64,000 nt of DNA from Devosia sp. 66-22 (GTDB lineage Bacteria; Pseudomonadota; Alphaproteobacteria; Rhizobiales; Devosiaceae): positions 62,001-126,000 of the forward strand of contig MKUZ01000022.1 in assembly GCA_001899065.1 (NCBI GenBank). The letters run 5' to 3'. The notes under the pieces were generated by a model that was not told where the DNA came from, ran no database searches, and worked only from the letters and a program-made list of their open reading frames with translations. The position numbers were made by a program, and so were the translations under genes. Below are positions 1 to 64,000 of this stretch, piece after piece (positions within the stretch are counted from its first letter, which is position 1; each line of letters starts with the position of its first letter).

Positions 1-62
1 ATGGCGAGCGGCCCTATTTCTCCACCATCCTGTGCTATCGCGGCGATGAGGCGTGGGGATGA
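1..62 (+). CDS. cobI: C-terminal end of CobI-like precorrin-2 C20-methyltransferase (partial)
   Basis: Only the last 19 codons of a gene entering from the left are visible, in the frame starting at base 3 and ending in TGA at 60-62. The residues read GERPYFSTILCYRGDEAWG. A PYFS-plus-hydrophobic run close to the C-terminus is typical of the CobI/CbiL methyltransferases, and cobI normally sits directly before cobJ. The stop overlaps the next gene's ATG as ATGA (59-62), which implies translational coupling. The assignment rests on this short tail and on the neighbour, so it is moderately sure at best. Confidence 0.5.
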   Translation, partial: GERPYFSTILCYRGDEAWG

Positions 63-1825
63 AGCCGGCTATCGTCACCTTCGCGGCCTCCGGAGCCGAA
101 ACCGCGGCGCGCCTTGCCCCGCTCGTCGGCGCCGATGTGCATCATTGCGGCTACAATGGCGAAGACGGCAAGCTGCTGCTGCCGCGCCTGTTCGCCGAGG
201 GCCGCCCGATCGTTGGCGTCTGCGCCGCCGGCATCCTCATCCGCCTGCTCGCGCCGTCGCTGGGCGACAAGCAGAGCGAGCCGCCGGTGCTCGCCGTCTC
301 GCAGGACGGCACGCAGGTGGTGTCGCTGCTGGGCGGCCACCACGGCGCCAACCGTCTTGCCCGCGAGATCGCTGCACATCTGGGCGGCAGCGCCGCGCTC
401 ACCACCGCGTCGGACGCCAAATTCACCCGCGGCCTTGATGAGCCGCCGCCGGGCTACGTCCTCGCCGATCCTGCCGCTGCCAAGCCGGCCATGATGGCGC
501 TGCTGATCGGTGGCCGTCTCGTCGTCGACGGCCATGCGCCCTGGCTCGCCGAAGCCGGCTATCCGGTGAGCTCGGCCGGCACGGTGAAAATCCGCATCGA
601 CGAGCACGCCACGCGCCGCGAGCGCGAGCTGCTCTATCATCCGCGCACGCTCGTTGCCGGCATCGGCGCCGAGCGCGGCGTCGCCGCCGACGAGGTCATC
701 GGCCTCATCGCCGAGACGCTGGCGGCGCACGACCTCGCGCCGCAGGCCCTCGCGGCGCTCACCACCATCGACATCAAGTCCGATGAAGCGGCGTTCCACG
801 CGGCGGCGGCCCATTTCGCCGTGCCGCTCCGCATCTTCACGGCGGCCGAGCTCAACCAGGAGCGCTATCGGCTGCTCAATCCCTCGCCCATCGTCGAAGC
901 CGAAACCGGCACCCCCGGCGTCGCCGAGGCCGCGGCGCTCAAGGCCGGCAGCCTGCTGGTCGAGAAGCGCAAATCGCAGCGCGCCACCTGCGCCATCGGC
1001 CGCGCCAAGGCGCCCATCGATCCGCTGAGCCTCGGCCGCGCGCCCGGGCTGCTTCATGTCGTGGGCATCGGTCCCGGCGACAGAGCGAGTCGCTCCGCCG
1101 CCGCCGTCGCCGCGCTCGACGCCGCGACCGACTGGGTAGGCTACGATCTCTATCTCGATCTCGTCGCCGACCTGCGCCTCGGCCAGGAGGAGCACCGCTT
1201 TCCCCTCGGCGACGAGGAAGCGCGCGTCCGCCACGCCCTCGAGCTCGCCGCAACGGGCAAAACCGTCGCGCTCGTCTGCTCGGGCGACGCGCAGATCTAT
1301 GCCATGGCCTCGCTGGTGTTCGAGCTCATCGAGGCTGTCGGCGCGCGAAAGGTGTCCGAGTCCGCGCGCCGCGTCGCCGTCGACATCCATCCCGGCATCT
1401 CCGCGTTTCAGGCCGCCAGCGCTGCGGCCGGTGCCCTCATCGGCCACGATTTCGCCTGCGTCTCGCTGAGCGATTTGCTGACGCCCAGCGACACCATCCG
1501 CCAACGCCTCGCCGCCGCTGCGTCGGGCGATTTCGTAACGGCGCTCTACAATCCGCGCTCGCAGCGTCGCACCGATCTCATCGAACACGCCAGGACACTG
1601 TTCCTCGCGCATCGTCCGCCCGAAACGCCCGTCATCGTCGCGAGCAGCCTCGGCCGCCCCGCCGAGCAGGTCACCGTCACCACGCTCGCCGCGTTCGATC
1701 CCACCACGGTCGACATGCTCACCATCGTCCTCATCGGCGCCTCCACCTCGCGCGCCGTGAAGCGCGGCGACGGCAAGACCATCGCCTTCACGCCGCGCGG
1801 CTACCATGTGAAGGCCGGGATATGA
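59..1825 (+). CDS. cobJ: CbiG-CobJ fusion: cobalamin synthesis protein G / precorrin-3B C17-methyltransferase
   Basis: This 588-residue protein joins two enzymes. Residues about 1-325 resemble CbiG: an N-terminal part with GVCAAGILIRLLAP and GGHHGANRLA, then a CbiG_C/CobE-type part starting near GIGAERGV. Residues about 335-560 are a tetrapyrrole methyltransferase of the CobJ/CbiH type, with LLHVVGIGPGDRA, VCSGDAQIYAMA and ALYNPRSQRR. CobJ adds the C17 methyl group and contracts the ring; CbiG opens the lactone and releases the two-carbon fragment in the anaerobic route. ATG at 59 is chosen because it overlaps the upstream stop as ATGA; an in-frame GTG lies at 53. Fusions of these two domains are known. 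Whether the CbiG half is active in an otherwise CobJ/K/M-type pathway cannot be read from the sequence. Confidence 0.92.
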   Translation: MKPAIVTFAASGAETAARLAPLVGADVHHCGYNGEDGKLLLPRLFAEGRPIVGVCAAGILIRLLAPSLGDKQSEPPVLAVSQDGTQVVSLLGGHHGANRLAREIAAHLGGSAALTTASDAKFTRGLDEPPPGYVLADPAAAKPAMMALLIGGRLVVDGHAPWLAEAGYPVSSAGTVKIRIDEHATRRERELLYHPRTLVAGIGAERGVAADEVIGLIAETLAAHDLAPQALAALTTIDIKSDEAAFHAAAAHFAVPLRIFTAAELNQERYRLLNPSPIVEAETGTPGVAEAAALKAGSLLVEKRKSQRATCAIGRAKAPIDPLSLGRAPGLLHVVGIGPGDRASRSAAAVAALDAATDWVGYDLYLDLVADLRLGQEEHRFPLGDEEARVRHALELAATGKTVALVCSGDAQIYAMASLVFELIEAVGARKVSESARRVAVDIHPGISAFQAASAAAGALIGHDFACVSLSDLLTPSDTIRQRLAAAASGDFVTALYNPRSQRRTDLIEHARTLFLAHRPPETPVIVASSLGRPAEQVTVTTLAAFDPTTVDMLTIVLIGASTSRAVKRGDGKTIAFTPRGYHVKAGI

Positions 1826-1878
1826 GCGCAGGCGATCGCACGCTCGGCCGCGCGGCGGGCAGGGACGCCATGCCATGA
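1822..1878 (+). other. 18-codon minigene overlapping both cobJ and cobM
   Basis: An 18-codon frame begins in an ATGA overlap with the cobJ stop (ATG 1822, TGA 1823-1825). It ends in another ATGA overlap with the cobM start (ATG 1875, TGA 1876-1878). The peptide would be MSAGDRTLGRAAGRDAMP and matches nothing I recognise. It could carry ribosomes from cobJ to cobM across the 49-base gap. It could also be the scar of a gene deleted between them: cobL lies near here in many rhizobial clusters and is absent from this window. Chance is the alternative. Confidence 0.3.
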
Positions 1879-2654
1879 CCGTCTACTTCATCGGCGCCGG
1901 CCCCGGCGCGCCCGACCTCATCACGCTGCGCGGCCAGCGCCTCATCGAGCGCTGCCCGGTCTGCCTCTATGCCGGCTCGCTCGTTCCCGCCGAGATCGTC
2001 GCAGCCGCGCCGCCGGGCGCCCTCGTGCGCGACACCGCGCCGCTGCATCTCGATGAGATCGTCGCCGAGATCGAAAGGGCGCACGTCGCCGGCCACGACG
2101 TCGCCCGCGTCCACTCCGGCGATCCCTCGATCTATGGTGCCGTCGCCGAGCAGATGCGCCGGCTCGATACGCTCGGCATTCCCTATGAGGTCGTCCCCGG
2201 CGTTCCGGCTTTCGCCGGCGCCGCGGCCCGCCTCGCCACCGAGCTGACGCTGCCCGAGATCAGCCAGACCATCATCCTGACGCGCACCTCCGGCAAGGCC
2301 TCGCCCATGCCGCCGCGCGAAAGCCTCGAAATGCTCGGCCAGAGCGGCGCGACCCTCGCCATCCACCTGAGCGTGCGCAACCTCGCCTATGTCGAAGCCG
2401 CGCTCACCCCGCATTACGGTGCGGACTGCCCGGCGATCGTCATCTATCGCGCCACCTGGCCCGACGAGGAGATCATCGTCACCACGCTCGCCGAAATGCG
2501 GACCCGGGTGCGCGAAGAGAAGATCACTCGCACCGCGCTCATCTTCGTCGGCCGTGTCTTCGGCGAAACGCGCTTCCGCGACAGCCGCCTCTATGCCGCC
2601 GACTTCGCACATGTGCTGCGCAACGCAGGGAAGAAGAAGCAGCGGGCAGGGTAG
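1875..2654 (+). CDS. cobM: CobM, precorrin-4 C11-methyltransferase
   Basis: 259 residues, the usual length. It transfers a methyl group from S-adenosylmethionine to C11 of precorrin-4 in the cytoplasm. The sequence opens with the family's VYFIGAGPGAPDLITLRG, followed by LYAGSLVP, RVHSGDPSIYGA, a VVPGVPAFAGAAA segment and the TRTSGKASPMP stretch typical of CobM/CbiF. The start is the ATG that overlaps the 18-codon frame after cobJ. cobK converges on it 45 bases downstream, and a short dyad (2674-2679 with 2685-2690) sits in that gap as a weak possible terminator. Confidence 0.95.
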   Translation: MTVYFIGAGPGAPDLITLRGQRLIERCPVCLYAGSLVPAEIVAAAPPGALVRDTAPLHLDEIVAEIERAHVAGHDVARVHSGDPSIYGAVAEQMRRLDTLGIPYEVVPGVPAFAGAAARLATELTLPEISQTIILTRTSGKASPMPPRESLEMLGQSGATLAIHLSVRNLAYVEAALTPHYGADCPAIVIYRATWPDEEIIVTTLAEMRTRVREEKITRTALIFVGRVFGETRFRDSRLYAADFAHVLRNAGKKKQRAG

Positions 2655-2699
2655 GCACAAGCGGCCCCGCTGGAGCGAGCGCCACTCGCTGCGCGGTGC

Positions 2700-3422
2700 T
2701 CAATGGGTCGCCACCGCCGCTACCGCTTCGTCCACCGTACCCACCTCATGCGCCGGCCCGTAGGCCGGTCGCGCCACCATGATCACCGTGGCGCCGCGCT
2801 CGCGCGCCACGTCGAGCTTGGCCCACGTCGCCGCGCCGCCCGAATTCTTGCTCACCAGATGGGTGAAGTCGTATCGGTCGAACAGCGACCGCTCGCTCGC
2901 GAGCGAATGAGGCGGTGTGTCGATGAGCAGCTCCATATGTCCCAGATCGATCTGTGGCACCTCGATCAACCGCGCCACCAGCCGGCAGTCGTCGCGGCCG
3001 ACGAAATACTCAAGCCCCTGATGTCCCGTGGTGATGAAGCCGTGGGCGTTGGGCGGCAACGCCGCCGCGGCCGCTTCGATCGTGGGCACGTGCAGCCAGG
3101 CCGCATCAGCCGGTTCGTCCCAGGCCGGTCGCATATAGCGTATCAGTGGAACGCCGCTCGCCTGCGCCGCGGCCACCGCGTTCACCGAGATCAGCCCGGC
3201 ATATGGGTGCGTGGCATCCACCAGCCGCTCGACCCCCGCCGCCTTGAGATAGCCAACGAGACCGGGGACACCGCCGAATTTGCCCACGCGCAACTGCCCG
3301 GCGGGCAGTGCCGGGCGGCGCGTCCGTCCTGCGAGCGACGTGGTGACGTCGTGGCCGAGCGCCGTCAGCCGTTCGGCCAGTTCGCGCGCCTCGGTCGTGC
3401 CGCCCAGGATCAGGATCTTCAT
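2700..3422 (-). CDS. cobK: CobK, precorrin-6A reductase
   Basis: 240 residues, normal for CobK/CbiJ. It reduces precorrin-6A to precorrin-6B with NADPH. The N-terminus MKILILGGTTEARELAERL is the family signature. VDATHPYAGLISVNA, IRYMRPAW, FITTGHQGLEYF and LVSKNSGG follow in the expected order. Its ATG directly abuts the cbiD stop (TGA 3425-3423, ATG 3422-3420), so the two are co-translated. The pair is transcribed against cobM. Confidence 0.94.
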   Translation of the reverse strand: MKILILGGTTEARELAERLTALGHDVTTSLAGRTRRPALPAGQLRVGKFGGVPGLVGYLKAAGVERLVDATHPYAGLISVNAVAAAQASGVPLIRYMRPAWDEPADAAWLHVPTIEAAAAALPPNAHGFITTGHQGLEYFVGRDDCRLVARLIEVPQIDLGHMELLIDTPPHSLASERSLFDRYDFTHLVSKNSGGAATWAKLDVARERGATVIMVARPAYGPAHEVGTVDEAVAAVATH

Positions 3423-4469
3423 TCAGCCGCTCTCGCCCACGATCGTTCCGTTGCGGTCCACCACCAGCACATCGATGCGCGCCGCGTCGCCCACCATCGC
3501 CTGCGCTTGCGCGCGCGCCACAGACGCAATCATTGCGGCAAGGGCAGGGCCGCCCAGCGCCAGCACTTCATTGGCCGTGTTGGCGGCCAGCACGCGCTCG
3601 CGCTGGTCCGGCAGCAGGGTCGCAAGCATCTCGAAATCCACCTGACTGCGGCCTGAATGAAGGTCCATCGCCCCCTGCGCCAGCTTCACCAGCTTGGCAA
3701 AGCCGCCGGCAATGGTGACGCGCTCTATGGGGCGGCGGCGCACATATTTGAGCAGCCCGCCGACGAAATCGCCCATGTCGAGATAGGCCTCGATGGGCAG
3801 GCCCAGCCGTGCCATGGCCGCCGTCTCGCTTGTGTCGCCGGTCGAGCCCACCACATGCGTCAGCCCCAGCGCCCGCGCCACATCCACGCCGCGCTGGATC
3901 GAGGCGATCCACGCCGCGCAGGAGTAGGGAATGACGATGCCGGTCGTCCCCAGGATCGAGAGCCCGCCCACAATGCCGAGCCGCGGGTTCCACGTCTTCT
4001 GCGCCAGCCGTGCCCCGTCGCGCACCGACACGGTCACGGCATAATCGCCCGCGCCCAGCACCTCGCGGATCATCCGGCGCGGCACCGGGTTGATCGCCGG
4101 CTCGCCCGGAGGGATCGGCAGGCCGGGCTTGGTCACCGTGCCAACGCCCGCGCCGGCATGAAACGTGATTCCACTGCCGGGCGCGCTCCGCGTCACGCGT
4201 GTAACGACGAGCGCACCATGCGTCACATCGGGATCGTCGCCCGCATCCTTGACGATGCCCGCCTCGGCCCAGCCCTCGCCCATCGCCTCGTGCGCCAGCG
4301 CGAAGGCCGGCATCTGGCCGCCGGGCAGCGTGATCGTCACCGGATCGGGGAACTGGCCCTCCGTCAGCGCGCCGAGCGCCGCCTTGGCCGCCGCGGTGGC
4401 GCAGGCGCCCGTGGTCCAGCCCCGGCGCAGGGGGCGATCGGTCGGGGCATCGTCCGCGCTGTCGGCCAT
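3423..4469 (-). CDS. cbiD: CbiD, cobalt-precorrin-5B C1-methyltransferase
   Basis: 348 residues from the ATG at 4469, which is preceded by AGGA five bases upstream. A longer reading from 4499 would run into cobA and is rejected. The N-terminal RRGWTTGACATAAAKAA is diagnostic of CbiD; GSGITFHAGAGVGTVTKPG, ILGTTGIVIPYSC and GSTGDTSE follow. CbiD methylates C1 of the corrin precursor. It does the job of CobF in bacteria that lack CobF, and its pairing here with CobK and CobM-type enzymes is the mixed arrangement seen in several alphaproteobacteria. The start is only 14 bases from the divergent cobA start. Confidence 0.94.
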   Translation of the reverse strand: MADSADDAPTDRPLRRGWTTGACATAAAKAALGALTEGQFPDPVTITLPGGQMPAFALAHEAMGEGWAEAGIVKDAGDDPDVTHGALVVTRVTRSAPGSGITFHAGAGVGTVTKPGLPIPPGEPAINPVPRRMIREVLGAGDYAVTVSVRDGARLAQKTWNPRLGIVGGLSILGTTGIVIPYSCAAWIASIQRGVDVARALGLTHVVGSTGDTSETAAMARLGLPIEAYLDMGDFVGGLLKYVRRRPIERVTIAGGFAKLVKLAQGAMDLHSGRSQVDFEMLATLLPDQRERVLAANTANEVLALGGPALAAMIASVARAQAQAMVGDAARIDVLVVDRNGTIVGESG

Positions 4470-4483
4470 GCTAATCCTATAGC

Positions 4484-5290
4484 ATGAGCTTTGCCGCACT
4501 CGATTCTCTCGACTGGCCCGTCTTCGAGCCGGGCACCGTCTGGCTGGTGGGCGCCGGCCCCGGCGCGCCGGGCCTGTTGTCGCTGCTCGGCTATCGCGGC
4601 CTGCTTGAAGCCGATGTCGTGGTCTATGACGCCCTGGTGAGCGACGCGCTGCTCGCCCTCGCCAATCCGGCTGCCGAACGCATCTATGCCGGCAAGCGCG
4701 GCGGTAAACCGTCGCCGAAGCAGGCCGACATCTCGCTGCGGCTGGTCGAGCTGGCCGAAGCCGGCAAGCGCGTGCTGCGCCTCAAGGGCGGCGATCCCTT
4801 CATCTTCGGCCGGGGCGCCGAGGAGGCGCTGGCGCTGGTGGCCCGCGGCATCCGCTTCCGCATCGTGCCGGGCATTTCGGCGGGCGTCGGCGGGCTGGCC
4901 TATGCCGGTATTCCCGTCACTCACCGCGACACCAACCAGGCGGTCGTCTTCCTCACCGGTCACGACGAAAGCGGCGGCATCCCCGCGGCGGTCGACTGGG
5001 CGGCGGTCGCCAATGCCGCGCCCATCATCGTCATGTACATGGCGGTCAAGCACCTGCGGTCGATCGCCGACAAGCTGATGGCGGCGGGCCGCGCCCCCGC
5101 CGATCGCGTCGCCGTCGTCTGTAACGCGGCGCTGCCCGATCAGTATGTGGTCGACGGCACGCTGGGCGATATCGCCCGCATCGAGCCCATGCTCAAGGCG
5201 CCGGCCATCGTGGTCGTTGGTGCCGTCGGCGGCCTGCGCCAGGATCTCGACTGGTATGTCGGCGCGCTGCGGGAGAACGGCCTTGGCTAA
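4484..5290 (+). CDS. cobA: CobA, uroporphyrinogen-III C-methyltransferase (SUMT)
   Basis: 268 residues. It makes precorrin-2 from uroporphyrinogen III, the branch point toward cobalamin and siroheme. Motifs: VWLVGAGPGAPGLLSLLG, VVVYDALVSD, the SAM-binding LRLKGGDPFIFGRGAEE, and IPVTHRDTNQAVVFLTGH. It is a single-domain SUMT with no CysG-like siroheme domains. No clear Shine-Dalgarno sequence precedes the ATG. The divergent cbiD start is 14 bases away, so its promoter must lie inside cbiD. Its TAA overlaps the TTG start of cobB. Confidence 0.95.
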   Translation: MSFAALDSLDWPVFEPGTVWLVGAGPGAPGLLSLLGYRGLLEADVVVYDALVSDALLALANPAAERIYAGKRGGKPSPKQADISLRLVELAEAGKRVLRLKGGDPFIFGRGAEEALALVARGIRFRIVPGISAGVGGLAYAGIPVTHRDTNQAVVFLTGHDESGGIPAAVDWAAVANAAPIIVMYMAVKHLRSIADKLMAAGRAPADRVAVVCNAALPDQYVVDGTLGDIARIEPMLKAPAIVVVGAVGGLRQDLDWYVGALRENGLG

Positions 5291-6581
5291 TGGCCTCGTC
5301 ATCGCCGCGCCGCGCTCCGGCTCGGGCAAGACCGTGGTCACGCTCGGCCTGCTGGCCGCTCTCGGGCGTCGTGGCCTCGCGGTTGCCCCCGCCAAGACCG
5401 GCCCCGACTATATCGATCGCGCCATCCTCGCCCGCGTCGCCGGCCGCGAGGCTATCAACCTCGATCCCTGGGCCATGTCGCCCGATCGACTGCGCGCCCT
5501 CGCCTCCGCCCACGCCGCGGGCGCCGACCTGCTGCTGGTCGAAGGCGTCATGGGCCTGTTCGACGGCGCCGCCGACGGCACCGGCTCCACCGCCGACCTC
5601 GCCGCTACGCTCGGCCTGCCTGTCATCCTCGTGGTCGACGCCGACCGGCAGGGCCAGTCCATCGCCGCCCTGGTCTCCGGCTTCGCCCGCTTCCGACCCG
5701 ACGTCAGCGTCGCCGGCATCATCGTCAACCGCGTCGCCACCACGCGCCACGAGCAGCTGCTGCTTACAGCGCTCGCGCCGCTCGGCGTCCCCGTGCTCGG
5801 CGTCCTCCCCCGGCGCGACGTCCTACACCTGCCGGAGCGGCATCTCGGTCTCGTCATGCCAGACGAGGTCGTCGGCTTCGATGCGGTCGTCACCGCTGCC
5901 GCGGACGCGCTCGAGCAGTTCGTCGATCTTAATCTTTTGGCCGCCCTTTCATCGAAAGTGCCGAGATTTTTGCCCGGCGTTTCAAGGATATCGCCTCTGG
6001 GGCAGCGCATTGCCGTCGCCATGGACGACGCTTTCAGCTTCATCTACCCCCACCTCCTCAGCGACTGGCGCGCTCAGGGCGCCGAGGTCACCCCCTTCTC
6101 GCCGCTTGCCGATGAGCATGCGAGAATGGATAGCGATGCAGTGTTCTTGCCAGGAGGCTATCCGGAATTGCATGGCGAGCGGCTGGCGGCGGCGAGCGGT
6201 TTCCACGCTGGGCTGCGCGCTGCCGCAGCCCGCAACGCCCTGATCTACGGCGAGTGCGGCGGCTACATGGTGCTCGGCGAAACCCTCACCGACAAATCCG
6301 GTGCCACCCATCGGATGGCCGGCCTGCTGCCGATCCATACCGATATCAGCCGGCCCAAACGCACCCTCGGCTACCGCCGGCTGAGCCACCAGAGCCCGCT
6401 GCCCTGGCCCGCGCACCTCCTTGGCCACGAGTTCCACTATTCGACCGGCGGCGCCGCAAACCCCCTCTTCGCCGCCACCGACGCCCTCGGCACGTCGCTG
6501 CCGCCGATGGGCGCCGTTGCCGGCCGCGTCATGGGGTCGTATGCCCATGTCATCGACGCCGCGGAGCCAGCCGATGGCTAA
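5283..6581 (+). CDS. cobB: CobB, cobyrinate a,c-diamide synthase
   Basis: 432 residues from a TTG at 5283 that overlaps the cobA stop; this places the ATP site [16 protein letters not shown] at the very N-terminus as in the family. It amidates the a and c side chains using glutamine and ATP. The N-terminal half is a P-loop amidoligase ([20 protein letters not shown]). The C-terminal half is a class I glutamine amidotransferase with the cysteine in [11 protein letters not shown] and a late His in GSYAHV. Eight bases overlap cobQ. The frame stays open upstream, but earlier starts would lie deep inside cobA. Confidence 0.93.
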
Positions 6582-8025
6582 GGCCTTGATGTTCATGGGC
6601 ACCGGCAGCGACGTGGGCAAGACAACCATCGTCGCAGGCCTTTGCCGCGCCTTCGCCGATCGCGGCCTGCGCGTCGCCCCCTTCAAGCCGCAGAACATGT
6701 CCAACAACGCCGCCGTCACCGCCGATGGCGGCGAGATCGGCCGGGCCCAGGCCCTGCAGGCCCGCGCCGCCCGGCGCGAGCCGCTCACCGCCATGAACCC
6801 GGTGCTGCTCAAGCCCGAGCACGAATCTGGCGCCCAGCTCGTCGTTCGCGGTCGGCGCGTCGGCTCCTATGCCGCGCGCGACTATTGGAAGATGCGCGGC
6901 GAGCTCATGCCGCAGGTACTCGCCGCCTATCGCGAGCTGGCCGCTGACGCCGATCTCGTCCTCGTCGAAGGCGCCGGCAGTGCCTCCGAGGTCAATCTGC
7001 GCGGCAACGACATCGCCAATTTCGGCTTCGCCCAAGCCGCCCAGGTGCCGGTCATCCTCGTCGGCGACATCGATCGTGGCGGCGTCATCGCCGCGATCGT
7101 CGGCACCTTCGCCGTCATCGCCCCAAGCGATGTCGCCCTGATCCGTGCGAGCCTCGTCAACAAATTCCGCGGCGACCCAGCCCTCTTCACCGATGGCGCG
7201 GCCTTCATCACGGAGCGCACCGGCGTTCCCTGCCTTGGTCCGCTCCCCTTCTTTCCCAACGCAGCGAAGCTGCCGGCGGAAGACTCACTCGCCCTCGACG
7301 CCAAGCCGTCCGGCGCCGGCGGGTCCTATGTCATCGCCGTGCCGCGCCTGCCGCGTATCGCCAATTTCGACGACCTCGACCCTCTCCGCGCTGAGCCGGG
7401 CCTCTCCGTGGTCGTCGTCGAACCTGGGCAGGCCATTCCACAGGCTGCCGACATGATCATCCTGCCCGGCTCAAAGGCCACCCGCGGCGACCTCGAGGCG
7501 CTGCGCCGCTTCGGCTGGGATATCGACATCCTTGCCCATCATCGCGCCGGCAAGCGCATCCTCGGCATCTGCGGCGGCTACCAGATGCTCGGTCGCACCA
7601 TCGCCGATCCCGACGGCATCGAAGGTACGCCGGGCACCAGCGCCGGCCTCGGCCTGCTGGTCGTCGACACCGTGTTGGGCCCCACCAAGGAGCTGCGTGT
7701 CGAGCATGCGACCCACCTCGCTACCGGCGAGGCCCTTTCAGGCTATCACATGCACATGGGCGTCACTTCGGGCGCCGACAGCGCTCGTCCGTTCTCGCGA
7801 ATGGCAGGAAACGACGACGGCGCAACGTCCGGTGACGGGCTGATCGTTGGAACGTACCTGCATGGCATCTTCGCCTCGAACGCATTTCGTCATGCATTTC
7901 TGAATATGCAGTCGCCTGTCGACTACGACGGGGCCGTGGAGACAGCAATCGACGGTCTTGCCGCCCATCTCGCCAGCCATCTCGACCTCGACGCGCTCGT
8001 CGACCTCGCCGGCGAGGTCGCCTGA
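6574..8025 (+). CDS. cobQ: CobQ, cobyric acid synthase
   Basis: 483 residues, the family's length. It adds the b, d, e and g amides to give cobyric acid. The N-terminus [15 protein letters not shown] is the P-loop; [13 protein letters not shown] and [14 protein letters not shown] are CobQ signatures. The glutaminase cysteine lies in [15 protein letters not shown], and a His is present in GTYLHGIF. The ATG at 6574 overlaps the cobB stop. Its TGA shares one base with the cbiB ATG (TGATG at 8023-8027). Confidence 0.95.
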
Positions 8026-8978
8026 TGGCCTGGCTGCTCGCCCCGCTGGCGCTGCTGATCGAGCGCGTCGTCGGCTACCCACCCTGGCTGTTCAAGATGA
8101 TCGGCCACCCCGTGACCTGGATCGGCGCCCTTATCTCCTGGCTCGACGGCAGGCTCAACCGCGGCGAAAAGCGCCGGCTCAAGGGTCTCCTGGCGCTGCT
8201 TCTGCTGCTGCTCACGGTCCTCGCCATTGGGCTCCTCGTTATCGCCATCACTCGCCGCGTGCCCTTCGGCTGGGTGCTCGAGGCGGTGCTTGCGTCCAGC
8301 CTCCTGGCCCAGAAGGAGCTCGGCCGGGCTGTCAAAGCCGTGGCCGACGGCCTCAACCTCGCGTTGGACAGCGGTCGCCGCGCGGTCAGCCAGATCGTCG
8401 GCCGCGATCCCGACACGCTCGACGAGGCGGGCGTGTCACGAGCGGCGATCGAGAGCCTCGCCGAGTCGACATCGGATGGCGTCGTCGCTCCGCTGTTCTG
8501 GCTCCTCGTCGGCGGCCTGCCCGGGGCGCTGATCTACAAGGCAGCCAACACCGCCGACTCCATGATCGGCCACCGGAACGAGCGCTACCGCGCGTTCGGC
8601 TGGGCGAGCGCCCGGTTCGACGATCTGCTCAACTGGGTTCCGGCGCGCCTCTCCGCCCTTCTGGTCGCGGGCGCCGCATTCATGGTCCGGCGGGCCGATC
8701 CGGAAGCGGCGTGGTCGACCGCGTTGCGCGACGCGCGCAAGCACGACTCGCCCAATGCCGGCTGGCCTGAGGCGGCCTTCGCCGGGGCGCTCGGCTTCCG
8801 CCTCGGCGGCCCGCGCGCCTATGACGGCGAAGTGCACGACCTCCCCGCCTTCGGGGACGGACGGGCGGAGTTGACCGCGCTCGATATCCTCAAGGCGCTC
8901 GAGCTTTATTGGATGGCGATGAACCTGCTGCTCGCCGCCAGCATCGCGCTCGGCCTCGTCCTCTGGCGCTTCGCCTAA
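8025..8978 (+). CDS. cbiB: CbiB/CobD, adenosylcobinamide-phosphate synthase
   Basis: 317 residues of inner-membrane protein. It attaches (R)-1-aminopropan-2-ol or its phosphate to adenosylcobyric acid. The N-terminus LLAPLALLIERVVGYPPWLF, then HPVTWIGALISWLD, VGRDPDTLDEAGVSRAAIES and YKAANTADSMIGHRNERY are family motifs. Several membrane spans are visible, around residues 1-15, 45-75, 155-170, 205-220 and at the end. In rhizobia this gene is called cobD; I use cbiB to avoid confusion with the Salmonella decarboxylase. Its last four bases overlap the convergent cobU stop. Confidence 0.93.
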   Translation: MAWLLAPLALLIERVVGYPPWLFKMIGHPVTWIGALISWLDGRLNRGEKRRLKGLLALLLLLLTVLAIGLLVIAITRRVPFGWVLEAVLASSLLAQKELGRAVKAVADGLNLALDSGRRAVSQIVGRDPDTLDEAGVSRAAIESLAESTSDGVVAPLFWLLVGGLPGALIYKAANTADSMIGHRNERYRAFGWASARFDDLLNWVPARLSALLVAGAAFMVRRADPEAAWSTALRDARKHDSPNAGWPEAAFAGALGFRLGGPRAYDGEVHDLPAFGDGRAELTALDILKALELYWMAMNLLLAASIALGLVLWRFA

Positions 8979-9529
8979 TCCGCCACCGGCGGCAGCACCG
9001 AGCTCTCGGTCAGGCGCTCGCCCTTGAGCGTCATCGGCAGGCCCGCGACGACGAAATGCACGTCGGTGCAGATCTGCGCCAGCCGCTGATGCGTCGCGCC
9101 TGCGAGATCGCGGAAGGTGCGGGCCAGCGGGTTGTCGGGCACGATCCCGAGCCCGACCTCATTGGACACGAGGATGACGCGGCTCGTCTCGATCGTGGGG
9201 AGCGCCGTCGCCAGTTCCTCGACCGCACGGGCCACGTCGTGGTTGGTACCCAGAAGATTGGTGATCCACAGCGTCAGGCAGTCGACGAGGATCACGTCAT
9301 GCGACTTCGCCGCGGCCTTCAATGCCGTAGTGAGCGCGATCGGCTCCTCCAGCGTCGCGAACCGCTTGTGGCGCTGCTGCTGGTGCAGCTTCACCCGTTC
9401 ACGCATTTCGGCGTCGAGCGCCTGCGCCGTCGCCAGATAGAGCGGCTGTTCGCCGGCACGCATCGCCAGCCGTTCCGCAAAGCCTGTTTTGCCCGAGCGC
9501 GCACCGCCCAGAACCAGCACATGTCCCAT
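8975..9529 (-). CDS. cobU: CobU/CobP, adenosylcobinamide kinase / GTP guanylyltransferase
   Basis: 184 residues. It phosphorylates adenosylcobinamide and transfers GMP to give AdoCbi-GDP for lower-ligand assembly. Motifs: P-loop VLGGARSGKTGFAERLA, the HQQQRHKRF stretch around the guanylylated His, LVDCLTLWITNLL and VSNEVGLGIVPDNPLARTFRDLAG. The ATG at 9529 has GGAGGAG four bases upstream. A second in-frame ATG at 9637, also with AAGGAG just upstream, would add 36 residues that resemble nothing in the family. The 9529 start is preferred. The gene faces and overlaps cbiB by four bases. Confidence 0.93.
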   Translation of the reverse strand: MGHVLVLGGARSGKTGFAERLAMRAGEQPLYLATAQALDAEMRERVKLHQQQRHKRFATLEEPIALTTALKAAAKSHDVILVDCLTLWITNLLGTNHDVARAVEELATALPTIETSRVILVSNEVGLGIVPDNPLARTFRDLAGATHQRLAQICTDVHFVVAGLPMTLKGERLTESSVLPPVAD

Positions 9530-9706
9530 GGAGCTCCTCCGCCTGAAGCGTCCGACTCGACCAAACGCGAGCGGGCAGAGATTGGTCGCATGGCCCCTAT
9601 GCGGCAAGCCCGGATGCAGGCCGGAAATGGCTTGCATATTCTCCTTTCGTCTAAGGGGCGATCGCATTATGGTCCGCCCGCGCCGGAGGGGGCGTGACGA
9701 CCAACT
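9530..9706. other. Divergent intergenic region between cobU and the sugar kinase
   Basis: These 177 bases separate two divergent genes. I looked for a cobalamin riboswitch (the B12 box and its conserved upstream core) on the cobU strand and found no convincing match. An AAGGAG followed by ATG (9637) on the minus strand could start an N-terminally extended cobU or a short leader peptide. No good sigma-70-type promoter was read on either strand. Confidence 0.4.
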
Positions 9707-10654
9707 TTGGGGCCGGAATTGACCCGATATTACCTTGGCGTAGATGGTGGTGGCACCAACTGCCGGATTCGCCTCGCCGACGAAAACCTCCGGACATTGG
9801 GCGAAGGCCGTGGCGGCCCGTCCAATTTGCAGCTTCAGAATGCCGATCCTGCCTATGCCTCGATCCTCGAGGGCACCAGGGCCGCCTTCGCCGCCGCCGG
9901 TCTCACCGACGCCGACTACGCCAACACGCACGCGTGTTTCTGCATGGCCGGCGGACGTTCGGTGATCGACCGCGACGCCTTCGCCAAGCGCCCGTGGAAA
10001 TTCGCCAATGTGCGCGTCTATGACGACATCGACGCCGCCCATGCTGGCGCCCTGGGCGGCGAGGAAGGCGCGGTGATCATCGCCGGCACCGGCTCGGCCG
10101 CGCTCGCCATCGTCGATGGTCAGCGCCACCAGGCCGGCGGCTGGGGCTTTTACGTCGGCGACCAGATGTCGGGCGCGATCCTCGGCCGCGAGCTGATCCG
10201 CCGCGCTGTCGAGGCGACGGACGGACTGGTGTCGGGCTCGCCCCTCACCGAGGCCGTGGTTCAGGCGCTCGGCGGCACCCTCGATGATGTGATGGAGTGG
10301 TCCTTCCCCAAGGCCACCGACAGCGTCGCCTACAAGGACTACCGCGGTGAGGAGGTCGCTGTCAGCGTCGGGCCGACGCCCAAGGCCTATGGCGATTTCT
10401 CGCGTATGATCTTCGAGTACTACGAAAAGGGCGACGCCGTGGCGCGCGAGCTCATCGACCTCGAACTCGGCTATGTCGACAACTATGTGCGCTGGTTCAA
10501 GCTGCGTGGCGCGACCCGCATGGCCGCCACGGGCGGCGTCGGCGAGCGTCTCTATCCCATCCTCGTTGATCGCTACGGCGACTTCATCGTCAGGCCGCTC
10601 GGCGACAACCTCTCGGGCGCGGTCATTCTCGCACATCAGAACTTCGCCGCATGA
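9707..10654 (+). CDS. BadF/BadG-type sugar kinase (N-acetylglucosamine or glucosamine kinase-like)
   Basis: 315 residues if the TTG at 9707 is used; a TTG at 9719 would give 311. No ATG is possible before the conserved start of the fold. The phosphate-1 motif YYLGVDGGGTNCRIRLAD, GGPSN, the phosphate-2 region VIIAGTGSAALAIVDG and the C-terminal ATGGVGERLYPILVDRY identify the BadF/BadG/BcrA/BcrD ATPase fold used by N-acetylglucosamine and glucosamine kinases. It overlaps the first possible zwf start as ATGA (10651), so it likely phosphorylates a hexose or amino sugar for the enzymes that follow. The exact substrate is not readable. Confidence 0.8.
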   Translation: MGPELTRYYLGVDGGGTNCRIRLADENLRTLGEGRGGPSNLQLQNADPAYASILEGTRAAFAAAGLTDADYANTHACFCMAGGRSVIDRDAFAKRPWKFANVRVYDDIDAAHAGALGGEEGAVIIAGTGSAALAIVDGQRHQAGGWGFYVGDQMSGAILGRELIRRAVEATDGLVSGSPLTEAVVQALGGTLDDVMEWSFPKATDSVAYKDYRGEEVAVSVGPTPKAYGDFSRMIFEYYEKGDAVARELIDLELGYVDNYVRWFKLRGATRMAATGGVGERLYPILVDRYGDFIVRPLGDNLSGAVILAHQNFAA

Positions 10655-10680
10655 ACTACATCGAACGGAGACATAAGAGC

Positions 10681-12159
10681 GTGTCCAGCCGCATCATCCC
10701 GGTCCAGCCCTTCGACTACGTCGTCTTCGGCGCCACCGGCGACCTGACCAAGCGCAAGCTGATCCCGGCGCTCTACCATCGGTTCAAGGACGGCCAGTTC
10801 GACGAACAGAGCCGCATCATCGGCGTGTCGCGCACCAAGCTGACCGATGCCGAGTTTCAGCAGGCGGCGCGCGACTCGATCGCCCAGTTCGTCGAGAAGG
10901 ACTACCAGGACGACAAGGTGATCGACCGCTTCGTGTCGACCTTCTCCTACGTCGCCAACGACGTGACCGACCCGGCCAAATGGGGCGACCTGTCCGCCAA
11001 TCTGCGTGACGATCCCAAGATCGTGCGCGCCTTCTATCTCGCCATCGCGCCCGACCTGTTCGGACCGACTTGCGAGTACATTCAGAAGCAGGGCTACTAC
11101 CGCCGCGACGCGCGCGTGGTGATCGAAAAGCCGCTGGGCCACGACCTGCAGTCGTCGATCGAGATCAATGGCGAGGTCAGCAAGATCTTCGCCGAAGATC
11201 AGGTCTACCGCATCGACCATTATCTGGGGAAGGAGACGGTCCAGAACCTCCTCGCCCTGCGCTTTGCCAATATCCTGTTCGAGCCCGTATGGAACTCGGC
11301 CCATATCGACCACGTGCAGATCACGGTGGCCGAGTCGGTCGGCGCCGGCACGCGTGGCTACTACGACGAGAGCGGCGCGCTGCGCGACATGGTGCAGAAC
11401 CACATGCTGCAGCTCCTCTGCCTGGTGGCGATGGAGCCGCCGGCGTCCGACGCCGCCAATGCGCTGCGCGACGAAAAGCTCAAGGTGCTGCGCTCGCTCA
11501 AGCCGATCGCCAATGGCGATGTGGGCAAGATGACCGTGCGCGGCCAGTACCGTAATGGCTCGGTCGACGGCCAGGTCGTGCCCAGCTACCAGGACGAGCT
11601 GCCCGACGACCGCAAGGGCTCGCGCATGGAGACGTTCGTCGCGCTCAAGGCCGAGATCGAGAACTGGCGCTGGGCGGGAGTGCCGTTCTATTTCCGCACC
11701 GGCAAGCGCCTCGCGAGCCGCGCCTCCGAGATCGTCATCCAGTTCCGCAACATCCCGCACTCGATGTTCGACCACGCCGAAGGCGCGCCGCGCCCCAACC
11801 GGCTGATCATCCGCATCCAGCCCGACGAGGGCGTGAAGCTGCTGATGATGATCAAGGACCCAGGTCCGGGCGGCATGCGCCTGCGCGAGGAGCCGCTGAA
11901 CCTGAGCTTTGCGGCCACCTTCCAGGAGCGTACGCCCGAGGCCTATGAGCGCCTGCTGCTCGATGTGATCCGCGGCAGCCAGACCCTGTTCATGCGCCGC
12001 GACGAGCTCGAAGCGGCCTGGATGTGGATCGACCCGATCCGCCGCGCCTGGGATGCGGCCACCGACCAGCCGCATCTTTATCATGCCGGCACCTGGGGCC
12101 CGTCGGCCGCGGTGGCGCTGATCGAGCGCGATGGCCGCACTTGGCATGAGGAAAACTGA
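10681..12159 (+). CDS. zwf: Glucose-6-phosphate 1-dehydrogenase
   Basis: 492 residues from the GTG at 10681. That start gives the usual SSRIIPVQPFDYVVFGATGDL N-terminus in shortened form and has CGGAG ten bases upstream. An ATG at 10651 overlaps the kinase stop and would add ten residues. It oxidises glucose 6-phosphate to 6-phosphogluconolactone. Visible features are the nucleotide-binding FGATGDLTKRKLIPALYHR, VIEKPLGHD, and the catalytic-His motif YRIDHYLGKE (His about 180). The pgl gene starts on the base after its stop, so the two are coupled. Confidence 0.95.
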   Translation: MSSRIIPVQPFDYVVFGATGDLTKRKLIPALYHRFKDGQFDEQSRIIGVSRTKLTDAEFQQAARDSIAQFVEKDYQDDKVIDRFVSTFSYVANDVTDPAKWGDLSANLRDDPKIVRAFYLAIAPDLFGPTCEYIQKQGYYRRDARVVIEKPLGHDLQSSIEINGEVSKIFAEDQVYRIDHYLGKETVQNLLALRFANILFEPVWNSAHIDHVQITVAESVGAGTRGYYDESGALRDMVQNHMLQLLCLVAMEPPASDAANALRDEKLKVLRSLKPIANGDVGKMTVRGQYRNGSVDGQVVPSYQDELPDDRKGSRMETFVALKAEIENWRWAGVPFYFRTGKRLASRASEIVIQFRNIPHSMFDHAEGAPRPNRLIIRIQPDEGVKLLMMIKDPGPGGMRLREEPLNLSFAATFQERTPEAYERLLLDVIRGSQTLFMRRDELEAAWMWIDPIRRAWDAATDQPHLYHAGTWGPSAAVALIERDGRTWHEEN

Positions 12160-12849
12160 GTGAGGCCGGCGCGCCGCGACTTCCGCGACAAGCAGCAACT
12201 GGCCGAGGCGCTCGCCGGGGCCGTGGCCGGCAATCTCAAGGCCGGGATCAAGTCCCGCGGCGCGGCATCGCTCGCCGTCTCCGGCGGTTCGACGCCGGCG
12301 CGTTTCTTCAAGGCGCTGAGTGAGCGCGCCGACGTGCCCTGGGACAAGGTCACGGTGACCTTGGTCGATGAACGCTGGGTCGATGAGACCTCGGATCGCT
12401 CCAATGGCCGGCTGGTCAAGGCGAACCTGCTGCAGGGCAGGGCGGCCGTGGCGCGCTTCGTGCCGCTCTACCAGGGCGGCACCGAACCCGACGCTTATGC
12501 GGCGTGCGCAGCCCAGCGCGACGTGCCGCAGCCGTTCGATGCGGTGATCCTGGGCATGGGCAATGACGGACATACGGCGAGCTTCTTTCCCGGAGGGGAT
12601 ACGCTGGCCGAGGCGCTGACGGCTGAGGGGCCGGTGGTCGCCATCAGGGCGCCGGGGGCAGGCGAACCACGCGTCACGCTGACGCTCAGGGTGCTGCTCG
12701 CCGCGAGGGCGCTCTATCTGCATATCGAGGGGGGAGAGAAGGTCGAAACGCTCGGCAAGGCTGAGGCAGAAGGTCCCGTAGAGGACATGCCCGTGCGTGC
12801 TATCCTGCGCCAGACCCAAACGCCGCTGACCATCTACTGGTGCCCCTGA
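12160..12849 (+). CDS. pgl: 6-phosphogluconolactonase
   Basis: 229 residues from a GTG that follows the zwf TGA with no gap. It hydrolyses 6-phosphogluconolactone. LAVSGGSTPARFFKALS, VTLVDERWVDETSDRSN, DAVILGMGNDGHTASFFPG and the C-terminal PLTIYWCP are family motifs. The middle gene of a zwf-pgl-edd operon, a standard rhizobial arrangement. Edd follows after 18 bases. Confidence 0.93.
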   Translation: MRPARRDFRDKQQLAEALAGAVAGNLKAGIKSRGAASLAVSGGSTPARFFKALSERADVPWDKVTVTLVDERWVDETSDRSNGRLVKANLLQGRAAVARFVPLYQGGTEPDAYAACAAQRDVPQPFDAVILGMGNDGHTASFFPGGDTLAEALTAEGPVVAIRAPGAGEPRVTLTLRVLLAARALYLHIEGGEKVETLGKAEAEGPVEDMPVRAILRQTQTPLTIYWCP

Positions 12850-12867
12850 CCCGGGCAAGGAGCCCAA

Positions 12868-14682
12868 ATGTCTGTCCTCAAGGCTGTCCAGGACGTGACC
12901 GACCGTATCGCGGCACGCAGCGCCGATACGCGTCGCGACTATCTCAACCGGCTTGATGCCGCTCGGGCGAAGGGCGTCTATCGCGCGGCTCTGAGCTGCG
13001 GGAATCTGGCGCATGGCTTTGCCGCCTGCTCGCCCACCGACAAGGCGCGGCTCGCCGGCACCAAGGCGCTCAACCTTGGCATCGTCACCTCCTACAACGA
13101 CATGCTGAGCGCGCATCAGCCCTACGAGACCTATCCCGCCATCATCAAGGACGCGGTCCGCTCGATCGGCGCGACGGCACAGGTGGCGGGTGGTGTGCCG
13201 GCGATGTGCGACGGCGTCACGCAGGGCCAGCCGGGCATGGATCTGAGCCTGTTCAGCCGCGACGTGATCGCCATGGCGACGGCGATCGCGCTCAGCCACA
13301 ACATGTTCGACGCCGCGGTGTTCCTGGGGATCTGCGACAAGATCGTGCCGGGCCTCCTGATTGGGGCGCTGGCCTTTGGCCATCTGCCGGCGGTGTTCGT
13401 GCCGGCCGGGCCGATGCCCTCGGGCATTCCCAATGACGAGAAGGCGCGCGTCCGCCAGCTCTATTCGGAGGGCAAGGTCGGCCGCGCCGAGCTGCTCGAG
13501 AGCGAGGCCAAGTCCTATCACGCGCCGGGCACCTGCACCTTCTACGGCACCGCCAATTCCAACCAGATGCTGATGGAGATCATGGGTCTCCATCTGCCGG
13601 GCGCGAGCTTCGTCAATCCGGGCACGCCGCTGCGCGAGGCGCTGACGCGCGAAGCCGCGAAGCGGGCGCTGTCGCTCACCGCCGAGGGTAACGACTATAC
13701 GCCGGTCGGCCACGTCATCGACGAGAAGGCCATCGTCAACGGCCTCGTCGGCCTCCACGCGACCGGCGGCTCGACCAACCACACGCTGCATTTGATCGCC
13801 ATCGCCGCCGCGGCGGGGCTGCAGGTCACGTGGCAGGACATGGCCGATCTCTCCGAGGTCGTGCCGCTGCTGGCGCGCGTCTATCCCAACGGCGTCGCCG
13901 ACGTGAACCACTTCCACTCGGCGGGTGGAATGGGATTCCTGATCCGCGAGCTGCTCGCCAGCGGTCATCTGCACGAGGACGTCAAGACAGTGTTCGGGAG
14001 CGGGCTGTCGAACTATGCCGCCGAAGCCCGGCTGATCGACGACAAGCTGACCTTTGAACCGGCACCGGCGGAGTCCGGCGATCCCAAGGTGCTGACCAAG
14101 GTGGCGACGGCTTTCTCTGCTTCGGGCGGGCTGAAGCTGCTGAGCGGCAATCTGGGCAGGTCGGTGATCAAGGTGAGCGCGGTCAAGCCGGAGCATCGGG
14201 TCGTCGAGGCGCCGGCGCGCGTCTTCCACAGTCAGCAGGGCCTGCAGGCGGCGTTCAAGGCGGGCGAGCTCAATCGCGACTTCATCGCGGTGGTGCGTTT
14301 TGCCGGCCCCAAGGCGGTCGGTATGCCGGAGCTGCACAATCTCACGCCGGCGCTGGGCGTGCTGCAGGGCCGTGGCTTCAAGGTGGCGCTGGTGACCGAC
14401 GGCCGCATGTCGGGCGCGTCGGGCAAGGTGCCGGCCGCCATCCACATGACACCCGAGGCCCTCGACGGCGGACCGATCAGCAAGCTGCGCGACGGCGACC
14501 TGCTGCGCCTCGATGCCGAGGCCGGTACGCTGACCTTCCTTGGCGACGAGCGCGAGCTGATGAGCCGGACGCCGGCCACCGAGGATCTGCGCGGCGAGCA
14601 TTTCGGCATGGGCCGCGAGCTCTTCGCCGGCTTCCGCGCCCTGGTGGGCGCCGCCGATCGTGGCGCCAGCGTGTTCGCCTAA
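12868..14682 (+). CDS. edd: Phosphogluconate dehydratase
   Basis: 604 residues with AAGGAG seven bases before the ATG. It dehydrates 6-phosphogluconate to KDPG, the committed step of the Entner-Doudoroff pathway, and is an iron-sulfur enzyme of the IlvD/Edd family. Motifs: [41 protein letters not shown] in segments, [14 protein letters not shown] with a likely cluster cysteine, and [18 protein letters not shown]. The KDPG aldolase gene eda is not next to it. About 500 bases without a gene follow. Confidence 0.96.
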
Positions 14683-14839
14683 AACGTCGCTCTATCGCGC
14701 AGCGCGAAGTTCCCGGTGACCGTGAGGTCCCGGTGCAGGGGAACCGCGGGGCAAACGACCCCGCGGGCGGAGCGCGCGGATAGCGCCTCCGAGAAAAGGG
14801 GAAAGCGCCGGAATTCCGGACGCCTCCGCGCACTCCGCC

Positions 14840-14937
14840 GGTGGGGCTGTCGGGCACGTGGCGTGAGCGCCGTGGGCATCGATGTGCCACGGCAGTCCGA
14901 CACGAACCCCAGGCTGCGCGACCGCAGCCCTCCCACC
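14840..14937. ncRNA. Possible structured RNA with a branched fold
   Basis: Four stems can form together: an outer stem (14840-14845 with 14932-14937), an inner stem (14848-14853 with 14897-14902) capped by a 7-base-pair hairpin (14869-14875 with 14887-14893), and a side hairpin GGCTGCG/CGCAGCC (14912-14918 with 14923-14929). The result is a three-way junction on either strand. A minus-strand promoter-like sequence lies just upstream at 14993-15021, which favours that strand. High GC makes chance stems common, so this is a candidate only. Confidence 0.3.
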
Positions 14938-14992
14938 CTCGTCACCCGCACCTCGTCAGTACGCGCGGGGATCGGTGACGACTGGGGGCACC

Positions 14993-15021
14993 ATACAATA
15001 GGTCGGAAGGACGTGCGTAAG
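14993..15021 (-). promoter_or_regulatory. Candidate promoter reading into the hairpin region
   Basis: On the minus strand CTTACG (15021-15016) is separated by 17 bases from TTGTAT (14998-14993). Both resemble sigma-70-type elements, and no protein-coding gene starts downstream on this strand. If real it would transcribe the hairpin-rich segment toward the edd 3' end. Confidence 0.3.
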
Positions 15022-15179
15022 TTGGCTCGAAATCGGGGGCAAAGGCCCGGGAATGCTGGGCACTCCGCGAGTCAAACTGATGTGGTTTTCCACAAGGATT
15101 GCCCCTCCTCGGATGACGCTTGGGGTGGGCGGCGCCGGTGAGGCCTGGCGCCAGCGTGGGCGCCTGTCGCGGGTCTCGC

Positions 15180-17906
15180 TCACGCGACGGCGGCTGTTTC
15201 CGGGCCGCTGGCCAGCTCGAGCAGAGCGGCCGCGCTCATCGGGCGGCCGAAGTGGAAACCCTGGCCGATGGTGCAGCCGGCAGCGCGGAGGAGGTCGACC
15301 TGGGCGGCGGTCTCGATGCCTTCGGCGACGGTGGTCTTGCCCAGGGCGTGGCTGAGGCCGAGGACGGAGGTGACGATGGCGATCGACTCGGGATCGCCGG
15401 GCAGCTCACGAACGAAGCGCTGGTCGATCTTGATCTTGTCGATGGGCAATTGACCCAGATAGCCCAGCGAGGAATAGCCGGTACCGAAATCGTCGAGCGC
15501 GATGCCGATGCCCATGGCGCGGATCATCTCGAGCGTGCGGGTCACCTGCGTCGCGTTGCGCACGAACACGCCCTCGGTGATCTCGATGTCGAGGCGGCGC
15601 GGATCGAGGCCGGCGCGCTGGAGCGCCGTTTCGATCGTCTCGGCGACGTCGGAGAGTTCGAACTGCACCGGCGACACATTGACCGCGAGGCGGATATGTT
15701 CTGGCCATGTCGCGGCTTCGCGGCAGGCGGCCTCGAGCACCCAGGCGCCGAGCTCGACGATAAGGCCGGTTTCCTCGGCCGCCGCGACGAAGTCGGCGGG
15801 CGACACGATGCCAAGCGTTGGGTCGTTCCAGCGGCTCAGCGCCTCCGCGCCGATCAGGCGGCCGGTCCCCAGCTCGATCTGCGGCTGGTAGACCAGCGTG
15901 AGCTGCTGATGGTGCAGGGCCCCGCGCAGTGCCGCGTCCATCTGCTGGCTGGCCTGCAGCCGGTTGTCCATGCCCGGCTCGTAGAGGCGCACAACGCTGC
16001 CCACGCTCTCCTTGGCCGCCGAGAGCGCCATGTCGGCGTGGATGAGCATCGTCTCGGCGTCACTGCCCGAGACCAGCGACGTGGTGGCGCCGGCGCTGGC
16101 GGCGACGACCGCGCTGTGGCCGCCGTCGAGCTGATAGGGAAAGCTCAGCCATTCGGCGATGCTCTCGGCGAAACCGGCAAGACGCTCGCCGTCCATGGCT
16201 GGCGCGAGCAGCGCGAAATTGTCGCCGCCCAGCCGCGCCACGGCGTCCGGACCCATATTGCGCAGGCGCGACACGACCAGCCGCAGCAGCACGTCGCCCT
16301 GGTTGTGGCCGAGTGTGTCGTTGATGGCGCGGAAGCGGCGGAGGTCGAGCATCACCAGCGCCAGTGCTTGGCCGGCGCTGAGGCGCGCCTGCGCTTCCTC
16401 GATCAGGGCAGAACGCGTCAGCGCGCCCGTGACGGGGTCGTGGCGGCTGAGATAGAGCAGCCGGTCCTCGGCGGCGCGGCGCTCGGTGATGTCGCGGAAG
16501 CTGAGACTGACGACGTCGCGGGTCGCTCCATCGATCTCGACGCTGGACGGTGTCGCTGCGTATTCGAGCTGGCGGGGCCCGGCGGCGGTCTCGATCGCCA
16601 CTTCGTGCACCGGCGCTACGGCGGCGCGCGCGAAGCTTTCGTCGACGACGCGGATGAGCCCCAGGGGAAGAACGGCGTTCGCCTCTTCGCCGATGAGCAC
16701 ATGGCCCAGGAGGCGCGCGGCGGACTGGCTGGCCGAGATGATGCGGCGGTCGTCACGCACGATCACCACGCCGTCGAAGCTGTCGGTGATGACGCGGTCG
16801 AGGACGACGCGCACGGCATCGCGCTCGCGCGCGGCGAGGCGATGCTGTTCGCCGCGGCGCCGCACTTCGTCGAGCAGGGCCGTGAGGAGGATCGCCGCGA
16901 GCCCGATATGGATGGCCGCTGTGTCGAACAGCAGCGCGACACGCGCCTGCAGCAAGGCTGCCGCAGCTTCGGTGCCTGCCGCCAGCGTGACGCAGGCGAT
17001 GGCGACGAGCCATAGCCGCCGGCCGCTGCGCAGCCAGGCCCCGATGCCGATGAGAAGAGCGATCGCGGCCAGTTCGGGCCAGAGGCCGGCGCCTACGAGC
17101 GCCCGGCCCTGCAGCAGCGTTTCGGTGGCGACGATCTGGAGCAAGGCGCCGGGCAGGATGCCGTGGCGGGGCACCACGAAGAAGTCGCGCAGCTCCACCG
17201 CCGAGGCGCCGATCACCACGTCGCGTCCCGCAACGGCGGCGGCCGGCACGCGGCCCGCGAGCAGGTCGGCCGCGCTGAGGCGCGGCACGCTCGCCGGATC
17301 GATCGCATAGTCGATGCCGAACTGACCTTGCGCATTGGGCGCGATGTCGCCGAACACCGCCGCGATGGAGGGCACCCAGCGTCCGCCCAGCCACATGCCC
17401 AGGGGATAGGAGCGGACGATGCCGTCGGCATCGAGATTGACATTGACCGACACCGGATCGGCATGCTGCGCAAAGCGCGGCAGCGGCATGTTGACCGCCG
17501 GCGCGGTGACGCCGACCTGCTGCTGCTGGAAGGCGGCGAGCAGGGCATAGCCGCCGGCATCGGCGAGGGCGCGCTCGAAGGCGGCGTCACCCGCCGCGTC
17601 GGAAGCCACGGCGAAGTCGACGTCGAATGCCACGCGGCCGGCGCCGAGCGCCATCAGCGCGTCGAGCAGCCGCGCATGCACGCTGCGCGGCCATGGCCAC
17701 ACGCCCACGCTCGCAAGACTTGCCGTGTCGATATCGACGAAGACGATGGCGCCGCTGGCGGTCGCCGGCGCGAGCCCGTAGCGCGGGCCGCGCAGCGCAT
17801 TGTCGAGCGGCGCGAACAGCCCCAGCAGCACAGCCGCCACCAGCAGCAGGCCGCCAAAGGCAACCTGCAGCACCGGCAGCCGGAGGATTTGCAGCACTCG
17901 ACCCAA
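15180..17906 (-). CDS. CHASE2-PAS-GGDEF-EAL cyclic-di-GMP signalling protein
   Basis: 908 residues from a TTG at 17906 (GTG at 17897 is possible). A membrane anchor lies at about 15-35, an extracytoplasmic CHASE2 sensor at about 40-265, three membrane spans at about 275-345, and a PAS-like segment at about 365-475. A GGDEF domain with the degenerate motif GGDNF (560-564) follows, then an EAL domain (GAEALSRW at 687-694, DDFGTGYSSLGYL, KIKIDQRFV). The EAL core looks intact, so phosphodiesterase activity is likely; loss of the glutamate in GGDEF suggests a weak or inactive cyclase, perhaps regulatory. It stands alone with no partner gene. Confidence 0.9.
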   Translation of the reverse strand: MGRVLQILRLPVLQVAFGGLLLVAAVLLGLFAPLDNALRGPRYGLAPATASGAIVFVDIDTASLASVGVWPWPRSVHARLLDALMALGAGRVAFDVDFAVASDAAGDAAFERALADAGGYALLAAFQQQQVGVTAPAVNMPLPRFAQHADPVSVNVNLDADGIVRSYPLGMWLGGRWVPSIAAVFGDIAPNAQGQFGIDYAIDPASVPRLSAADLLAGRVPAAAVAGRDVVIGASAVELRDFFVVPRHGILPGALLQIVATETLLQGRALVGAGLWPELAAIALLIGIGAWLRSGRRLWLVAIACVTLAAGTEAAAALLQARVALLFDTAAIHIGLAAILLTALLDEVRRRGEQHRLAARERDAVRVVLDRVITDSFDGVVIVRDDRRIISASQSAARLLGHVLIGEEANAVLPLGLIRVVDESFARAAVAPVHEVAIETAAGPRQLEYAATPSSVEIDGATRDVVSLSFRDITERRAAEDRLLYLSRHDPVTGALTRSALIEEAQARLSAGQALALVMLDLRRFRAINDTLGHNQGDVLLRLVVSRLRNMGPDAVARLGGDNFALLAPAMDGERLAGFAESIAEWLSFPYQLDGGHSAVVAASAGATTSLVSGSDAETMLIHADMALSAAKESVGSVVRLYEPGMDNRLQASQQMDAALRGALHHQQLTLVYQPQIELGTGRLIGAEALSRWNDPTLGIVSPADFVAAAEETGLIVELGAWVLEAACREAATWPEHIRLAVNVSPVQFELSDVAETIETALQRAGLDPRRLDIEITEGVFVRNATQVTRTLEMIRAMGIGIALDDFGTGYSSLGYLGQLPIDKIKIDQRFVRELPGDPESIAIVTSVLGLSHALGKTTVAEGIETAAQVDLLRAAGCTIGQGFHFGRPMSAAALLELASGPETAAVA

Positions 17907-17994
17907 GACACGCCCCGTCGGAACGCAGCTTGCCAGACGGGCCGCTAGGAAGCCTTAAGCCGCAGCCTTAACGGGTCGTTGACGCTGTGCCCGT

Positions 17995-19731
17995 TCAGCC
18001 CATCGAGGCGGCCGCGCCGCCACCTGCCTGAAAGGCATTAAGCCGCGCATAGAGGCCGCCGCGGGCGACGAGCTCGGCATGGGTGCCCTGTTCGGCGAGG
18101 CCGCCATCGTCGACCACCACGATGCGGTCGGCATTGCGGATGGTGGCGAGCCGATGCGCGATCACGAGCGTCGTGCGGCCCCGGCTGAGTTCGGCGAGCG
18201 ACGCCTGGATCAGTTGTTCGGTGGCCGTGTCGAGCGCCGATGTCGCCTCGTCGAGGATAAGGATAGGCGGGTTCTTGAGGAAGATGCGGGCGATGGCGAG
18301 CCGCTGCTTCTGTCCGCCGCTCAGCTTGACGCCACGCTCGCCCACTTGCGTGTCGAGCCCTTCGGGCAGGGAGGCGATCAGCTCGTCGAGCTGGGCCCGG
18401 CGGGCGGCGTCCATGATCTCGTCGTCCGAAGCGCCGAGGCGGCCATAGGCGATGTTCTCGCGCATGGTGCCGCCGAACAGGAACACGTCCTGCTGCACGA
18501 TGCCGATATTGCTGCGCAGCGAGGCCTGCGTCATGTCGCGGATGTCGATGCCGTCGACGCTGATGCTGCCCGCATCGGGTTCGTAAAAGCGCGGCAGCAG
18601 CGAGCAGATCGTGGTCTTGCCGGCGCCCGACGGGCCGACCAGCGCCACCGTCTCGCCGGCCCGCACGCTGAGGTCGAACTGGTCGAGCACGCGGCGGCCC
18701 TGGCCATAGGAGAACGACACGTCGCGATAGACGATGTCGCCCTTGAGCGCCGGCGCCTCGGTGGCGCCGGGCCGGTCGGCGATATCGGGCGCGGTGTCGA
18801 GCAGCTCACTGAAGCGGCGGAAGCCGGCAAAACCCTGCGGATAGCTTTCGAGCACGCCGGTAATCTTGTCGATGGGGCGCATGAACACGTCGATCAGCAG
18901 CAGGAAGCCAATGAAGCCGCCATAGCTGAGCGTGCCCTGCACCACGAACCAGGTACCCGCCAGCATCACGATCAGCTGCAGCATGCGGGTCGAGAGATAT
19001 GTGATGGTGATCGAGGCCGTCATCAGCCCATAGGCGTGCAGCTTGGTGTCGCGATAGCCCACATTGTCCTTTTCGAACAGCGACTGCTCGTGGCCCTCAT
19101 TGGCGAAGGCCTTGACCACGCGGATGCCGCCCAGGCTCTCCTCGACGCGCACATTGAAGCGGCCGACGCGGTGGAAGATCTCCTGCCAGTTGCGGGTGAG
19201 CCGCGCGCCATAGACGGCGGCGAGCCAGGTGACGACGGGGACGATGGCGAGCGTGACGAGCGCGAGCTGCCAGTGCATCAGCAGCATCAGGATCAGTGCG
19301 CCGAAGAACGTCATCACGGCGACGAGCAGGTCCTCGGGCCCGTGGTGCGCGACCTCGCCGACATCCTCGAGGTCCTTGGTGACATGGGTGATGAGCTCGC
19401 CCGTCTGGCGGTTGTCGAAGAAGCGGAAGCTGAGCTTGGTGAGGTGCGCGAAGGCGATGCGGCGCAGATCGGTCTCGATGCCGATCCCCAGCACATGGCC
19501 GAAATAGTTCACCACGCCCATCAGCACCGTGTTGAACATGTAGATGACGAGCAGCGCGCCCGCCGCCAGGAGGATCAGCGGCCAGTCGGCGGTGGGCAGC
19601 AGGCGGTCGATGAAGGCCTGCACCGCCGAGGGGAAGGCGAGTTCGAGCAGGCCAAGCAGCACGGCGGCGCCAAAATCGATCAGCAGCAGCCGGCGGTAGG
19701 GACGGTAATAGGCGAAGAAACGGCGGAGCAT
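17995..19731 (-). CDS. ABC exporter, fused membrane and ATPase domains
   Basis: 578 residues, a half-transporter of the MsbA/LmrA type that would act as a dimer. Six membrane helices span roughly residues 10-300; the nucleotide-binding domain has LVGPSGAGKTT, LSGGQKQRLAIAR, ILILDEATSALD and a switch His in VIAHRLATIRN. It follows a siderophore uptake operon on the same strand after 37 bases, so export of a siderophore or other small molecule is possible but unproven. Its Shine-Dalgarno sequence lies inside a perfect 10-base-pair hairpin (19731-19755), which suggests translational control. Confidence 0.88.
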   Translation of the reverse strand: MLRRFFAYYRPYRRLLLIDFGAAVLLGLLELAFPSAVQAFIDRLLPTADWPLILLAAGALLVIYMFNTVLMGVVNYFGHVLGIGIETDLRRIAFAHLTKLSFRFFDNRQTGELITHVTKDLEDVGEVAHHGPEDLLVAVMTFFGALILMLLMHWQLALVTLAIVPVVTWLAAVYGARLTRNWQEIFHRVGRFNVRVEESLGGIRVVKAFANEGHEQSLFEKDNVGYRDTKLHAYGLMTASITITYLSTRMLQLIVMLAGTWFVVQGTLSYGGFIGFLLLIDVFMRPIDKITGVLESYPQGFAGFRRFSELLDTAPDIADRPGATEAPALKGDIVYRDVSFSYGQGRRVLDQFDLSVRAGETVALVGPSGAGKTTICSLLPRFYEPDAGSISVDGIDIRDMTQASLRSNIGIVQQDVFLFGGTMRENIAYGRLGASDDEIMDAARRAQLDELIASLPEGLDTQVGERGVKLSGGQKQRLAIARIFLKNPPILILDEATSALDTATEQLIQASLAELSRGRTTLVIAHRLATIRNADRIVVVDDGGLAEQGTHAELVARGGLYARLNAFQAGGGAAASMG

Positions 19732-19755
19732 CGTGCCCTCATCAGGAGGGCACGA
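19731..19755 (-). promoter_or_regulatory. Hairpin enclosing the ribosome-binding site of the ABC exporter
   Basis: On the minus strand TCGTGCCCTC (19755-19746) pairs perfectly with GAGGGCACGA (19740-19731) around a five-base loop. The GAGGG inside the second arm is the likely Shine-Dalgarno sequence, and the arm's last base is the A of the ATG. The stem would hide the ribosome site. It also starts only 13 bases after the fecB-like stop, so it might act as an attenuator, though no T-run follows. Confidence 0.6.
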
Positions 19756-19768
19756 CGCCCTCGGTCAA

Positions 19769-20749
19769 CTACTTGGCGGCGTCGGCGAGGCCGGCGACGA
19801 ACTTGTCCAGCATCCACGGAATGCTGAGCGGCGACGGCGCGGAGGTGGCCATCACATAGCTCTTGCCGTTGAGGCGGAGCATGCGGCCATCCGCCACCGG
19901 AGCAAAGCGCCGGATCAGGTCGTTCTGGTAGAGCGCGTCCGCCTCCGGGCCGCCCTCATCGAGCAGGATCAGCACGTCGGCATCCACGCTGGCAAGATTC
20001 TCGAGGCTGACATCGAAGAAGTAGCCCGGCTGCTTGCTCAGTTCCAGCACGCCCGGCGATACCTTGAGGCCAAGCTGCTCGACCATGGGGATGCGCGGAT
20101 CGGTGGCCGAATAGACGTTCATGCCGGCGGTGCCTACCCACAGCGAACCGAAGGTGAAGGTCTTGTCCTTGAACTCGGGATGCGCCGCGGCGGTGTCGGC
20201 GAATCTGGCGTTGACGCTGTCGACCAGCGCCTGCGCTTCGGCCGACTTGCCCAGCGCCTTGCCCACGGTCAGCGTGATGTCCTGCCACGAGCCGGCCCAC
20301 GGGTCCTTGGCATAGGCAATGGTGGGCGCGATGGCCGACAGGCGGCCATACTGGTCCTGCGTGATCCCGCTATAGGGCGCGAGGATCACGTCGGGATCGA
20401 GCGCGAGGAGCTGCTCATAGGGAATGTCGGTGTCGAAATTGATCACCGCCGGCGCCGGCTTGCCGCTGGCGGCCACCGCGTCGTTGACCCAGGGCAACAC
20501 GCCCTTCTCGTCACCGCCCCACATCTGCTCGGGGATGGCGACCGGGACTTCGCCGAGCGCCAGCACCGCGTCCTGCGTGGTCCAGCCAATGGTGACGATG
20601 CGCTCGGGCTTGGCGGCGAGCGTTGTCTCGCCGAAGGCATGCGTGAAGGTGACGGGATAGGTGTCCTGCGCGGCCGCGGGCGCGGTGAGCGCAGCGGCCA
20701 TGCCAATGGCGGCAAGGCCCAGGGTGAAGATGCGGCGGGTGATCGTCAT
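19769..20749 (-). CDS. Ferric-siderophore ABC transporter, periplasmic binding protein
   Basis: 326 residues from the ATG at 20749, which starts a clean signal peptide (TRRIFTLGLAAIGMAAALTAPAAA in outline) and has GGAAAG upstream. The mature part shows AKPERIVTIGWTTQDAVLALG, LLALDPDVILAPYSGIT and the late DADVILLLDEGG-type lobe of the FecB/FepB/FhuD family. It would capture a ferric siderophore in the periplasm. The frame is open back to an ATG at 20890 that overlaps the fecE-like stop as ATGA, but those 47 extra residues would spoil the signal peptide. It is the last importer gene before the exporter. Confidence 0.88.
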   Translation of the reverse strand: MTITRRIFTLGLAAIGMAAALTAPAAAQDTYPVTFTHAFGETTLAAKPERIVTIGWTTQDAVLALGEVPVAIPEQMWGGDEKGVLPWVNDAVAASGKPAPAVINFDTDIPYEQLLALDPDVILAPYSGITQDQYGRLSAIAPTIAYAKDPWAGSWQDITLTVGKALGKSAEAQALVDSVNARFADTAAAHPEFKDKTFTFGSLWVGTAGMNVYSATDPRIPMVEQLGLKVSPGVLELSKQPGYFFDVSLENLASVDADVLILLDEGGPEADALYQNDLIRRFAPVADGRMLRLNGKSYVMATSAPSPLSIPWMLDKFVAGLADAAK

Positions 20750-20886
20750 GTGGTCGTCTTTCCGGGTGGAGGAGGGGATCGCCGCGCCTGCGACCGGCGG
20801 GTCGAGGCGAAGGGATGGGGGACACCGCGCCGGGTCCCGCCCGAGCGCGTCGCGATGGATGTCGTCGGTGATGGTGCGGGCGCGCA

Positions 20887-21729
20887 TCATGGTGCCTTCT
20901 CCTCGAACGGATGGATGCCGCCGCTGCGCGGAATGACGAGCGGTGTGTGCGAAATGGGGTCCTCGATCACAACGCAGGGCAGGCCGAACACCTCCTCAAC
21001 CAGCGTCGGGGTCACGATGTCGCGCGGATTGCCCTCGGCGGCGATCTTGCCGTCACGCATGGCGATCAGGTGCGACGCGTAGCGGCAGGCCTGATTGAGG
21101 TCGTGCAGCACGGCGACGATGGTGTGGCCGCTGCGGCGGTTGAGGTCGCGCAGCAGGTCGAGCAGTTCGATCTGGTGGGCGATGTCGAGGAAGGTCGTGG
21201 GCTCGTCGAGCAGCAGGATCGGCGTTTTCTGTGCCAGCACCATCGCGACCCAGACGCGCTGCCGCTGGCCGCCCGAGAGCTCGTCGACCAAGCGTCGCGA
21301 CAACGGCGCCACGCGCGTCGCGTGCATCGCATCGACAACGGCGGCCTCGTCGTCCTTCGACCATTGGCGGAGCAGCTTCTGGTGCGGGTAGCGGCCGCGC
21401 GCGACGAGGTCGGCGACGGTGATGCCGTCCGGCGCGATCGAGGTCTGCGGCAACAGGCCGAGCCGCTGCGCCACGTCGCGCGCCGCGTAGGAATGGATGG
21501 TCCTGCCGTCGAGCACCACGTCGCCGGCGGTCGGCTTCAACAGGCGCGACAGGGCGCGCAGCAGCGTGGACTTGCCGCAGGCGTTGGGACCGACGATGAC
21601 GGTGAACGACTTGTCGGGGATCGCGACATTGAGCCGCTCGCCGATGATGCGCTTGTCGTAGCCGATGGTGGCGTTGCGGGCTTCGAGGCGTGGTTCCTCG
21701 GCGGCGATGATGGAGCTCATCTGGTTCAT
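20887..21729 (-). CDS. Ferric-siderophore ABC transporter ATPase (FecE/FepC type)
   Basis: 280 residues from the ATG at 21729; a second ATG lies at 21720. It powers the permease pair encoded just upstream. Motifs: Walker A VGPNACGKSTLLRAL, signature LSGGQRQRVWVAM, Walker B ILLLDEPTTFLDIAHQIELL, and the switch region VLHDLNQACRYASHL, all close to FecE, FepC and FhuC. The gap to the permease stop is 11 bases. The frame continues upstream without a plausible start, overlapping the permease. Confidence 0.92.
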   Translation of the reverse strand: MNQMSSIIAAEEPRLEARNATIGYDKRIIGERLNVAIPDKSFTVIVGPNACGKSTLLRALSRLLKPTAGDVVLDGRTIHSYAARDVAQRLGLLPQTSIAPDGITVADLVARGRYPHQKLLRQWSKDDEAAVVDAMHATRVAPLSRRLVDELSGGQRQRVWVAMVLAQKTPILLLDEPTTFLDIAHQIELLDLLRDLNRRSGHTIVAVLHDLNQACRYASHLIAMRDGKIAAEGNPRDIVTPTLVEEVFGLPCVVIEDPISHTPLVIPRSGGIHPFEEKAP

Positions 21730-21740
21730 TCTGTCCACCT

Positions 21741-22805
21741 CTATCGCCGGGCTTCGCGCATCAGCAGCCAGGCGAAATACAGCCCGCCGATGCAGATGGT
21801 GACGATGCCCACGGGGAGTTGCGTGGGCGCGAATGCGCGTTGCGCCAGACAGTCGGCGACGCCGAGCAGTAGGGCACCTGTCGCGGCCGACGGCAGCAGC
21901 GCGACGCCGGCCGATTTGGTGAGCCGCATGGCGATCTGCGGGGCCGCCAGCGCGACGAAGGCGATGGGACCGGCCGCCGCCGTGACCGTGGCGGTGAGCG
22001 CGACGCCCACAATGGTCATGGCGAGGCGCGTCCATTCGGCATTAACGCCGAGCGAACGGGCTGCATCGTCGCCCATTTCGATCTGCCGCATCGGGCGCGA
22101 GATGAAGAATGCCGCCGGAACCAGCACGGCGAGCACGGCGCACACCTGCGCGAGGCGTTCGAGCGTCATGCCGTTGAGCGAGCCGACGCCCCAGATCGCA
22201 GCGGCCATCGCCACTTCGAGGTCGGCGCGGATGAGGAGATAGGTGTTGAAGGAATTGAGCATCGCCGAAATACCGATGCCCACGATGATGAGGCGGAAGC
22301 CCTGCACGCCGCCGCGCCAGGCCAGCAGGTAGACGACGAGGGCGGTGATGATGCCGCCCAGCAGCGCGCCGCCCGCCACGGCGTAGAACGTGCCCTTGAG
22401 CACGATGATGACGATGAGCGCGCCAGTATAGGCGCCAGAATCGAAGCCAATGACGTCGGGGCTGCCCAGCGGATTGCGCGTCAGCGACTGGAAGATCGCG
22501 CCGCTGATGCCCAGCGCCGCGCCCATGATCAGCGCCAACGAGGTTCGCGGCAGCCGCCACTCGACCACCACCATATGCACCTTGGCGGTCGCCTGGCCGA
22601 ACAGCGCGCCGACGACCTCGGGAACGGCGATCTGGAATTCGCCGCTCGTCAGCGTCACCAGCGCCACCGCGATGGCGATCGCCACGACGACGGCTGAGAC
22701 AAGGAGCGCGCGCAGGTCGAGCCGCTGCGTCAGTCTGCCGCCCCACAGATTGAGAATGCCCGTGGGACGCCCGAAATCGATCTTGCTCGGCCCGATGAGG
22801 CTCAT
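21741..22805 (-). CDS. Ferric-siderophore ABC permease (FecD/FepG type)
   Basis: 354 residues with eight to ten hydrophobic segments. Family marks are WRLPRTSLALIMGAALGISGAIFQSLTRNPLGSPDVIG and, at the C-terminus, GPIAFVALAAPQIAMRLTKS and LPVGIVTICIGGLYFAWLL (given in part). Its ATG overlaps the stop of the partner permease as ATGA (22802-22805). It forms the membrane channel with the FecC-type protein. Confidence 0.92.
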   Translation of the reverse strand: MSLIGPSKIDFGRPTGILNLWGGRLTQRLDLRALLVSAVVVAIAIAVALVTLTSGEFQIAVPEVVGALFGQATAKVHMVVVEWRLPRTSLALIMGAALGISGAIFQSLTRNPLGSPDVIGFDSGAYTGALIVIIVLKGTFYAVAGGALLGGIITALVVYLLAWRGGVQGFRLIIVGIGISAMLNSFNTYLLIRADLEVAMAAAIWGVGSLNGMTLERLAQVCAVLAVLVPAAFFISRPMRQIEMGDDAARSLGVNAEWTRLAMTIVGVALTATVTAAAGPIAFVALAAPQIAMRLTKSAGVALLPSAATGALLLGVADCLAQRAFAPTQLPVGIVTICIGGLYFAWLLMREARR

Positions 22806-23860
22806 AATCCGCTCACCTTGCGGCGCCGCGCGAGGAGGATCAGCACCGGCGCGCCGACAAAGGCGGTGACGATGCCCACCTGCAATTCGCCCGGCCGCAT
22901 CACGACGCGCCCGATGATGTCGGCGCTGAGCAGCAGCACCGGCGACAGCACGATGGTCAGCGCCGCGATCCAGCGCTGGTCGGCACCGATCAGCCAGCGC
23001 GCAATGTGGGGGATCATGAGGCCGATGAAGACGATGGGACCCGCCGCGGCGGTGGCGGCGCCGGCGAGGAGGGTGACGGAGATGACGACGGTCACGCGCG
23101 TGCGGGTGATGTTGGCGCCCAGCGAGGCCGCCAGATCGTCGCCCAGCGCGATGGCGTTGAGCGGACGCGTCGCGACGATGGCGAGGACAAGGCCGATGGC
23201 GAGGAAGGGCGCCGCGACGACGATGTTGTCGTAGCCGGGCGCGGTGAGCGAGCCGGCACGCCAGAAGCGCATCGCGTCGAACGTTGCCGGGTTGAGCAGC
23301 TCGAGCCCCGACTGCACGCCGCTGAGCACGGCGCTGATCGCCACGCCGGCGAGCGTCAGGCGGATCGGCGTCGCGGCCCCGCGGCCGACCGAGCCGATGG
23401 CATAAACCAGCACGGTCGCAAGGATCGCGCCGAGGAAGGCGAACCAGATGTAGGAGCTGATGCTGGTGAAGCCGAACAGGCCCACCGCCAGCGTCACGAA
23501 GAAACTGGCGCCGGCATTGACGCCGAGGATGCCGGGGTCGGCCAGCGGATTGCGCGTCAGCGCCTGGATCAGCGCACCGGAGAGGCCGAGCGCGATACCG
23601 ACGCCGAGGCCCAGGACCGTGCGTGGCACGCGCAACGCCATGATGATCGCGTGGTCGTCGCTGTCATTGTAGTTGAACAACGCGTCGATGACAGTGGGCA
23701 GGGGAATGTCCTTGGAGCCGATCGCGATGCTGGCGAGCAGCACGAAAACGAGAACGCCGATGGCGATCAGCAGCCAGAAGCCGCGCTGCGCATTGGTCGC
23801 GGCAAGGCCGACGCGTTCGTCGTCCTCGCGTGCTGCCACGTCGCGCGCCGCATCGGTCAT
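22802..23860 (-). CDS. Ferric-siderophore ABC permease (FecC/FepD type)
   Basis: 352 residues. LRVPRTVLGLGVGIALGLSGALIQ, ALTRNPLADPGILGVNAGAS, GPIVFIGLMIPHIARWLIG and the C-terminal LQVGIVTAFVGAPVLILLARR are classic FecCD features. A charged 25-residue cytoplasmic N-terminus precedes the first helix. Its ATG overlaps the stop of a truncated binding-protein gene (23857-24018), so it was once the second gene of a binding-protein-first operon. Confidence 0.92.
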   Translation of the reverse strand: MTDAARDVAAREDDERVGLAATNAQRGFWLLIAIGVLVFVLLASIAIGSKDIPLPTVIDALFNYNDSDDHAIIMALRVPRTVLGLGVGIALGLSGALIQALTRNPLADPGILGVNAGASFFVTLAVGLFGFTSISSYIWFAFLGAILATVLVYAIGSVGRGAATPIRLTLAGVAISAVLSGVQSGLELLNPATFDAMRFWRAGSLTAPGYDNIVVAAPFLAIGLVLAIVATRPLNAIALGDDLAASLGANITRTRVTVVISVTLLAGAATAAAGPIVFIGLMIPHIARWLIGADQRWIAALTIVLSPVLLLSADIIGRVVMRPGELQVGIVTAFVGAPVLILLARRRKVSGL

Positions 23861-24018
23861 TGCGCGTCGGCCTTCCGCGGGTGCACCGGCAGCTCGGCCG
23901 TGTAGCCGTCATAGGTGAAGGTCTCCGCGGCCGCCGCGCCCAGCGGCAACAGGCCGAACAGTGCCGCGCACAGGGCAGCCAATGGCATGACGGCGTGGCG
24001 GCCGAGGGACGGCGGCAT
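23857..24018 (-). pseudogene. Remnant of a siderophore binding-protein gene (53 codons)
   Basis: A short frame with AGGAG eight bases upstream encodes a signal peptide (LAALCAALFGLLPLGAAAAE) followed by TFTYDGYTAELPVHP, the first strand of FecB/FhuD-type binding proteins, and then RKADAQ and a stop. The family is normally about 300 residues, so over 80 percent is gone. The stop overlaps the permease ATG as ATGA, just as an intact gene's would. This fits an in-frame internal deletion that kept both ends. The two intact binding proteins nearby (19769-20749, 24316-25230) may have taken over. A real tiny periplasmic peptide is the alternative. Confidence 0.65.
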
Positions 24019-24137
24019 GGGGCGGGCTCCTGAGGCGCTTCGAGGCAGGCGCTAACAATCATGATCTGCCAAGTCAACTTAATCTGGCCTAGTTTGGAAT
24101 GGCTCTAGAGTGGGATTCGAATATCAGGGCACATATC

Positions 24138-24166
24138 TTGACAATCATAGTCATATTTGTGCGTAT
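24138..24166 (+). promoter_or_regulatory. Candidate promoter for the second siderophore-binding protein
   Basis: A consensus TTGACA (24138-24143) lies in an unusually AT-rich stretch of the divergent region between the two siderophore units. Seventeen bases on, GCGTAT (24161-24166) is a poor -10 match. An imperfect dyad CTAG...CTAG at about 24090-24110 lies upstream and could bind an iron regulator (Irr, RirA or Fur), but no clear consensus was seen. Confidence 0.3.
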
Positions 24167-24194
24167 GGCGCCGCTTTTGACCATGAGGCTCGCC

Positions 24195-24293
24195 ATGATG
24201 CGCATCCTGCTCGCCCTGTCCTCCTGTTGGTGCCTGCCGCCCGCGCTCGCCGCCGATGGCGACCCGGCCACACCCGTCCCCTCGTTCGATTAA
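24195..24293 (+). other. Small secreted-peptide frame upstream of the binding protein
   Basis: A 32-codon frame (ATG 24195 or 24198, GAGG about six bases upstream) would make a signal peptide (MMRILLALSSCWCLPPALAA) and only a dozen residues, DGDPATPVPSFD, before TAA. It stops 22 bases before the next gene. It may be another truncated exported-protein gene, for instance the start of a lost outer-membrane receptor, or a leader. No homology was recognised. Confidence 0.3.
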
Positions 24294-24315
24294 CGCTCAC
24301 CAAGGGATCAGCGTC

Positions 24316-25230
24316 ATGACATCACTTTCCCGCCGCGCCTTCACGCTCGCTGGCATCGGCCTTGCCGGGGCGAGCCTGCTGCCGGGCCGGGCCTTCGCCC
24401 AGGGCGAAATGCGTTCGGTGACCACTTCGCTGGGCACCTACGACATCCCAGCGCGGCCGCAGCGCGTCGTCGCCATCGATTCGCGGCTCGACATGCAGCC
24501 GGCGCTGGCGCTCGGCCTGCCGATCGTCGGCTACGGCCATTCCGTCCCCGGCGCCTGGGTGCCGATCGGCAAGGACGTGGCGTTCGTGGGTTCGGAGGTC
24601 AATGTCGAGCAGGTGCTCGCGCTCGACCCCGATCTCATCATCTGCAGCGACTACGATCCCGACAGTGTCTGGTGGCCGCTCAATAAGCTGCGCCAGATCG
24701 CCCCGGTGCTGCCCACCAAGGGCGACGACACCTGGCGCAACCAGTTCCGCACCCTCGCCGGCTTCCTCGGCATGGAGGGCGGCGCGGAAGGCGCCATCGC
24801 CGGCTACGACGCGCTGGTCGACGGCGTGCAGGCAAAGCATGGCAGCAAGCTGGGCGAAAAGACCGTCATCAGCGTGCAGCCCGATGCGGGCGGCCTGTGG
24901 CCGATGAACGGCTCCAACATGCTGCATGCGCAGGTGCTTGCCGACCTCGGCGCGAAAACCATTCCGCCAGGCGACCTGCAGAAATACGAGGCCGAGAAGG
25001 TGACGTCGGAGAGCTTCCTCGACGTGCTGGGCGAGGTCGACGGCTTCCTGCTTGCAACAACCGGGACCGACGAAACCAACGTGCTCTCCAAGGAGCCGCT
25101 ATGGCAGCGCCTGCCGGCGGTCGCCGCCGGCGCCGTCGTCGCCTCCAAGGGCAACGTCAACTATGGCAGCATCTACTCGGCCACCCACCTGGTCCACCTG
25201 TTCGACGAGCTTTACGGCAAGATCGCCTGA
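24316..25230 (+). CDS. Siderophore-type ABC binding protein, Tat-exported
   Basis: 304 residues from the ATG at 24316. The N-terminus has a twin-arginine motif, SRRAFTLAG, then a hydrophobic run ending in RAFAQ, so export of a folded protein by Tat is likely. The mature part shows IPARPQRVVAIDSRLDMQPALALG, VGSEVNVEQVLALDPDLIICSD and a C-terminal lobe with GNVNYGSIYSATHLVHLFDEL, all FecB/FhuD-like. It is divergent from the permease-ATPase operon and probably delivers a second siderophore to the same permease. Confidence 0.87.
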   Translation: MTSLSRRAFTLAGIGLAGASLLPGRAFAQGEMRSVTTSLGTYDIPARPQRVVAIDSRLDMQPALALGLPIVGYGHSVPGAWVPIGKDVAFVGSEVNVEQVLALDPDLIICSDYDPDSVWWPLNKLRQIAPVLPTKGDDTWRNQFRTLAGFLGMEGGAEGAIAGYDALVDGVQAKHGSKLGEKTVISVQPDAGGLWPMNGSNMLHAQVLADLGAKTIPPGDLQKYEAEKVTSESFLDVLGEVDGFLLATTGTDETNVLSKEPLWQRLPAVAAGAVVASKGNVNYGSIYSATHLVHLFDELYGKIA

Positions 25231-25253
25231 TCGGGCGCAAGCCGTCCGGCTTC

Positions 25254-25292
25254 CGCCGCGCTCTCCCGGCGATCGGCCAGGAGAGCGCGGCG
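25254..25292. terminator. Bidirectional terminator-like hairpin
   Basis: A perfect stem of 13 base pairs (25254-25266 with 25280-25292, core GCCGCGCTCTCC) with a 13-base loop sits between two convergent stops at 25230 and 25299. No T-run follows on either side, so it may block read-through or stabilise 3' ends rather than be a textbook intrinsic terminator. Confidence 0.65.
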
Positions 25293-25298
25293 TGCCCG

Positions 25299-25529
25299 CT
25301 AGCTGCCCTGCCGCCTGGCCGCGAGATCCTGCGCCACGCTGTCGCGTTCCTCGATGTCGCGCACCAGCCACGCCTCGATGATGCGCTGCCGGCTGCCCAT
25401 TGTGTGGAACGGCAGGGCCGGTGCCAGCACTTCCGAAAAATCCCGCGCCTGTTTGTGCGTCTGTCGGTTCATGATCGGCAATTCACACCAGCGCCGCATG
25501 GCTTCGCGCTGGGCTTCGTCTTTGGTCAT
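25299..25529 (-). CDS. Small hypothetical protein (76 aa)
   Basis: 76 residues with GGGAG seven bases before the ATG at 25529. It is charged and probably helical and cytoplasmic: TKDEAQREAMRRWCELP, then HKQARDFSEVLAPALPFHT and a basic/acidic C-terminus. No domain recognised. The good ribosome site, and the convergent hairpin placed just after its stop, argue that it is expressed. Longer starts exist (25577), but they extend past the ribosome site. Confidence 0.6.
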   Translation of the reverse strand: MTKDEAQREAMRRWCELPIMNRQTHKQARDFSEVLAPALPFHTMGSRQRIIEAWLVRDIEERDSVAQDLAARRQGS

Positions 25530-25654
25530 CGTCGAGCTCCCGCGGCGACCTATGGGGGGATTCGCGCGGAAGTGCACTTGCCTTTGACAGCGTTGTGACG
25601 GAACCCCGGGGCCGCGCCGCCGGTTGATAGCCGCACGACACGAGGAGCCCCGCC

Positions 25655-25882
25655 ATGACCACCCAGGAACTGCTGATCGGCGAGATCAATGTCGTCGCCG
25701 ATTTCGTCGAGCTGCTGGCGCGCCGCCGCGCCCATGGCGAGATCAGCGCGCTCTATCCCGACGCGCGCGACGCGGCGGAAACCATCATGTATCTGCGCAA
25801 CGACGCCCCGGGCTTCCTGCAGCCCGAGCTGGCCATGCTCGAAGCGCGCTGCACCTCGATCCTGCGCTCGATCGCCAATTAG
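25655..25882 (+). CDS. Small hypothetical protein (75 aa)
   Basis: 75 residues, mostly helical: TTQELLIGEINVVADFVELL, then AAETIMYLRNDAPGFLQPEL and SILRSIAN. GAGGAG lies eight bases before the ATG. It is divergent from the 76-residue gene, and its last four bases overlap the convergent GH5 stop. No function recognised. Confidence 0.6.
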   Translation: MTTQELLIGEINVVADFVELLARRRAHGEISALYPDARDAAETIMYLRNDAPGFLQPELAMLEARCTSILRSIAN

Positions 25883-27405
25883 CGGGCGCGCAACACCAGC
25901 CGGGCCGCGAGCCCGCTCTCCTTCGCGGTCGCCCGCAGTCCGCGCGGCGTGCGCGCGAAGCTTGCCGCGATCACACCGCCCTCGCGGTCGAGCAGGGCGG
26001 GGGCAGCGCCCTCGGGCAGGCGGTCGAACTCGAACTCCAGCCAGTCGCCGGCCGACAGCCGCACGCCCAGTTGCTCGTTGAGCGCATAGGGCCGGCCGTT
26101 GGTGTGGTGGAAACTGAGCGCGAAGCCTTCGGCCTCGAGCGGCACGATCCCCGCTGCCTCGTCCGGCCGCACGTCCGGATGAGCAGCGCCGCCGGCCACG
26201 GCGAAGGACACGCCCGCGCCGCGATAGCCATAGGCCCAGGCCGGCACCTCGGCAGGGGCATCGGCGATGATGGCGCGGAGGACGTCCTCGTTCCAGGTGC
26301 AGTTGCCGATCTTCATCGCCTCGAGCAGCGCGTCGAGCGTTGCCTGCGCGCCGGCAGGCGAGGGGCGCGGTCCGCCCTGCGCGAAACCGACGATATCGCT
26401 CCAGCCCTCGGGTGGCGCGATCGAGGCGGGCGACGTGCGCGTGTCGATCTTCTTCCACGGCCAGAAGTTCCAGCCGATGTCATGCGTCTCGTACAGCCGG
26501 TGCGCCGCATAGAGCCAGTGGAGGTTGTTCTCGCCACCCTCGCCCATATAGATGGGCAGGCCGAGCCGCTCGCGCGCGTCGAGATACTCCGCGATATGAG
26601 CGCGGTCGGGCGGCATCCAGTAGCGGTGGAACTGGAGAACGCTGTTCTCGTCCCACGCCTCGGTGAAGATCGACCAGTTGGTCGCCCAGTGCGCGCCCTC
26701 ATACATGATGAGATGGTCGGGATCGATGGCACGGACCGCCAGCGTGAGGTCCTTGTAGAGCGCCACCAGTTCATTGGGATACTTGTGCTGCCACTCATTG
26801 GGCAGCGGCTCGTTGAGCAGGTCGTAGCCCATCACCACCGTTTCGTGCCGGTAGCGTCGTGCCAGCTCCTGCCACAGGGCGATCGTCCTGTCGCGGTAGC
26901 GCGCGGGATCGATGAACAGGTCCGGCTCGCCACGTGGCGAGTCGTCGATATTGGTGCCGGTCTGCCCGCCGGGTGCGCCGTGGAGGTCAAGCAGCAGCCA
27001 CAGATTGTGCGTGCGGCACCATTCGACGCAGCGGTCGATCAGGGCGTGGCCCGCCTCGATCGGGCTGCCGTCCTCGTCCTGCACGATCCGTGCGCTGATG
27101 GGGAGGCGGATATGGTCGAAGCCGCTTTCGGCGATGCGCCGCACGTCGTCTTCGTTGAAGAAATTGGCGCGAAAACCCTGCCAGAAGCTGCCCGCCGCGT
27201 CGCCGCCCACGAGGTCCACGAACAGCGCCTCGATCTGGCGCGGCGAGTCCTTGGGGCTCGTCTTCCACATATAGCCTTCGGGCAGCAGCCAGTTGCCGAT
27301 GCCCATGCCGCGCAGCAGCAGGGGCCGGCCGGCACCGTCGACGATGGCGGCGCCTTCACGGCGGACGAAGCCCGAGAAATCGGCGGGGCGGCGGATAAAG
27401 GGCAC
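25879..27405 (-). CDS. Glycoside hydrolase family 5, cytoplasmic
   Basis: 508 residues with no signal peptide, so it acts on imported oligosaccharides. The (beta/alpha)8 barrel covers about 15-375: LRGMGIGNWLLPEG, FDHIRLPISA, LLLDLHGAPGGQTG, the acid/base Glu199 in DLLNEPLP, HFRY-type HRYWMPP, and the nucleophile Glu289 in YMGEGGEN. A beta-rich region of about 110 residues follows. The layout resembles bacterial exo-beta-glucanase or glucosylceramidase-like GH5 members. It is the last gene of a sugar importer operon, 15 bases after the permease. Confidence 0.85.
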   Translation of the reverse strand: MPFIRRPADFSGFVRREGAAIVDGAGRPLLLRGMGIGNWLLPEGYMWKTSPKDSPRQIEALFVDLVGGDAAGSFWQGFRANFFNEDDVRRIAESGFDHIRLPISARIVQDEDGSPIEAGHALIDRCVEWCRTHNLWLLLDLHGAPGGQTGTNIDDSPRGEPDLFIDPARYRDRTIALWQELARRYRHETVVMGYDLLNEPLPNEWQHKYPNELVALYKDLTLAVRAIDPDHLIMYEGAHWATNWSIFTEAWDENSVLQFHRYWMPPDRAHIAEYLDARERLGLPIYMGEGGENNLHWLYAAHRLYETHDIGWNFWPWKKIDTRTSPASIAPPEGWSDIVGFAQGGPRPSPAGAQATLDALLEAMKIGNCTWNEDVLRAIIADAPAEVPAWAYGYRGAGVSFAVAGGAAHPDVRPDEAAGIVPLEAEGFALSFHHTNGRPYALNEQLGVRLSAGDWLEFEFDRLPEGAAPALLDREGGVIAASFARTPRGLRATAKESGLAARLVLRAR

Positions 27406-27420
27406 GACTGGCTCCGGAGG

Positions 27421-28248
27421 TTACTTGAGGCCCGACAGGGTGAACCCCTGGACGATGTGGCGCTGGAAGATGACGAAGACGACGAACATGGGCACCACCA
27501 TCAGCGCCGCCGCCGCCATCTGCAGCGACGGATTGACGGCAAGTTGCTGGTTGAGCAGCGAGAGCCCGACCGAGAGCGTGTAGAGCTTCTGGTCGTTGGC
27601 GATGATGAGCGGCCACAGGAAACTGTTCCAGCCGGCGATGAAAGTGAGCACCGCCTGCACCGCGAAGATCGGCACCGCCAGCGGCACGATGATCGACACG
27701 AAGATGCGCATCTCGCCGGCGCCGTCGAGCCGCGCTGCCTCGATCATCTCGTCGGGAATGGTGCTCATGAACTGGCGGAACAGGAAGATGTTGAAGCCGC
27801 TCACCAGCGTCGGCAGCGCGATGCCGGCCAGCGTATTGGTGAGCTTCATCGCATTGAGGATGAGGAAGGTCGGGATCATGGTGACCTGCACCGGGATCAT
27901 CATCGTCGCGAGCACGAGGAAGAACATCCAGCGCCGGCCGCGGAACTCGAACTTGGCGAAGCCATAGCCCGCCATCGCCATGATGAGGAGGCCGAGGAAG
28001 GAAATGGCGACGACCAGCAGCGTGTTGACGAGGTAGCGGCCGAAATCGAGCTGGACGAAGAGCGTGACATAGTGCTCGAGGGTCGGGGCCAGCGGCAAGA
28101 GCGTCGGCGGGAAGTCGAGCGCTTCGCGCTGCGGCTTGAACGAAGCGAGCAGCATCCACAGGAACGGGAATGCCGTGATCAGTGCGCCGATGGCGAGCGC
28201 CACGGCGACCATGATGGTGAGCGTGCGCTGGGCGGGGCTGGCGTTCAT
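27421..28248 (-). CDS. Sugar ABC permease (MalG type)
   Basis: 275 residues from the ATG at 28248, which overlaps the partner permease stop as ATGA. Six membrane segments are visible. The cytoplasmic coupling motif reads EMIEAARLDGAGEMRIFVSI, and the C-terminus ends in IVQGFTLSGLK as in the MalG/UgpE group. It pairs with the permease encoded upstream. The operon has no ATPase gene. Confidence 0.9.
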   Translation of the reverse strand: MNASPAQRTLTIMVAVALAIGALITAFPFLWMLLASFKPQREALDFPPTLLPLAPTLEHYVTLFVQLDFGRYLVNTLLVVAISFLGLLIMAMAGYGFAKFEFRGRRWMFFLVLATMMIPVQVTMIPTFLILNAMKLTNTLAGIALPTLVSGFNIFLFRQFMSTIPDEMIEAARLDGAGEMRIFVSIIVPLAVPIFAVQAVLTFIAGWNSFLWPLIIANDQKLYTLSVGLSLLNQQLAVNPSLQMAAAALMVVPMFVVFVIFQRHIVQGFTLSGLK

Positions 28249-29120
28249 TCGAGGTCGCGCCTCCTGAGCCGGAGCTGCAGCAGCGTGACGGCGGCGATGA
28301 TCACGAACAACACCAGCGAGCCGGCGCTGGCATAGCCGAACTGGCTGCCGCGGAAGCCCTCCTTGTAGATGAACAGCGACACCGAGGTGGTGTGGCCGAG
28401 CGGTCCGCCATCGGTGAGCACGAACGGCTCGTCGAAGAACTGCAGCCAGCCGATCAGCGTCGTCACCGTCACGAAGAACAGGGCGTAGGAGAGGAGGGGG
28501 ACGGTGACGAACCGCGTGCGCTGCCAGCCATTGGCGCCGTCGAGCGCCGCCGCTTCGTAGTAGTCGCGCGGAATGCCCTGGAGCGCGGCGAGCAGGATGA
28601 TGATGTTGAGCCCGGTGCCGCGCCACACCGCGACAAGGCCGACGGAGAATTTCGCCAGCGTCGGGTCGGACAGCCATTGCACCGGCTTCACGCCGACCAG
28701 CGACAGCAGATAGTTCAGCAGGCCAAACTGCGTGTTGTAGAGATAGCTCCACACCAGCGAGATGGCGACGATGCCGGTGATCGCCGGCACGAAATAGAAG
28801 GCGCGGAGCGCGCGGAAGAACGGTCCCTGCGAGCGGTTGAGCAGCAACGCCACGCCGAGCGACAGCAGCACCACGCAGGGGACGCCCAGCCCGACGAAGA
28901 AAACGGTGTTCCACAGCGCCTGCCAGAAATCCGGATCGCGGAACAGCTTGGCGTAGTTGCTGAGGCCCACCCATTTGATGTTGGACCAGCGGGCGAGACC
29001 GCCCAGATTCATGTTGGTGAGGCTGACGAGCCCGGCGACGAGAATGGGGAACACGCCGAAGGTCGCGAGCAGGAGCATCGCTGGGCCGACAAACACATAG
29101 GGGGCGAGGCGGCGGGTCAT
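28245..29120 (-). CDS. Sugar ABC permease (MalF/UgpA type)
   Basis: 291 residues, six predicted helices. It starts with RRLAPYVFVGPAMLLLATFG, and the coupling motif YYEAAALDGANGWQRTRFVT lies near residue 195. LTDGGPLGHTTSVSLFIY is typical of the MalF/UgpA family. It follows the binding-protein gene after 70 bases that contain a strong hairpin. Confidence 0.9.
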   Translation of the reverse strand: MTRRLAPYVFVGPAMLLLATFGVFPILVAGLVSLTNMNLGGLARWSNIKWVGLSNYAKLFRDPDFWQALWNTVFFVGLGVPCVVLLSLGVALLLNRSQGPFFRALRAFYFVPAITGIVAISLVWSYLYNTQFGLLNYLLSLVGVKPVQWLSDPTLAKFSVGLVAVWRGTGLNIIILLAALQGIPRDYYEAAALDGANGWQRTRFVTVPLLSYALFFVTVTTLIGWLQFFDEPFVLTDGGPLGHTTSVSLFIYKEGFRGSQFGYASAGSLVLFVIIAAVTLLQLRLRRRDLE

Positions 29121-29145
29121 GGGGCGCGAGACTTGCAGGGAATGC

Positions 29146-29178
29146 GCGCCGCCGCCAGCATTGTGCCAGCGGCGGCGC
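29146..29178 (-). promoter_or_regulatory. Intercistronic hairpin between binding protein and permeases
   Basis: A perfect 10-base-pair GC stem (29146-29155 with 29169-29178, arms GCGCCGCCGC and its complement) with a 13-base loop lies 12 bases after the binding-protein stop. Such stems commonly protect the upstream message or attenuate the permease genes, which keeps the binding protein more abundant. Confidence 0.6.
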
Positions 29179-29190
29179 AGGGAGGAGGGC

Positions 29191-30408
29191 TTAGTTGATG
29201 CTCTCGCCGGCGGTCGCCGCCGCGAGATTGGCGAGGGCCGTAGCGCGGTCGGCGCCGGTGAGGACGATCGAGTTCAGCGCCTTGAGCAGTTCGCTGCCCA
29301 CGCCGCCGTCCCAGTTCGAGACCATCGGCAGCACCTTGGCGTCGGCGAGCTGGGCAGCATAGACCGTGACCAGAGGATCGTCGGCGAGCGCCGGATCGGC
29401 CAGCGCGGCCTTCACCGAGGGCAACTCGCCATTGAGCTTGAACCACTCGACCTGCGTTTCGGGCTTGGACAGGAATTCGAGCAGCTTCAGCGACTCGTCC
29501 GGCGCGTCGGTCGTGGCGAAGACGCCCATGTTTGAACCGGCGAACAGCGACGTGCCCGACGCACTGCCCTTAGGCAGCGTGGTGATGCCCCATTTGCCGT
29601 CGAGCTCGGGCGCGGCGCCGGCGATCGCCTTGGCGAGATAGGGGCCGCTCACCAGCATTGGGGCGATGCCCGAGATGAAGCCCTGGGTCTGGTCGAAGTC
29701 GCCGTTCTTGGGCACGCTGCCATCGGCATGCAGGCCGGTGTAGAGATCGACCGCGGCGGCGAAGCCGGGCGAGGTGAAGTCGACATTGCCGTCGGCATTG
29801 ACGATGTCGCCGCCATTGTCCCAGGTCATCACCACCGGCAGCGGGCTGTCCCATTGCGGGATGTAGTAGCCGTACTGGCCGTCGCCGCGCGCGGTGAGCG
29901 TCTTGGCCATGGCGCGCAGCTCGTCCCAGGTGGCCGGCGGATTGGCGAAGCCGGCCGCCTCGAGGATGTCCTTGCGGTAGAACAGCACGCGCGTGTCGCT
30001 GATCCACGGCACGCTGACGATCTGGCCGGCGACGGCGGTGGCGTCACCGGCGACGCCGTCGGCGAAGTTCTCGGGGGCGAGGCCGGGATAGCCGGCGACG
30101 AGGTCGTTGAGCGGCAGCAGGGCGCCGGCATCGGCGAAGGTGCGCAGCTTGCTGAGGCCGATCTGCACGACATCGGGACCCTGTCCGGACGCGACCGAGG
30201 TGGTGAGCTTTTCATCGACCGCATCCCACGGGATCGCGACGGTCTCGACGTCGATGCCGGTCTCGGTCTCGAACGGGGCGACGAGGGCGTCGAAATTGGC
30301 CGACGAGTCGCCCATGATCCACACCGTCACCGGCGCGGCGAGCGCCGTTCCACTGAGCAATAGGGTAGCGAGCCCGGCCAAGGCCGAGATTGTGGTAGTC
30401 CTCCGCAT
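29191..30408 (-). CDS. Sugar ABC transporter, extracellular solute-binding protein
   Basis: 405 residues with a signal peptide (ISALAGLATLLLSGTALAA). The mature protein resembles the MalE/UgpB family: VTVWIMGDSSANFDALVAPFE, DVVQIGLSKLRTFADAGALL, VPWISDTRVLFYRKDILEAAG, and a late NGELPSVKAAL. It lies 32 bases after the ROK regulator gene on the same strand, so both may share the ROK promoter. With GH5 at the end of the operon, the ligand is probably a beta-linked oligosaccharide. Confidence 0.9.
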   Translation of the reverse strand: MRRTTTISALAGLATLLLSGTALAAPVTVWIMGDSSANFDALVAPFETETGIDVETVAIPWDAVDEKLTTSVASGQGPDVVQIGLSKLRTFADAGALLPLNDLVAGYPGLAPENFADGVAGDATAVAGQIVSVPWISDTRVLFYRKDILEAAGFANPPATWDELRAMAKTLTARGDGQYGYYIPQWDSPLPVVMTWDNGGDIVNADGNVDFTSPGFAAAVDLYTGLHADGSVPKNGDFDQTQGFISGIAPMLVSGPYLAKAIAGAAPELDGKWGITTLPKGSASGTSLFAGSNMGVFATTDAPDESLKLLEFLSKPETQVEWFKLNGELPSVKAALADPALADDPLVTVYAAQLADAKVLPMVSNWDGGVGSELLKALNSIVLTGADRATALANLAAATAGESIN

Positions 30409-30440
30409 GATGTCCTCTCTTGTTGTCGTTGAATGGCCGC

Positions 30441-31676
30441 TCAGAGCGGCCGGTAGCTAAGCTCCAGCGTCTCTCCCACAGGTTCCGCCTCACCCTCCGC
30501 GGCGCGGATCGGCGAGGCCCCGGGTGGGACGTCGAAGTTGAAGAACTGCTGCACCACGAGCCCGGCCGCGCCGCGCGTCCACGCGTCGTCGTTCCACTCG
30601 TGCACATCGATGCGGCGCTTTTCGCCGAAGGCGAGGCGCTCGAACTCGCCGGTCATCGCCTTCTTGAAATAGGGCAGGAAGCGCACGCCTTCGCCGCCCA
30701 GCACCAGCACCTCGGGGTCGAACATGTTGACGAGGGCGGCGAGCCCGCGCCCGAGCCCGCCGCCAGCCCGGTCGAGGACGGCCAGGGCGTCGAAATTGCC
30801 GGACTGGGCCAGCGCCAGGACGTCGTCGGCCGAGCATTTGCGATAGTCGTCGGAGCGCTCATGCAGCTGCTTGACGATCGATTGCTCCGAGACATAGGCC
30901 TCGAGGCAGCCATGGCGACCGCACTCGCAGAGCCGGCCGTCGATGGCGATGGGGATATGGCCGACTTCGCCGGCGCCGCCGCGATGGCCGCGGAAGATCC
31001 CGCCATTGACCACGAGCCCCGCGCCCACGCCGCGGCCGATGGTCATCGCCGCCACCGACTGGGCCTGGCGGCCGAGGCCGAACAGGTGCTCGCCCAGGGC
31101 GAAGGCGTTGACGTCATTGTCCACCCAGACGCGCAGGCCCGCTTTTTCCGCGATCAGCCGCGCGACCGGCACATAGTGCCAGCCGATGCGGCTGCTCTCG
31201 GTAACGATCCCCTGGCGGGCGTCGACGATGCCGGGGAGGGCGAGGCCGATGCCGGAGACGCGCGAAACGGGCGTGCCGCTCTGCGCGATCAGCTCGAGCG
31301 CGAGCTCGGCGCAGGCCGTGGCGACCTGCTCAGGCTGGTGCGCGTCCACGGCGCGGCGCTGCCCCGCGATGACAGTTGTCGAGAGGTCGGTGAGGACGCC
31401 CTGAAGCTCGGTCTCGGTCAGCTTGATGCCGATGGCGAAATGATTGCTGTAGTTGAGGCTGAGCGGCCGGCGGCGCTGCCCGGCGGACTCGGGATCTTCG
31501 CGCAGCAGACCCTCCTCGATCAGCTCGCTGGTGATGAAGGTCACCGCGGCGCCCGAGAGACCCGTGAGGTCGGCCAGCTCGCTGCGCGCGATCGATCCCG
31601 CCCGCCGGATCTCATTGACGATCAGCCGCCGGTTGAGGGCCCGGCTGGTGCCGGCATTGGTCGCGTGCCTTGGCAT
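30441..31676 (-). CDS. ROK-family transcriptional regulator
   Basis: 411 residues. A winged helix-turn-helix at about 15-75 (NRRLIVNEIRRAGSIARSEL, LTGLSGAAVTFITSELIEEG) precedes a ROK sugar-binding domain. That domain has GIGLALPGIVD, VWVDNDVNAFALGE, TIGRGVGAGLVVNG and the zinc motif CECGRHGCLEAY. It is the NagC/XylR/Mlc type, a repressor released by a sugar. It heads the GH5 importer operon. A promoter whose -10 lies inside a perfect dyad is just upstream, so it probably represses itself and the operon. Confidence 0.92.
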   Translation of the reverse strand: MPRHATNAGTSRALNRRLIVNEIRRAGSIARSELADLTGLSGAAVTFITSELIEEGLLREDPESAGQRRRPLSLNYSNHFAIGIKLTETELQGVLTDLSTTVIAGQRRAVDAHQPEQVATACAELALELIAQSGTPVSRVSGIGLALPGIVDARQGIVTESSRIGWHYVPVARLIAEKAGLRVWVDNDVNAFALGEHLFGLGRQAQSVAAMTIGRGVGAGLVVNGGIFRGHRGGAGEVGHIPIAIDGRLCECGRHGCLEAYVSEQSIVKQLHERSDDYRKCSADDVLALAQSGNFDALAVLDRAGGGLGRGLAALVNMFDPEVLVLGGEGVRFLPYFKKAMTGEFERLAFGEKRRIDVHEWNDDAWTRGAAGLVVQQFFNFDVPPGASPIRAAEGEAEPVGETLELSYRPL

Positions 31677-31712
31677 CTGTCCTCCCTGGGGCGGCTTTGC
31701 CGCTCACCAATA

Positions 31713-31731
31713 CTTAATTCATTTAATTAAG
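31713..31731. promoter_or_regulatory. Operator-like dyad of the ROK regulator
   Basis: CTTAATT (31713-31719), five bases, then AATTAAG (31725-31731) form a perfect 7-base inverted repeat in otherwise GC-rich DNA. AT-rich dyads of this shape are typical NagC/Mlc/XylR sites. It covers the -10 box of the minus-strand promoter, so a bound ROK protein would block transcription. Confidence 0.7.
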
Positions 31732-31749
31732 AGACGAACGAGAAGTCAA
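31721..31749 (-). promoter_or_regulatory. Promoter of the ROK regulator and sugar operon
   Basis: On the minus strand TTGACT (31749-31744), 17 bases, then TTAAAT (31726-31721). The spacing is ideal, five of six -35 bases fit the consensus, and the -10 is inside the dyad. The start point would fall about 35-40 bases before the regulator ATG. Confidence 0.6.
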
Positions 31750-31761
31750 GCCCGCCAGGTT

Positions 31762-31815
31762 TTTACGCCCGCATTACGCCGGTTCGCCCATGTCAGATGG
31801 CGGCTTTACGCCCGC
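31762..31815 (+). promoter_or_regulatory. Two KdpE-box-like direct repeats before kdp
   Basis: TTTACGCCCGC occurs at 31762-31772 and again at 31805-31815, 43 bases apart, about four helical turns. The E. coli KdpE site upstream of kdpFABC has a T-rich run followed by TTTACACCCCGCCCG, which these copies resemble (the first is preceded by extra Ts, the second followed by CCCG). They are probable binding sites for the KdpE encoded at 39309-39998. Confidence 0.6.
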
Positions 31816-31843
31816 CCCGCCTACCTCCGCTCCATCCCAACCG

Positions 31844-31942
31844 ATGGAGCAGGCGATGCTTGCCGATCTTCTCTATTTCCTCGGCGGGGCCGCGGCCTTC
31901 GGGCTGATCGCGGCCTCCGTCACGCTGGCGGGGAGGCTGTGA
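31844..31942 (+). CDS. Small membrane protein heading the kdp operon (32 aa)
   Basis: A 32-residue frame (ATG 31844, or 31856 for 28 residues) with one hydrophobic helix, LLYFLGGAAAFGLIAASVTL, ending AGRL. Its TGA shares a base with the kdpF ATG (TGATG at 31940-31944). From general knowledge, short LLY...RL membrane peptides often precede kdpF in many bacteria, but I know of no assigned function. The tight overlap supports translation. Confidence 0.55.
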   Translation: MEQAMLADLLYFLGGAAAFGLIAASVTLAGRL

Positions 31943-32031
31943 TGAGCTTCGATGTCGGCCTCGGCCTGCTGTTTGCCGCCGTGATCCTTGTCTATGGCCT
32001 CGTGGCGCTTGTGCGCCCGGAAAAGTTCTGA
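31942..32031 (+). CDS. kdpF: KdpF, small subunit of the K+-transporting ATPase
   Basis: 29 residues: [19 protein letters not shown] and then [11 protein letters not shown] single membrane helix ending in RPEKF is the hallmark of KdpF, which stabilises the KdpABC complex. The start overlaps the upstream small frame; kdpA begins 7 bases after the stop. Confidence 0.9.
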
Positions 32032-32038
32032 GGCGGCC

Positions 32039-33730
32039 ATGGCTCAGGATATCCTGCAATTCGTCCTGTTTGGCGCTGTGCTCGTGGCGCTCGCCATTCC
32101 CCTCGGCGCCTACATGGCGCGCGTCTTTGCCGGCGAAGCCAGCTTCCTGCGCTGGCTCGAGCGGCCGATCTTCACCGCCGCCGGCATCCGGCCCGAGCAG
32201 GGGCAGCACTGGAGCGCCTATGCGCTGGCGCTGGTCGCGTTCAATCTCGCCGGCTTCGCGCTGCTGTTCCTGATCCTCAGGTTCCAGCACCTGCTGCCGT
32301 GGAACCCGCTCGGGCTCCCCGGGCTCAGCGGCCACCTCGCCTTCAACACGGCGATCAGCTTCGTCACCAACACCAACTGGCAGAGCTATGGCGGCGAGAC
32401 CACCATGAGCTATCTGAGCCAGATGGCGGGGCTGACGACGCAGAACTTCGTCTCCGCCGCCTCCGGCATGGCCGTCGCTGCCGCCGTGGCGCGCGGCCTC
32501 GCCAGCAAGCAGCTCCGCACCATCGGCAACTTCTGGGCGGACATGGTTAGAGCAACGCTCTACGTGCTGCTCCCGATCTCCATCGTTCTCGCGCTGCTGC
32601 TCGTCTGGCAGGGCGTGCCGCAGACGCTCGACACGTCGCTGACAGCCACGACGCTCGAGGGCGCCGAGCAGACCATCGCCATCGGCCCGGTCGCCGGGCA
32701 GATCGCCATCAAGCAGCTCGGCACCAATGGCGGCGGCTTCTTCAACGTCAACTCGTCGCATCCCTTCGAGAACCCGACGGCGATCGCCAACTTGCTCGAA
32801 GTCCTCGCTATCCTCGTGATCCCCGTCGCCTTCTGCTTCACCTATGGCCGCATGGTCGGGGATCGCCGGCAGGGGCGGGCGCTGTTCGCGGCGATGGGCA
32901 TCCTGTTCGTCGTCGGCCTCGGCGCCATCTACGCCTCCGAGATCCAGCCCAACCCGCTCTATCCCGCCAATGTCGTCGCTGCCGACGGCAATATGGAGGG
33001 CAAGGAAGTGCGGCTGGGCGTCGGCAATTCCGCGCTCTGGGCGGAAGTGACAACGGCCGCCTCCAACGGCTCCGTCAACTCGATGCATGACAGCTTCTCG
33101 CCGCTGGGCGGCATGGTGGCCATGCTCAACATGCAGCTGGGCGAGGTGATCTTCGGCGGCGTCGGCGTCGGCCTGACGGGCATGCTGCTGCTGGTGATCG
33201 TCACGGTGTTTCTTGCCGGCCTGATGGTGGGCCGTACGCCCGAATATCTGGGCAAGAAGATCGAGGCACGTGAGATCAAGCTCGCCGCCCTCACTCTCCT
33301 GGTGATGCCGATCGGCGTCCTCGCCTTCTCGGCGTTGTCGCTCGTCGTCGGCACCGGCCAGAGCGCCGTTCTGAACCAGGGTCCGCACGGCCTCACCGAG
33401 CTGCTCTACGCCTACAGCTCGGCCACCGGCAATAACGGCTCCGCCTTCGCCGGCCTCACCGCCAATGTCGACTGGCACAACACCTTCCTCGGGTTGGCGA
33501 TGCTGCTCGGCCGCTTCGGCTACATCATCCCGATCCTCGCCATATCAGGCTCGCTCGCCGCCAAGAGAACCGCGCCCGCTTCGGCCGGCACCTTCCCGAC
33601 CCATGGGCCGGTGTTCGTCACCCTGCTCGTCGCGACCATCCTGATCGTCGGCGCGCTCACCTTCCTGCCCGTGCTCGCCCTCGGTCCGATCGCCGAACAT
33701 CTGTCGATCGCCGCCGGGCAGAGCTTCTGA
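32039..33730 (+). CDS. kdpA: KdpA, potassium-binding channel subunit
   Basis: 563 residues from the ATG at 32039, with GAGGCGG as ribosome site. It is the ion-selective membrane subunit of the Kdp pump, with about ten helices. Selectivity-filter and family motifs are [41 protein letters not shown] (in part), TEYLGKKIE-type [14 protein letters not shown], and [16 protein letters not shown]. The length is typical. Five bases separate it from kdpB. Confidence 0.97.
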
Positions 33731-33735
33731 GGTTC

Positions 33736-35787
33736 ATGATGACCAAAGCAACATCCACCACCGCCGAAATCGGCCTGTTCAACGGCGCCATCCTGCGCCG
33801 CGCCCTCGGCCAGGCCGTGCTCAAGCTCAATCCGCGCGGCCTGGCGCGCAACCCGGTGATCTTCGTCACCAGCCTGACGGCCGTGCTCGTCACCATCCTC
33901 GTCATCCGCGACGGCGTCGCGGGTGCCGACAGCTTCGGTATCGGCATCCAGGTCGCGATCTGGCTGTGGTTCACCGTGCTGTTCGCCAATTTCGCCGAGG
34001 CCATTGCCGAGGGCCGGGGCAAGGCGCGTGCCGATGCGTTCCGCGCCACGCGCTCGACGACGCGCGCCAAGGTGCTCGCCGATCCACGCCGCCGCGACAT
34101 CCATCATCCCAAGGATGCGGCGGCGCTCGAGGAGGGCGACGTCGTCCTCGTCGAGGCCGGCGATATCGTGCCCACCGATGGCGAGGTGATCGAAGGCGTC
34201 GCCTCGGTGGACGAGAGCGCCATCACCGGCGAGTCCGCACCCGTCATCCGGGAGTCGGGCGGCGACCGCTCCTCGGTCACCGGCGGCACGCGGCTGGTCT
34301 CCGACTGGCTGGTGGTCAAGGTCACGGCCCGCCCCGGCGAGACCTTCCTCGACAAGATGATCGCGCTGGTCGAAGGCGCCAAGCGCCAGAAGACCCCCAA
34401 CGAGATCGCGCTCGACATCCTGCTCGCCGCGCTGACGCTGGTGTTCCTGTTCGTGGTCGTTTCGCTGCCGGTGTTCGCGATGTGGAGCGGCACCGAGATC
34501 CCGGTGATCTATCTGGCGGCGCTGTTCATCACGCTGATCCCGACGACCATCGGCGGGCTGCTCTCGGCCATCGGCATCGCCGGCATGGACCGGCTGGTGA
34601 AGGCCAATGTGATCGCCAAATCGGGCCGCGCCGTCGAAGCCGCCGGCGATATCGACGTGCTGCTCCTCGACAAGACCGGCACCATCACCTTCGGCAACCG
34701 CATGGCCGACGCCTTCATGCCGCTGCCTGGCATCACCGAACAGCAGCTCGCCGAGGCGGCCCATCTCGCCTCGCTCGCCGACGACACGCCCGAGGGCAAG
34801 TCGATCGTCGCGCTGGCGCAGAAGCGCTTCGCCCTGCGCAACGACACGGCCAGTGGCGCAAGCTTCGTGCCCTTCACCGCGCAGAGCCGCATGTCGGGCG
34901 CCAACCTCAAGGACGGCACCAGCATCCGCAAGGGTGCGGCCGACGTCATCCTGCGCCATGTCAACCAGCCGGCGAGCCACGAGCTCGACCGCATCGTGCG
35001 CACCATCGCCTCCTCGGGCGGCACGCCGCTCGTCGTTGCCGAGGACACGCGCATCCTGGGCGTGGTGCATCTCAAGGACGTGGTCAAGCCCGGCATCCGC
35101 GAACGCTTCGACGAGCTGCGCCGCATGGGCATCCGCACCGTGATGATCACCGGCGACAACGCGCTCACCGCCGCCGCCATCGCGGCCGAAGCCGGTGTCG
35201 ACGATTTCCTCGCCGAGGCCACGCCCGAAAAGAAGCTCGAGCTGATCCGCAGCACGCAGGCCGATGGCCGCCTCGTCGCCATGTGCGGCGACGGCTCCAA
35301 CGACGCGCCCGCGCTCGCCCAGGCCGATGTCGGCGTGGCGATGAATTCGGGGACCCCCGCCGCCAAGGAAGCGGGCAATCTCGTCGACCTCGACAGCGAT
35401 CCGACCAAGCTCATCGAGATCGTGCTGGTGGGCAAGCAATTGCTGATTTCGCGCGGTGCGCTGACCACCTTCTCGATCGCCAACGACGTGGCGAAATACT
35501 TCGCCATCCTGCCGGCGCTGTTCGTCACCGCCTACCCAGGTCTGGCAGTGCTCGACATCATGCGGCTCGGCACGCCGAGTTCGGCAATCCTCAGCGCGCT
35601 GATCTTCAACGCGCTGGTCATCGTCGCACTGATCCCGGTGGCGCTGCGCGGTGTCAAATACGTTCCCGCCTCGGCCTCGGCATTGCTGGGCCGCAATCTC
35701 CTCATCTACGGTGTGGGTGGCCTCGTGGCGCCCTTCATCGGCATCAAGCTCATCGACCTCGTCGTCGATCTGCTGCGTCTCGCCTGA
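33736..35787 (+). CDS. kdpB: KdpB, P-type ATPase subunit
   Basis: 683 residues (ATG 33736; a second ATG follows directly). It hydrolyses ATP to drive K+ uptake. The phosphorylated Asp312 lies in [14 protein letters not shown]. The actuator loop is [14 protein letters not shown]; the hinge is [18 protein letters not shown], where Ser replaces the common Thr of [30 protein letters not shown] is standard KdpB. It has about seven membrane helices. Confidence 0.97.
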
Positions 35788-35798
35788 AGGAGGCGATC

Positions 35799-36347
35799 AT
35801 GCTGTCCCATTTTCGTCCGGCCCTCGTGCTGATCGTGGTCTTCACCCTGCTGTGCGGCGTCGCCTATCCCCTCGCCATCACCGGCATCGGCCAGGCGGCG
35901 TTCAGCAGCCAGGCCAACGGCTCGCAGATCGTCCGCAACGGCACGCTGCTCGGCTCGGCCCTCATCGGTCAGGCCTTCACCGCCGACCGCTACTTCCACG
36001 GCCGTCCCTCGGCGGTGAACTACGACGCCTCGACCTCCTCGGGCACCAATCTGGGGCCGAGCAGCAAGGCGCTTCTTGCCGCTCTCGCCGAACGGGCCGC
36101 CGCCTATGGCGATGCCACGATCCCGGCCGACCTCGTCACCGCCTCGGGCTCGGGCCTCGATCCCGACCTCTCGCCGGCCGGTGCCGCGGCGCAGATCGCG
36201 CGGGTCGCGGCGGCGCGGGGCATCGACGAAGCCCGCCTGCGCGAGCTTGTCGCAGCTAACACTCGCGGGCCGGACCTGGGTATACTCGGCGAACCCCGGG
36301 TGAACGTCCTCGCCCTCAACCTCGCTTTGGATGCCTTCGCTCCATGA
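35799..36347 (+). CDS. kdpC: KdpC, K+-transporting ATPase subunit C
   Basis: 182 residues with AAGGAGG eight bases upstream. One N-terminal helix ([20 protein letters not shown]) anchors a periplasmic-side domain. Family motifs: [52 protein letters not shown], and [13 protein letters not shown]. KdpC stabilises nucleotide binding by KdpB. Two repeat copies separate it from kdpD. Confidence 0.95.
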
Positions 36348-36397
36348 TCGCCGCCGCCGTCTCCCCAGCCACAATTGGAGGAAATGCGCCCTTTGAG

Positions 36398-36500
36398 AGC
36401 CGCGACGCCACCACCCCCACGACGTCATCCCCGCGAAAGCGGGGACCCCTGTTTGCGATGCATGACCGGCAACGGAGGTTCCCGCTTTCGCGGGAATGAC
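36398..36500. repeat. REP-like palindromic repeat, copy 1
   Basis: About 103 bases beginning AGCCGCGACGCC. They contain the palindromic unit CCCCGCGAAAGCGGGG (in CGTCATC...GACC) and, about 45 bases on, the inverted partner TTCCCGCTTTCGCGGGAATG. Each unit is itself a hairpin, and the two can pair with each other, as in REPIN-type elements. GTCATCCCCGCGAAAGCGGG-type repeats are widespread in proteobacterial intergenic DNA. Confidence 0.8.
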
Positions 36501-36539
36501 CCTGTGAAAGAGCCGCACCCACTGGCATCGCTCCCCGTG

Positions 36540-36641
36540 AGCCGCGACGCCGCCACCCCCACGACGTCATCCCCGCGAAAGCGGGGACCTCTGTTTGTGA
36601 CCCACCCCCGACCACGGAGGTTCCCGCTTTCGCGGGAATAG
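36540..36641. repeat. REP-like palindromic repeat, copy 2
   Basis: A second copy in the same orientation, 39 bases after the first, sharing the opening AGCCGCGACGCC, the CCCCGCGAAAGCGGGG hairpin and the closing TTCCCGCTTTCGCGGGAAT. The central spacer differs (CTCTGTTTGTGACCCACC here). It ends five bases before the kdpD start, so the ribosome-binding region of kdpD lies within the repeat. Confidence 0.8.
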
Positions 36642-36645
36642 CCCG

Positions 36646-39312
36646 GTGGAAGACACGCGCCCCGATCCCGCCTCCTTCCTGCCCGAAGCCTCGCGCGGGG
36701 AGCGGGGCCGGCTGAAGATTTTCCTCGGCGCCTCGCCGGGGGTAGGCAAGACCTACGCCATGCTGCAGGAAGCCGCGGCCCGCGCCCGGCAGGGCGTCGA
36801 TGTCGTGGTGGCGCTGGTCGAAACGCATGGCCGCGCCGAAACCACGGCGCTGCTGGCCGGCCTCGAGCTCCTGCCGCGCAAGAGCATCGACTATCGCGGC
36901 CAACAGCTCGAGGAGTTCGACCTCGATGCGCTGCTGGCGCGACGGCCACAGCTCGCGCTGATCGACGAGCTGGCCCACACCAACGTTCCCGGCTCGCGCC
37001 ATGTGAAGCGCTGGCAGGACGTGATGGAGGTGCTCGACGCCGGCATCGACGTCACCACGGCGCTCAACATCCAGCACATCGAATCGCTCAACGATGCGGT
37101 GGCGCGTATTTCGGGCGTCCGCGTGCAGGAGACGGTGCCCGACGAAGTGATGGCACGCGCCGACGAGATCGAGCTGATCGACCTGCCGCCGCAGGAGCTG
37201 ATCAACCGGCTGCGTGACGGCAAGGTCTATCGCGCCGGTGCGGTGGGTCGCGCCCTCGACAATTTCTTCACCCGCCCCAATCTGACGGCGCTGCGCGAGC
37301 TGGCGCTGCGCGCCGCGGCCAGCCGCGTCGACGCCGACATGCTCTCGCTGATGCAGCAGAACGCCACCACCGGGCCCTGGCCGACGCAGGAGCGGCTGCT
37401 GGTCTGCATCAATGAGAGCCCTGTCGCCAAGTCGCTGGTGCGCGCCGCCAAGCGCATGGCCGATCGGGGCGGCATTCCGTGGATTGCGGTCACCGTCGTC
37501 ACGCCGCGGCACGAGGCGCTGCCCGACGCGGCGCGCCGCCTTACCAACGAAGCGCTGCAGCTTGCCGAGACGCTGGGCGGCGAGACCGTGACGCTGCGCG
37601 CCGAAGAGGCGGTGGCGCGCGAGCTCGTCGCCTTTGCCTGGGCGCGCAATGTCACGCGCCTGCTCGTCGGCCGGCCGCGGCCACGCCACTGGTGGGCGTG
37701 GAACCGCGAAGCCGTGGCCGATCGGCTGCTCGACACCGCGCACGATTTCGAGGTGACGATGGTGGCGGGCGAAACGACCGATCGCGGCGCCATCTTCCGC
37801 CTGCCGCGCCTCAGCCTCTCCTGGCAGGCGGTCGCGGCCGGGCTCGGCGGCGCCCTTGTCGCGACGCTTCTCGCCTGGGGCATCGACGCCATCGAGCTTG
37901 TCGATCCCGGTACGCTCTCGGTGGTCTATCTCGTCGTCGTCCTCGCGGTCGGCGCGCGCTATGGACTCGTGCCGGCACTCGCCACCGCGCTGGTTTCGTT
38001 CCTTGCCTACAACTTCTTCTTCACCGAGCCGCGCTTCAGCTTCGCCATCGCCGAGTTCGACTCGGTCGTCGCCATCGTCATCTTCCTCGTGGGCGCCTTG
38101 TTCACCGGCACGCTCGCCGGCCGCCTGCGCCAGCAGGTCGCGACGCTGCGGCTCAACCAGCGCCGCACCGAAATGCTCTACGACTTCGCCAAGCGCATCG
38201 CCGCCAAATCCGACCTCGACGACGTGCTCTATGCCGGTGCCTATCACATCGCGGCGACGCTCAACTGCAACGCGCTGATCCTCATGCCGGGTGCATCCGG
38301 CGAGCTCGAGCAGGTGCAGGGCTATCCCTCGATCGAGGAAGAGCTCGAGCCGCGCGCCGCCGCTGCCGCGCGCTGGGCCTACGACCGGAACGAGCCCGCC
38401 GGCGCCGGCACAACCACGCTGCCCACCTCCGAGTGGATGTTCGTTCCACTCGCCGCCGCCACGCCGCTCGGCGTCGTCGGACTGCAGTTCGCCGATCCGC
38501 GGCGCGGCGCCGATCCCGACGTGCGCCGGCTGCTCAAGGCGGTCGAGGACCAGGTGGCCGTCGCCGTCGAGCGGACGCGCATGGCCGCCGACCTCCAGAC
38601 CATGCGCGTCGAGGCGGAAGGCGAGAAACTGCGCTCGGCGCTGCTCAATTCACTGAGCCATGATCTCCGCACGCCGCTGGTGTCGGTGATCGGCTCGCTC
38701 ACCGGCCTTGAGGGCGAGCTGCCCGAGGCCGCGCGTCGCGCTCTTGTCGAAGCGGGCCTCGACGAAGCGCGGCGCCTCGACCGTTACGTGCAGAACCTGC
38801 TCAACATGACCCGTATCGAGTACGGTGCGCTCAAGCCCCGGCGCAGCGCCGTCGATGCCGGCGAGCTGATCGGCACGGCGCGCGCCGATCTGCGCACGGC
38901 GCTCGCCGGCCACGCCATCGACGTCGCGCTGCCTCCCGATCTGCCGCGGCTCGATGTCGACCCGGTGCTCATCGGCCAGGCGCTGACCAATGTGCTCGAG
39001 AACGCCACCAAATACGCCCCGCCCGGCTCGACCATCACCATCGAGGGCCATGCCGCCGGCCGCGTCGTGACGCTTGCCGTCACCGACCAGGGGCCGGGCA
39101 TTCCCGCGGCCGAGCGCGAGAAGGTGTTCGACCTCTTCTACCGCGTCACCGAGGGCGACCGGCGCCCCACCGGCACCGGCCTCGGCCTTGCCATCGTGCG
39201 CGGCTTCATCGAGGCTCATGGCGGTGCGGTTCGCGCTTTGGCCGGTCCCGACGGCCGCGGCACCCGTATCGAGCTCGACCTGCCCGTGGCCGCCCCGATG
39301 AGCGCTCCATGA
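36646..39312 (+). CDS. kdpD: KdpD, osmosensitive K+ channel sensor kinase
   Basis: 888 residues from a GTG at 36646; no ATG is available before the conserved start. The KdpD domain (about 20-230) has KIFLGASPGVGKTYAMLQEA and DELAHTNVPGSRHVKRWQDV. A USP-like domain follows (about 245-370), then four membrane helices at about 395-500, a GAF-like region (about 505-640), and a kinase core with His672 in LSHDLRTPLVSVIGSL, VLENATKYAPPG and GTGLGLAIVRG. It senses low K+ or turgor and phosphorylates KdpE. A REP-like element occupies the upstream region where a ribosome site should be. Confidence 0.95.
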   Translation: MEDTRPDPASFLPEASRGERGRLKIFLGASPGVGKTYAMLQEAAARARQGVDVVVALVETHGRAETTALLAGLELLPRKSIDYRGQQLEEFDLDALLARRPQLALIDELAHTNVPGSRHVKRWQDVMEVLDAGIDVTTALNIQHIESLNDAVARISGVRVQETVPDEVMARADEIELIDLPPQELINRLRDGKVYRAGAVGRALDNFFTRPNLTALRELALRAAASRVDADMLSLMQQNATTGPWPTQERLLVCINESPVAKSLVRAAKRMADRGGIPWIAVTVVTPRHEALPDAARRLTNEALQLAETLGGETVTLRAEEAVARELVAFAWARNVTRLLVGRPRPRHWWAWNREAVADRLLDTAHDFEVTMVAGETTDRGAIFRLPRLSLSWQAVAAGLGGALVATLLAWGIDAIELVDPGTLSVVYLVVVLAVGARYGLVPALATALVSFLAYNFFFTEPRFSFAIAEFDSVVAIVIFLVGALFTGTLAGRLRQQVATLRLNQRRTEMLYDFAKRIAAKSDLDDVLYAGAYHIAATLNCNALILMPGASGELEQVQGYPSIEEELEPRAAAAARWAYDRNEPAGAGTTTLPTSEWMFVPLAAATPLGVVGLQFADPRRGADPDVRRLLKAVEDQVAVAVERTRMAADLQTMRVEAEGEKLRSALLNSLSHDLRTPLVSVIGSLTGLEGELPEAARRALVEAGLDEARRLDRYVQNLLNMTRIEYGALKPRRSAVDAGELIGTARADLRTALAGHAIDVALPPDLPRLDVDPVLIGQALTNVLENATKYAPPGSTITIEGHAAGRVVTLAVTDQGPGIPAAEREKVFDLFYRVTEGDRRPTGTGLGLAIVRGFIEAHGGAVRALAGPDGRGTRIELDLPVAAPMSAP

Positions 39313-39998
39313 CCTCGCCCCGCATCCTCGTCGTCGAAGACGAAATGCCCATCCGCCGCTTCCTCCGCATCGCGCTCGAGAGCGCCGGGATGACGATGCT
39401 CGAGGCCGATCGCGGCCGGCTCGGCATCGAACGTGCCGCCACCGAAGCGCCCGACGTGGTCGTGCTCGACCTGGGCCTCCCCGACATGGACGGCAGGGAC
39501 GCCATCCTCGCTATCCGCGAGTGGAGCCAGATGCCCATCCTCGTGCTCTCGGTGCGCGACGCCGAGACCGACAAGATCGCCGCGCTCGACGCCGGCGCCG
39601 ACGATTACGTCACCAAGCCCTTCGCCACCGGCGAGCTGCTGGCGCGACTTCGTGCGCTTTTGCGCGCGCGTCGACCCCAAAGTGTTGAAACTTCGGCCCT
39701 GCGTTTCGAGGATATCGTCATCGATTTTGCCGCCCACACGGTCACCCGCGGCGGCGCCAATGTCGGCCTGACCCGCAAGGAGTTCGACGTCCTGGCGCTG
39801 CTTGCCCGGCACGCCGGCCGGCTGGTCACGCACAGGCAGCTCCTCACCACCGTCTGGGGCCCCGCCCATACCGCCGACACGCACTACCTGCGCATCGCCA
39901 TCGGCCACATCCGCGAAAAGCTCGGCGACCCCGCCGCCAACCCCCGCTTCATCATCACCGACCCCGGCGTCGGCTACCGCCTGCTCGTTCTCGCCTGA
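39309..39998 (+). CDS. kdpE: KdpE, OmpR-family response regulator
   Basis: 229 residues; the ATG overlaps the kdpD stop as ATGA. The receiver has ILVVEDE and the phosphorylated Asp54 in VVVLDLGLPDMDG, and GADDYVTKPF. A winged-helix DNA-binding domain ends in RIAIGHIREKLGDP and ITDPGVGYRLL. It activates the kdp operon; two box-like repeats at 31762-31815 are plausible targets. The DeoR gene converges 25 bases later. Confidence 0.96.
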   Translation: MTSPRILVVEDEMPIRRFLRIALESAGMTMLEADRGRLGIERAATEAPDVVVLDLGLPDMDGRDAILAIREWSQMPILVLSVRDAETDKIAALDAGADDYVTKPFATGELLARLRALLRARRPQSVETSALRFEDIVIDFAAHTVTRGGANVGLTRKEFDVLALLARHAGRLVTHRQLLTTVWGPAHTADTHYLRIAIGHIREKLGDPAANPRFIITDPGVGYRLLVLA

Positions 39999-40023
39999 TA
40001 GAAATTACAGCAATATCAGGGAG

Positions 40024-40803
40024 TTAGACCGGATCAGGCGCCAGCTCGGCAATCAGTAGGTCCACCCCCGCATTGGCGATCGCCTGCCGCCAGCGCGCCG
40101 GGACGGGGTCCGCGATCACGTGCGAGAGGTTGGACACTGTGCCGACCACGAAGGTGGCGTTCCGTCCGAACTTGCTGGCGTCCACCAGCGCAATGCGTTG
40201 CCGGGAACGGGCCAGCATGCGCGTATTGAGGCTGGCCTCGGCCAGGTCGCCCGTCGAAATGGTCAGGTCGTCGCCGACCGCCCCGGCGCCCATGAACAGC
40301 TGGTCGAAATGCATGCGGTCGAGCTGTGATTCGGCGATCGGACCGACGATGCAGGCATTGGCCGGCCGGACTTCGCCGCCGAGGATCATCACGGCGACAC
40401 CCGGTACGCCCATCAGCTCCTGCGCCACCGGCAGGCCGTTGGTGACGGCCGTCAGCGGCATCGGCTCGAGCCGCAGCCGCCGCGCCAGCTGCAATACGGT
40501 CGTGCCGGCATCGAGGAAGATGGTCGTGTGCGGCCGCAGCATGCCGAACGCCAGGTCGGCGATGGCGCGCTTGGCGGCGATGTTGGCACTTTCGCGCAGG
40601 CCGAAGGCAAGCTCCGTGCTCGCGCCCTGCGCCAGCCGCGCGCCGCCATGGACGCGCTCGATCAGGCCCTGTTTCTCGAGCGTGAGCAGGTCGCGGCGGA
40701 CCGTGGCGATCGAGGCGCCGACGGCCTCGCACATGTCGCCAATGGCCATCTGGCCATTGGTGTAGAGCTGCTGCCGGATTGCACCGAGACGATCGATCTT
40801 CAC
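40024..40803 (-). CDS. DeoR-family transcriptional regulator
   Basis: 259 residues from a GTG at 40803, preceded by a run of six Gs and the only start that gives a standard N-terminus (KIDRLGAIRQQLYTNGQM). The helix-turn-helix reads CEAVGASIATVRRDLLTLE, then LIERVHGGARL. The effector domain has IFLDAGTTVLQLARRL, VTNGLPVAQEL, ILGGEVRPANACIVGP and LVDASKFGR. DeoR regulators usually sense phosphorylated sugars. It is divergent from the amino-acid importer cluster at 41016-48604 and probably represses it. Confidence 0.9.
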   Translation of the reverse strand: MKIDRLGAIRQQLYTNGQMAIGDMCEAVGASIATVRRDLLTLEKQGLIERVHGGARLAQGASTELAFGLRESANIAAKRAIADLAFGMLRPHTTIFLDAGTTVLQLARRLRLEPMPLTAVTNGLPVAQELMGVPGVAVMILGGEVRPANACIVGPIAESQLDRMHFDQLFMGAGAVGDDLTISTGDLAEASLNTRMLARSRQRIALVDASKFGRNATFVVGTVSNLSHVIADPVPARWRQAIANAGVDLLIAELAPDPV

Positions 40804-40946
40804 CGCATTTCCCCCCAAGCGGACGCCCCGCCGGCATGACACGAGCGCGATGGCATCGCTTCAAGCCTATAGCGTCAAGAAATCACGTTCGCTAGTCGCG
40901 ACGCGCCAATCGCTCAAAAACGGTCATCTTTTTTGTAGTTATGTGA

Positions 40947-40976
40947 TTGACGATGGCCACATTGCGGCTTTAGCAT
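40947..40976 (+). promoter_or_regulatory. Promoter of the DeoR-controlled cluster
   Basis: TTGACG (40947-40952), 18 bases, then TAGCAT (40971-40976). It lies 40 bases before the first permease start in the divergent region, after an AT-rich stretch (CATCTTTTTTGTAG). Good -35, moderate -10. No DeoR operator repeat was clearly seen. Confidence 0.5.
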
Positions 40977-41015
40977 TCCCACCCATCGGCAAGATGGTGC
41001 CGGCGGTTGGGGTCA

Positions 41016-41702
41016 ATGCGGATCGATTTCTCTCCGGTGCTTTCGCGCCTGGACTATCTGCTGGAAGGGCTGGCGGTGACGGTGCTCGTCGCCGTGGCGG
41101 CCATTTTCCTCAGCTTCGCGCTCGGCCTGCTGCTCGCCATCTGCCGCATTTCCCGCACTCGCGGGCTGCGCATCTTCGCGTCGGTCTACATCGATGTGTT
41201 CCGAAACACGCCGTTCATCGTCCAGCTCTTTTTTCTCTACTACGGCCTCCCCGAAATCGGGATTCCAACCGACCCGATGCCGACCGGCATTCTAGCGCTG
41301 AGCCTCGCCTGTGCCGCGGGCAATGCCGAGATCATCCGCGCAGGAATCGAGACGGTGTCGAAGGGCATTGTCGATGCGGGGCGCTCGTTCGGCATGTCCG
41401 GCTATCAGATCTACCGCTACCTCATCCTCCCCAACGCGCTGCGCATTGCGTGGCGGCCGCTCGGGAACGCGTTCGTCAACCTCGTGCTGACCACGTCGGT
41501 CCTGTCGACGATCACCGTCAATGATCTCGCGGGCAACGCGGCCAATGTGTCGGCCGAAACCTTCAAGCCCTTCGAGGTCTATCTGACGGTGCTGGTCACC
41601 TATTGCGCGGTCACCTTCACGGTCTCCGGGATCGTCAATTCCATCTATGCGCTGCTGTTCTCACGCGTTGCGGAGCGTCCGGTGATGCGGGGGCACGCAT
41701 GA
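41016..41702 (+). CDS. Polar amino-acid ABC permease 1
   Basis: 228 residues from the ATG at 41016 (an in-frame TTG at 41007 is possible). Membrane helices start with YLLEGLAVTVLVAVAAIFLS. YIDVFRNTPFIVQLFFLYYGLP and the coupling motif GIVDAGRSFGMSGYQIYRYLILP mark the HisM/GlnP family for polar amino acids and opines. Its stop overlaps the next permease start as ATGA. Confidence 0.92.
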   Translation: MRIDFSPVLSRLDYLLEGLAVTVLVAVAAIFLSFALGLLLAICRISRTRGLRIFASVYIDVFRNTPFIVQLFFLYYGLPEIGIPTDPMPTGILALSLACAAGNAEIIRAGIETVSKGIVDAGRSFGMSGYQIYRYLILPNALRIAWRPLGNAFVNLVLTTSVLSTITVNDLAGNAANVSAETFKPFEVYLTVLVTYCAVTFTVSGIVNSIYALLFSRVAERPVMRGHA

Positions 41703-42382
41703 TCTACCAGAACCTCGAATTCAGCATCGCAGACCTCTATCTGCTCTGGCGCGGCCTGCAGTGGACGTTGCTCGTGTGGAGCGTCTCGATGGCACTGGGG
41801 ATCGGGCTCGGCTTCGTCCTGTCGCTGATCCGCCATGCGCGGATTCCGGTACTCGCCCAGATGGTGGTGGTGTTCGTTGAGACCTTCAGGAACTCGCCGC
41901 TGCTCGTGCAGCTTTTCCTCGTCTTCTACGGCCTGCCGATGGTCACTCCCTTCGCGCCGGGGCCGGCGGAGGCCGCGATCTTTACGCTGTCGATCAATAC
42001 CGCGGCGTTCACCGTCGTAAACCTCGTGGCGGCGCTGGATGCCATCCCGCGCGGCCAGTGGCAGGCAGCGTCGTCCTTCGGCCTGAGCTATCGACAGACC
42101 ATGCTCTATGTCGTGCTGCCGCAGGCCATTCGGACGGCCATTCCGCCCACCATGAACCTCGCCATCAGCCAGCTGCAGACCACGTCCCTGGTGTCGATCA
42201 TCGGCGTGACCGATCTCACCCGCTCGGGCCTCGTGCTCTACACGCGCACGCTCAAGCCCTTCATCATCTGGCCGATCATCGGCCTCGTCTACTTCATCCT
42301 CGCCAAGGTTCTCTCTCTCCTCGCCGCGCGTGTCGAACGCCGGCTGCAGGCGAAGAACACCTGGTTCGAAGCTGCCGCATGA
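41699..42382 (+). CDS. Polar amino-acid ABC permease 2
   Basis: 227 residues. FVETFRNSPLLVQLFLVFYGLP and GQWQAASSFGLSYRQTMLYVVLP repeat the family's features, and the two permeases form a heterodimer. The start at 41699 overlaps the previous stop. The ATPase begins 10 bases after its TGA. Confidence 0.92.
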   Translation: MIYQNLEFSIADLYLLWRGLQWTLLVWSVSMALGIGLGFVLSLIRHARIPVLAQMVVVFVETFRNSPLLVQLFLVFYGLPMVTPFAPGPAEAAIFTLSINTAAFTVVNLVAALDAIPRGQWQAASSFGLSYRQTMLYVVLPQAIRTAIPPTMNLAISQLQTTSLVSIIGVTDLTRSGLVLYTRTLKPFIIWPIIGLVYFILAKVLSLLAARVERRLQAKNTWFEAAA

Positions 42383-42392
42383 GGCTCGCCCA

Positions 42393-43115
42393 ATGATCGA
42401 AATCGACAATGTCGACAAACACTACGGCAACCTTCAGGTGCTGAGCGCGGTGTCGATGCAGTTCCAGGACGGCGAGGTGACGGCGATCCTGGGGCCGAGC
42501 GGCGCTGGCAAGTCGACGCTCATCCGCTGCATCAACTGCCTCGAGTTGATCTCGCAGGGCGATATCCGGGTCGATGGCATGTCGGTGCTCGACAAGCATC
42601 GCACGGCGGAGATCCAGAAGCGCACCTCGATGGTGTTCCAGCACTTCAATCTCTACCCGCACCTCACGGCGCTCGGGAACATCACGCTCGCACCGACCAA
42701 GGTCCTCCGCCAAAGCCGTGCGCAGGCCGAGGCCAAGGCCATGGAGCTGCTCAAGATGGTGGGCCTTGAAAACAAGGCCAAACGCTATCCGGCCGAGCTT
42801 TCCGGTGGCGAGCAGCAGCGCGTCGGCATCTGCCGCGCCCTCGCGATGAATCCCCGTCATCTGCTGCTCGATGAGGTCACTTCGGCCATCGACCCCGAAA
42901 TGACGGCGGAGGTCCTGCGGGTCATCGAGGATCTCGCGGGGCAGGGCACGACGATGATTCTCGTCACGCACGAGATAGAATTCGCCCGGCGCGTCGCCGA
43001 TCGCGTCGCCTTCATGGAGCGCGGCAGCCTCGTCGCGCATCAGGACGCCGATACGTTCTTCAATCGGCAGTCGGACGAACGCATCGCCCGCTTCATCGAC
43101 AAGATGAAGCACTGA
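42393..43115 (+). CDS. Polar amino-acid ABC ATPase (GlnQ/HisP type)
   Basis: 240 residues from the ATG at 42393; a longer reading from 42330 would overlap the permease. Walker A GPSGAGKSTLIRCINCLE, VFQHFNLYPHLTALGNI, signature LSGGEQQRVGICRALA, Walker B HLLLDEVTSAIDPEM and VTHEIEFARRVADRV. The usual DEPTSALD reads DEVTSAID here, a mild but odd change. It powers the two permeases upstream and belongs to the amino-acid, not the sugar, branch. Confidence 0.93.
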   Translation: MIEIDNVDKHYGNLQVLSAVSMQFQDGEVTAILGPSGAGKSTLIRCINCLELISQGDIRVDGMSVLDKHRTAEIQKRTSMVFQHFNLYPHLTALGNITLAPTKVLRQSRAQAEAKAMELLKMVGLENKAKRYPAELSGGEQQRVGICRALAMNPRHLLLDEVTSAIDPEMTAEVLRVIEDLAGQGTTMILVTHEIEFARRVADRVAFMERGSLVAHQDADTFFNRQSDERIARFIDKMKH

Positions 43116-43116
43116 C

Positions 43117-44040
43117 ATGCTGATCGTCACCAACCACGAAGGCGGCGTCGGTATCGGCGAGACCGCCAAAGCCCTTCGCGACGGGCGTCCGGCACTCGAT
43201 GCGGCCGAGGCCGGCGTGCGTCTCGTCGAGGTCGACCCAGCGATCCGCAGCGTCGGCTACAACTCCTGGCCCAACATTCTGGGGCAGGTCGAGCTCGATG
43301 CTGCCGTGATGGATGGCACGACGCTGCGCACCGGTGCCGTGGGCGGCCTGGTGGGCTATCGCAATCCGGTCTCGGTCGCGCGCGCCGTGATGGAACGTCT
43401 GCCGCACGAGATCCTTGTCGGTGCCGGGGCGGCGCGGTTCGCGGCCGAGATCGCAGCGGAGCGCCTCGACAACCTCACGCCCGCCGCCCACGCCACCTGG
43501 CAGCGCGTCCTCAACGAATCCCTCGACGAGCGCCAGCGGGCCGCGTTTCCCGACATCCCATTGTCGGAGCTCTGCCAGCGCGCCACCGACCCCGAGTATC
43601 AAAAGGACACGACCGTGTTTCTCGCGATCGACGGGCAGGGCGGCATGGCCAGCGCGGTGAGCACATCGGGCTGGGCGTGGAAGTATCCGGGGCGTCTGGG
43701 CGACAGCCCCATCATCGGCGCGGGTTCCTATGCCGATGCGGCCTATGGCGCCTGCGCCTGTACGCATACGGGCGAAATGACGATCCGCGCCGGCACGTCG
43801 CGCGCCGTCGTCCTCTATCTCAAAATGGGCCTCAGCCTCGAAGACGCACTCTTTGAAGCCGGACGCGATCTGCGCCGCCTCAAGGGCGGCCTCATTCGCG
43901 GCGTGGCCCTGCATGCAATCGATGCCCAAGGCAACCATCGCGTCGCCTCGTTCGGCGAAGCCAAGGGTGTCGACTACTGGATCTGGGAACATGGAATGGC
44001 GGCCCCTGAGCGGCGCGTCGCCATGCACCTTGATGTCTGA
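43117..44040 (+). CDS. Glycosylasparaginase-like Ntn hydrolase
   Basis: 307 residues of the family of N4-(beta-N-acetylglucosaminyl)-L-asparaginase and isoaspartyl peptidase. The nucleophile is Thr165, exposed by cleavage after Asp164 in YQKDTTVFLAID; GRLGDSPIIGAGSYAD and ACTHTGEMTIRAG downstream match glycosylasparaginase. The enzyme splits GlcNAc-asparagine into aspartate and amino sugar, or isoaspartyl dipeptides. No signal peptide, so it works on imported substrate. It starts one base after the ATPase stop, inside an amino-acid importer operon. Which substrate applies is not decided by the sequence. Confidence 0.85.
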   Translation: MLIVTNHEGGVGIGETAKALRDGRPALDAAEAGVRLVEVDPAIRSVGYNSWPNILGQVELDAAVMDGTTLRTGAVGGLVGYRNPVSVARAVMERLPHEILVGAGAARFAAEIAAERLDNLTPAAHATWQRVLNESLDERQRAAFPDIPLSELCQRATDPEYQKDTTVFLAIDGQGGMASAVSTSGWAWKYPGRLGDSPIIGAGSYADAAYGACACTHTGEMTIRAGTSRAVVLYLKMGLSLEDALFEAGRDLRRLKGGLIRGVALHAIDAQGNHRVASFGEAKGVDYWIWEHGMAAPERRVAMHLDV

Positions 44041-44082
44041 CGAAGTCAAAGGATGCCGGCAACGGCGACAAGGAGGAATGAA

Positions 44083-44874
44083 ATGAAGAAATCATGGATC
44101 ACGTCCGCAATCGCGGGGATCGTCCTGCTGTGCGGCAATGTGGGTGCCGCGCAGGCCGACGATCTGCAAAAGATCATCGACGCCAAGACGGTCCGCGCCG
44201 GCATCTGCCTGACGTCGGAGCCGGCGGGCTTCCGCGACGCCGACAACAATCCCAAGGGCTATGACGTCGACGTGGCAAACATGCTCGCCGAGCAACTCGG
44301 CGTGGCGCTCGAGATCGTCGAGGTTGAGGGTTCGACCCGCATCCCGATGCTGTTGTCGGACAAGATCGACGTCATCATCTGCAACATCACGGCCACAACC
44401 GAGCGCGCCAAGTCGGTCGACTTCTCGTTCCCGTACCTGCGCACCGGTATCCGCCTGCTCGTCCAGAAGGACGGCGGCATCACCGGCTTCCAGGATCTCG
44501 CCGGCAAGAAGGTCGTCGTCGGCCGCGGTACGACCGGCGAAGCCATGGTCAAGCAGCGCGCCCCTGAGGCGGAGCTGGTCTACATCGAGAACCCCGGCGA
44601 TGCGATCCTGCAGATGCGCCAGAAGAAGGCCGACGCCTATATCGAGGACAGCCTCGGCATCGACTGGATCGCCAAGACCTATCCGGACCAGCTGATGAGC
44701 CTGCCCGAAACCTACTCGTCCGATCCGATCACGCTGGGCATCCGCAAGGACAATCCGAGTTTCCTGCGCTGGCTCGATCTGTTCGCGTCGACCTACGTGT
44801 CGTCGGGACGCTATGACGAAACCTACCGCAAGTGGTGGGGCACCGAAGCTCCCAAGCTCAACGCGGTCTGGTAA
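44083..44874 (+). CDS. Polar amino-acid ABC binding protein
   Basis: 263 residues with a perfect AGGAGG seven bases before the ATG and a signal peptide (SAIAGIVLLCGNVGAAQA). Family marks: KIIDAKTVRAGICLTSEPAG, KGYDVDVANMLAEQLGV, IICNITATTERAKSVDFSFPY, and GTTGEAMVKQRAPEAE. It is the HisJ/GlnH-type receptor for the permeases encoded at 41016-42382. Its ligand pocket cannot be read, but the adjacent glycosylasparaginase suggests an asparagine derivative. Confidence 0.92.
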   Translation: MKKSWITSAIAGIVLLCGNVGAAQADDLQKIIDAKTVRAGICLTSEPAGFRDADNNPKGYDVDVANMLAEQLGVALEIVEVEGSTRIPMLLSDKIDVIICNITATTERAKSVDFSFPYLRTGIRLLVQKDGGITGFQDLAGKKVVVGRGTTGEAMVKQRAPEAELVYIENPGDAILQMRQKKADAYIEDSLGIDWIAKTYPDQLMSLPETYSSDPITLGIRKDNPSFLRWLDLFASTYVSSGRYDETYRKWWGTEAPKLNAVW

Positions 44875-44895
44875 CATCAATCAACTAAGCGACAT

Positions 44896-44926
44896 CGCCG
44901 CGCTTCGTCTTTCGCGAAGCGCGGCG
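44896..44926 (+). promoter_or_regulatory. Strong hairpin after the amino-acid binding protein
   Basis: A perfect 12-base-pair stem (44896-44907 with 44915-44926, arm CGCCGCGCTTCG) with a 7-base loop, followed by TCTTGACG. It lies 21 bases after the binding-protein stop and 23 before the next start. It is either a terminator or an attenuator that splits transport genes from the enzymes downstream. Confidence 0.65.
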
Positions 44927-44949
44927 TCTTGACGACTGCAGGAGGCACT

Positions 44950-46056
44950 ATGGTCGGGTTTTCGGGACTGGGTATGGACATGGGAACGCTCTCGCGCCTG
45001 TCGAGCGCGAAGACGCGCTCGATCAGTCCGGAGAACTTCACCGGCGAGAAGGGCAGGGGCGGCATGGCGGCGGAAGGCACCGGCGCCATCCATGCGCGGG
45101 AGCTCGGACGCGGCTGGAAGATCTCTCCCTCCATCGACATGGAGCCGGGTGAGCTCAGAACGCTCGCCGACATCGAAGGACCGGGCGCCATCCAGCAAAT
45201 GTGGATGGTCACGAACTCTCAGAAATGGCGCAGCCTCATTCTCCGCATCTACTGGGATGGCCAGGAGCACCCCTCGGTCGAAGTCCCGCTCGGTGACTTC
45301 TTCGCGAATGGCTGGGGGATCTACGCCCACGTCTCGTCGCTGGCGGTGTGCGTCAATCCAGGACGGGCCTTCAACTGCTATTGGGAGATGCCGTTCCGCG
45401 AGCGGGCGCGCATCACGCTGGAGAACCGCGACGGCGAGCCCTGCACGGTCTACTACCAGTTCAACTACACGCTCACCGAGGTCCCCGAGGATTGCGCCTA
45501 TTTCCATGCGCAGTTCCGCCGTACAAATCCGCTGCCCTATGGCGAGGTCTACACAATCCTCGACGGCGTGCAGGGGCGTGGCCACTATGTCGGCACCTAC
45601 ATGGCCTGGGGCGTCAACAACAACGGTTGGTGGGGCGAGGGCGAAATCAAGTTCTACATGGACGGGGATGGCGAGTTCCCGACCATCTGCGGGACGGGCA
45701 CCGAGGACTATTTCTGCGGCGGCTACAATTTCGATCCGGGAAGCATCGACCCGCGCAAGCCCGGCGGCTACACCGAATACACGACACCCTATGCCGGCCT
45801 GCCCCAGATCATCCGTCCCGACGGCCTCTACAACGCGCAGCAGCGCTTCGGGCTCTACCGCTGGCATATTCCCGACCCGATCCGCTTCGAGACGGATCTG
45901 CAGGTCACCATCCAGGCGCTCGGCTGGCGCATCGAGAAGAATCGCCGCTACCTCCCGCTGCAGGACGACATTGCGTCGGTCGCCTACTGGTACCAGACGC
46001 TTCCCACCGCCCCGTTCCCAGCTCTCGGCTCACGGGACGCGCTCGACGTGATCTAG
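44950..46056 (+). CDS. GH172 (DUF2961) family glycosidase
   Basis: 368 residues from the ATG at 44950 (GGAGG four bases upstream). The DUF2961 fold is a jelly-roll hydrolase; characterised GH172 members act on difructose dianhydride I, alpha-fructofuranosides or arabinofuranosides. The two conserved glutamates are visible: Glu230 in WWGEGEIKFYMDGDG and Glu252 in CGTGTEDYFCGGYNF. Other marks are GELRTLADIEGPGAIQQMW and YNAQQRFGLYRWHIPDPI. No signal peptide, so it is cytoplasmic. Its pairing with an amino-acid importer and a glycosylasparaginase is unusual. Confidence 0.87.
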   Translation: MVGFSGLGMDMGTLSRLSSAKTRSISPENFTGEKGRGGMAAEGTGAIHARELGRGWKISPSIDMEPGELRTLADIEGPGAIQQMWMVTNSQKWRSLILRIYWDGQEHPSVEVPLGDFFANGWGIYAHVSSLAVCVNPGRAFNCYWEMPFRERARITLENRDGEPCTVYYQFNYTLTEVPEDCAYFHAQFRRTNPLPYGEVYTILDGVQGRGHYVGTYMAWGVNNNGWWGEGEIKFYMDGDGEFPTICGTGTEDYFCGGYNFDPGSIDPRKPGGYTEYTTPYAGLPQIIRPDGLYNAQQRFGLYRWHIPDPIRFETDLQVTIQALGWRIEKNRRYLPLQDDIASVAYWYQTLPTAPFPALGSRDALDVI

Positions 46057-46059
46057 CCC

Positions 46060-46077
46060 CGTCGGGTTCGCCCGACG
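46060..46077 (+). terminator. UUCG-loop hairpin after the GH172 gene
   Basis: CGTCGGG (46060-46066), TTCG, CCCGACG (46071-46077), three bases after the GH172 stop. A stable 7-base-pair stem with a tetraloop but no T-run. It may mark a transcript end or a processing site before the M81 gene. Confidence 0.45.
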
Positions 46078-46166
46078 AAACACCGGTCGATTGACCCGGC
46101 CCCCGCTTCGTCCTTGTCTTGCAGGTACTGAGAGACCTGAAGGCACTGAAAGAAAAGGGGGACCGC

Positions 46167-47657
46167 TTGCGTGTCGCGATCGGCCTGCTGATGCAGGAGA
46201 CGAACACCTTCGTTCCGCAGCGCACCAACCTCGAGACCTTCCGCGCGGTGTATCTGCGCGAAGGTGACGAGTTGCTCAGCGGCTTCGCGACGGCGAGAAC
46301 GGAGATCCCCGCCTTCATCGACGTGCTCCGCTCGGTGGAGGCCGAGATCGTGCCCCTCATCGCCGCCAACGCGATCGCCAATGGCACGGTCACGCGCGCG
46401 GCGTTCGACGACCTGATGGCGCGCATGGTTGGCCGGCTGACCGGGGCGGGACCGGTCGACGGGGTGTTGCTGGCCCTGCATGGCGCCATGGTGGTGGAGG
46501 ACAATCCGGACGCCGAAAGCGAGATCGTCGCGCGGGTCGCCGAGGTGCTGCCACCGGGAACGCCGATCGGCGTGTCCTTCGACCTCCACGGCCACGTCAC
46601 GCCGCAGGCCATCCAGCCAGACGTCTTCTATGTCGGCTACCAGGAATACCCCCATATCGACATGTACGAGACCGGCGAGCGCACCGCTCGGCTGCTGCTC
46701 GAGACGCTGGCGCGCCGCCGCCGGCCGGTCATGGCCTTTGCCAAGCGCCCGCTGATCGTCAGCCCGGTGAAGGCACGCACGGTGGACGAGCCGCTCGCAA
46801 GCATCGTGCGGGAGGCGCGACGCATGGAGGCGACCGGCGAAGTGCTGCATGCGAGCCTGTTTCCGGTCCAGCCATGGCTCGACGTACCGGACCTCGGCTT
46901 CGGCGTGCTGGTATGCGCGGACGGCGACGTCGCCCGGGCCCAGCAGGCTGCCGACCGGCTGGCGGACATGGCCTGGGACAGGCGCGACCAGTTCGAGCCC
47001 GACCTCACCGCACTGACAGAAGCGATCCGCATCGGGCTCATCTCTGCTGGAACCACAGTCGTAGCGGATGCCGGCGACGCGCCTACTGGCGGATCGGCCG
47101 CCGACAGTACGGCGGTGCTCGCTGCCCTGTTGGCTGCGGGCGCAGACAGTGCGGGCAGGCTCTCCTACCTCACGCTGCGCGACGCGGCGGGCGCATCGCG
47201 GGCCATTGCCGCAGGCGTCGGCGCCGAGGTCAACCTTGCCGTCGGCCACGCCCATTCGGTCGCCGACGGTAAACCCGTTGCTATCCGGGCGCGCGTCCTT
47301 TCCGTCAGCGACGGCCGCTACCAGATGCGCGATGCCGGCGCGCGCGGCATGGTGATGGAGCAGGGGCCGACCGCGGTACTCGCCATTGGCGACATCCGGC
47401 TCGTGCTGCGCTCCCGGCCGGCCTACGAGTGGGATACAGGGATCTACGAGGCCTTCGGGCTTTCGATCCGCGATGCCGCGTTGGCCTTCGTGAAGTCTCC
47501 CTCGCACTTCCGCGTCGGCTTCGAGCCGCTGGCGGCCCGCGTGCTCACCGCCGACACGCCCGGCCCGACCTGTCCGAACATGCGGCGCCTCAATTTTTCG
47601 CGGGTCACCCGCCCGCTCTATCCCCTCGACGAGTTCACCCTCAAAGGCCGCCCATGA
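46167..47657 (+). CDS. M81-family metallopeptidase (MlrC-like)
   Basis: 496 residues from a TTG at 46167, preceded by AAGGGGG five bases upstream and giving the standard RVAIGLLMQETNTF start. The family is named after MlrC, which degrades linearised microcystin. Metal-binding marks are GVSFDLHGHVTPQAIQ and YQEYPHIDMYETGERT; DGVLLALHGAMVVED is conserved too. Substrates of most members are unknown; small or modified peptides are likely. It is coupled to the next gene by an ATGA overlap. Confidence 0.85.
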   Translation: MRVAIGLLMQETNTFVPQRTNLETFRAVYLREGDELLSGFATARTEIPAFIDVLRSVEAEIVPLIAANAIANGTVTRAAFDDLMARMVGRLTGAGPVDGVLLALHGAMVVEDNPDAESEIVARVAEVLPPGTPIGVSFDLHGHVTPQAIQPDVFYVGYQEYPHIDMYETGERTARLLLETLARRRRPVMAFAKRPLIVSPVKARTVDEPLASIVREARRMEATGEVLHASLFPVQPWLDVPDLGFGVLVCADGDVARAQQAADRLADMAWDRRDQFEPDLTALTEAIRIGLISAGTTVVADAGDAPTGGSAADSTAVLAALLAAGADSAGRLSYLTLRDAAGASRAIAAGVGAEVNLAVGHAHSVADGKPVAIRARVLSVSDGRYQMRDAGARGMVMEQGPTAVLAIGDIRLVLRSRPAYEWDTGIYEAFGLSIRDAALAFVKSPSHFRVGFEPLAARVLTADTPGPTCPNMRRLNFSRVTRPLYPLDEFTLKGRP

Positions 47658-48604
47658 CCGCACAGTCCGACGACACCACTTCGGTTGCTTCCGATCTCAA
47701 GCCGGAGTTCCTTTCCGATGGCCACCTGGCTATCGGGCCTTCGCCGCAGTTTCCGGAGGTGCCGCGTTGGGCGACCGTCGCCAACGTCCCCACACGGGAG
47801 CTGCCACCGATACCGCGCTATGTCTGCAAGCGGGTCGCCACCCCGCTCACGATCGACGGCCGCCTCGACGAGCCGGCCTGGCAACGGGCCGAATGGTCTG
47901 CCCCGCTGGGTCGCATCGAGACCGGCATCCTCGACGCGCCGCCATGCTCCGTGGCCCTGCTCTGGGATGAAACCTATCTCTATGCCGGATACCGCGTCAC
48001 CGATCCCGACATTCGCGGCGCGGCGGTTCGCCACCACGAGCAGCTCTACATGCGCGACGACGACGCCGAGATCTTCGTCAAGGGCGACGGGCGCTACTAT
48101 GAGCTGGGCGTCAATCCGATCAACACGATCTACGAGTTTCGCTGGACCTGGCTCGAGCCGCTCATCGAGAGCAGGGACTTCGCCGGGATCGAGGAGCTCT
48201 TCAAGACGCGGGACTTCGTCTACTACACCGCCCGCGGCGGTGAACGGGCCGGCCGCGTCGGTGATATGAACTGGGAGCTGCCCGGTCTCCGCCACGCCGT
48301 CGCGATCGATGGCACGCTCAACATGCCGCACGATGTCGACGCGGGCTGGACGGTGGAGTACGCGCTGCCCTGGGCCAGCCTCGCCCACATCGGCCTGGCG
48401 CCGCCCTCGCCCGGCAACGAACTCCGCATCCAGGCCTATCGCGCCTGTCATAACAGGGCCGAGTCCGAGAAGGCAGCCGAAATGGCCAAGGCCTGGCCGG
48501 GCGCTACCCCCTATGAAGGCTACACTTGGTCGACCATGGGCAACGGCAACGTGCACAATCCGGAGCGCTGGGCCTACGTCACGCTCAGCGATGAAGCGGC
48601 CTGA
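47654..48604 (+). CDS. Carbohydrate-binding family 9-like protein
   Basis: 316 residues; the ATG overlaps the M81 stop. Residues about 70-310 form a CBM9-like beta sandwich: PLTIDGRLDEPAWQRAEWS, VALLWDETYLYAGYRVTDPD, DDDAEIFVKGDGRYYELGVN, and NELRIQAYRACHNR. There is no signal peptide, which is odd for a carbohydrate-binding module, so it may be an intracellular binding or enzymatic variant. Its stop abuts the convergent IclR stop with no gap. Confidence 0.78.
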   Translation: MTAQSDDTTSVASDLKPEFLSDGHLAIGPSPQFPEVPRWATVANVPTRELPPIPRYVCKRVATPLTIDGRLDEPAWQRAEWSAPLGRIETGILDAPPCSVALLWDETYLYAGYRVTDPDIRGAAVRHHEQLYMRDDDAEIFVKGDGRYYELGVNPINTIYEFRWTWLEPLIESRDFAGIEELFKTRDFVYYTARGGERAGRVGDMNWELPGLRHAVAIDGTLNMPHDVDAGWTVEYALPWASLAHIGLAPPSPGNELRIQAYRACHNRAESEKAAEMAKAWPGATPYEGYTWSTMGNGNVHNPERWAYVTLSDEAA

Positions 48605-49372
48605 TCAGGCGTTCAGATCGCGGGAGATGACGGCGGCCATTTCGGCCATCCGTGCGCCGACCTTTGGGAGCAACTGTCGCGAGAGGCGCGAGCGGGGCGC
48701 CGACAGGCTGATCGCCGCGATCGGGTAGCCGCCGTCATCGATGATGGCGGCGCCCACGCAGGCGGCGTCGTCGGCGTTCTCGCCGGTCTCGGTGGAGTAG
48801 CCCTGCCGTGCCACCTGCCGGAGCTGGCGGGCCAGCAGCGACTGGTCGATCAGCGTTCTACTGGTTCGCGCCACGAGCGGCCGGCGGCCCAGTTCGGCCT
48901 GGAGCGCTGTTTCCGGCAGGCGCGCCAGCATGGCCTTGCCGAGCGCGGTCGAGTGCAGCGGATGCCGGTCGCCCACCTTGCCCTGGATGCGCAGCAGTCG
49001 CGTGCCTTCCACGACGTCCACATAATTCACCGCGCCATCGAGCATGACGGCGAGGTTCACGGTTTCCTGAAATTCGTTCACCAGCGTGATCATATGCGGA
49101 CGCGCGATCATGCGCAGCCGGTGCAGGCCGCTGTCAGCCTTGGCGAGCGAGCGGAACTTGGAACCGATCGAATAGGTGTTGGTGCTGTCGTCGAACGCGA
49201 CGAACCCGGACTCGACCAGCGTACGCAGGTAACGGAAGGCCGACGTCTTGGGCAGCTTCAGTTCGGCGCAGATGTCCGACAGTCCGAGCCCCGCGGTGCC
49301 TTCGGCGACCAGCTCAAGGACCGCCAGCGCCTTCTGCACGGGCAGAACGACATAGGGGGACGGCTTGTTCAT
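48605..49372 (-). CDS. IclR-family transcriptional regulator
   Basis: 255 residues from the ATG at 49372 (GGAG upstream); a longer frame to 49489 would cross its own promoter. The helix-turn-helix lies at about 10-70 (VQKALAVLELVAEGTAGLGL, LKLPKTSAFRYLRTLVESG). The effector domain has LQIRGKV-type LLRIQGKVGDRHPLHSTALGKAM (in parts), and GYSTETGENADDAACVGAAI. It is divergent from the aminotransferase gene at 49483, and a large inverted repeat lies between them, so it probably controls that operon and itself. Confidence 0.92.
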   Translation of the reverse strand: MNKPSPYVVLPVQKALAVLELVAEGTAGLGLSDICAELKLPKTSAFRYLRTLVESGFVAFDDSTNTYSIGSKFRSLAKADSGLHRLRMIARPHMITLVNEFQETVNLAVMLDGAVNYVDVVEGTRLLRIQGKVGDRHPLHSTALGKAMLARLPETALQAELGRRPLVARTSRTLIDQSLLARQLRQVARQGYSTETGENADDAACVGAAIIDDGGYPIAAISLSAPRSRLSRQLLPKVGARMAEMAAVISRDLNA

Positions 49373-49429
49373 CCTGTCTCCATCAAGCCCAGCCGTTCCT
49401 TCCAACGAAACGGCAGTTCCTTTACACGC

Positions 49430-49458
49430 ATTCTGGACCGTGATTGCCTTGATGACAA
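49430..49458 (-). promoter_or_regulatory. Promoter of the IclR gene
   Basis: On the minus strand TTGTCA (49458-49453), 17 bases, then CAGAAT (49435-49430). The spacing is ideal. The -10 box is inside the left arm of the inverted repeat at 49431-49440, which fits autorepression. The start point would be about 50 bases before the IclR ATG. Confidence 0.55.
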
Positions 49459-49482
49459 CACAGAGAAAATACCGGTCCAGAA
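49431..49482. promoter_or_regulatory. Ten-base inverted repeat between iclR and the aminotransferase gene
   Basis: TTCTGGACCG (49431-49440) and its exact complement CGGTCCAGAA (49473-49482) are 42 bases apart centre to centre, about four helical turns. One arm covers the IclR -10; the other ends on the base before the aminotransferase ATG. IclR proteins often act as dimers or tetramers on spaced half-sites, so this is a likely operator pair. Confidence 0.6.
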
Positions 49483-50805
49483 ATGCCACGTCCCCTGCAA
49501 GTCACTCTAAGCTTCGACAAGTCTGCCGCCCAGATCGCGGCGGGTGCCAAACTCGTTGCGGGTGGCGTGAACTCCAATTTCCGGCTCGGCATGTCGCCTG
49601 GTCCGCTGGTGTTCGAGCGCGGCGAGGGCGCGCATCTGATCGACATCGATGGGAACAGGCTGATCGACTACTACGGCGGCATGGGCGCCATGGTGCTGGG
49701 TCACAATCCGGCGCCGGTCTGCGAAGCCGTGACCCGGCAGATGCAGAGCGGCATCCTCTTCGCCGGGCAGTCCATGGTGGAGTATCGCGCTGCCGAACTT
49801 ATCCAGGCGCGCATTCCGTCGGCACAGCGCATCCGGTTCGGCTCATCGGGCTCGGAGGTCGCGCAGGCCGCTATGCGGCTCGCGCGCGCCGCGACCGGCC
49901 GGCGCACTATCGTCAAGTTCGAAGGGCATTACCACGGCTGGTTCGACAACATCCTGTGGTCGACCGCACCCGCGCTGAATGCCGCCGGCCCGAGCGACGA
50001 GCCCGTCCGCGTGGCCGGCAGCCTGGGGCAGAGCGCCGACGATGGGCGCGGAGTCGACGTTCTGCAGTGGAACGATCTGGCGGCGCTCGAGCGACGGCTG
50101 GCGCGGGGAGACGTGGCCGGTGTCATCATGGAGCCGGCGATGTGCAACCAGGGCGCCATCGCTCCGCTACCCGGCTACCTCGAGGGGGCACTGGCTGCCT
50201 GTCGCAGACACGGCACGATCCTGGTCTTCGACGAGGTCATCACCGGCTTTCGCCTGGGGGCCGGTGGCGCGCAGCAGCGCTTCGCCGTCACGCCCGATCT
50301 CTCGATCTTTGCCAAGGCCATCGCCAACGGTTTCCCCGCCGCGGCCATCGCCGGCAGAGCCGATCTGATGGATATGTTCGTCGACGGCGTCCTGCACGGA
50401 GGCACCTTCAACTCCCATCCCGTCGTCATGGCCGCACTGGTCGCCACTCAGCAAGAGCTGACGCCGGCTCACTATGACGCGACGTCGGCGCGTGGCCTGC
50501 GGCTGCGTGACGGTGTCGCGGGAGCGCTCGCCGCGGCCGGTATCAAGGCGCAGGTCACCGGATTTGAATCGATGTTCCACGTGGCCTTTGGCCTCGACGC
50601 GCCGGCGCGCAACTATCGCGACCTGGCGCAGGCCAACAAGCGCGGCTACGCGCTGTTCGCCCTGGCTCTGCTGCGACGCGGGGTGCGGGTGCTCGAGCGG
50701 GGCGCGTGGTTCGTTTCGGCGGCGCATGACGACGCCATCGTCGACCAGACGCTGGCGATTGTGACGGAAGCAGCGCTCGAGGTCGCTGCCCAGTTGGAGG
50801 GCTGA
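49483..50805 (+). CDS. Class III aminotransferase, glutamate-1-semialdehyde aminomutase-like
   Basis: 440 residues. The PLP lysine is Lys278 in SIFAKAIANGFPAAA. Other class III marks are VAGGVNSNFRLG, IDYYGGMGAMVLGHNPAPV, FGSSGSEVAQAAMRLARAAT, FEGHYHGWFD and FDEVITGFRL. The closest known enzyme by motif is HemL, but the setting beside a sugar importer argues for amino-group transfer on an amino sugar or amino acid in catabolism, not heme synthesis. No strong Shine-Dalgarno sequence: the dyad arm occupies that place. The frame is clean and of normal length. Confidence 0.85.
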   Translation: MPRPLQVTLSFDKSAAQIAAGAKLVAGGVNSNFRLGMSPGPLVFERGEGAHLIDIDGNRLIDYYGGMGAMVLGHNPAPVCEAVTRQMQSGILFAGQSMVEYRAAELIQARIPSAQRIRFGSSGSEVAQAAMRLARAATGRRTIVKFEGHYHGWFDNILWSTAPALNAAGPSDEPVRVAGSLGQSADDGRGVDVLQWNDLAALERRLARGDVAGVIMEPAMCNQGAIAPLPGYLEGALAACRRHGTILVFDEVITGFRLGAGGAQQRFAVTPDLSIFAKAIANGFPAAAIAGRADLMDMFVDGVLHGGTFNSHPVVMAALVATQQELTPAHYDATSARGLRLRDGVAGALAAAGIKAQVTGFESMFHVAFGLDAPARNYRDLAQANKRGYALFALALLRRGVRVLERGAWFVSAAHDDAIVDQTLAIVTEAALEVAAQLEG

Positions 50806-50952
50806 GCGGCGCCGACGGCCGGCCCCGTGCCGGAATACGAAATGGCGCACGGTGGCGTCGTCGGGTGCATCGCCTCCCGCGCCGCCGCCGGGTGCCCCAG
50901 GGCCCGACAACGGGCTCACAACACCGCGAAAACGAATAGTGGAGATGGAAAA

Positions 50953-52239
50953 ATGCGACTAACCAGACGTGCCCTCGCACCACTTGCCGTCGGATTGGCA
51001 ATGGCTCTCAGCCAGGGTGCCCATGCCGGCGAATTCGACGGCGTGGTCATCACTCACCTGACCCAAGGTGGCGCCGCAGACCGTATCGCCGGCTACAAGG
51101 CGCTGGCCGAGGAGTTCAAGGCCCAGACCGGCGCGACGATCCAGATCGTCGAGCAACCCTGGGAGCAGATGCAGACCGCGATCATCAATGACGCGATCGG
51201 CGGCACTGGCAGCTACGACGTCATCGACGTCGACAGCGGCTGGGATGCCAATGTGGCAGCCTATTTCGAGACGCTCGACGGGCGCATCGCGACCGCGGGC
51301 GTGGACATGAGCGACTATCAGGGCCTCAACGCGCTGATCGGCGTCGCTAACAATGTGCGCCACGGCATCCCGTTCACCGGTCGCTCCATGGTGATGTTCT
51401 ACCGCACCGATCTGCTCGAGGCTGCCGGACTTGCCGTTCCCACCACCTGGGAAGAACTCAACGCCGCCGCCGCCGCGCTCAACAAGGACGGTGTGTATGG
51501 CTATGTCGGCGCCGGCGTTTCGGTGCAGCTGATGAAGATGTTCTTCGGCGCCTATATGGGCAACGAAAAGCGCGTACTCTTCACGCCGGAAGGCAAGCCG
51601 ACGTTCAACAGCCCCGAAGGCGTTCGCGCGCTCGACCGGCTGAAGGAGTTGTTCTCCTACGCGCCGCGCGGCGTGTTCGGCATGGACATCCCGGAGGCCG
51701 ACCAGGTCTTCCTCAATGGCGAAGCCGCATTCACCATCGAGTGGCCCGACTACATCCAGCCCAGCCTCAATGACCCGGAGCGCTCCAAGGTCGTGGGGAA
51801 GTGGGCCGCCACCGTGCCGCCCGGACCGGGCAATGCCGGCCCCTGGTACTGGGCCATTTCCGGCGGCTCCAAGAACAAGGATGCGTCCTGGGCATGGCTG
51901 CAGCTGATCTCGTCGCCTGAAGCTTCGAAGTCGCTGATGATCGATCACGGCATCTACTCGACCCGCAATTCGGTGCTGCTCGACAAGGATGTCGAAGCGA
52001 AGTTCCCCGGCATGCAGGCGGTGGTCGACAGCTACAAGGCCTCGTTCTACCCCTCGTTCATCGCCTCGCCGACCTTCCTCGACTGGTTCCTCGGTTCTGC
52101 GGACATCTTCTCGGCGGCGCTGAACGGCAGCATCACCTCTGCTGAAGGCGTCCAGCAGTCGGCCGACCTGTGGAACAAAGTGTTCGATGCGTCCAAGGGG
52201 CCGCAGGGTTACAACTGGTCTGATGTCTTCGCCGAATAG
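50953..52239 (+). CDS. Sugar ABC transporter, solute-binding protein
   Basis: 428 residues from the ATG at 50953 (GGAG nine bases upstream) with signal peptide LTRRALAPLAVGLAMALSQG. The mature part is MalE/UgpB-like: RIAGYKALAEEFKAQTGATI, DVIDVDSGWDANVAAYFETL, FTGRSMVMFYRTDLLEAAG, and YWAISGGSKNKDASWAWLQL. It lies 147 bases after the aminotransferase gene. A hairpin follows its stop. Confidence 0.9.
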   Translation: MRLTRRALAPLAVGLAMALSQGAHAGEFDGVVITHLTQGGAADRIAGYKALAEEFKAQTGATIQIVEQPWEQMQTAIINDAIGGTGSYDVIDVDSGWDANVAAYFETLDGRIATAGVDMSDYQGLNALIGVANNVRHGIPFTGRSMVMFYRTDLLEAAGLAVPTTWEELNAAAAALNKDGVYGYVGAGVSVQLMKMFFGAYMGNEKRVLFTPEGKPTFNSPEGVRALDRLKELFSYAPRGVFGMDIPEADQVFLNGEAAFTIEWPDYIQPSLNDPERSKVVGKWAATVPPGPGNAGPWYWAISGGSKNKDASWAWLQLISSPEASKSLMIDHGIYSTRNSVLLDKDVEAKFPGMQAVVDSYKASFYPSFIASPTFLDWFLGSADIFSAALNGSITSAEGVQQSADLWNKVFDASKGPQGYNWSDVFAE

Positions 52240-52258
52240 TCTCGGCATCCCATCATCC

Positions 52259-52285
52259 GTCTCCTGGCGGCTACCGGCAGGAGAC
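52259..52285 (+). promoter_or_regulatory. Hairpin between binding protein and permease
   Basis: GTCTCCTG (52259-52266) pairs with CAGGAGAC (52278-52285); an inner CGG/CCG pair extends the stem across one mismatch around a three-base loop. It sits 19 bases after the binding-protein stop. The same placement is seen at 29146-29178 and 44896-44926. Confidence 0.55.
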
Positions 52286-52305
52286 ATTCAACAGGGGCAT
52301 AGCGC

Positions 52306-53214
52306 ATGCTCGGCAGACTGCTACGGGATGACCGCAAGGTTGGCCTGCTCTTCCTGATCCCCGGCGTTGCCGCGCTGCTCTTCACCTATGTGGTCCCGCT
52401 GCTCTATTCGCTGGGACTGAGCCTCGCCGACTGGGATATCCGCCGCCCTGGCTCGCAATGGGCCTTCGCCGGCCTCGACAACTACCTCGAAGTCCTCACG
52501 TCCGACGCGTTCTGGGAAGCAGGCGGCCGTTCGCTGGTCTATACGCTCGTGGCGCTCCCCGTGCAGCTCGTGCTCGGCACGCTGGTCGCCCTGCTGCTCA
52601 CCGACGAGCGCATCAATGGCAAGCTGTCCGCACTGACCCGCGTGCTCCTGCTCATCCCGCTCATGCTGCCGCCCGTCGTCCTGGGCATTCTGTGGCGCCT
52701 GCTCCTCAACGTGAACTATGGACCGACCAACCACCTGCTCGGACTGGTCGGCATCGAGCCGCTGACCTGGGTCTCGGCGCCGGACACGGCGATGATGGCG
52801 GTCATCATGGTCGAGGTCATCTCCAACACCTGCGTCGTGGCGATGATCCTCATCGGCGGCATCCTGTCGCTGCCGGTCGAGCCGCTCCGCGCCGCCGAAG
52901 TCGATGGCGCCGGCCCGCTGCGCATCCTGTTCGAGATCAAGCTTCCGCAGCTTGCATCCTACTACCTCATCATCATCCTCATCCGGCTGATGGATCTGCT
53001 CAAGACCTTCGATTTCATCTACGCGCTCACCGGCGGCGGTCCGGGCGAAGCAACGCTGGTGCTCAACCTCTACATCTATCGCGTCGGCCAGCGCTTCCTC
53101 GACTACCCGCTGGCCTCGGCGGCCTCGTGGATATTCCTCATCATCCTGCTGCCGCTCTCGATCTGGCTGCTCCTGCGCGCCGTCTCCTCGTCCCGCGAGT
53201 ACCTCAATGACTGA
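52306..53214 (+). CDS. Sugar ABC permease (MalF/UgpA type)
   Basis: 302 residues, six helices. It begins RDDRKVGLLFLIPGVAALLF, with coupling motif LRAAEVDGAGPLRILFEIKL and LTGGGPGEATLVLNLYIYRV near the end. It overlaps the next permease by eight bases. Confidence 0.9.
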   Translation: MLGRLLRDDRKVGLLFLIPGVAALLFTYVVPLLYSLGLSLADWDIRRPGSQWAFAGLDNYLEVLTSDAFWEAGGRSLVYTLVALPVQLVLGTLVALLLTDERINGKLSALTRVLLLIPLMLPPVVLGILWRLLLNVNYGPTNHLLGLVGIEPLTWVSAPDTAMMAVIMVEVISNTCVVAMILIGGILSLPVEPLRAAEVDGAGPLRILFEIKLPQLASYYLIIILIRLMDLLKTFDFIYALTGGGPGEATLVLNLYIYRVGQRFLDYPLASAASWIFLIILLPLSIWLLLRAVSSSREYLND

Positions 53215-54085
53215 CACGACCGCGCCCCTTGCCGCTCCAGCGCCCGCTCCTCCAGTCCGCACGCGCCTCGAAACGCTCGCACTCTATGTGTGCCTCTTCG
53301 TGCTCCTCGCGGTCATCATCTTCCCGATCTACTGGCTGGTGCTCAACTCGCTGAAGTTCCAGCGCGACTTCTTCACCAACCCGCCGGTCTATTTTCCGCC
53401 CGAGCTGACGCTTGGTCACTGGGGAGAAGCGATGGGCAATCCGCTGAACCAGCGCTACATGCTCAACACCGCGGTCGTGGCGGTCATCTCCACCTTCACC
53501 GCCACCGCGGCCGGCACGCTGTGCGCCTACGTGCTGGCGCGCATCCGCATGCGCTGGCGGCTCAATGGCATTCTTCTGTTCGCCATCCTGATCTGCCGCC
53601 TGTTCCCGCCGGTGAGCCTCGCCATCCCCTACTATCTGCTGATGCGGCAGTTCGGCCTGCTCGATACGCAGGCTGCACTGGTGATCGCCTACACCGGCCT
53701 GGCGCTGCCCTTCGTCACCTGGATGATGCTCACCTTCTTCCAGGATCTGCCCAAGGAGGTCGAGCGCGCCGCCATGGTCGACGGCTGCACCGTGGTGCAG
53801 CGCTTCCTCTGGGTCGTGCTGCCCATGTCGGTACCGGCGATGGCCGTCTCCGCCACCTTCGTGTTCATTGCCGTGTGGAACGAGCTTCTCTACGCAATCA
53901 CGCTGACCACGCTCAACGCCAAGACCATACCGGTGGCCATCGCCAGCTTCGTGGGCGACAACGCGCTCGCCTGGGGGCCGATGAGCGCGCTCAGCGTTGC
54001 CTCTTTCGTCCCGGTGCTCCTGCTGGCCCTCGCCGCCCAGCGCTATCTCATCCGCGGCCTCACCTTCGGCGCCGTGAAAGGCTGA
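53207..54085 (+). CDS. Sugar ABC permease (MalG/UgpE type)
   Basis: 292 residues. An Ala/Pro-rich cytoplasmic N-terminus precedes six helices. The coupling motif is EVERAAMVDGCTVVQRFLWV, and the protein ends RGLTFGAVKG, typical of the MalG group. Its ATPase partner starts three bases after the stop. Confidence 0.9.
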   Translation: MTDTTAPLAAPAPAPPVRTRLETLALYVCLFVLLAVIIFPIYWLVLNSLKFQRDFFTNPPVYFPPELTLGHWGEAMGNPLNQRYMLNTAVVAVISTFTATAAGTLCAYVLARIRMRWRLNGILLFAILICRLFPPVSLAIPYYLLMRQFGLLDTQAALVIAYTGLALPFVTWMMLTFFQDLPKEVERAAMVDGCTVVQRFLWVVLPMSVPAMAVSATFVFIAVWNELLYAITLTTLNAKTIPVAIASFVGDNALAWGPMSALSVASFVPVLLLALAAQRYLIRGLTFGAVKG

Positions 54086-54088
54086 TCC

Positions 54089-55174
54089 ATGGCAAATTAT
54101 CTCCGTCTCGACCGGATCACCAAGAGCTTCGGTTCCTTCACCGCCGTCAGTGACGCCACGGTCGACATCGCGCCGGGTGAGTTCACCACGCTTGTCGGTC
54201 CCTCCGGCTGCGGCAAGACCACCTTGCTCAACATCGTCGCCGCGCTCGAGCGGCCCAGTTCCGGCGCGGTGATGATCGATGGCAAGGACGTCACGCAGCT
54301 CTCCGCGCGCGAGCGCGGCATCGCCATGGTGTTCCAGTCTTACGCGCTGTATCCGCACCTGACGATCCGGCAGAACCTCGGCTTCCCATTGCGCGTGCAG
54401 AAAGTCGCCAAGCCAGAGCGCGAGCGCCGCGTGCGCGAGGTGGCCGAGCTGGTCGAGATCGGCCACCTGCTCGACCGCAAGCCACGCGAGCTGTCCGGCG
54501 GCCAGCGCCAGCGGGTGGCCATCGGCCGCGCCATCATCCGGCCCTCGACCGTGTGCCTGCTCGACGAGCCGCTGTCCAATCTGGATGCCGCGCTGCGTGT
54601 CCGCGTGCGTGCCGAACTCAAGCTGCTGTTCGGGCGCATGGGAACGACCACGCTCTTTGTAACCCACGACCAGTCCGAAGCCATGACCATGAGCGATCGC
54701 ATCGTGGTGATGCGCGACGGCAAGGTGCAGCAGCAGGGCAAGCCTCTCGAACTCTACCAGAAGCCGGCCAACGCCTTTGTCGCAAGCTTCATCGGTTCGC
54801 CGCAAATGAACCTGATGGAAGCGCGAGTCGACAGCGAGGGCGGGCGCGCGCTGCTTCGCGCCGGCTCCCTCACCCTGCCGCTCGATGACGGACAGGCGGC
54901 CCGTCTCGGCTCGCGCCGCGCCGTCACGCTTGGCATCCGGCCCGAAGCGATCACGATCAATCGCGTGCCCGGCGGCGCCAGCCTTGCCGCACGCATAGAA
55001 CTGGTCGAGCACCTGGGCAATTCGGCCATCGTCCACTATCGCGGCCCCGCCGGCGACCAGATCGTGGGCATGGAACTGCTCGACGCCTCGATCGGCGCCG
55101 GCTGGTCGGGCGAAGCATGGCTCGATCCGGCCTCGGTCCATCTGTTCGACACCGAAACCACGTTGGCGCTGTAG
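54089..55174 (+). CDS. Sugar ABC ATPase (UgpC/MalK/MsmK type)
   Basis: 361 residues. Walker A VGPSGCGKTTLLNIVAALE, signature LSGGQRQRVAIGRAI, Walker B VCLLDEPLSNLDAALRVRVR, switch VTHDQSEAMTMSDRI, then a TOBE-type C-terminal domain (GSRRAVTLGIRPEAI). It energises the permeases just upstream. It is the only sugar-type ATPase in this window, while two other sugar importers (27421-30408 and 58591-61651) lack one, so it may be shared. MsmK-like sharing is known in other bacteria. Confidence 0.92.
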   Translation: MANYLRLDRITKSFGSFTAVSDATVDIAPGEFTTLVGPSGCGKTTLLNIVAALERPSSGAVMIDGKDVTQLSARERGIAMVFQSYALYPHLTIRQNLGFPLRVQKVAKPERERRVREVAELVEIGHLLDRKPRELSGGQRQRVAIGRAIIRPSTVCLLDEPLSNLDAALRVRVRAELKLLFGRMGTTTLFVTHDQSEAMTMSDRIVVMRDGKVQQQGKPLELYQKPANAFVASFIGSPQMNLMEARVDSEGGRALLRAGSLTLPLDDGQAARLGSRRAVTLGIRPEAITINRVPGGASLAARIELVEHLGNSAIVHYRGPAGDQIVGMELLDASIGAGWSGEAWLDPASVHLFDTETTLAL

Positions 55175-55176
55175 CC

Positions 55177-55986
55177 ATGAGCAGGATCGTCGTCACCGGT
55201 GCCACCGGCAATCTGGGTGGCAAGGTTGCCGCGCATCTTGCCGGCGCAGGACATGACCTGATGCTGCTCGATCGCCGCGCCGCTCCCGGGATCGTCGCCG
55301 TCGACCTCGGCAGCTATGACGCCGCCTGGACCGACAGCATCGCCGGCGCCGACGCCATCGTGCATTTTGCCGGCGAGGGTCGGCCGAAGGCCAGCTGGGC
55401 CGATGTGCATGCCGGCAACGTACTGATGACCGGCAATGTCCTGCGCGCCGCCCGCGCTCACGGGGTTGGCCGCGTCGTCTATGCCAGCACCAATCAGGTC
55501 ATGGGCGGCTACCGGTTCCGTCCGGAAGCGATCCGGCCCGACTCGCCGCCCGCCCCGCTCAACCCCTATGCCGTCTCAAAGCTCATCTGCGAGGAAATGG
55601 GACGTGCCTTCGCTGCCGAGACCGGCGCAGGTTTCGTCGCCTTCCGCATCGGTAACATCCCGCCAGGCGACAACATCCCCGGGCCGGATCTGGGCATCGG
55701 CACCTGGGGCCAGGAGATGTGGCTCTCCAACCGCGACCTGCTCCAGGCGGTCGATCGAGCGCTGGCAGCCGACATTGCAGGCTTCGTGCTTCTCAATCTC
55801 GTCTCGGCCAATCCGGGGATGCGCTGGGAGATCGAGACCGCGCGGGCAGCCATCGGCTACATCCCGCAGGACGGCCATGCGGCGGTCCGTACCGCCCAGA
55901 TCGATGCCGAGGAGGCACGGGCCCGCCTTTCCCGGCTGGTGCCCGGTGCCTGGCTTGACCAATTCGGCGAACCGCTCGAAGGCTGA
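55177..55986 (+). CDS. NAD-dependent epimerase/dehydrogenase (short-chain, extended type)
   Basis: 269 residues from the ATG at 55177, two bases after the ATPase stop. A Rossmann fold starts RIVVTGATGNLGGKVAAHLA; VYASTNQVMGGY and the active-site Tyr-Lys in LNPYAVSKLICEE mark the extended SDR family. Size and the FRIGNIPPGDN segment recall uronate (hexuronate) dehydrogenases. It would oxidise or epimerise the imported sugar. Confidence 0.8.
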   Translation: MSRIVVTGATGNLGGKVAAHLAGAGHDLMLLDRRAAPGIVAVDLGSYDAAWTDSIAGADAIVHFAGEGRPKASWADVHAGNVLMTGNVLRAARAHGVGRVVYASTNQVMGGYRFRPEAIRPDSPPAPLNPYAVSKLICEEMGRAFAAETGAGFVAFRIGNIPPGDNIPGPDLGIGTWGQEMWLSNRDLLQAVDRALAADIAGFVLLNLVSANPGMRWEIETARAAIGYIPQDGHAAVRTAQIDAEEARARLSRLVPGAWLDQFGEPLEG

Positions 55987-56004
55987 TCGCACCAGGAGAA
56001 AATC

Positions 56005-57168
56005 ATGCCACTGATCGAGTCCATCGCCCGAGGCGCCGAAGACCTGACGGCGTGGCGCCGCGAGTTCCACCGTCATCCCGAACTGGGCTTCGAGCTGCCG
56101 GCAACGATCGAGCGCGTCCTCGGCCTCCTCACGTCCTTCGGCATCACCGACATTACGACCGGCGTCGGTCGTTCGGGAATTGTTGCCGTCATCGAGGGGC
56201 AGGCGAGCGGGCGCAGCATTGGCCTGCGCGCCGATATGGATGCCCTGCCCATCGCCGAGCAGACCGGACTGCCCCATGCGAGCACGATCGCCGGGCGGAT
56301 GCATGCCTGCGGCCATGACGGACACACCACCATGCTGCTGGGCGCGGCCCGACACCTGGCGGCGACGCGCAATTTCCCCGGCCGCGCGGTGTTGATCTTC
56401 CAGCCCGCCGAGGAGGCCGGCGCCGGCGGTCAGGTGATGGTCAAGGACGGTCTGATCGAACGCTTCGGCATCGAGGAGGTCTATGCGCTCCACAACTATC
56501 CGGGGCAGGCCACGGGCACGTTCGCGGTCCGGCCGGGTGCCATCATGGCCGCTGCCGATGAGTTCACGATCACCATCGAGGGGGCCGGTGGCCACGCCGC
56601 CTGGCCGCACAATACCATCGATCCGGTTGTGGTGGCGGGCCAGCTGATCGGCGCGCTGCAAACACTTGTCTCGCGCAACACCGACCCGCTCGACGCCTCG
56701 GTGGTATCGGTCACGCAGCTCCATTGCGGCTCCGCGTGGAACATCATTCCATCCAGCGCCGTGCTCAACGGCACTGTCCGCACGCTCAACGAGGCCCTGC
56801 GCGATCGTCTCGAGGCGCGCCTCAATCATCTGGTCGAGGGCATTGCCGCGTCCTTCGGCGCGCGAGCCGTCGTCGCCTATTACCGCGGCTACCCGGCCAC
56901 GATCAATACCCCCGAGCACGCGCGGGTTTCGGCCGCCACGGCCGCCGCTGTGGTTGGCACCGAAAACGTCGATGGCGACGCGCGCCCGACGATGGGCGGC
57001 GAGGACTTCTCCTACATGCTGCAGCGCTGCCCCGGCGCCTATGCCCTGATCGGCAACGGTCCGAGCGCCGAGCTCCACAGCGCGACGTTCGATTTCAACG
57101 ACGAGATCCTGCCCGTCGGGGCGAGCTACTTCGCGAGCCTGGTCGAACGCCGCCACCTGGCGTCCTGA
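56005..57168 (+). CDS. M20-family amidohydrolase
   Basis: 387 residues with CAGGAG nine bases upstream. Zinc-binding motifs: MHACGHDGHTTMLLGAARHL, FQPAEEAGAGGQVMV, and GGEDFSYML late in the sequence; a dimerisation lid domain lies between. It is the HipO/IAA-amino-acid hydrolase type, which cleaves N-acyl groups from amino acids or amino sugars. Its position after the epimerase points to deacylation of an N-acylated amino sugar, but that is inference. Confidence 0.87.
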   Translation: MPLIESIARGAEDLTAWRREFHRHPELGFELPATIERVLGLLTSFGITDITTGVGRSGIVAVIEGQASGRSIGLRADMDALPIAEQTGLPHASTIAGRMHACGHDGHTTMLLGAARHLAATRNFPGRAVLIFQPAEEAGAGGQVMVKDGLIERFGIEEVYALHNYPGQATGTFAVRPGAIMAAADEFTITIEGAGGHAAWPHNTIDPVVVAGQLIGALQTLVSRNTDPLDASVVSVTQLHCGSAWNIIPSSAVLNGTVRTLNEALRDRLEARLNHLVEGIAASFGARAVVAYYRGYPATINTPEHARVSAATAAAVVGTENVDGDARPTMGGEDFSYMLQRCPGAYALIGNGPSAELHSATFDFNDEILPVGASYFASLVERRHLAS

Positions 57169-57384
57169 CAATGGGCCGCATAGCGCCAACTGACGGGCGT
57201 CGGTCTCGGTCTCCTGAGGAACCGCCGATCTCGCTGTTACCCTTGGCAGTACCGATAGGCCCGAACGATCCGACAGGCAGGGGGCGGGCCAAGCGATAGG
57301 GCAGGCCGGCATCCAACCGGCGCCCGCTGCTTGTCCTTTCTGGGGGATCGACGGTGGGGAGTGGGAGTTGTATCGCTTCGATCC

Positions 57385-58422
57385 ATGAACAAGCCTGCGA
57401 CACTCATGGAAGTGGCTCGGATCGCCGGGGTATCGACTGCCACCGTGGCGCGCGTCCTCAAGAATCAAGGCTACGTCTCTGCGAAAGCGAGGGAGCAGAT
57501 CGAAGCGGCGGTGAAGGCGACGGGCTACCGGCCCAATGCCATGGCCCGCAACCTGCGGCAGCAGCGCAGCTACACGATCGGACACGTGGTCAGTGCGGTG
57601 ACCGCCAATCCGTTCTTCGTCAACGTGGCGCATGGCGCCGAGGACGAGGCGTTCGCCCGCGGCTTCAGCACGCTGCTGTTCAATCACAATGGCAGCGCCG
57701 AGCGGGAGCGCGCCGGCATTGAGCGCTTCATCGAGCAGCGCGTGGACGCGGTGCTTTTCACCACGGCGATCGAGGTCAGCGATGTCGCGTTGCTGCTCAA
57801 GGAGCGCATTCCCGTCGTGCAGGTCGAGCGGCGCGTGACGGCAGATGCGCCGTCCGTGACCGTCGACAACGAGGTCGGAGCGCTGGAAGCGATGGCCTAT
57901 CTCATCGAGCTTGGGCACCGGCGGATCGCCTTCATCGGCGGCACGCCTATGGTGGACGACCGGCTTGTCGAGGCCGAACGCGAGAACGCCTATCGCATCG
58001 GCCTGTTCAATGCGGGCCTGTCGTGGCGCGACGAGTATGTAGGCCACGGCGCATACTACTCGCCCGAGGACGGGACTGGTCGCGACGGCTACCGTCACAC
58101 CAAGGCGTTCCTGTCGCTGCCGCGCGACAAGCGTCCGACCGCGATCTTTGCGACGTGCGATATCCTTGCGGCGAGCGCCTTGCAGGCGATCAACGAAATG
58201 GGTCTGCGCGTCCCGGGAGACATTTCCATCATCGGGTTCGACGATACCCTCGCGCAGAATCTGGCCCCGCCGCTGACGACGGTGGCGCAGCCCATGCAGG
58301 AGCTCGGGCGCCGAGCCTTCGGCATGGCGCTGTCGATGATCGAGGGCGACCGGTCGCCGGTACCCGTGCGGCTCCCCAGCCGGCTCGTGATCAGGCATTC
58401 GGTCGGCCCGCCGCCACGCTGA
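57385..58422 (+). CDS. LacI-family transcriptional regulator
   Basis: 345 residues from the ATG at 57385. The helix-turn-helix and hinge read ATLMEVARIAGVSTATVARVL and NAMARNLRQQRSYTIGHVV (in parts). The effector domain resembles periplasmic sugar-binding proteins: LGHRRIAFIGGTPM, PTAIFATCDILAASALQAI and ISIIGFDDTLAQNLAPPLTT. A 20-base dyad centred on CG is just downstream of the gene at the promoter of the next importer. The 216 bases upstream hold no clear promoter, only a weak dyad near 57307-57325. Confidence 0.92.
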   Translation: MNKPATLMEVARIAGVSTATVARVLKNQGYVSAKAREQIEAAVKATGYRPNAMARNLRQQRSYTIGHVVSAVTANPFFVNVAHGAEDEAFARGFSTLLFNHNGSAERERAGIERFIEQRVDAVLFTTAIEVSDVALLLKERIPVVQVERRVTADAPSVTVDNEVGALEAMAYLIELGHRRIAFIGGTPMVDDRLVEAERENAYRIGLFNAGLSWRDEYVGHGAYYSPEDGTGRDGYRHTKAFLSLPRDKRPTAIFATCDILAASALQAINEMGLRVPGDISIIGFDDTLAQNLAPPLTTVAQPMQELGRRAFGMALSMIEGDRSPVPVRLPSRLVIRHSVGPPPR

Positions 58423-58453
58423 CCGGCAAGCCCAACAAGCTCCACCATACGCA

Positions 58454-58505
58454 TTGACCGACCTCCCTGTGCCTGCTAACGATGCATGTGTCAACGATGA
58501 CACAT
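58454..58505 (+). promoter_or_regulatory. Promoter and LacI-type operator of the third sugar importer
   Basis: TTGACC (58454-58459), 17 bases, then TAACGA (58477-58482) form a moderate promoter. Directly after it, ATGTGTCAACGATGACACAT (58486-58505) is an almost perfect dyad with the central CG that LacI-family proteins prefer. The start point would fall inside the operator, the classic repression layout, 86 bases before the binding-protein ATG. Confidence 0.65.
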
Positions 58506-58590
58506 GGCCTTTTGCGGCCGTTGGGGCGGTCTGGAGGGATCGCGCCGAAGGCGGACCGACAAAGATGCGGCCACCATCAGGGAGAGAGAA

Positions 58591-59874
58591 ATGGGTTTAC
58601 TCAGGGTTCTCGCGACGGGCGCGTTGCTCGCGGGCGTCGCGCTGGTGCAGCCAGCGGCTGCCCAGACCAACGTGACTTTCTGGCAGTTCTTCACCGGCGA
58701 CACCGATGTGAAAGCCTGGCGCGACACAATCGCCAAGTTCGAAGCGGCCAACCCGGACATCAAGATCAACATGGAGCTCGTTCCCTGGTCGGAGCAGCAG
58801 CAGCGCTTCGTCACCGCACTGGCAACGGGCGGCCTGCCCGATATCTCCATGCTGGGCAACAACGTCGTCGCGCAGTTCCAGGCGACGGGCTCGCTGGCAC
58901 CGCTCGACGACTACGTCGCCGCCTATGAGGCCGAGAGCGGCATCAAGATAACCGACGACATGTGGCCGGGCGACCAGGGCTACTACATTCTCGACGGCAA
59001 GATCTGGGCGTCGCCCATCGCGGTGGAAACGCGAGCGCTGTTCTACCGCAAGGACCTGTTCCGCGAGGCCGGCCTCAATCCTGACGATCCGCCGGATACC
59101 TGGGAGGAACTGCGCGACGCCGCGAAGGTGCTGTCGGAAAAAGGCGCCGGCAAGTACTACGGCATCGCGATGCCCATGAGCATCACCTACAATACAGTGC
59201 AGAATTTCATGAGCACCTATCTGGGCTATGGCGCCCGCATGCTGAACGACGACGGTTCGTGCGGATTCAATACCCAGGAATTCAAGGATGCGCTGACCGT
59301 CTATACCGATATCTACAAGACCGGCGGCACGCACCCCGATGCCCCCACGCTCGACGGCGACACGCTGCGCCGCGGCTTTGCCGACGGCAACTACGCCATG
59401 CACATCCAGAATGCCTCCATGCTGAAGCAGCTGCAGGATGAGGGTGCGTCGTTCGTCGACGAAATCGGCATTGCCAAGATCCCGGCGGGTCCCGTCAATC
59501 GCACCGGATTCCTCGGTGGCTGGCCGCTCGTCCTGTGGGAAGCCTCTCAGGTGAAGGAGGCCGCGGCCAAGTTCATCTTCTTTGCGACCCATGGCGAGCC
59601 CTTGCGCGACATGGCCGTCGCTTCCGGCTTCCTCCCCGGCAGCGTCAGCCTCGCCAAGGGGGCGCCGTGGGATGCGTATCCCTACCCGCTGTTCGTCGAA
59701 CAGCTGGCGGATGCGCGCCCCTACCAGTACCCGTCGCAGGCCATTGCCGAGATGGGGCAGCTCGAAGTCGATACGATCCAGAAGGCCGTGCAGGCTGTGG
59801 CGCTCGGCCAGCAGTCGGTCGACGCCGCGACGACCCAGCTCTGCACCACCATCAACGAAGTGCTGGCACGCTGA
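58591..59874 (+). CDS. Sugar ABC transporter, solute-binding protein
   Basis: 427 residues from the ATG at 58591 (GGGAGAGAG upstream) with signal peptide LRVLATGALLAGVALVQPAA. The mature part: VTFWQFFTGDTDVKAWRDTI, FVTALATGGLPDISMLGNNV, VETRALFYRKDLFREAGLNP and GFLGGWPLVLWEAS, MalE/UgpB-like. Earlier in-frame starts would cross the operator region. It is the first gene of the LacI-controlled operon. Confidence 0.9.
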   Translation: MGLLRVLATGALLAGVALVQPAAAQTNVTFWQFFTGDTDVKAWRDTIAKFEAANPDIKINMELVPWSEQQQRFVTALATGGLPDISMLGNNVVAQFQATGSLAPLDDYVAAYEAESGIKITDDMWPGDQGYYILDGKIWASPIAVETRALFYRKDLFREAGLNPDDPPDTWEELRDAAKVLSEKGAGKYYGIAMPMSITYNTVQNFMSTYLGYGARMLNDDGSCGFNTQEFKDALTVYTDIYKTGGTHPDAPTLDGDTLRRGFADGNYAMHIQNASMLKQLQDEGASFVDEIGIAKIPAGPVNRTGFLGGWPLVLWEASQVKEAAAKFIFFATHGEPLRDMAVASGFLPGSVSLAKGAPWDAYPYPLFVEQLADARPYQYPSQAIAEMGQLEVDTIQKAVQAVALGQQSVDAATTQLCTTINEVLAR

Positions 59875-59900
59875 CCGCAGCACAGCCCGGAGTAACCGAC

Positions 59901-60824
59901 TTGGCGTCGCACAACGCAGGTTCCCGGGCAAAACGGGTGGGGGCAATTGTCCCCGCCCGCTTCCGCAAGGACCACCTCCTCCCCTATGCGATGGTGAGCC
60001 CCGCAGTGGCGGTCACCATCGCAATCGCGGTCATCCCGCTCATCTACGAAGTCTGGCTGTCGCTCCAGGACTGGTACATGCTGAAGCGGCCGCAGCCGAT
60101 CTTCGGCGGGCTCATCAACTACATCGCGGTCAGCAAGGACGGGGCGCTGTGGGCGGCCCTTGGGCGCACGGCCATCTGGACCGTCGGGACGGTGGTGGTG
60201 GAGATCGCGCTGGCCCTGCCGCTGGCGCTGCTGCTCAACCGCAACACCGCCGTGGCGCGGGCCGGATCGGCGCTGATCCTCATCCCATGGGTCACGCCAT
60301 TCATCGTGCTGGGCTTCGGTTGGCGCTTCCTGCTCGACAGCGATGTCGGGCCGATCCACCAGATCCTCGAATTAATCGGTCTCGCGGGCGGACGCTCGGT
60401 TCTCACCGATCCGGCAGGCGCGCTGGCCGCCATCACCTTCATTTCAGGCTGGAAGGGCGCGCCGTTCATGGTGATCGCCCTGATCGCAGCGCTGAAGTCG
60501 ATCCCCGACGAGCTCTACGAAGCAGCCGAGGTGGACGGCGCGGGGGCGTGGGCGCAGTTCTGGCACGTGACGGTCCCCTCGATCTGGAACACCGTCGTCA
60601 TCGTCGGCCTGATCCTGGGCATCCTTGCCTTCTACAGCTTCGATCTGGCGTGGATCATGACCAAGGGCGGGCCGCAGGACGGCACCGCCATCGTCGGCAT
60701 CCAGATCTATCGCGCCGTGTTCCTTGACCTGCGTCCGGCCTACGCGGCCGCCATCAGCGTCGTCATGCTGCTGATCCTGTTCGCGGCCTCGCTCGCGGTG
60801 TTGCGGCTGAGGAGGTCGAACTGA
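59901..60824 (+). CDS. Sugar ABC permease (MalF/UgpA type)
   Basis: 307 residues from a TTG at 59901 with CGGAG eight bases upstream; no ATG fits before the first helix. Marks: LLPYAMVSPAVAVTIAIAVI, coupling motif LYEAAEVDGAGAWAQFWHVT, and MTKGGPQDGTAIVGIQIYR. Its stop shares a base with the next ATG (TGATG at 60822-60826). Confidence 0.9.
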   Translation: MASHNAGSRAKRVGAIVPARFRKDHLLPYAMVSPAVAVTIAIAVIPLIYEVWLSLQDWYMLKRPQPIFGGLINYIAVSKDGALWAALGRTAIWTVGTVVVEIALALPLALLLNRNTAVARAGSALILIPWVTPFIVLGFGWRFLLDSDVGPIHQILELIGLAGGRSVLTDPAGALAAITFISGWKGAPFMVIALIAALKSIPDELYEAAEVDGAGAWAQFWHVTVPSIWNTVVIVGLILGILAFYSFDLAWIMTKGGPQDGTAIVGIQIYRAVFLDLRPAYAAAISVVMLLILFAASLAVLRLRRSN

Positions 60825-61651
60825 TGCGGAGCCGCGGCGCCACCCGGGATCTGATCCTCGATGCCGTGACCATCGTCGCTGTGCTGCTGATGCTGGTCCC
60901 TATCATCTGGGTCTTCCTCGGCTCGATCAAGCCGGAGCACGACATCATGTCGGGCAATCCATGGCCGACACGCGTCACGTTCGATCACTACATCGCGATC
61001 TGGAACAAGGAGGGCTTTCTCACGGCCCTGCGCAACAGCCTGATCGTGGGGCTCGTCGTGGCGGTGGTCACGACCTTTGTCGCGGCGCCGGCGGCCTATT
61101 CGCTGAGCCGTTTCGACTATCGCGGGCGCAATCTGTTCAGCCTGATGATCCTGGGCACGCAGACCCTGCCGGCGGTGGCAATCCTCGTGCCGCTGGTGGT
61201 GATCGTCCGCCAGCTCGGACTGACAAACACGCTCACCGCTTTGATCTTCATCCACCTGGCGCTCGGGCTGCCGATCGCGGTGTGGATGCTCAAGGGCTAC
61301 ATCGACGCCATACCGCGCGACCTCGAGGAAGCGGCGATGGTTGACGGCACCGGCCGATTCGGCGCGCTGGTGCGCGTCGTGCTGCCCCTGATCCGGCCGG
61401 CGCTGGTGGCGGTTGGAACGTTCGCCTTCGTGCTGTCCTGGGGCGAGTTCGTCATCGCCCTTGCGATCGTGTCGAAAGCGGAAGTGCGAACGCTGCCGCT
61501 GGCACTGCAGAGCCTGTTCGATCCGTACCAGTTCAGCTGGGGTCAGGTGATGGCGGGCGGTGTCGTCATCGCGCTGCCGGCGGTGATCCTCTTCTTCATC
61601 TTCCGCAAGCAACTCGTCGGCGGTCTGCTCGCCGGCGGCGTCAAGGGATAG
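60824..61651 (+). CDS. Sugar ABC permease (MalG type)
   Basis: 275 residues, six helices. SRFDYRGRNLFSLMILGTQT, the coupling motif DLEEAAMVDGTGRFGALVRV, and a C-terminus KQLVGGLLAGGVKG typical of the MalG group. No ATPase gene follows; two enzymes complete the operon. Confidence 0.9.
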   Translation: MRSRGATRDLILDAVTIVAVLLMLVPIIWVFLGSIKPEHDIMSGNPWPTRVTFDHYIAIWNKEGFLTALRNSLIVGLVVAVVTTFVAAPAAYSLSRFDYRGRNLFSLMILGTQTLPAVAILVPLVVIVRQLGLTNTLTALIFIHLALGLPIAVWMLKGYIDAIPRDLEEAAMVDGTGRFGALVRVVLPLIRPALVAVGTFAFVLSWGEFVIALAIVSKAEVRTLPLALQSLFDPYQFSWGQVMAGGVVIALPAVILFFIFRKQLVGGLLAGGVKG

Positions 61652-61658
61652 AGCATTC

Positions 61659-62705
61659 ATGGGCAGGACCACGCAATCGCTGTACTTCACCGGGCCGCGC
61701 GAGCTCGATGTTCGAGAGGAGCCCCTGGCGCAGCCCGGGGCCAATGAGGTGCTGATCGAGGCGGTCGTTTCCGGCATCAGCGCCGGGACCGAACTCAACG
61801 TGTTCCGTGGCTACGCGCCGCAATGGCGCCAGCACATGGATCCGGCGACGCGGCTGTTCTCGGCAACCGAAGATCCCGACTGGAAATGGCCCGCGCGCTA
61901 CGGCTATACCCTGGTGGGCCGCGTGGCAGAGCGCGGTAGTGCCGTAACGCATCTGCGGGACGGCGACCTCGTCTTCTCCTATTCGCCGCACGGAGCGCAT
62001 GCCATCGTCGCCGCGAACGCGGTCGTGCCGCTTGGCGACCTCGCCAATCCGGAGCTCGGCGCGTTCTTTGCGAACTTCAATACGGCCTATAATGGCGTTC
62101 TTGATGCGGCCATCCCGCTCGGCGCCGATGTCGTCGTGTCGGGCCTTGGCGTGATCGGGCAGCTGGCGACCCGTCTGGTGAAGCGTGCCGGCGCGCGTCG
62201 CATCATTGCCGTCGACCGGCTCGCGCCGCGCCGCGAGGCGGCCCGGGCGGGCGGTGCGACGCATACGCTCGATCCAGCCACCGACAAGGTGGCCGAGACC
62301 GTGCGCGAGCTGACCGGCGGGCGTGGCGCCGATGTCGTGATCGAGGTGTCGGGTGCCGCCCCGGCGCTCAACGAGGCCATTCGCACCGCCGGCTACAATG
62401 GCACGGTCGTCGCCATGTCCTGGTATGGCGGTACCTTCGAGAGCCTTCAGCTGTCGGGAGAGTTCCACCACAACCGGACGCGGATCATCTCGTCGCAGGT
62501 CGGCGCCGTGAACCCCATGCTCGGGCCGATGTGGAGTGTCGCGCGACGCGGCGAGATCGTGCGTGAGCTGATGGACCTGTATGCGGCCGACCTCGCCGGA
62601 TTCGTTACGCATCGTATTCCGCTCGCGCAAGCGGGGCAGGGATACCGCCTGCTCGACCAGGGCGCGCCCGACGTGCTCCAGGTCATCATCGACTATCGGA
62701 AATGA
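61659..62705 (+). CDS. Medium-chain dehydrogenase, likely without zinc
   Basis: 348 residues of the MDR alcohol-dehydrogenase fold: a GroES-like N-terminal part and a Rossmann part (VVVSGLGVIGQLATRLVKRA). The catalytic cysteine expected near residue 40 is absent (VVSGISAGTELNVFRG) and no four-cysteine structural zinc loop is seen. It therefore belongs to the SAGTE subgroup annotated variously as sorbitol or bacteriochlorophyllide dehydrogenase-like. In this operon it probably oxidises the imported sugar or polyol. Confidence 0.8.
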   Translation: MGRTTQSLYFTGPRELDVREEPLAQPGANEVLIEAVVSGISAGTELNVFRGYAPQWRQHMDPATRLFSATEDPDWKWPARYGYTLVGRVAERGSAVTHLRDGDLVFSYSPHGAHAIVAANAVVPLGDLANPELGAFFANFNTAYNGVLDAAIPLGADVVVSGLGVIGQLATRLVKRAGARRIIAVDRLAPRREAARAGGATHTLDPATDKVAETVRELTGGRGADVVIEVSGAAPALNEAIRTAGYNGTVVAMSWYGGTFESLQLSGEFHHNRTRIISSQVGAVNPMLGPMWSVARRGEIVRELMDLYAADLAGFVTHRIPLAQAGQGYRLLDQGAPDVLQVIIDYRK

Positions 62706-62713
62706 GGGACGTC

Positions 62714-63466
62714 ATGAAGTACTCCGCCTGCATCGAGTGGCTGTTCGCCGAAGTCGGCGATTTCCCCGAGCGTGTTCGCGCTGCCCACAAGGCGGGGCTC
62801 GATGGAATCGAGTTCTGGCTGTGGACCAACAAGGACATCGACGCGATGCTCGCCGCCGTGCGCGAGACCGGCATTGCGGTGACCGGTATGGTGGCCGAGC
62901 CGATGGTGCCGCTCACCGACCCGGCGCAGCACGGCGCGTTCCTGGATGGGCTGAAACGATCGATCGACATCGCGCGCAGGCTCGGCGCGCCCGCTCTGAT
63001 CGCCCAGGCGGGCGCCGATCTGCAGGGTCGCAGTCGCGAGGAGCAGCGCGCCGCACTGGTTGCATGCCTCGCCCGCGGCGCCGACGTGCTCAAGGGGTCG
63101 GGCGTCGTGCTGATGGTCGAGCCGCTCAACACCCGCGTGGACCATGCGGGCTACTTTCTGCCCTCGACCGTGGAAGGGCTGGACATCATTGACGAGCTGA
63201 ACCGCCCCGAGATCAGGCTGATCTACGACATCTACCACTCGGCGGTGATGGGCGAAGACGTTGCCGAAGTGCTCAAGGGCCGACTCGATCGCGTCGCGCA
63301 CGTGCACCTTGCCGATGCCCCGGGGAGGCATGAGCCGGGCAGCGGGACGATGGACTGGCGGCGGCGGCTGCAATGGCTCACCGACAACGGCTATCGCGGC
63401 ATGGTTGGGCTCGAATACATGCCTACCCAATCGACGGAAGCTTCGCTGCGCGCGTTGCGATCGTAG
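62714..63466 (+). CDS. Hydroxypyruvate isomerase-like TIM-barrel sugar isomerase
   Basis: 250 residues from the ATG at 62714, which has GAGGG five bases upstream; an ATG at 62702 overlapping the dehydrogenase stop is the alternative. Metal and active-site residues of the xylose-isomerase-like family are in place: VLMVEPLNTRVDHAGYFL, IRLIYDIYHSAVMGED, VAHVHLADAPGRHEPGSG and VGLEYMP. It most resembles Hyi/OtnI. It would isomerise the keto-acid or keto-sugar made by the dehydrogenase. Last gene of the operon. Confidence 0.86.
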   Translation: MKYSACIEWLFAEVGDFPERVRAAHKAGLDGIEFWLWTNKDIDAMLAAVRETGIAVTGMVAEPMVPLTDPAQHGAFLDGLKRSIDIARRLGAPALIAQAGADLQGRSREEQRAALVACLARGADVLKGSGVVLMVEPLNTRVDHAGYFLPSTVEGLDIIDELNRPEIRLIYDIYHSAVMGEDVAEVLKGRLDRVAHVHLADAPGRHEPGSGTMDWRRRLQWLTDNGYRGMVGLEYMPTQSTEASLRALRS

Positions 63467-63559
63467 CCGGCCGCTCAAGCCTTCCGGCGCTGAGAGACAT
63501 CACGGCCGCGAACCTATGGCCCGGGACGCATCCGCGCCCACGAATGGGCATGCGCACAC

Positions 63560-63584
63560 AGGCCCGGTCTCCGCCTGGGCCTTT
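63560..63584 (+). terminator. Rho-independent terminator candidate
   Basis: AGGCCC (63560-63565) pairs with GGGCCT (63577-63582), followed by TTTGTG. It lies about 95 bases after the isomerase stop and is the best T-tailed hairpin near the end of the LacI operon. Confidence 0.5.
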
Positions 63585-63664
63585 GTGAGGTCTAGCCTGG
63601 TCGCTGTGTAAGAGGCTGGTGGAGCCAATCGGAATGCCAGCGATGAGGCGTTTCAATGGGTTAC

Positions 63665-63725
63665 GTTGGCTAACCGGCCCGGGCCACCCGTTGATCTACA
63701 ATGCGAATTTCTCGTGTTGGCTAAC
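63665..63725. repeat. Short direct repeat GTTGGCTAAC
   Basis: GTTGGCTAAC occurs at 63665-63674 and 63716-63725, 51 bases apart, upstream of nothing on the plus strand and just past the stop of the minus-strand gene. The 264 bases 63467-63730 hold no gene. The repeat could be a protein site or a mobile-element footprint; too short to decide. Confidence 0.35.
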
Positions 63726-63730
63726 TAGCT

Positions 63731-64000
63731 CTAGGCACCTTGAGCGGCAAGGGAGCGACTAAGCTGCCTTGGGATGTCGAGCCAACCATCAGCAAGGCCA
63801 TGGTTGACGAGATCAGAGGCCGCGACGACCAGTGCGGCTGCCTCTGCGAGCCCACCTGAGCGCGCGGCGGCGATTAGTTTTGCGAACTCGGTTTCGTGCC
63901 GCAATGGGGCTTTGAGAAGAAAACGCTGAGAGGCCCATGCCTGCTCCCAACCTTCGGCAATGCGCTTTGCGATCTTGCCTTCAAGCAGTGAGCGGGCAAA
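63731..64000 (-). CDS. C-terminal part of an unrecognised protein (runs off the window)
   Basis: Eighty-nine codons are open on the minus strand from the window edge to TAG at 63733-63731. The residues are alpha-helical in character: SLLEGKIAKRIAEGWEQAWA, then LRHETEFAKLIAAARSGGLA, and LADGWLDIPRQLSRSLAAQG at the end. I do not recognise the family. The DNA is less GC-rich than the catabolic genes beside it and uses codons such as GCA, AAA and CTA more often, which hints at a transferred segment starting near here. The start lies beyond the window. Confidence 0.6.
   Translation of the reverse strand, partial: FARSLLEGKIAKRIAEGWEQAWASQRFLLKAPLRHETEFAKLIAAARSGGLAEAAALVVAASDLVNHGLADGWLDIPRQLSRSLAAQGA

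Follow-up and report, generated by a model that had tools for sequence, protein, structure and literature searches.

A predicted glycosyl-asparagine operon around a conserved importer–glycosylasparaginase unit in Devosia sp. 66-22

In a stretch of 64,000 nucleotides from Devosia sp. 66-22 (contig MKUZ01000022.1, positions 62,001 to 126,000; here the window), the genes of an amino-acid-type ABC importer and of a glycosylasparaginase-like Ntn hydrolase (GA) form a real linked unit. The surrounding genes look like two modules, A at 40024-46056 and B from 46167 onward. Judged from sequence, module A is somewhat more probably than otherwise a glyco-amino-acid catabolic operon, through which a glycosyl-asparagine would be imported and then hydrolysed inside the cell. 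The computation shows the gene content, the linkage of receptor and GA, and the family and fold of the parts. An earlier note had proposed that the whole gene set imports a sugar–amino-acid conjugate and splits it inside; the importer–GA unit and the sugar genes seen in relatives favour that proposal, while the M81 peptidase-like and CBM9-like proteins are not supported as parts of it.

Module A begins with a DeoR-family, AgaR-like regulator on the reverse strand (40024..40842; DeoRC 9.5e-45), which is divergent from a series of forward-strand genes: permeases perm1 (41016..41702; BPD_transp_1 1.5e-19) and perm2 (41699..42382; BPD_transp_1 2.7e-14), the importer ATPase (42393..43115; ABC_tran 1.9e-33), GA (43117..44040; Asparaginase_2 PF01112 1.3e-57), a family-3 solute receptor (44083..44874; SBP_bac_3 PF00497 2.1e-33) and GH172 (44950..46056; DUF2961/GH172 PF11175 4.7e-100). 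With an SBP_bac_3 receptor accompanied by a pair of permeases and an ATPase, the set has the make-up of a polar amino-acid ABC importer. These profile matches bear out the genes as the earlier note had placed them, with the GA gene between importer ATPase and receptor, although the starts of the importer genes, GH172 and M81 were refined after the first gene call; a signal peptide on the receptor only, judged by eye, agrees with the note as well. GA starts 1 nt past the ATPase stop codon, and the 75-nt gap ahead of GH172 holds a 12-bp perfect hairpin (44896..44926, from a reading of the sequence) that is absent from the terminator listing.

Among 136 genomes of the family, 18 carry a total of 19 receptor relatives (E<=1e-40), and 18 of the 19 abut GA, these pairs all coming from one family and not being independent. 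A sample of 385 genomes from the class, with up to 6 candidates scored in each, gave three receptor copies in two genomes, all three abutting GA. Importer genes are beside 16 of 17 GA-clade loci as against 0 of 12 generic Asparaginase_2 loci, where about 1.5 kb on each side was scanned for relatives of the window importer only. The exceptions are a receptor without GA (G093) and a GA without importer (G019). The importer–GA–receptor order is conserved, which shows that it is not due to chance. The conservation of the cluster assumed by the earlier note thus holds for importer and GA, extends to GH172 beside GA only in two genomes (G039 and G011, whose loci are near-identical to each other), and does not extend to M81 and CBM9 in the loci compared. 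In a receptor tree, from which the broken and too short receptor of Devosia algicola was left out, the receptor of the window groups with 44 of the cassette type (100/98) and is separated from 26 further receptors, the cassette type being assigned by identity and not by a check for GA at each locus. The receptor lineage is present in alpha-, beta- and gammaproteobacteria.

A wider view comes from 79 public GA loci, drawn from the best 80 of at least 501 confirmed GA relatives (L120 was dropped, having no GA call), where near means within 5 genes, or within 8 for M17, Opp, GH2 and CUT1, and where the gene caller missed some genes. Forty of these have a window-type importer, and up to 5 genes away are LacI (34/40), ROK (16/40) and CutC (14/40) genes. 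The one ROK protein that was scored had a GlcNAc kinase as its top model (199.2 bits, below the cut-off of 380). The other 39 have an M17-type peptidase gene in 16 cases, 6 of these 16 also with a GH2 mannosidase-like gene, which points to a connection with glycopeptides. That sugar-kinase and other sugar genes are often found around the cassette in relatives fits a sugar–amino-acid conjugate as its substrate.

The window GA has the Asparaginase_2 fold and a self-cleavage junction, D164-T165, which aligns with the D-T of 9gaf. It scores higher as a glycosylasparaginase than as an isoaspartyl peptidase, both by sequence (139.6 against 117.9 bits) and by profile (178.7 against 127.3 bits), and in a fold search the ten best solved matches of its model are all glycosylasparaginases. 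With the flavobacterial glycosylasparaginase (PDB 1p4k, 9gaf) it has in common the fold, the Asp-Thr junction and an aligned GR.GDSP motif, but the two are only about 30% identical and the window GA has additional residues ahead of the cleavage site. In the tree it clusters (100/99) with 12 GAs that are importer-less within the sequence stretches examined, apart from other importer-linked GAs. Plain membership of the importer-linked GA clade was rejected at p-AU 0.013, in a test picked after the tree had been viewed, which is fairer than an earlier clade test (p-AU 2.7e-73) that constrained a set the tree itself splits.

The closest match of the GH172 protein, over almost its full length, is the exo-alpha-D-arabinofuranosidase 8ic8 (460 bits, 4.6e-137), which we take to be the enzyme ExoMA1. 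We know of no natural glycosyl-asparagine that bears D-arabinofuranose. The WWGEG and GTGTED motifs of the GH172 protein align with the nucleophile and acid/base Glu of alphaFFase1, E291 and E270, whose catalytic roles are given in PMC8605356. It also keeps the Asn at ExoMA1 position 253 (GGYNFD vs GAWNFD, counted on the alignment), where, according to PMC10509167, Asn excludes fructofuranose and the fructofuranosidase has Gly. With both catalytic Glu positions and the specificity Asn in common with ExoMA1, GH172 is predicted to be a cytoplasmic exo-alpha-D-arabinofuranosidase. The neighbours of ExoMA1 are GH183 and GH116 genes of a D-arabinan locus, whereas the window GH172 follows GA and an amino-acid importer, a setting new for a D-arabinofuranosidase family. 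D-arabinofuranose and galactosamine could both come from mycobacterial arabinogalactan, as this polymer carries galactosamine (PMC10115798), but such a source was set aside because it leaves GA unexplained.

For the DeoR protein AgaR is the best NCBIfam model, at 166.4 bits, below the equivalog cut-off of 260, and its counterpart in G039 and G011 matches at 70%. Since its gene is divergent, we infer that it controls the operon. A candidate promoter or operator stretch, TTATGTGATTGACG (40939..40952, forward strand), is also in the promoter region of these two relatives, and promoter-like sites are no commoner than in shuffled sequence. Behind DeoR the two relatives have genes for a BadF-type kinase, a SIS protein and GatZ; no kinase, deacetylase or deaminase gene is beside DeoR in the window, and SIS-GatZ-PfkB-like genes are on contig 18 of the same genome. 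The bacterial aga sets for N-acetylgalactosamine and galactosamine likewise combine a DeoR-family regulator with SIS and GatZ, as in the two relatives and, for SIS and GatZ, on contig 18. Unlike in those sets, the AgaR cut-off is missed, SIS scores above the AgaS family for GlmD and GlmS, and no deacetylase was noticed in the stretches read.

Put together, the receptor would bind asparagine with a sugar on its side-chain amide, making the contacts typical of amino-acid binding, and the ABC importer would carry it into the cell. There the retaining GH172 may trim a furanoside from the end of the conjugate or of molecules that accompany it; homology suggests alpha-D-arabinofuranose. Self-cleaved before T165, the Ntn hydrolase would split the sugar–asparagine amide, yielding aspartate and a glycosylamine; the latter would break down to ammonia and the free sugar. 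This sugar would enter amino-sugar catabolism through a kinase, SIS and GatZ as in the two relatives, or the SIS-GatZ-PfkB-like set of the other contig. The receptor lineage looks specialised for asparagine that carries a sugar, as is left over when N-glycoproteins decay.

Lactobacillus casei offers a functional precedent with a different set of genes: according to PMC6960285, it takes up fucosyl-alpha-1,6-GlcNAc-Asn and uses the glycosylasparaginase AsnA2 and the ROK kinase SugK. Its alf-2 cluster and, by prediction, module A both have glyco-amino-acid uptake, a trimming glycosidase, a glycosylasparaginase and a dedicated regulator; a further point of likeness is the presence of a peptidase gene in the cluster. 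Where alf-2 has an MFS permease, alpha-L-fucosidase, GntR regulator and ROK kinase, module A has an ABC amino-acid-type importer, GH172 and DeoR with no adjacent kinase, a kinase being beside DeoR in G039 and G011 only. AsnA2 was enzymatically assayed, while the window GA is known from sequence and a model. The earlier view that no pathway with this gene set had been described is right in part only, given the L. casei route with its different transporter and glycosidase. Titles and abstract openings, with few subscription journals covered, gave no importer–GA or CutC–GA pathway besides PMC6960285.

CutC recurs with GA in 19 of the 79 public loci from the best 80 of at least 501 relatives, which offers a lead on this widespread protein, whose biochemical role is unsettled. 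It is very unlikely that all of the following hold together: that the operon consumes an undescribed Asn-linked glycan with alpha-D-arabinofuranose and a galactosamine-series sugar, that the importer–GA–receptor cassette is a common proteobacterial glycosyl-asparagine route, and that CutC is the missing glycosylamine hydrolase. If so, proteins with D-arabinofuranose-bearing N-glycans would exist in the surroundings of the bacterium.

Other substrates can be weighed against the glycosyl-asparagine. Tentatively, several glyco-amino acids could be imported with no common substrate molecule, GA acting on N-linked ones and GH172 separately on O-linked alpha-D-arabinofuranosyl-Ser/Thr as on some pilins, D-arabinofuranose being released from pilin glycans by GH172 enzymes (PMC10115798). 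GH172 is indeed tied to other importers elsewhere in the family, although the basis of this reading is homology. We know of no free D-arabinofuranosyl-Ser/Thr-type glyco-amino acid as a nutrient, which counts against it. It is rather unlikely that the importer takes up isoaspartyl dipeptides or sugar-free N4-substituted asparagines and that the Ntn hydrolase is an isoaspartyl peptidase. One Pfam family and fold is common to both enzyme types, the receptor model is of the ordinary amino-acid type by fold comparison, and the N-terminal region of the flavobacterial Trp11 is unaligned, the alignments starting only at residue 15 or 16 and Asn6 being there by offset; but glycosylasparaginases rank first by sequence, profile and fold, sugar genes recur near the cassette, and isoaspartyl peptides alone do not account for GH172. 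It is most improbable that the substrate is an opine or an Amadori compound (fructosyl-asparagine, for example): the opine receptor NocT (rank 35) and the deoxyfructosyl-amino-acid receptor 5l9o (7e-17) are among the solved relatives of the receptor but not among the closest, the family matches of module A and the SIS protein include no deglycase or amadoriase, and GA is expected to require a free alpha-amino group on its substrate.

The glycosyl-asparagine reading confines the operon to module A. Module B has the order M81 (46167..47657; DUF1485 1.6e-88, MlrC_C 1.1e-42), CBM9 (47654..48604; CBM9_1 PF06452 1.4e-7), a reverse-strand IclR (48605-49489), a class-III aminotransferase (49483-50805) and a sugar-type ABC importer of receptor, two permeases and ATPase (50827..55174), all but IclR on the forward strand. 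M81 has a TTG start codon preceded by a GGGGGA site, and CBM9 starts overlapping its stop codon. That DeoR through CBM9 form a single pathway, with M81 and CBM9 recently recruited in the window genome, is decidedly unlikely. The genes are adjacent on the same strand, and the terminator listing for both strands has none between GH172 and M81, so that a shared transcript is possible; yet a 110-nt gap precedes M81, and M81 and CBM9 are missing from the G039 and G011 loci and were called near none of the 79 public GA loci (best 80 of at least 501 relatives). In a search with up to 4 candidates scored per genome, 3 of the 5 M81 relatives read are near an aminotransferase like the downstream one of the window (G087, G366 and G275), IclR recurs close to M81 in G087 and G366, and the sugar importer is matched at 71-80% in G087; no GA was seen near the five, contig ends limiting the view directly after M81 in G366 and directly after CBM9 in G095. 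Because of this synteny, M81 and CBM9 probably belong to module B and were rejected as core parts, contrary to the earlier note, and placing them there guards against a false pathway.

In a plasmid search, which gives sequence matches only, M81 had no record at 1e-60, CBM9 had one and GA 11, each below 60% identity, while GH172 had 61.

The DeoR gene (40024-40842) lies on the minus strand, divergent from the importer gene perm1; genes that look by eye like kdp genes precede it in the window. On the plus strand perm1 is followed by perm2, the ATPase, the glycosylasparaginase-like gene (GA; 43117-44040), a family-3 receptor (44083-44874), GH172 (44950-46056), M81 (46167-47657), and a CBM9-like gene (47654-48604), with IclR next on the minus strand. 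The genes that an earlier note had joined into one pathway for an imported sugar-amino-acid conjugate, DeoR through CBM9-like, are all present in the order it gave. The first five plus-strand genes are tightly packed, perm1 and perm2 overlapping by 4 nt and the subsequent gaps being 10, 1, and 42 nt. The gap 5' of GH172 is 75 nt and contains a 12 bp hairpin, that 5' of M81 is 110 nt and contains a 7 bp hairpin, and M81 overlaps CBM9.

The association of importer and GA is conserved in related genomes. The receptor search (E<=1e-40) identified 19 genes in 18 of 136 family genomes, and comparison with the positions from the GA search puts 18 of them directly next to a GA. The one exception is in G093, where the 12 kb examined contain no GA. 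Across 385 sampled genomes of the class, with at most 6 candidates scored per genome, the receptor is present in two, each of its three copies lying directly next to a GA. Related importer genes flank 16 of 17 GA-clade loci, against none of 12 generic Asparaginase_2 control loci. The closest GAs in the family (80% identity) are in G039 and Devosia algicola (G011), the latter from the same family as the window genome. A second tier (49–52%) comprises 15 other genomes and a copy on contig 6 of the window's own genome (4.36 Mb, the window being on contig 22), and, G019 excepted, sits in a perm1-perm2-ATPase-GA-receptor cassette of the same order as in the window; the remaining matches, mostly partial-length alignments, are at 35–47%. 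The contig 6 cassette (L003, G000:C6:216001-236000, at 9296-13134), with a GA 50% identical to that of the window, adjoins a LacI-type gene, and a DUF5054 gene is about 4 kb off. The next-closest receptor in this genome (34% identity) is among genes suggesting, by eye, ectoine use. In D. algicola the receptor gene is in two pieces (L034, 8851-9417) within an otherwise conserved operon, which may reflect a sequencing error or decay.

Among the best 80 of 501 public GA relatives, 79 loci had a callable GA and 40 of these have the importer. These 40 carry LacI (34), ROK kinase (16), CutC (14), and GH172 (one, D. algicola), with M81 and CBM9 at none. The other 39 have an M17-type gene (16), LacI (5), ROK (4), and CutC (5), while none of the features sought around GA was found at 16 of the 79. 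The M17-linked loci are those of Serratia, Vibrionaceae, and Pasteurellaceae; an oligopeptide and/or sugar importer was called at 15 of the 16. A GH2 gene is present at six and a GHL6/fucosidase-like gene at one; Pfam checks covered a single member of each of the M17, GH2, and GHL6 groups. From this gene content, GA appears to be the centre of a salvage route for glycopeptide remnants in which the transporter is interchangeable. Loci L070, L075, and L078 (Photobacterium, Vibrio), with GA, oligopeptide importer, M17 aminopeptidase and, in some, GH2 mannosidase-like genes, look like N-glycopeptide loci. CutC lies beside GA in 19 of the 79 (e.g. L037, L056, L085, L114), often directly 3' of the ROK kinase, and may act on the glycosylamine product of GA.

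The set from DeoR through GH172 recurs at 70–88% identity in G039 and D. algicola, loci so nearly identical (SIS protein 100%) that they were counted as one further occurrence, and here an SDR gene is downstream of GH172 in place of M81 or CBM9. Relatives of M81 (E<=1e-100) are found in 2 of 136 family genomes (its own and G087) and 7 of 385 class genomes, its own included. Five were examined: G087 has M81, an enolase-superfamily gene, IclR, an aminotransferase, a sugar importer, and SDR; G366 has IclR, an Opp-type receptor, an aminotransferase, and M81, directly beyond which the contig ends; G275 has an aminotransferase, Opp-type genes, and M81; G191 and G313 have neither IclR nor aminotransferase in the stretch examined. 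No GA or GH172 relatives were found in these five stretches, nor a GA within the 10.6 kb examined, ending just past CBM9, around a close CBM9 relative (77%, G095). Because of this, and of their absence from the G039/D. algicola operon, M81 and CBM9 probably belong to a downstream module, although they could still be co-transcribed with the upstream genes in the window. Given this synteny and the importer-linked public loci, their part in the proposed pathway probably falls away; of the co-occurrences looked for, importer with GA holds, GH172 with GA holds in a few related genomes, and M81 beside GA was not seen at the loci examined. The importer-GA operon is real and linked, and GH172 has become part of it in one small lineage. 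The downstream module (46167-57168) contains M81-CBM9, IclR, a class-III aminotransferase, a sugar importer, SDR, and an M20 amidohydrolase, and parts of it recur in G087, G366, and G275.

The receptor tree unites the window with G039 (support 100/100), and this clade groups with 44 receptors of the cassette type (100/98), separate from 26 further receptors whose placement long branches make unsure. For GA, the tree groups the window clade with 12 importer-less GAs (100/99); next to join are the M17-linked group and three further GAs, not the importer-linked GAs. A constraint that puts the window GA on the side of the importer-linked ones carries a penalty of 22.3 log units (p-AU 0.013); this test was designed once the tree had been inspected. 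The lineage of the receptor has therefore retained, or reacquired, a partner GA that belongs to a different GA branch. We take this as a functional tie, and it is also what is most unusual about the locus.

Sequence comparison, profile search, and predicted fold (mean pLDDT 88.5) all rank glycosylasparaginases first among the solved relatives of the GA: the best sequence match has 1.4e-39, the best of the isoaspartyl type 5.6e-33, and by fold glycosylasparaginases are the ten best matches. D164-T165 of the GA aligns with the cleavage junction; the N-terminus, including the region of Trp11, is unaligned. The predicted receptor fold (pLDDT 85.8) matches amino-acid receptors; the opine receptor NocT ranks 35th. 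R108 and D189, which presumably contact the carboxylate and the amine, do not vary across 20 aligned rows. The solved protein closest to GH172 is 8ic8 (4.6e-137), and both the specificity Asn and the two catalytic Glu are conserved. The biology of GH172, including these positions, follows PMC10509167, PMC10115798, and PMC8605356.

On balance, we lean towards glycosyl-asparagine uptake and intracellular hydrolysis as the function of the operon, the ligand being predicted. In L. casei, knockouts together with AsnA2 and SugK assays demonstrate import of fucosyl-GlcNAc-Asn, and the 1-amino-GlcNAc product is stated to decay enzyme-free (PMC6960285). Among the papers listed in our literature searches, none concerned an ABC importer paired with GA. 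Downstream of DeoR in G039 are a BadF-type kinase (NagK-like, 74.9 bits, cut-off 370), the SIS protein (GlmD 111, GlmS 93.8, AgaS family 74.3 bits, all far under cut-offs), and GatZ (550.4 bits, cut-off 568.8). In the window genome the kinase, SIS, and GatZ genes are absent beside DeoR, and contig 18 carries a paralogue of DeoR (56%), SIS (51%) and GatZ (50%) proteins, and what looks by eye like a PfkB-type kinase. The natural reading is that the released sugar is an amino sugar; GatZ gives no more than a hint of galactosamine over glucosamine. Elsewhere in the window (9707-14682) a BadF-type kinase (NagK-like, 150.9 bits, cut-off 370) precedes three genes resembling zwf, pgl, and edd by eye.

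Two further GH172 genes in this genome are 3' of a sugar importer and 3' of an oligopeptide importer. Among 15 family genomes searched, four besides G039 and D. algicola have GH172, with LacI and a sugar importer in G116, G117, and G088, and with Opp-type genes and a LacI in G067. The sets in G116 and G117 (L155, L158) adjoin kdp-like genes, as do the DeoR-to-GH172 genes of the window, and this position may be a shared insertion spot. The promoter regions of the window and of locus L033 (near 6550) have in common TTATGTGATTGACG (40939-40952 in the window), and that of L033 also has GTTATGT...ACATAAC, a possible DeoR operator.
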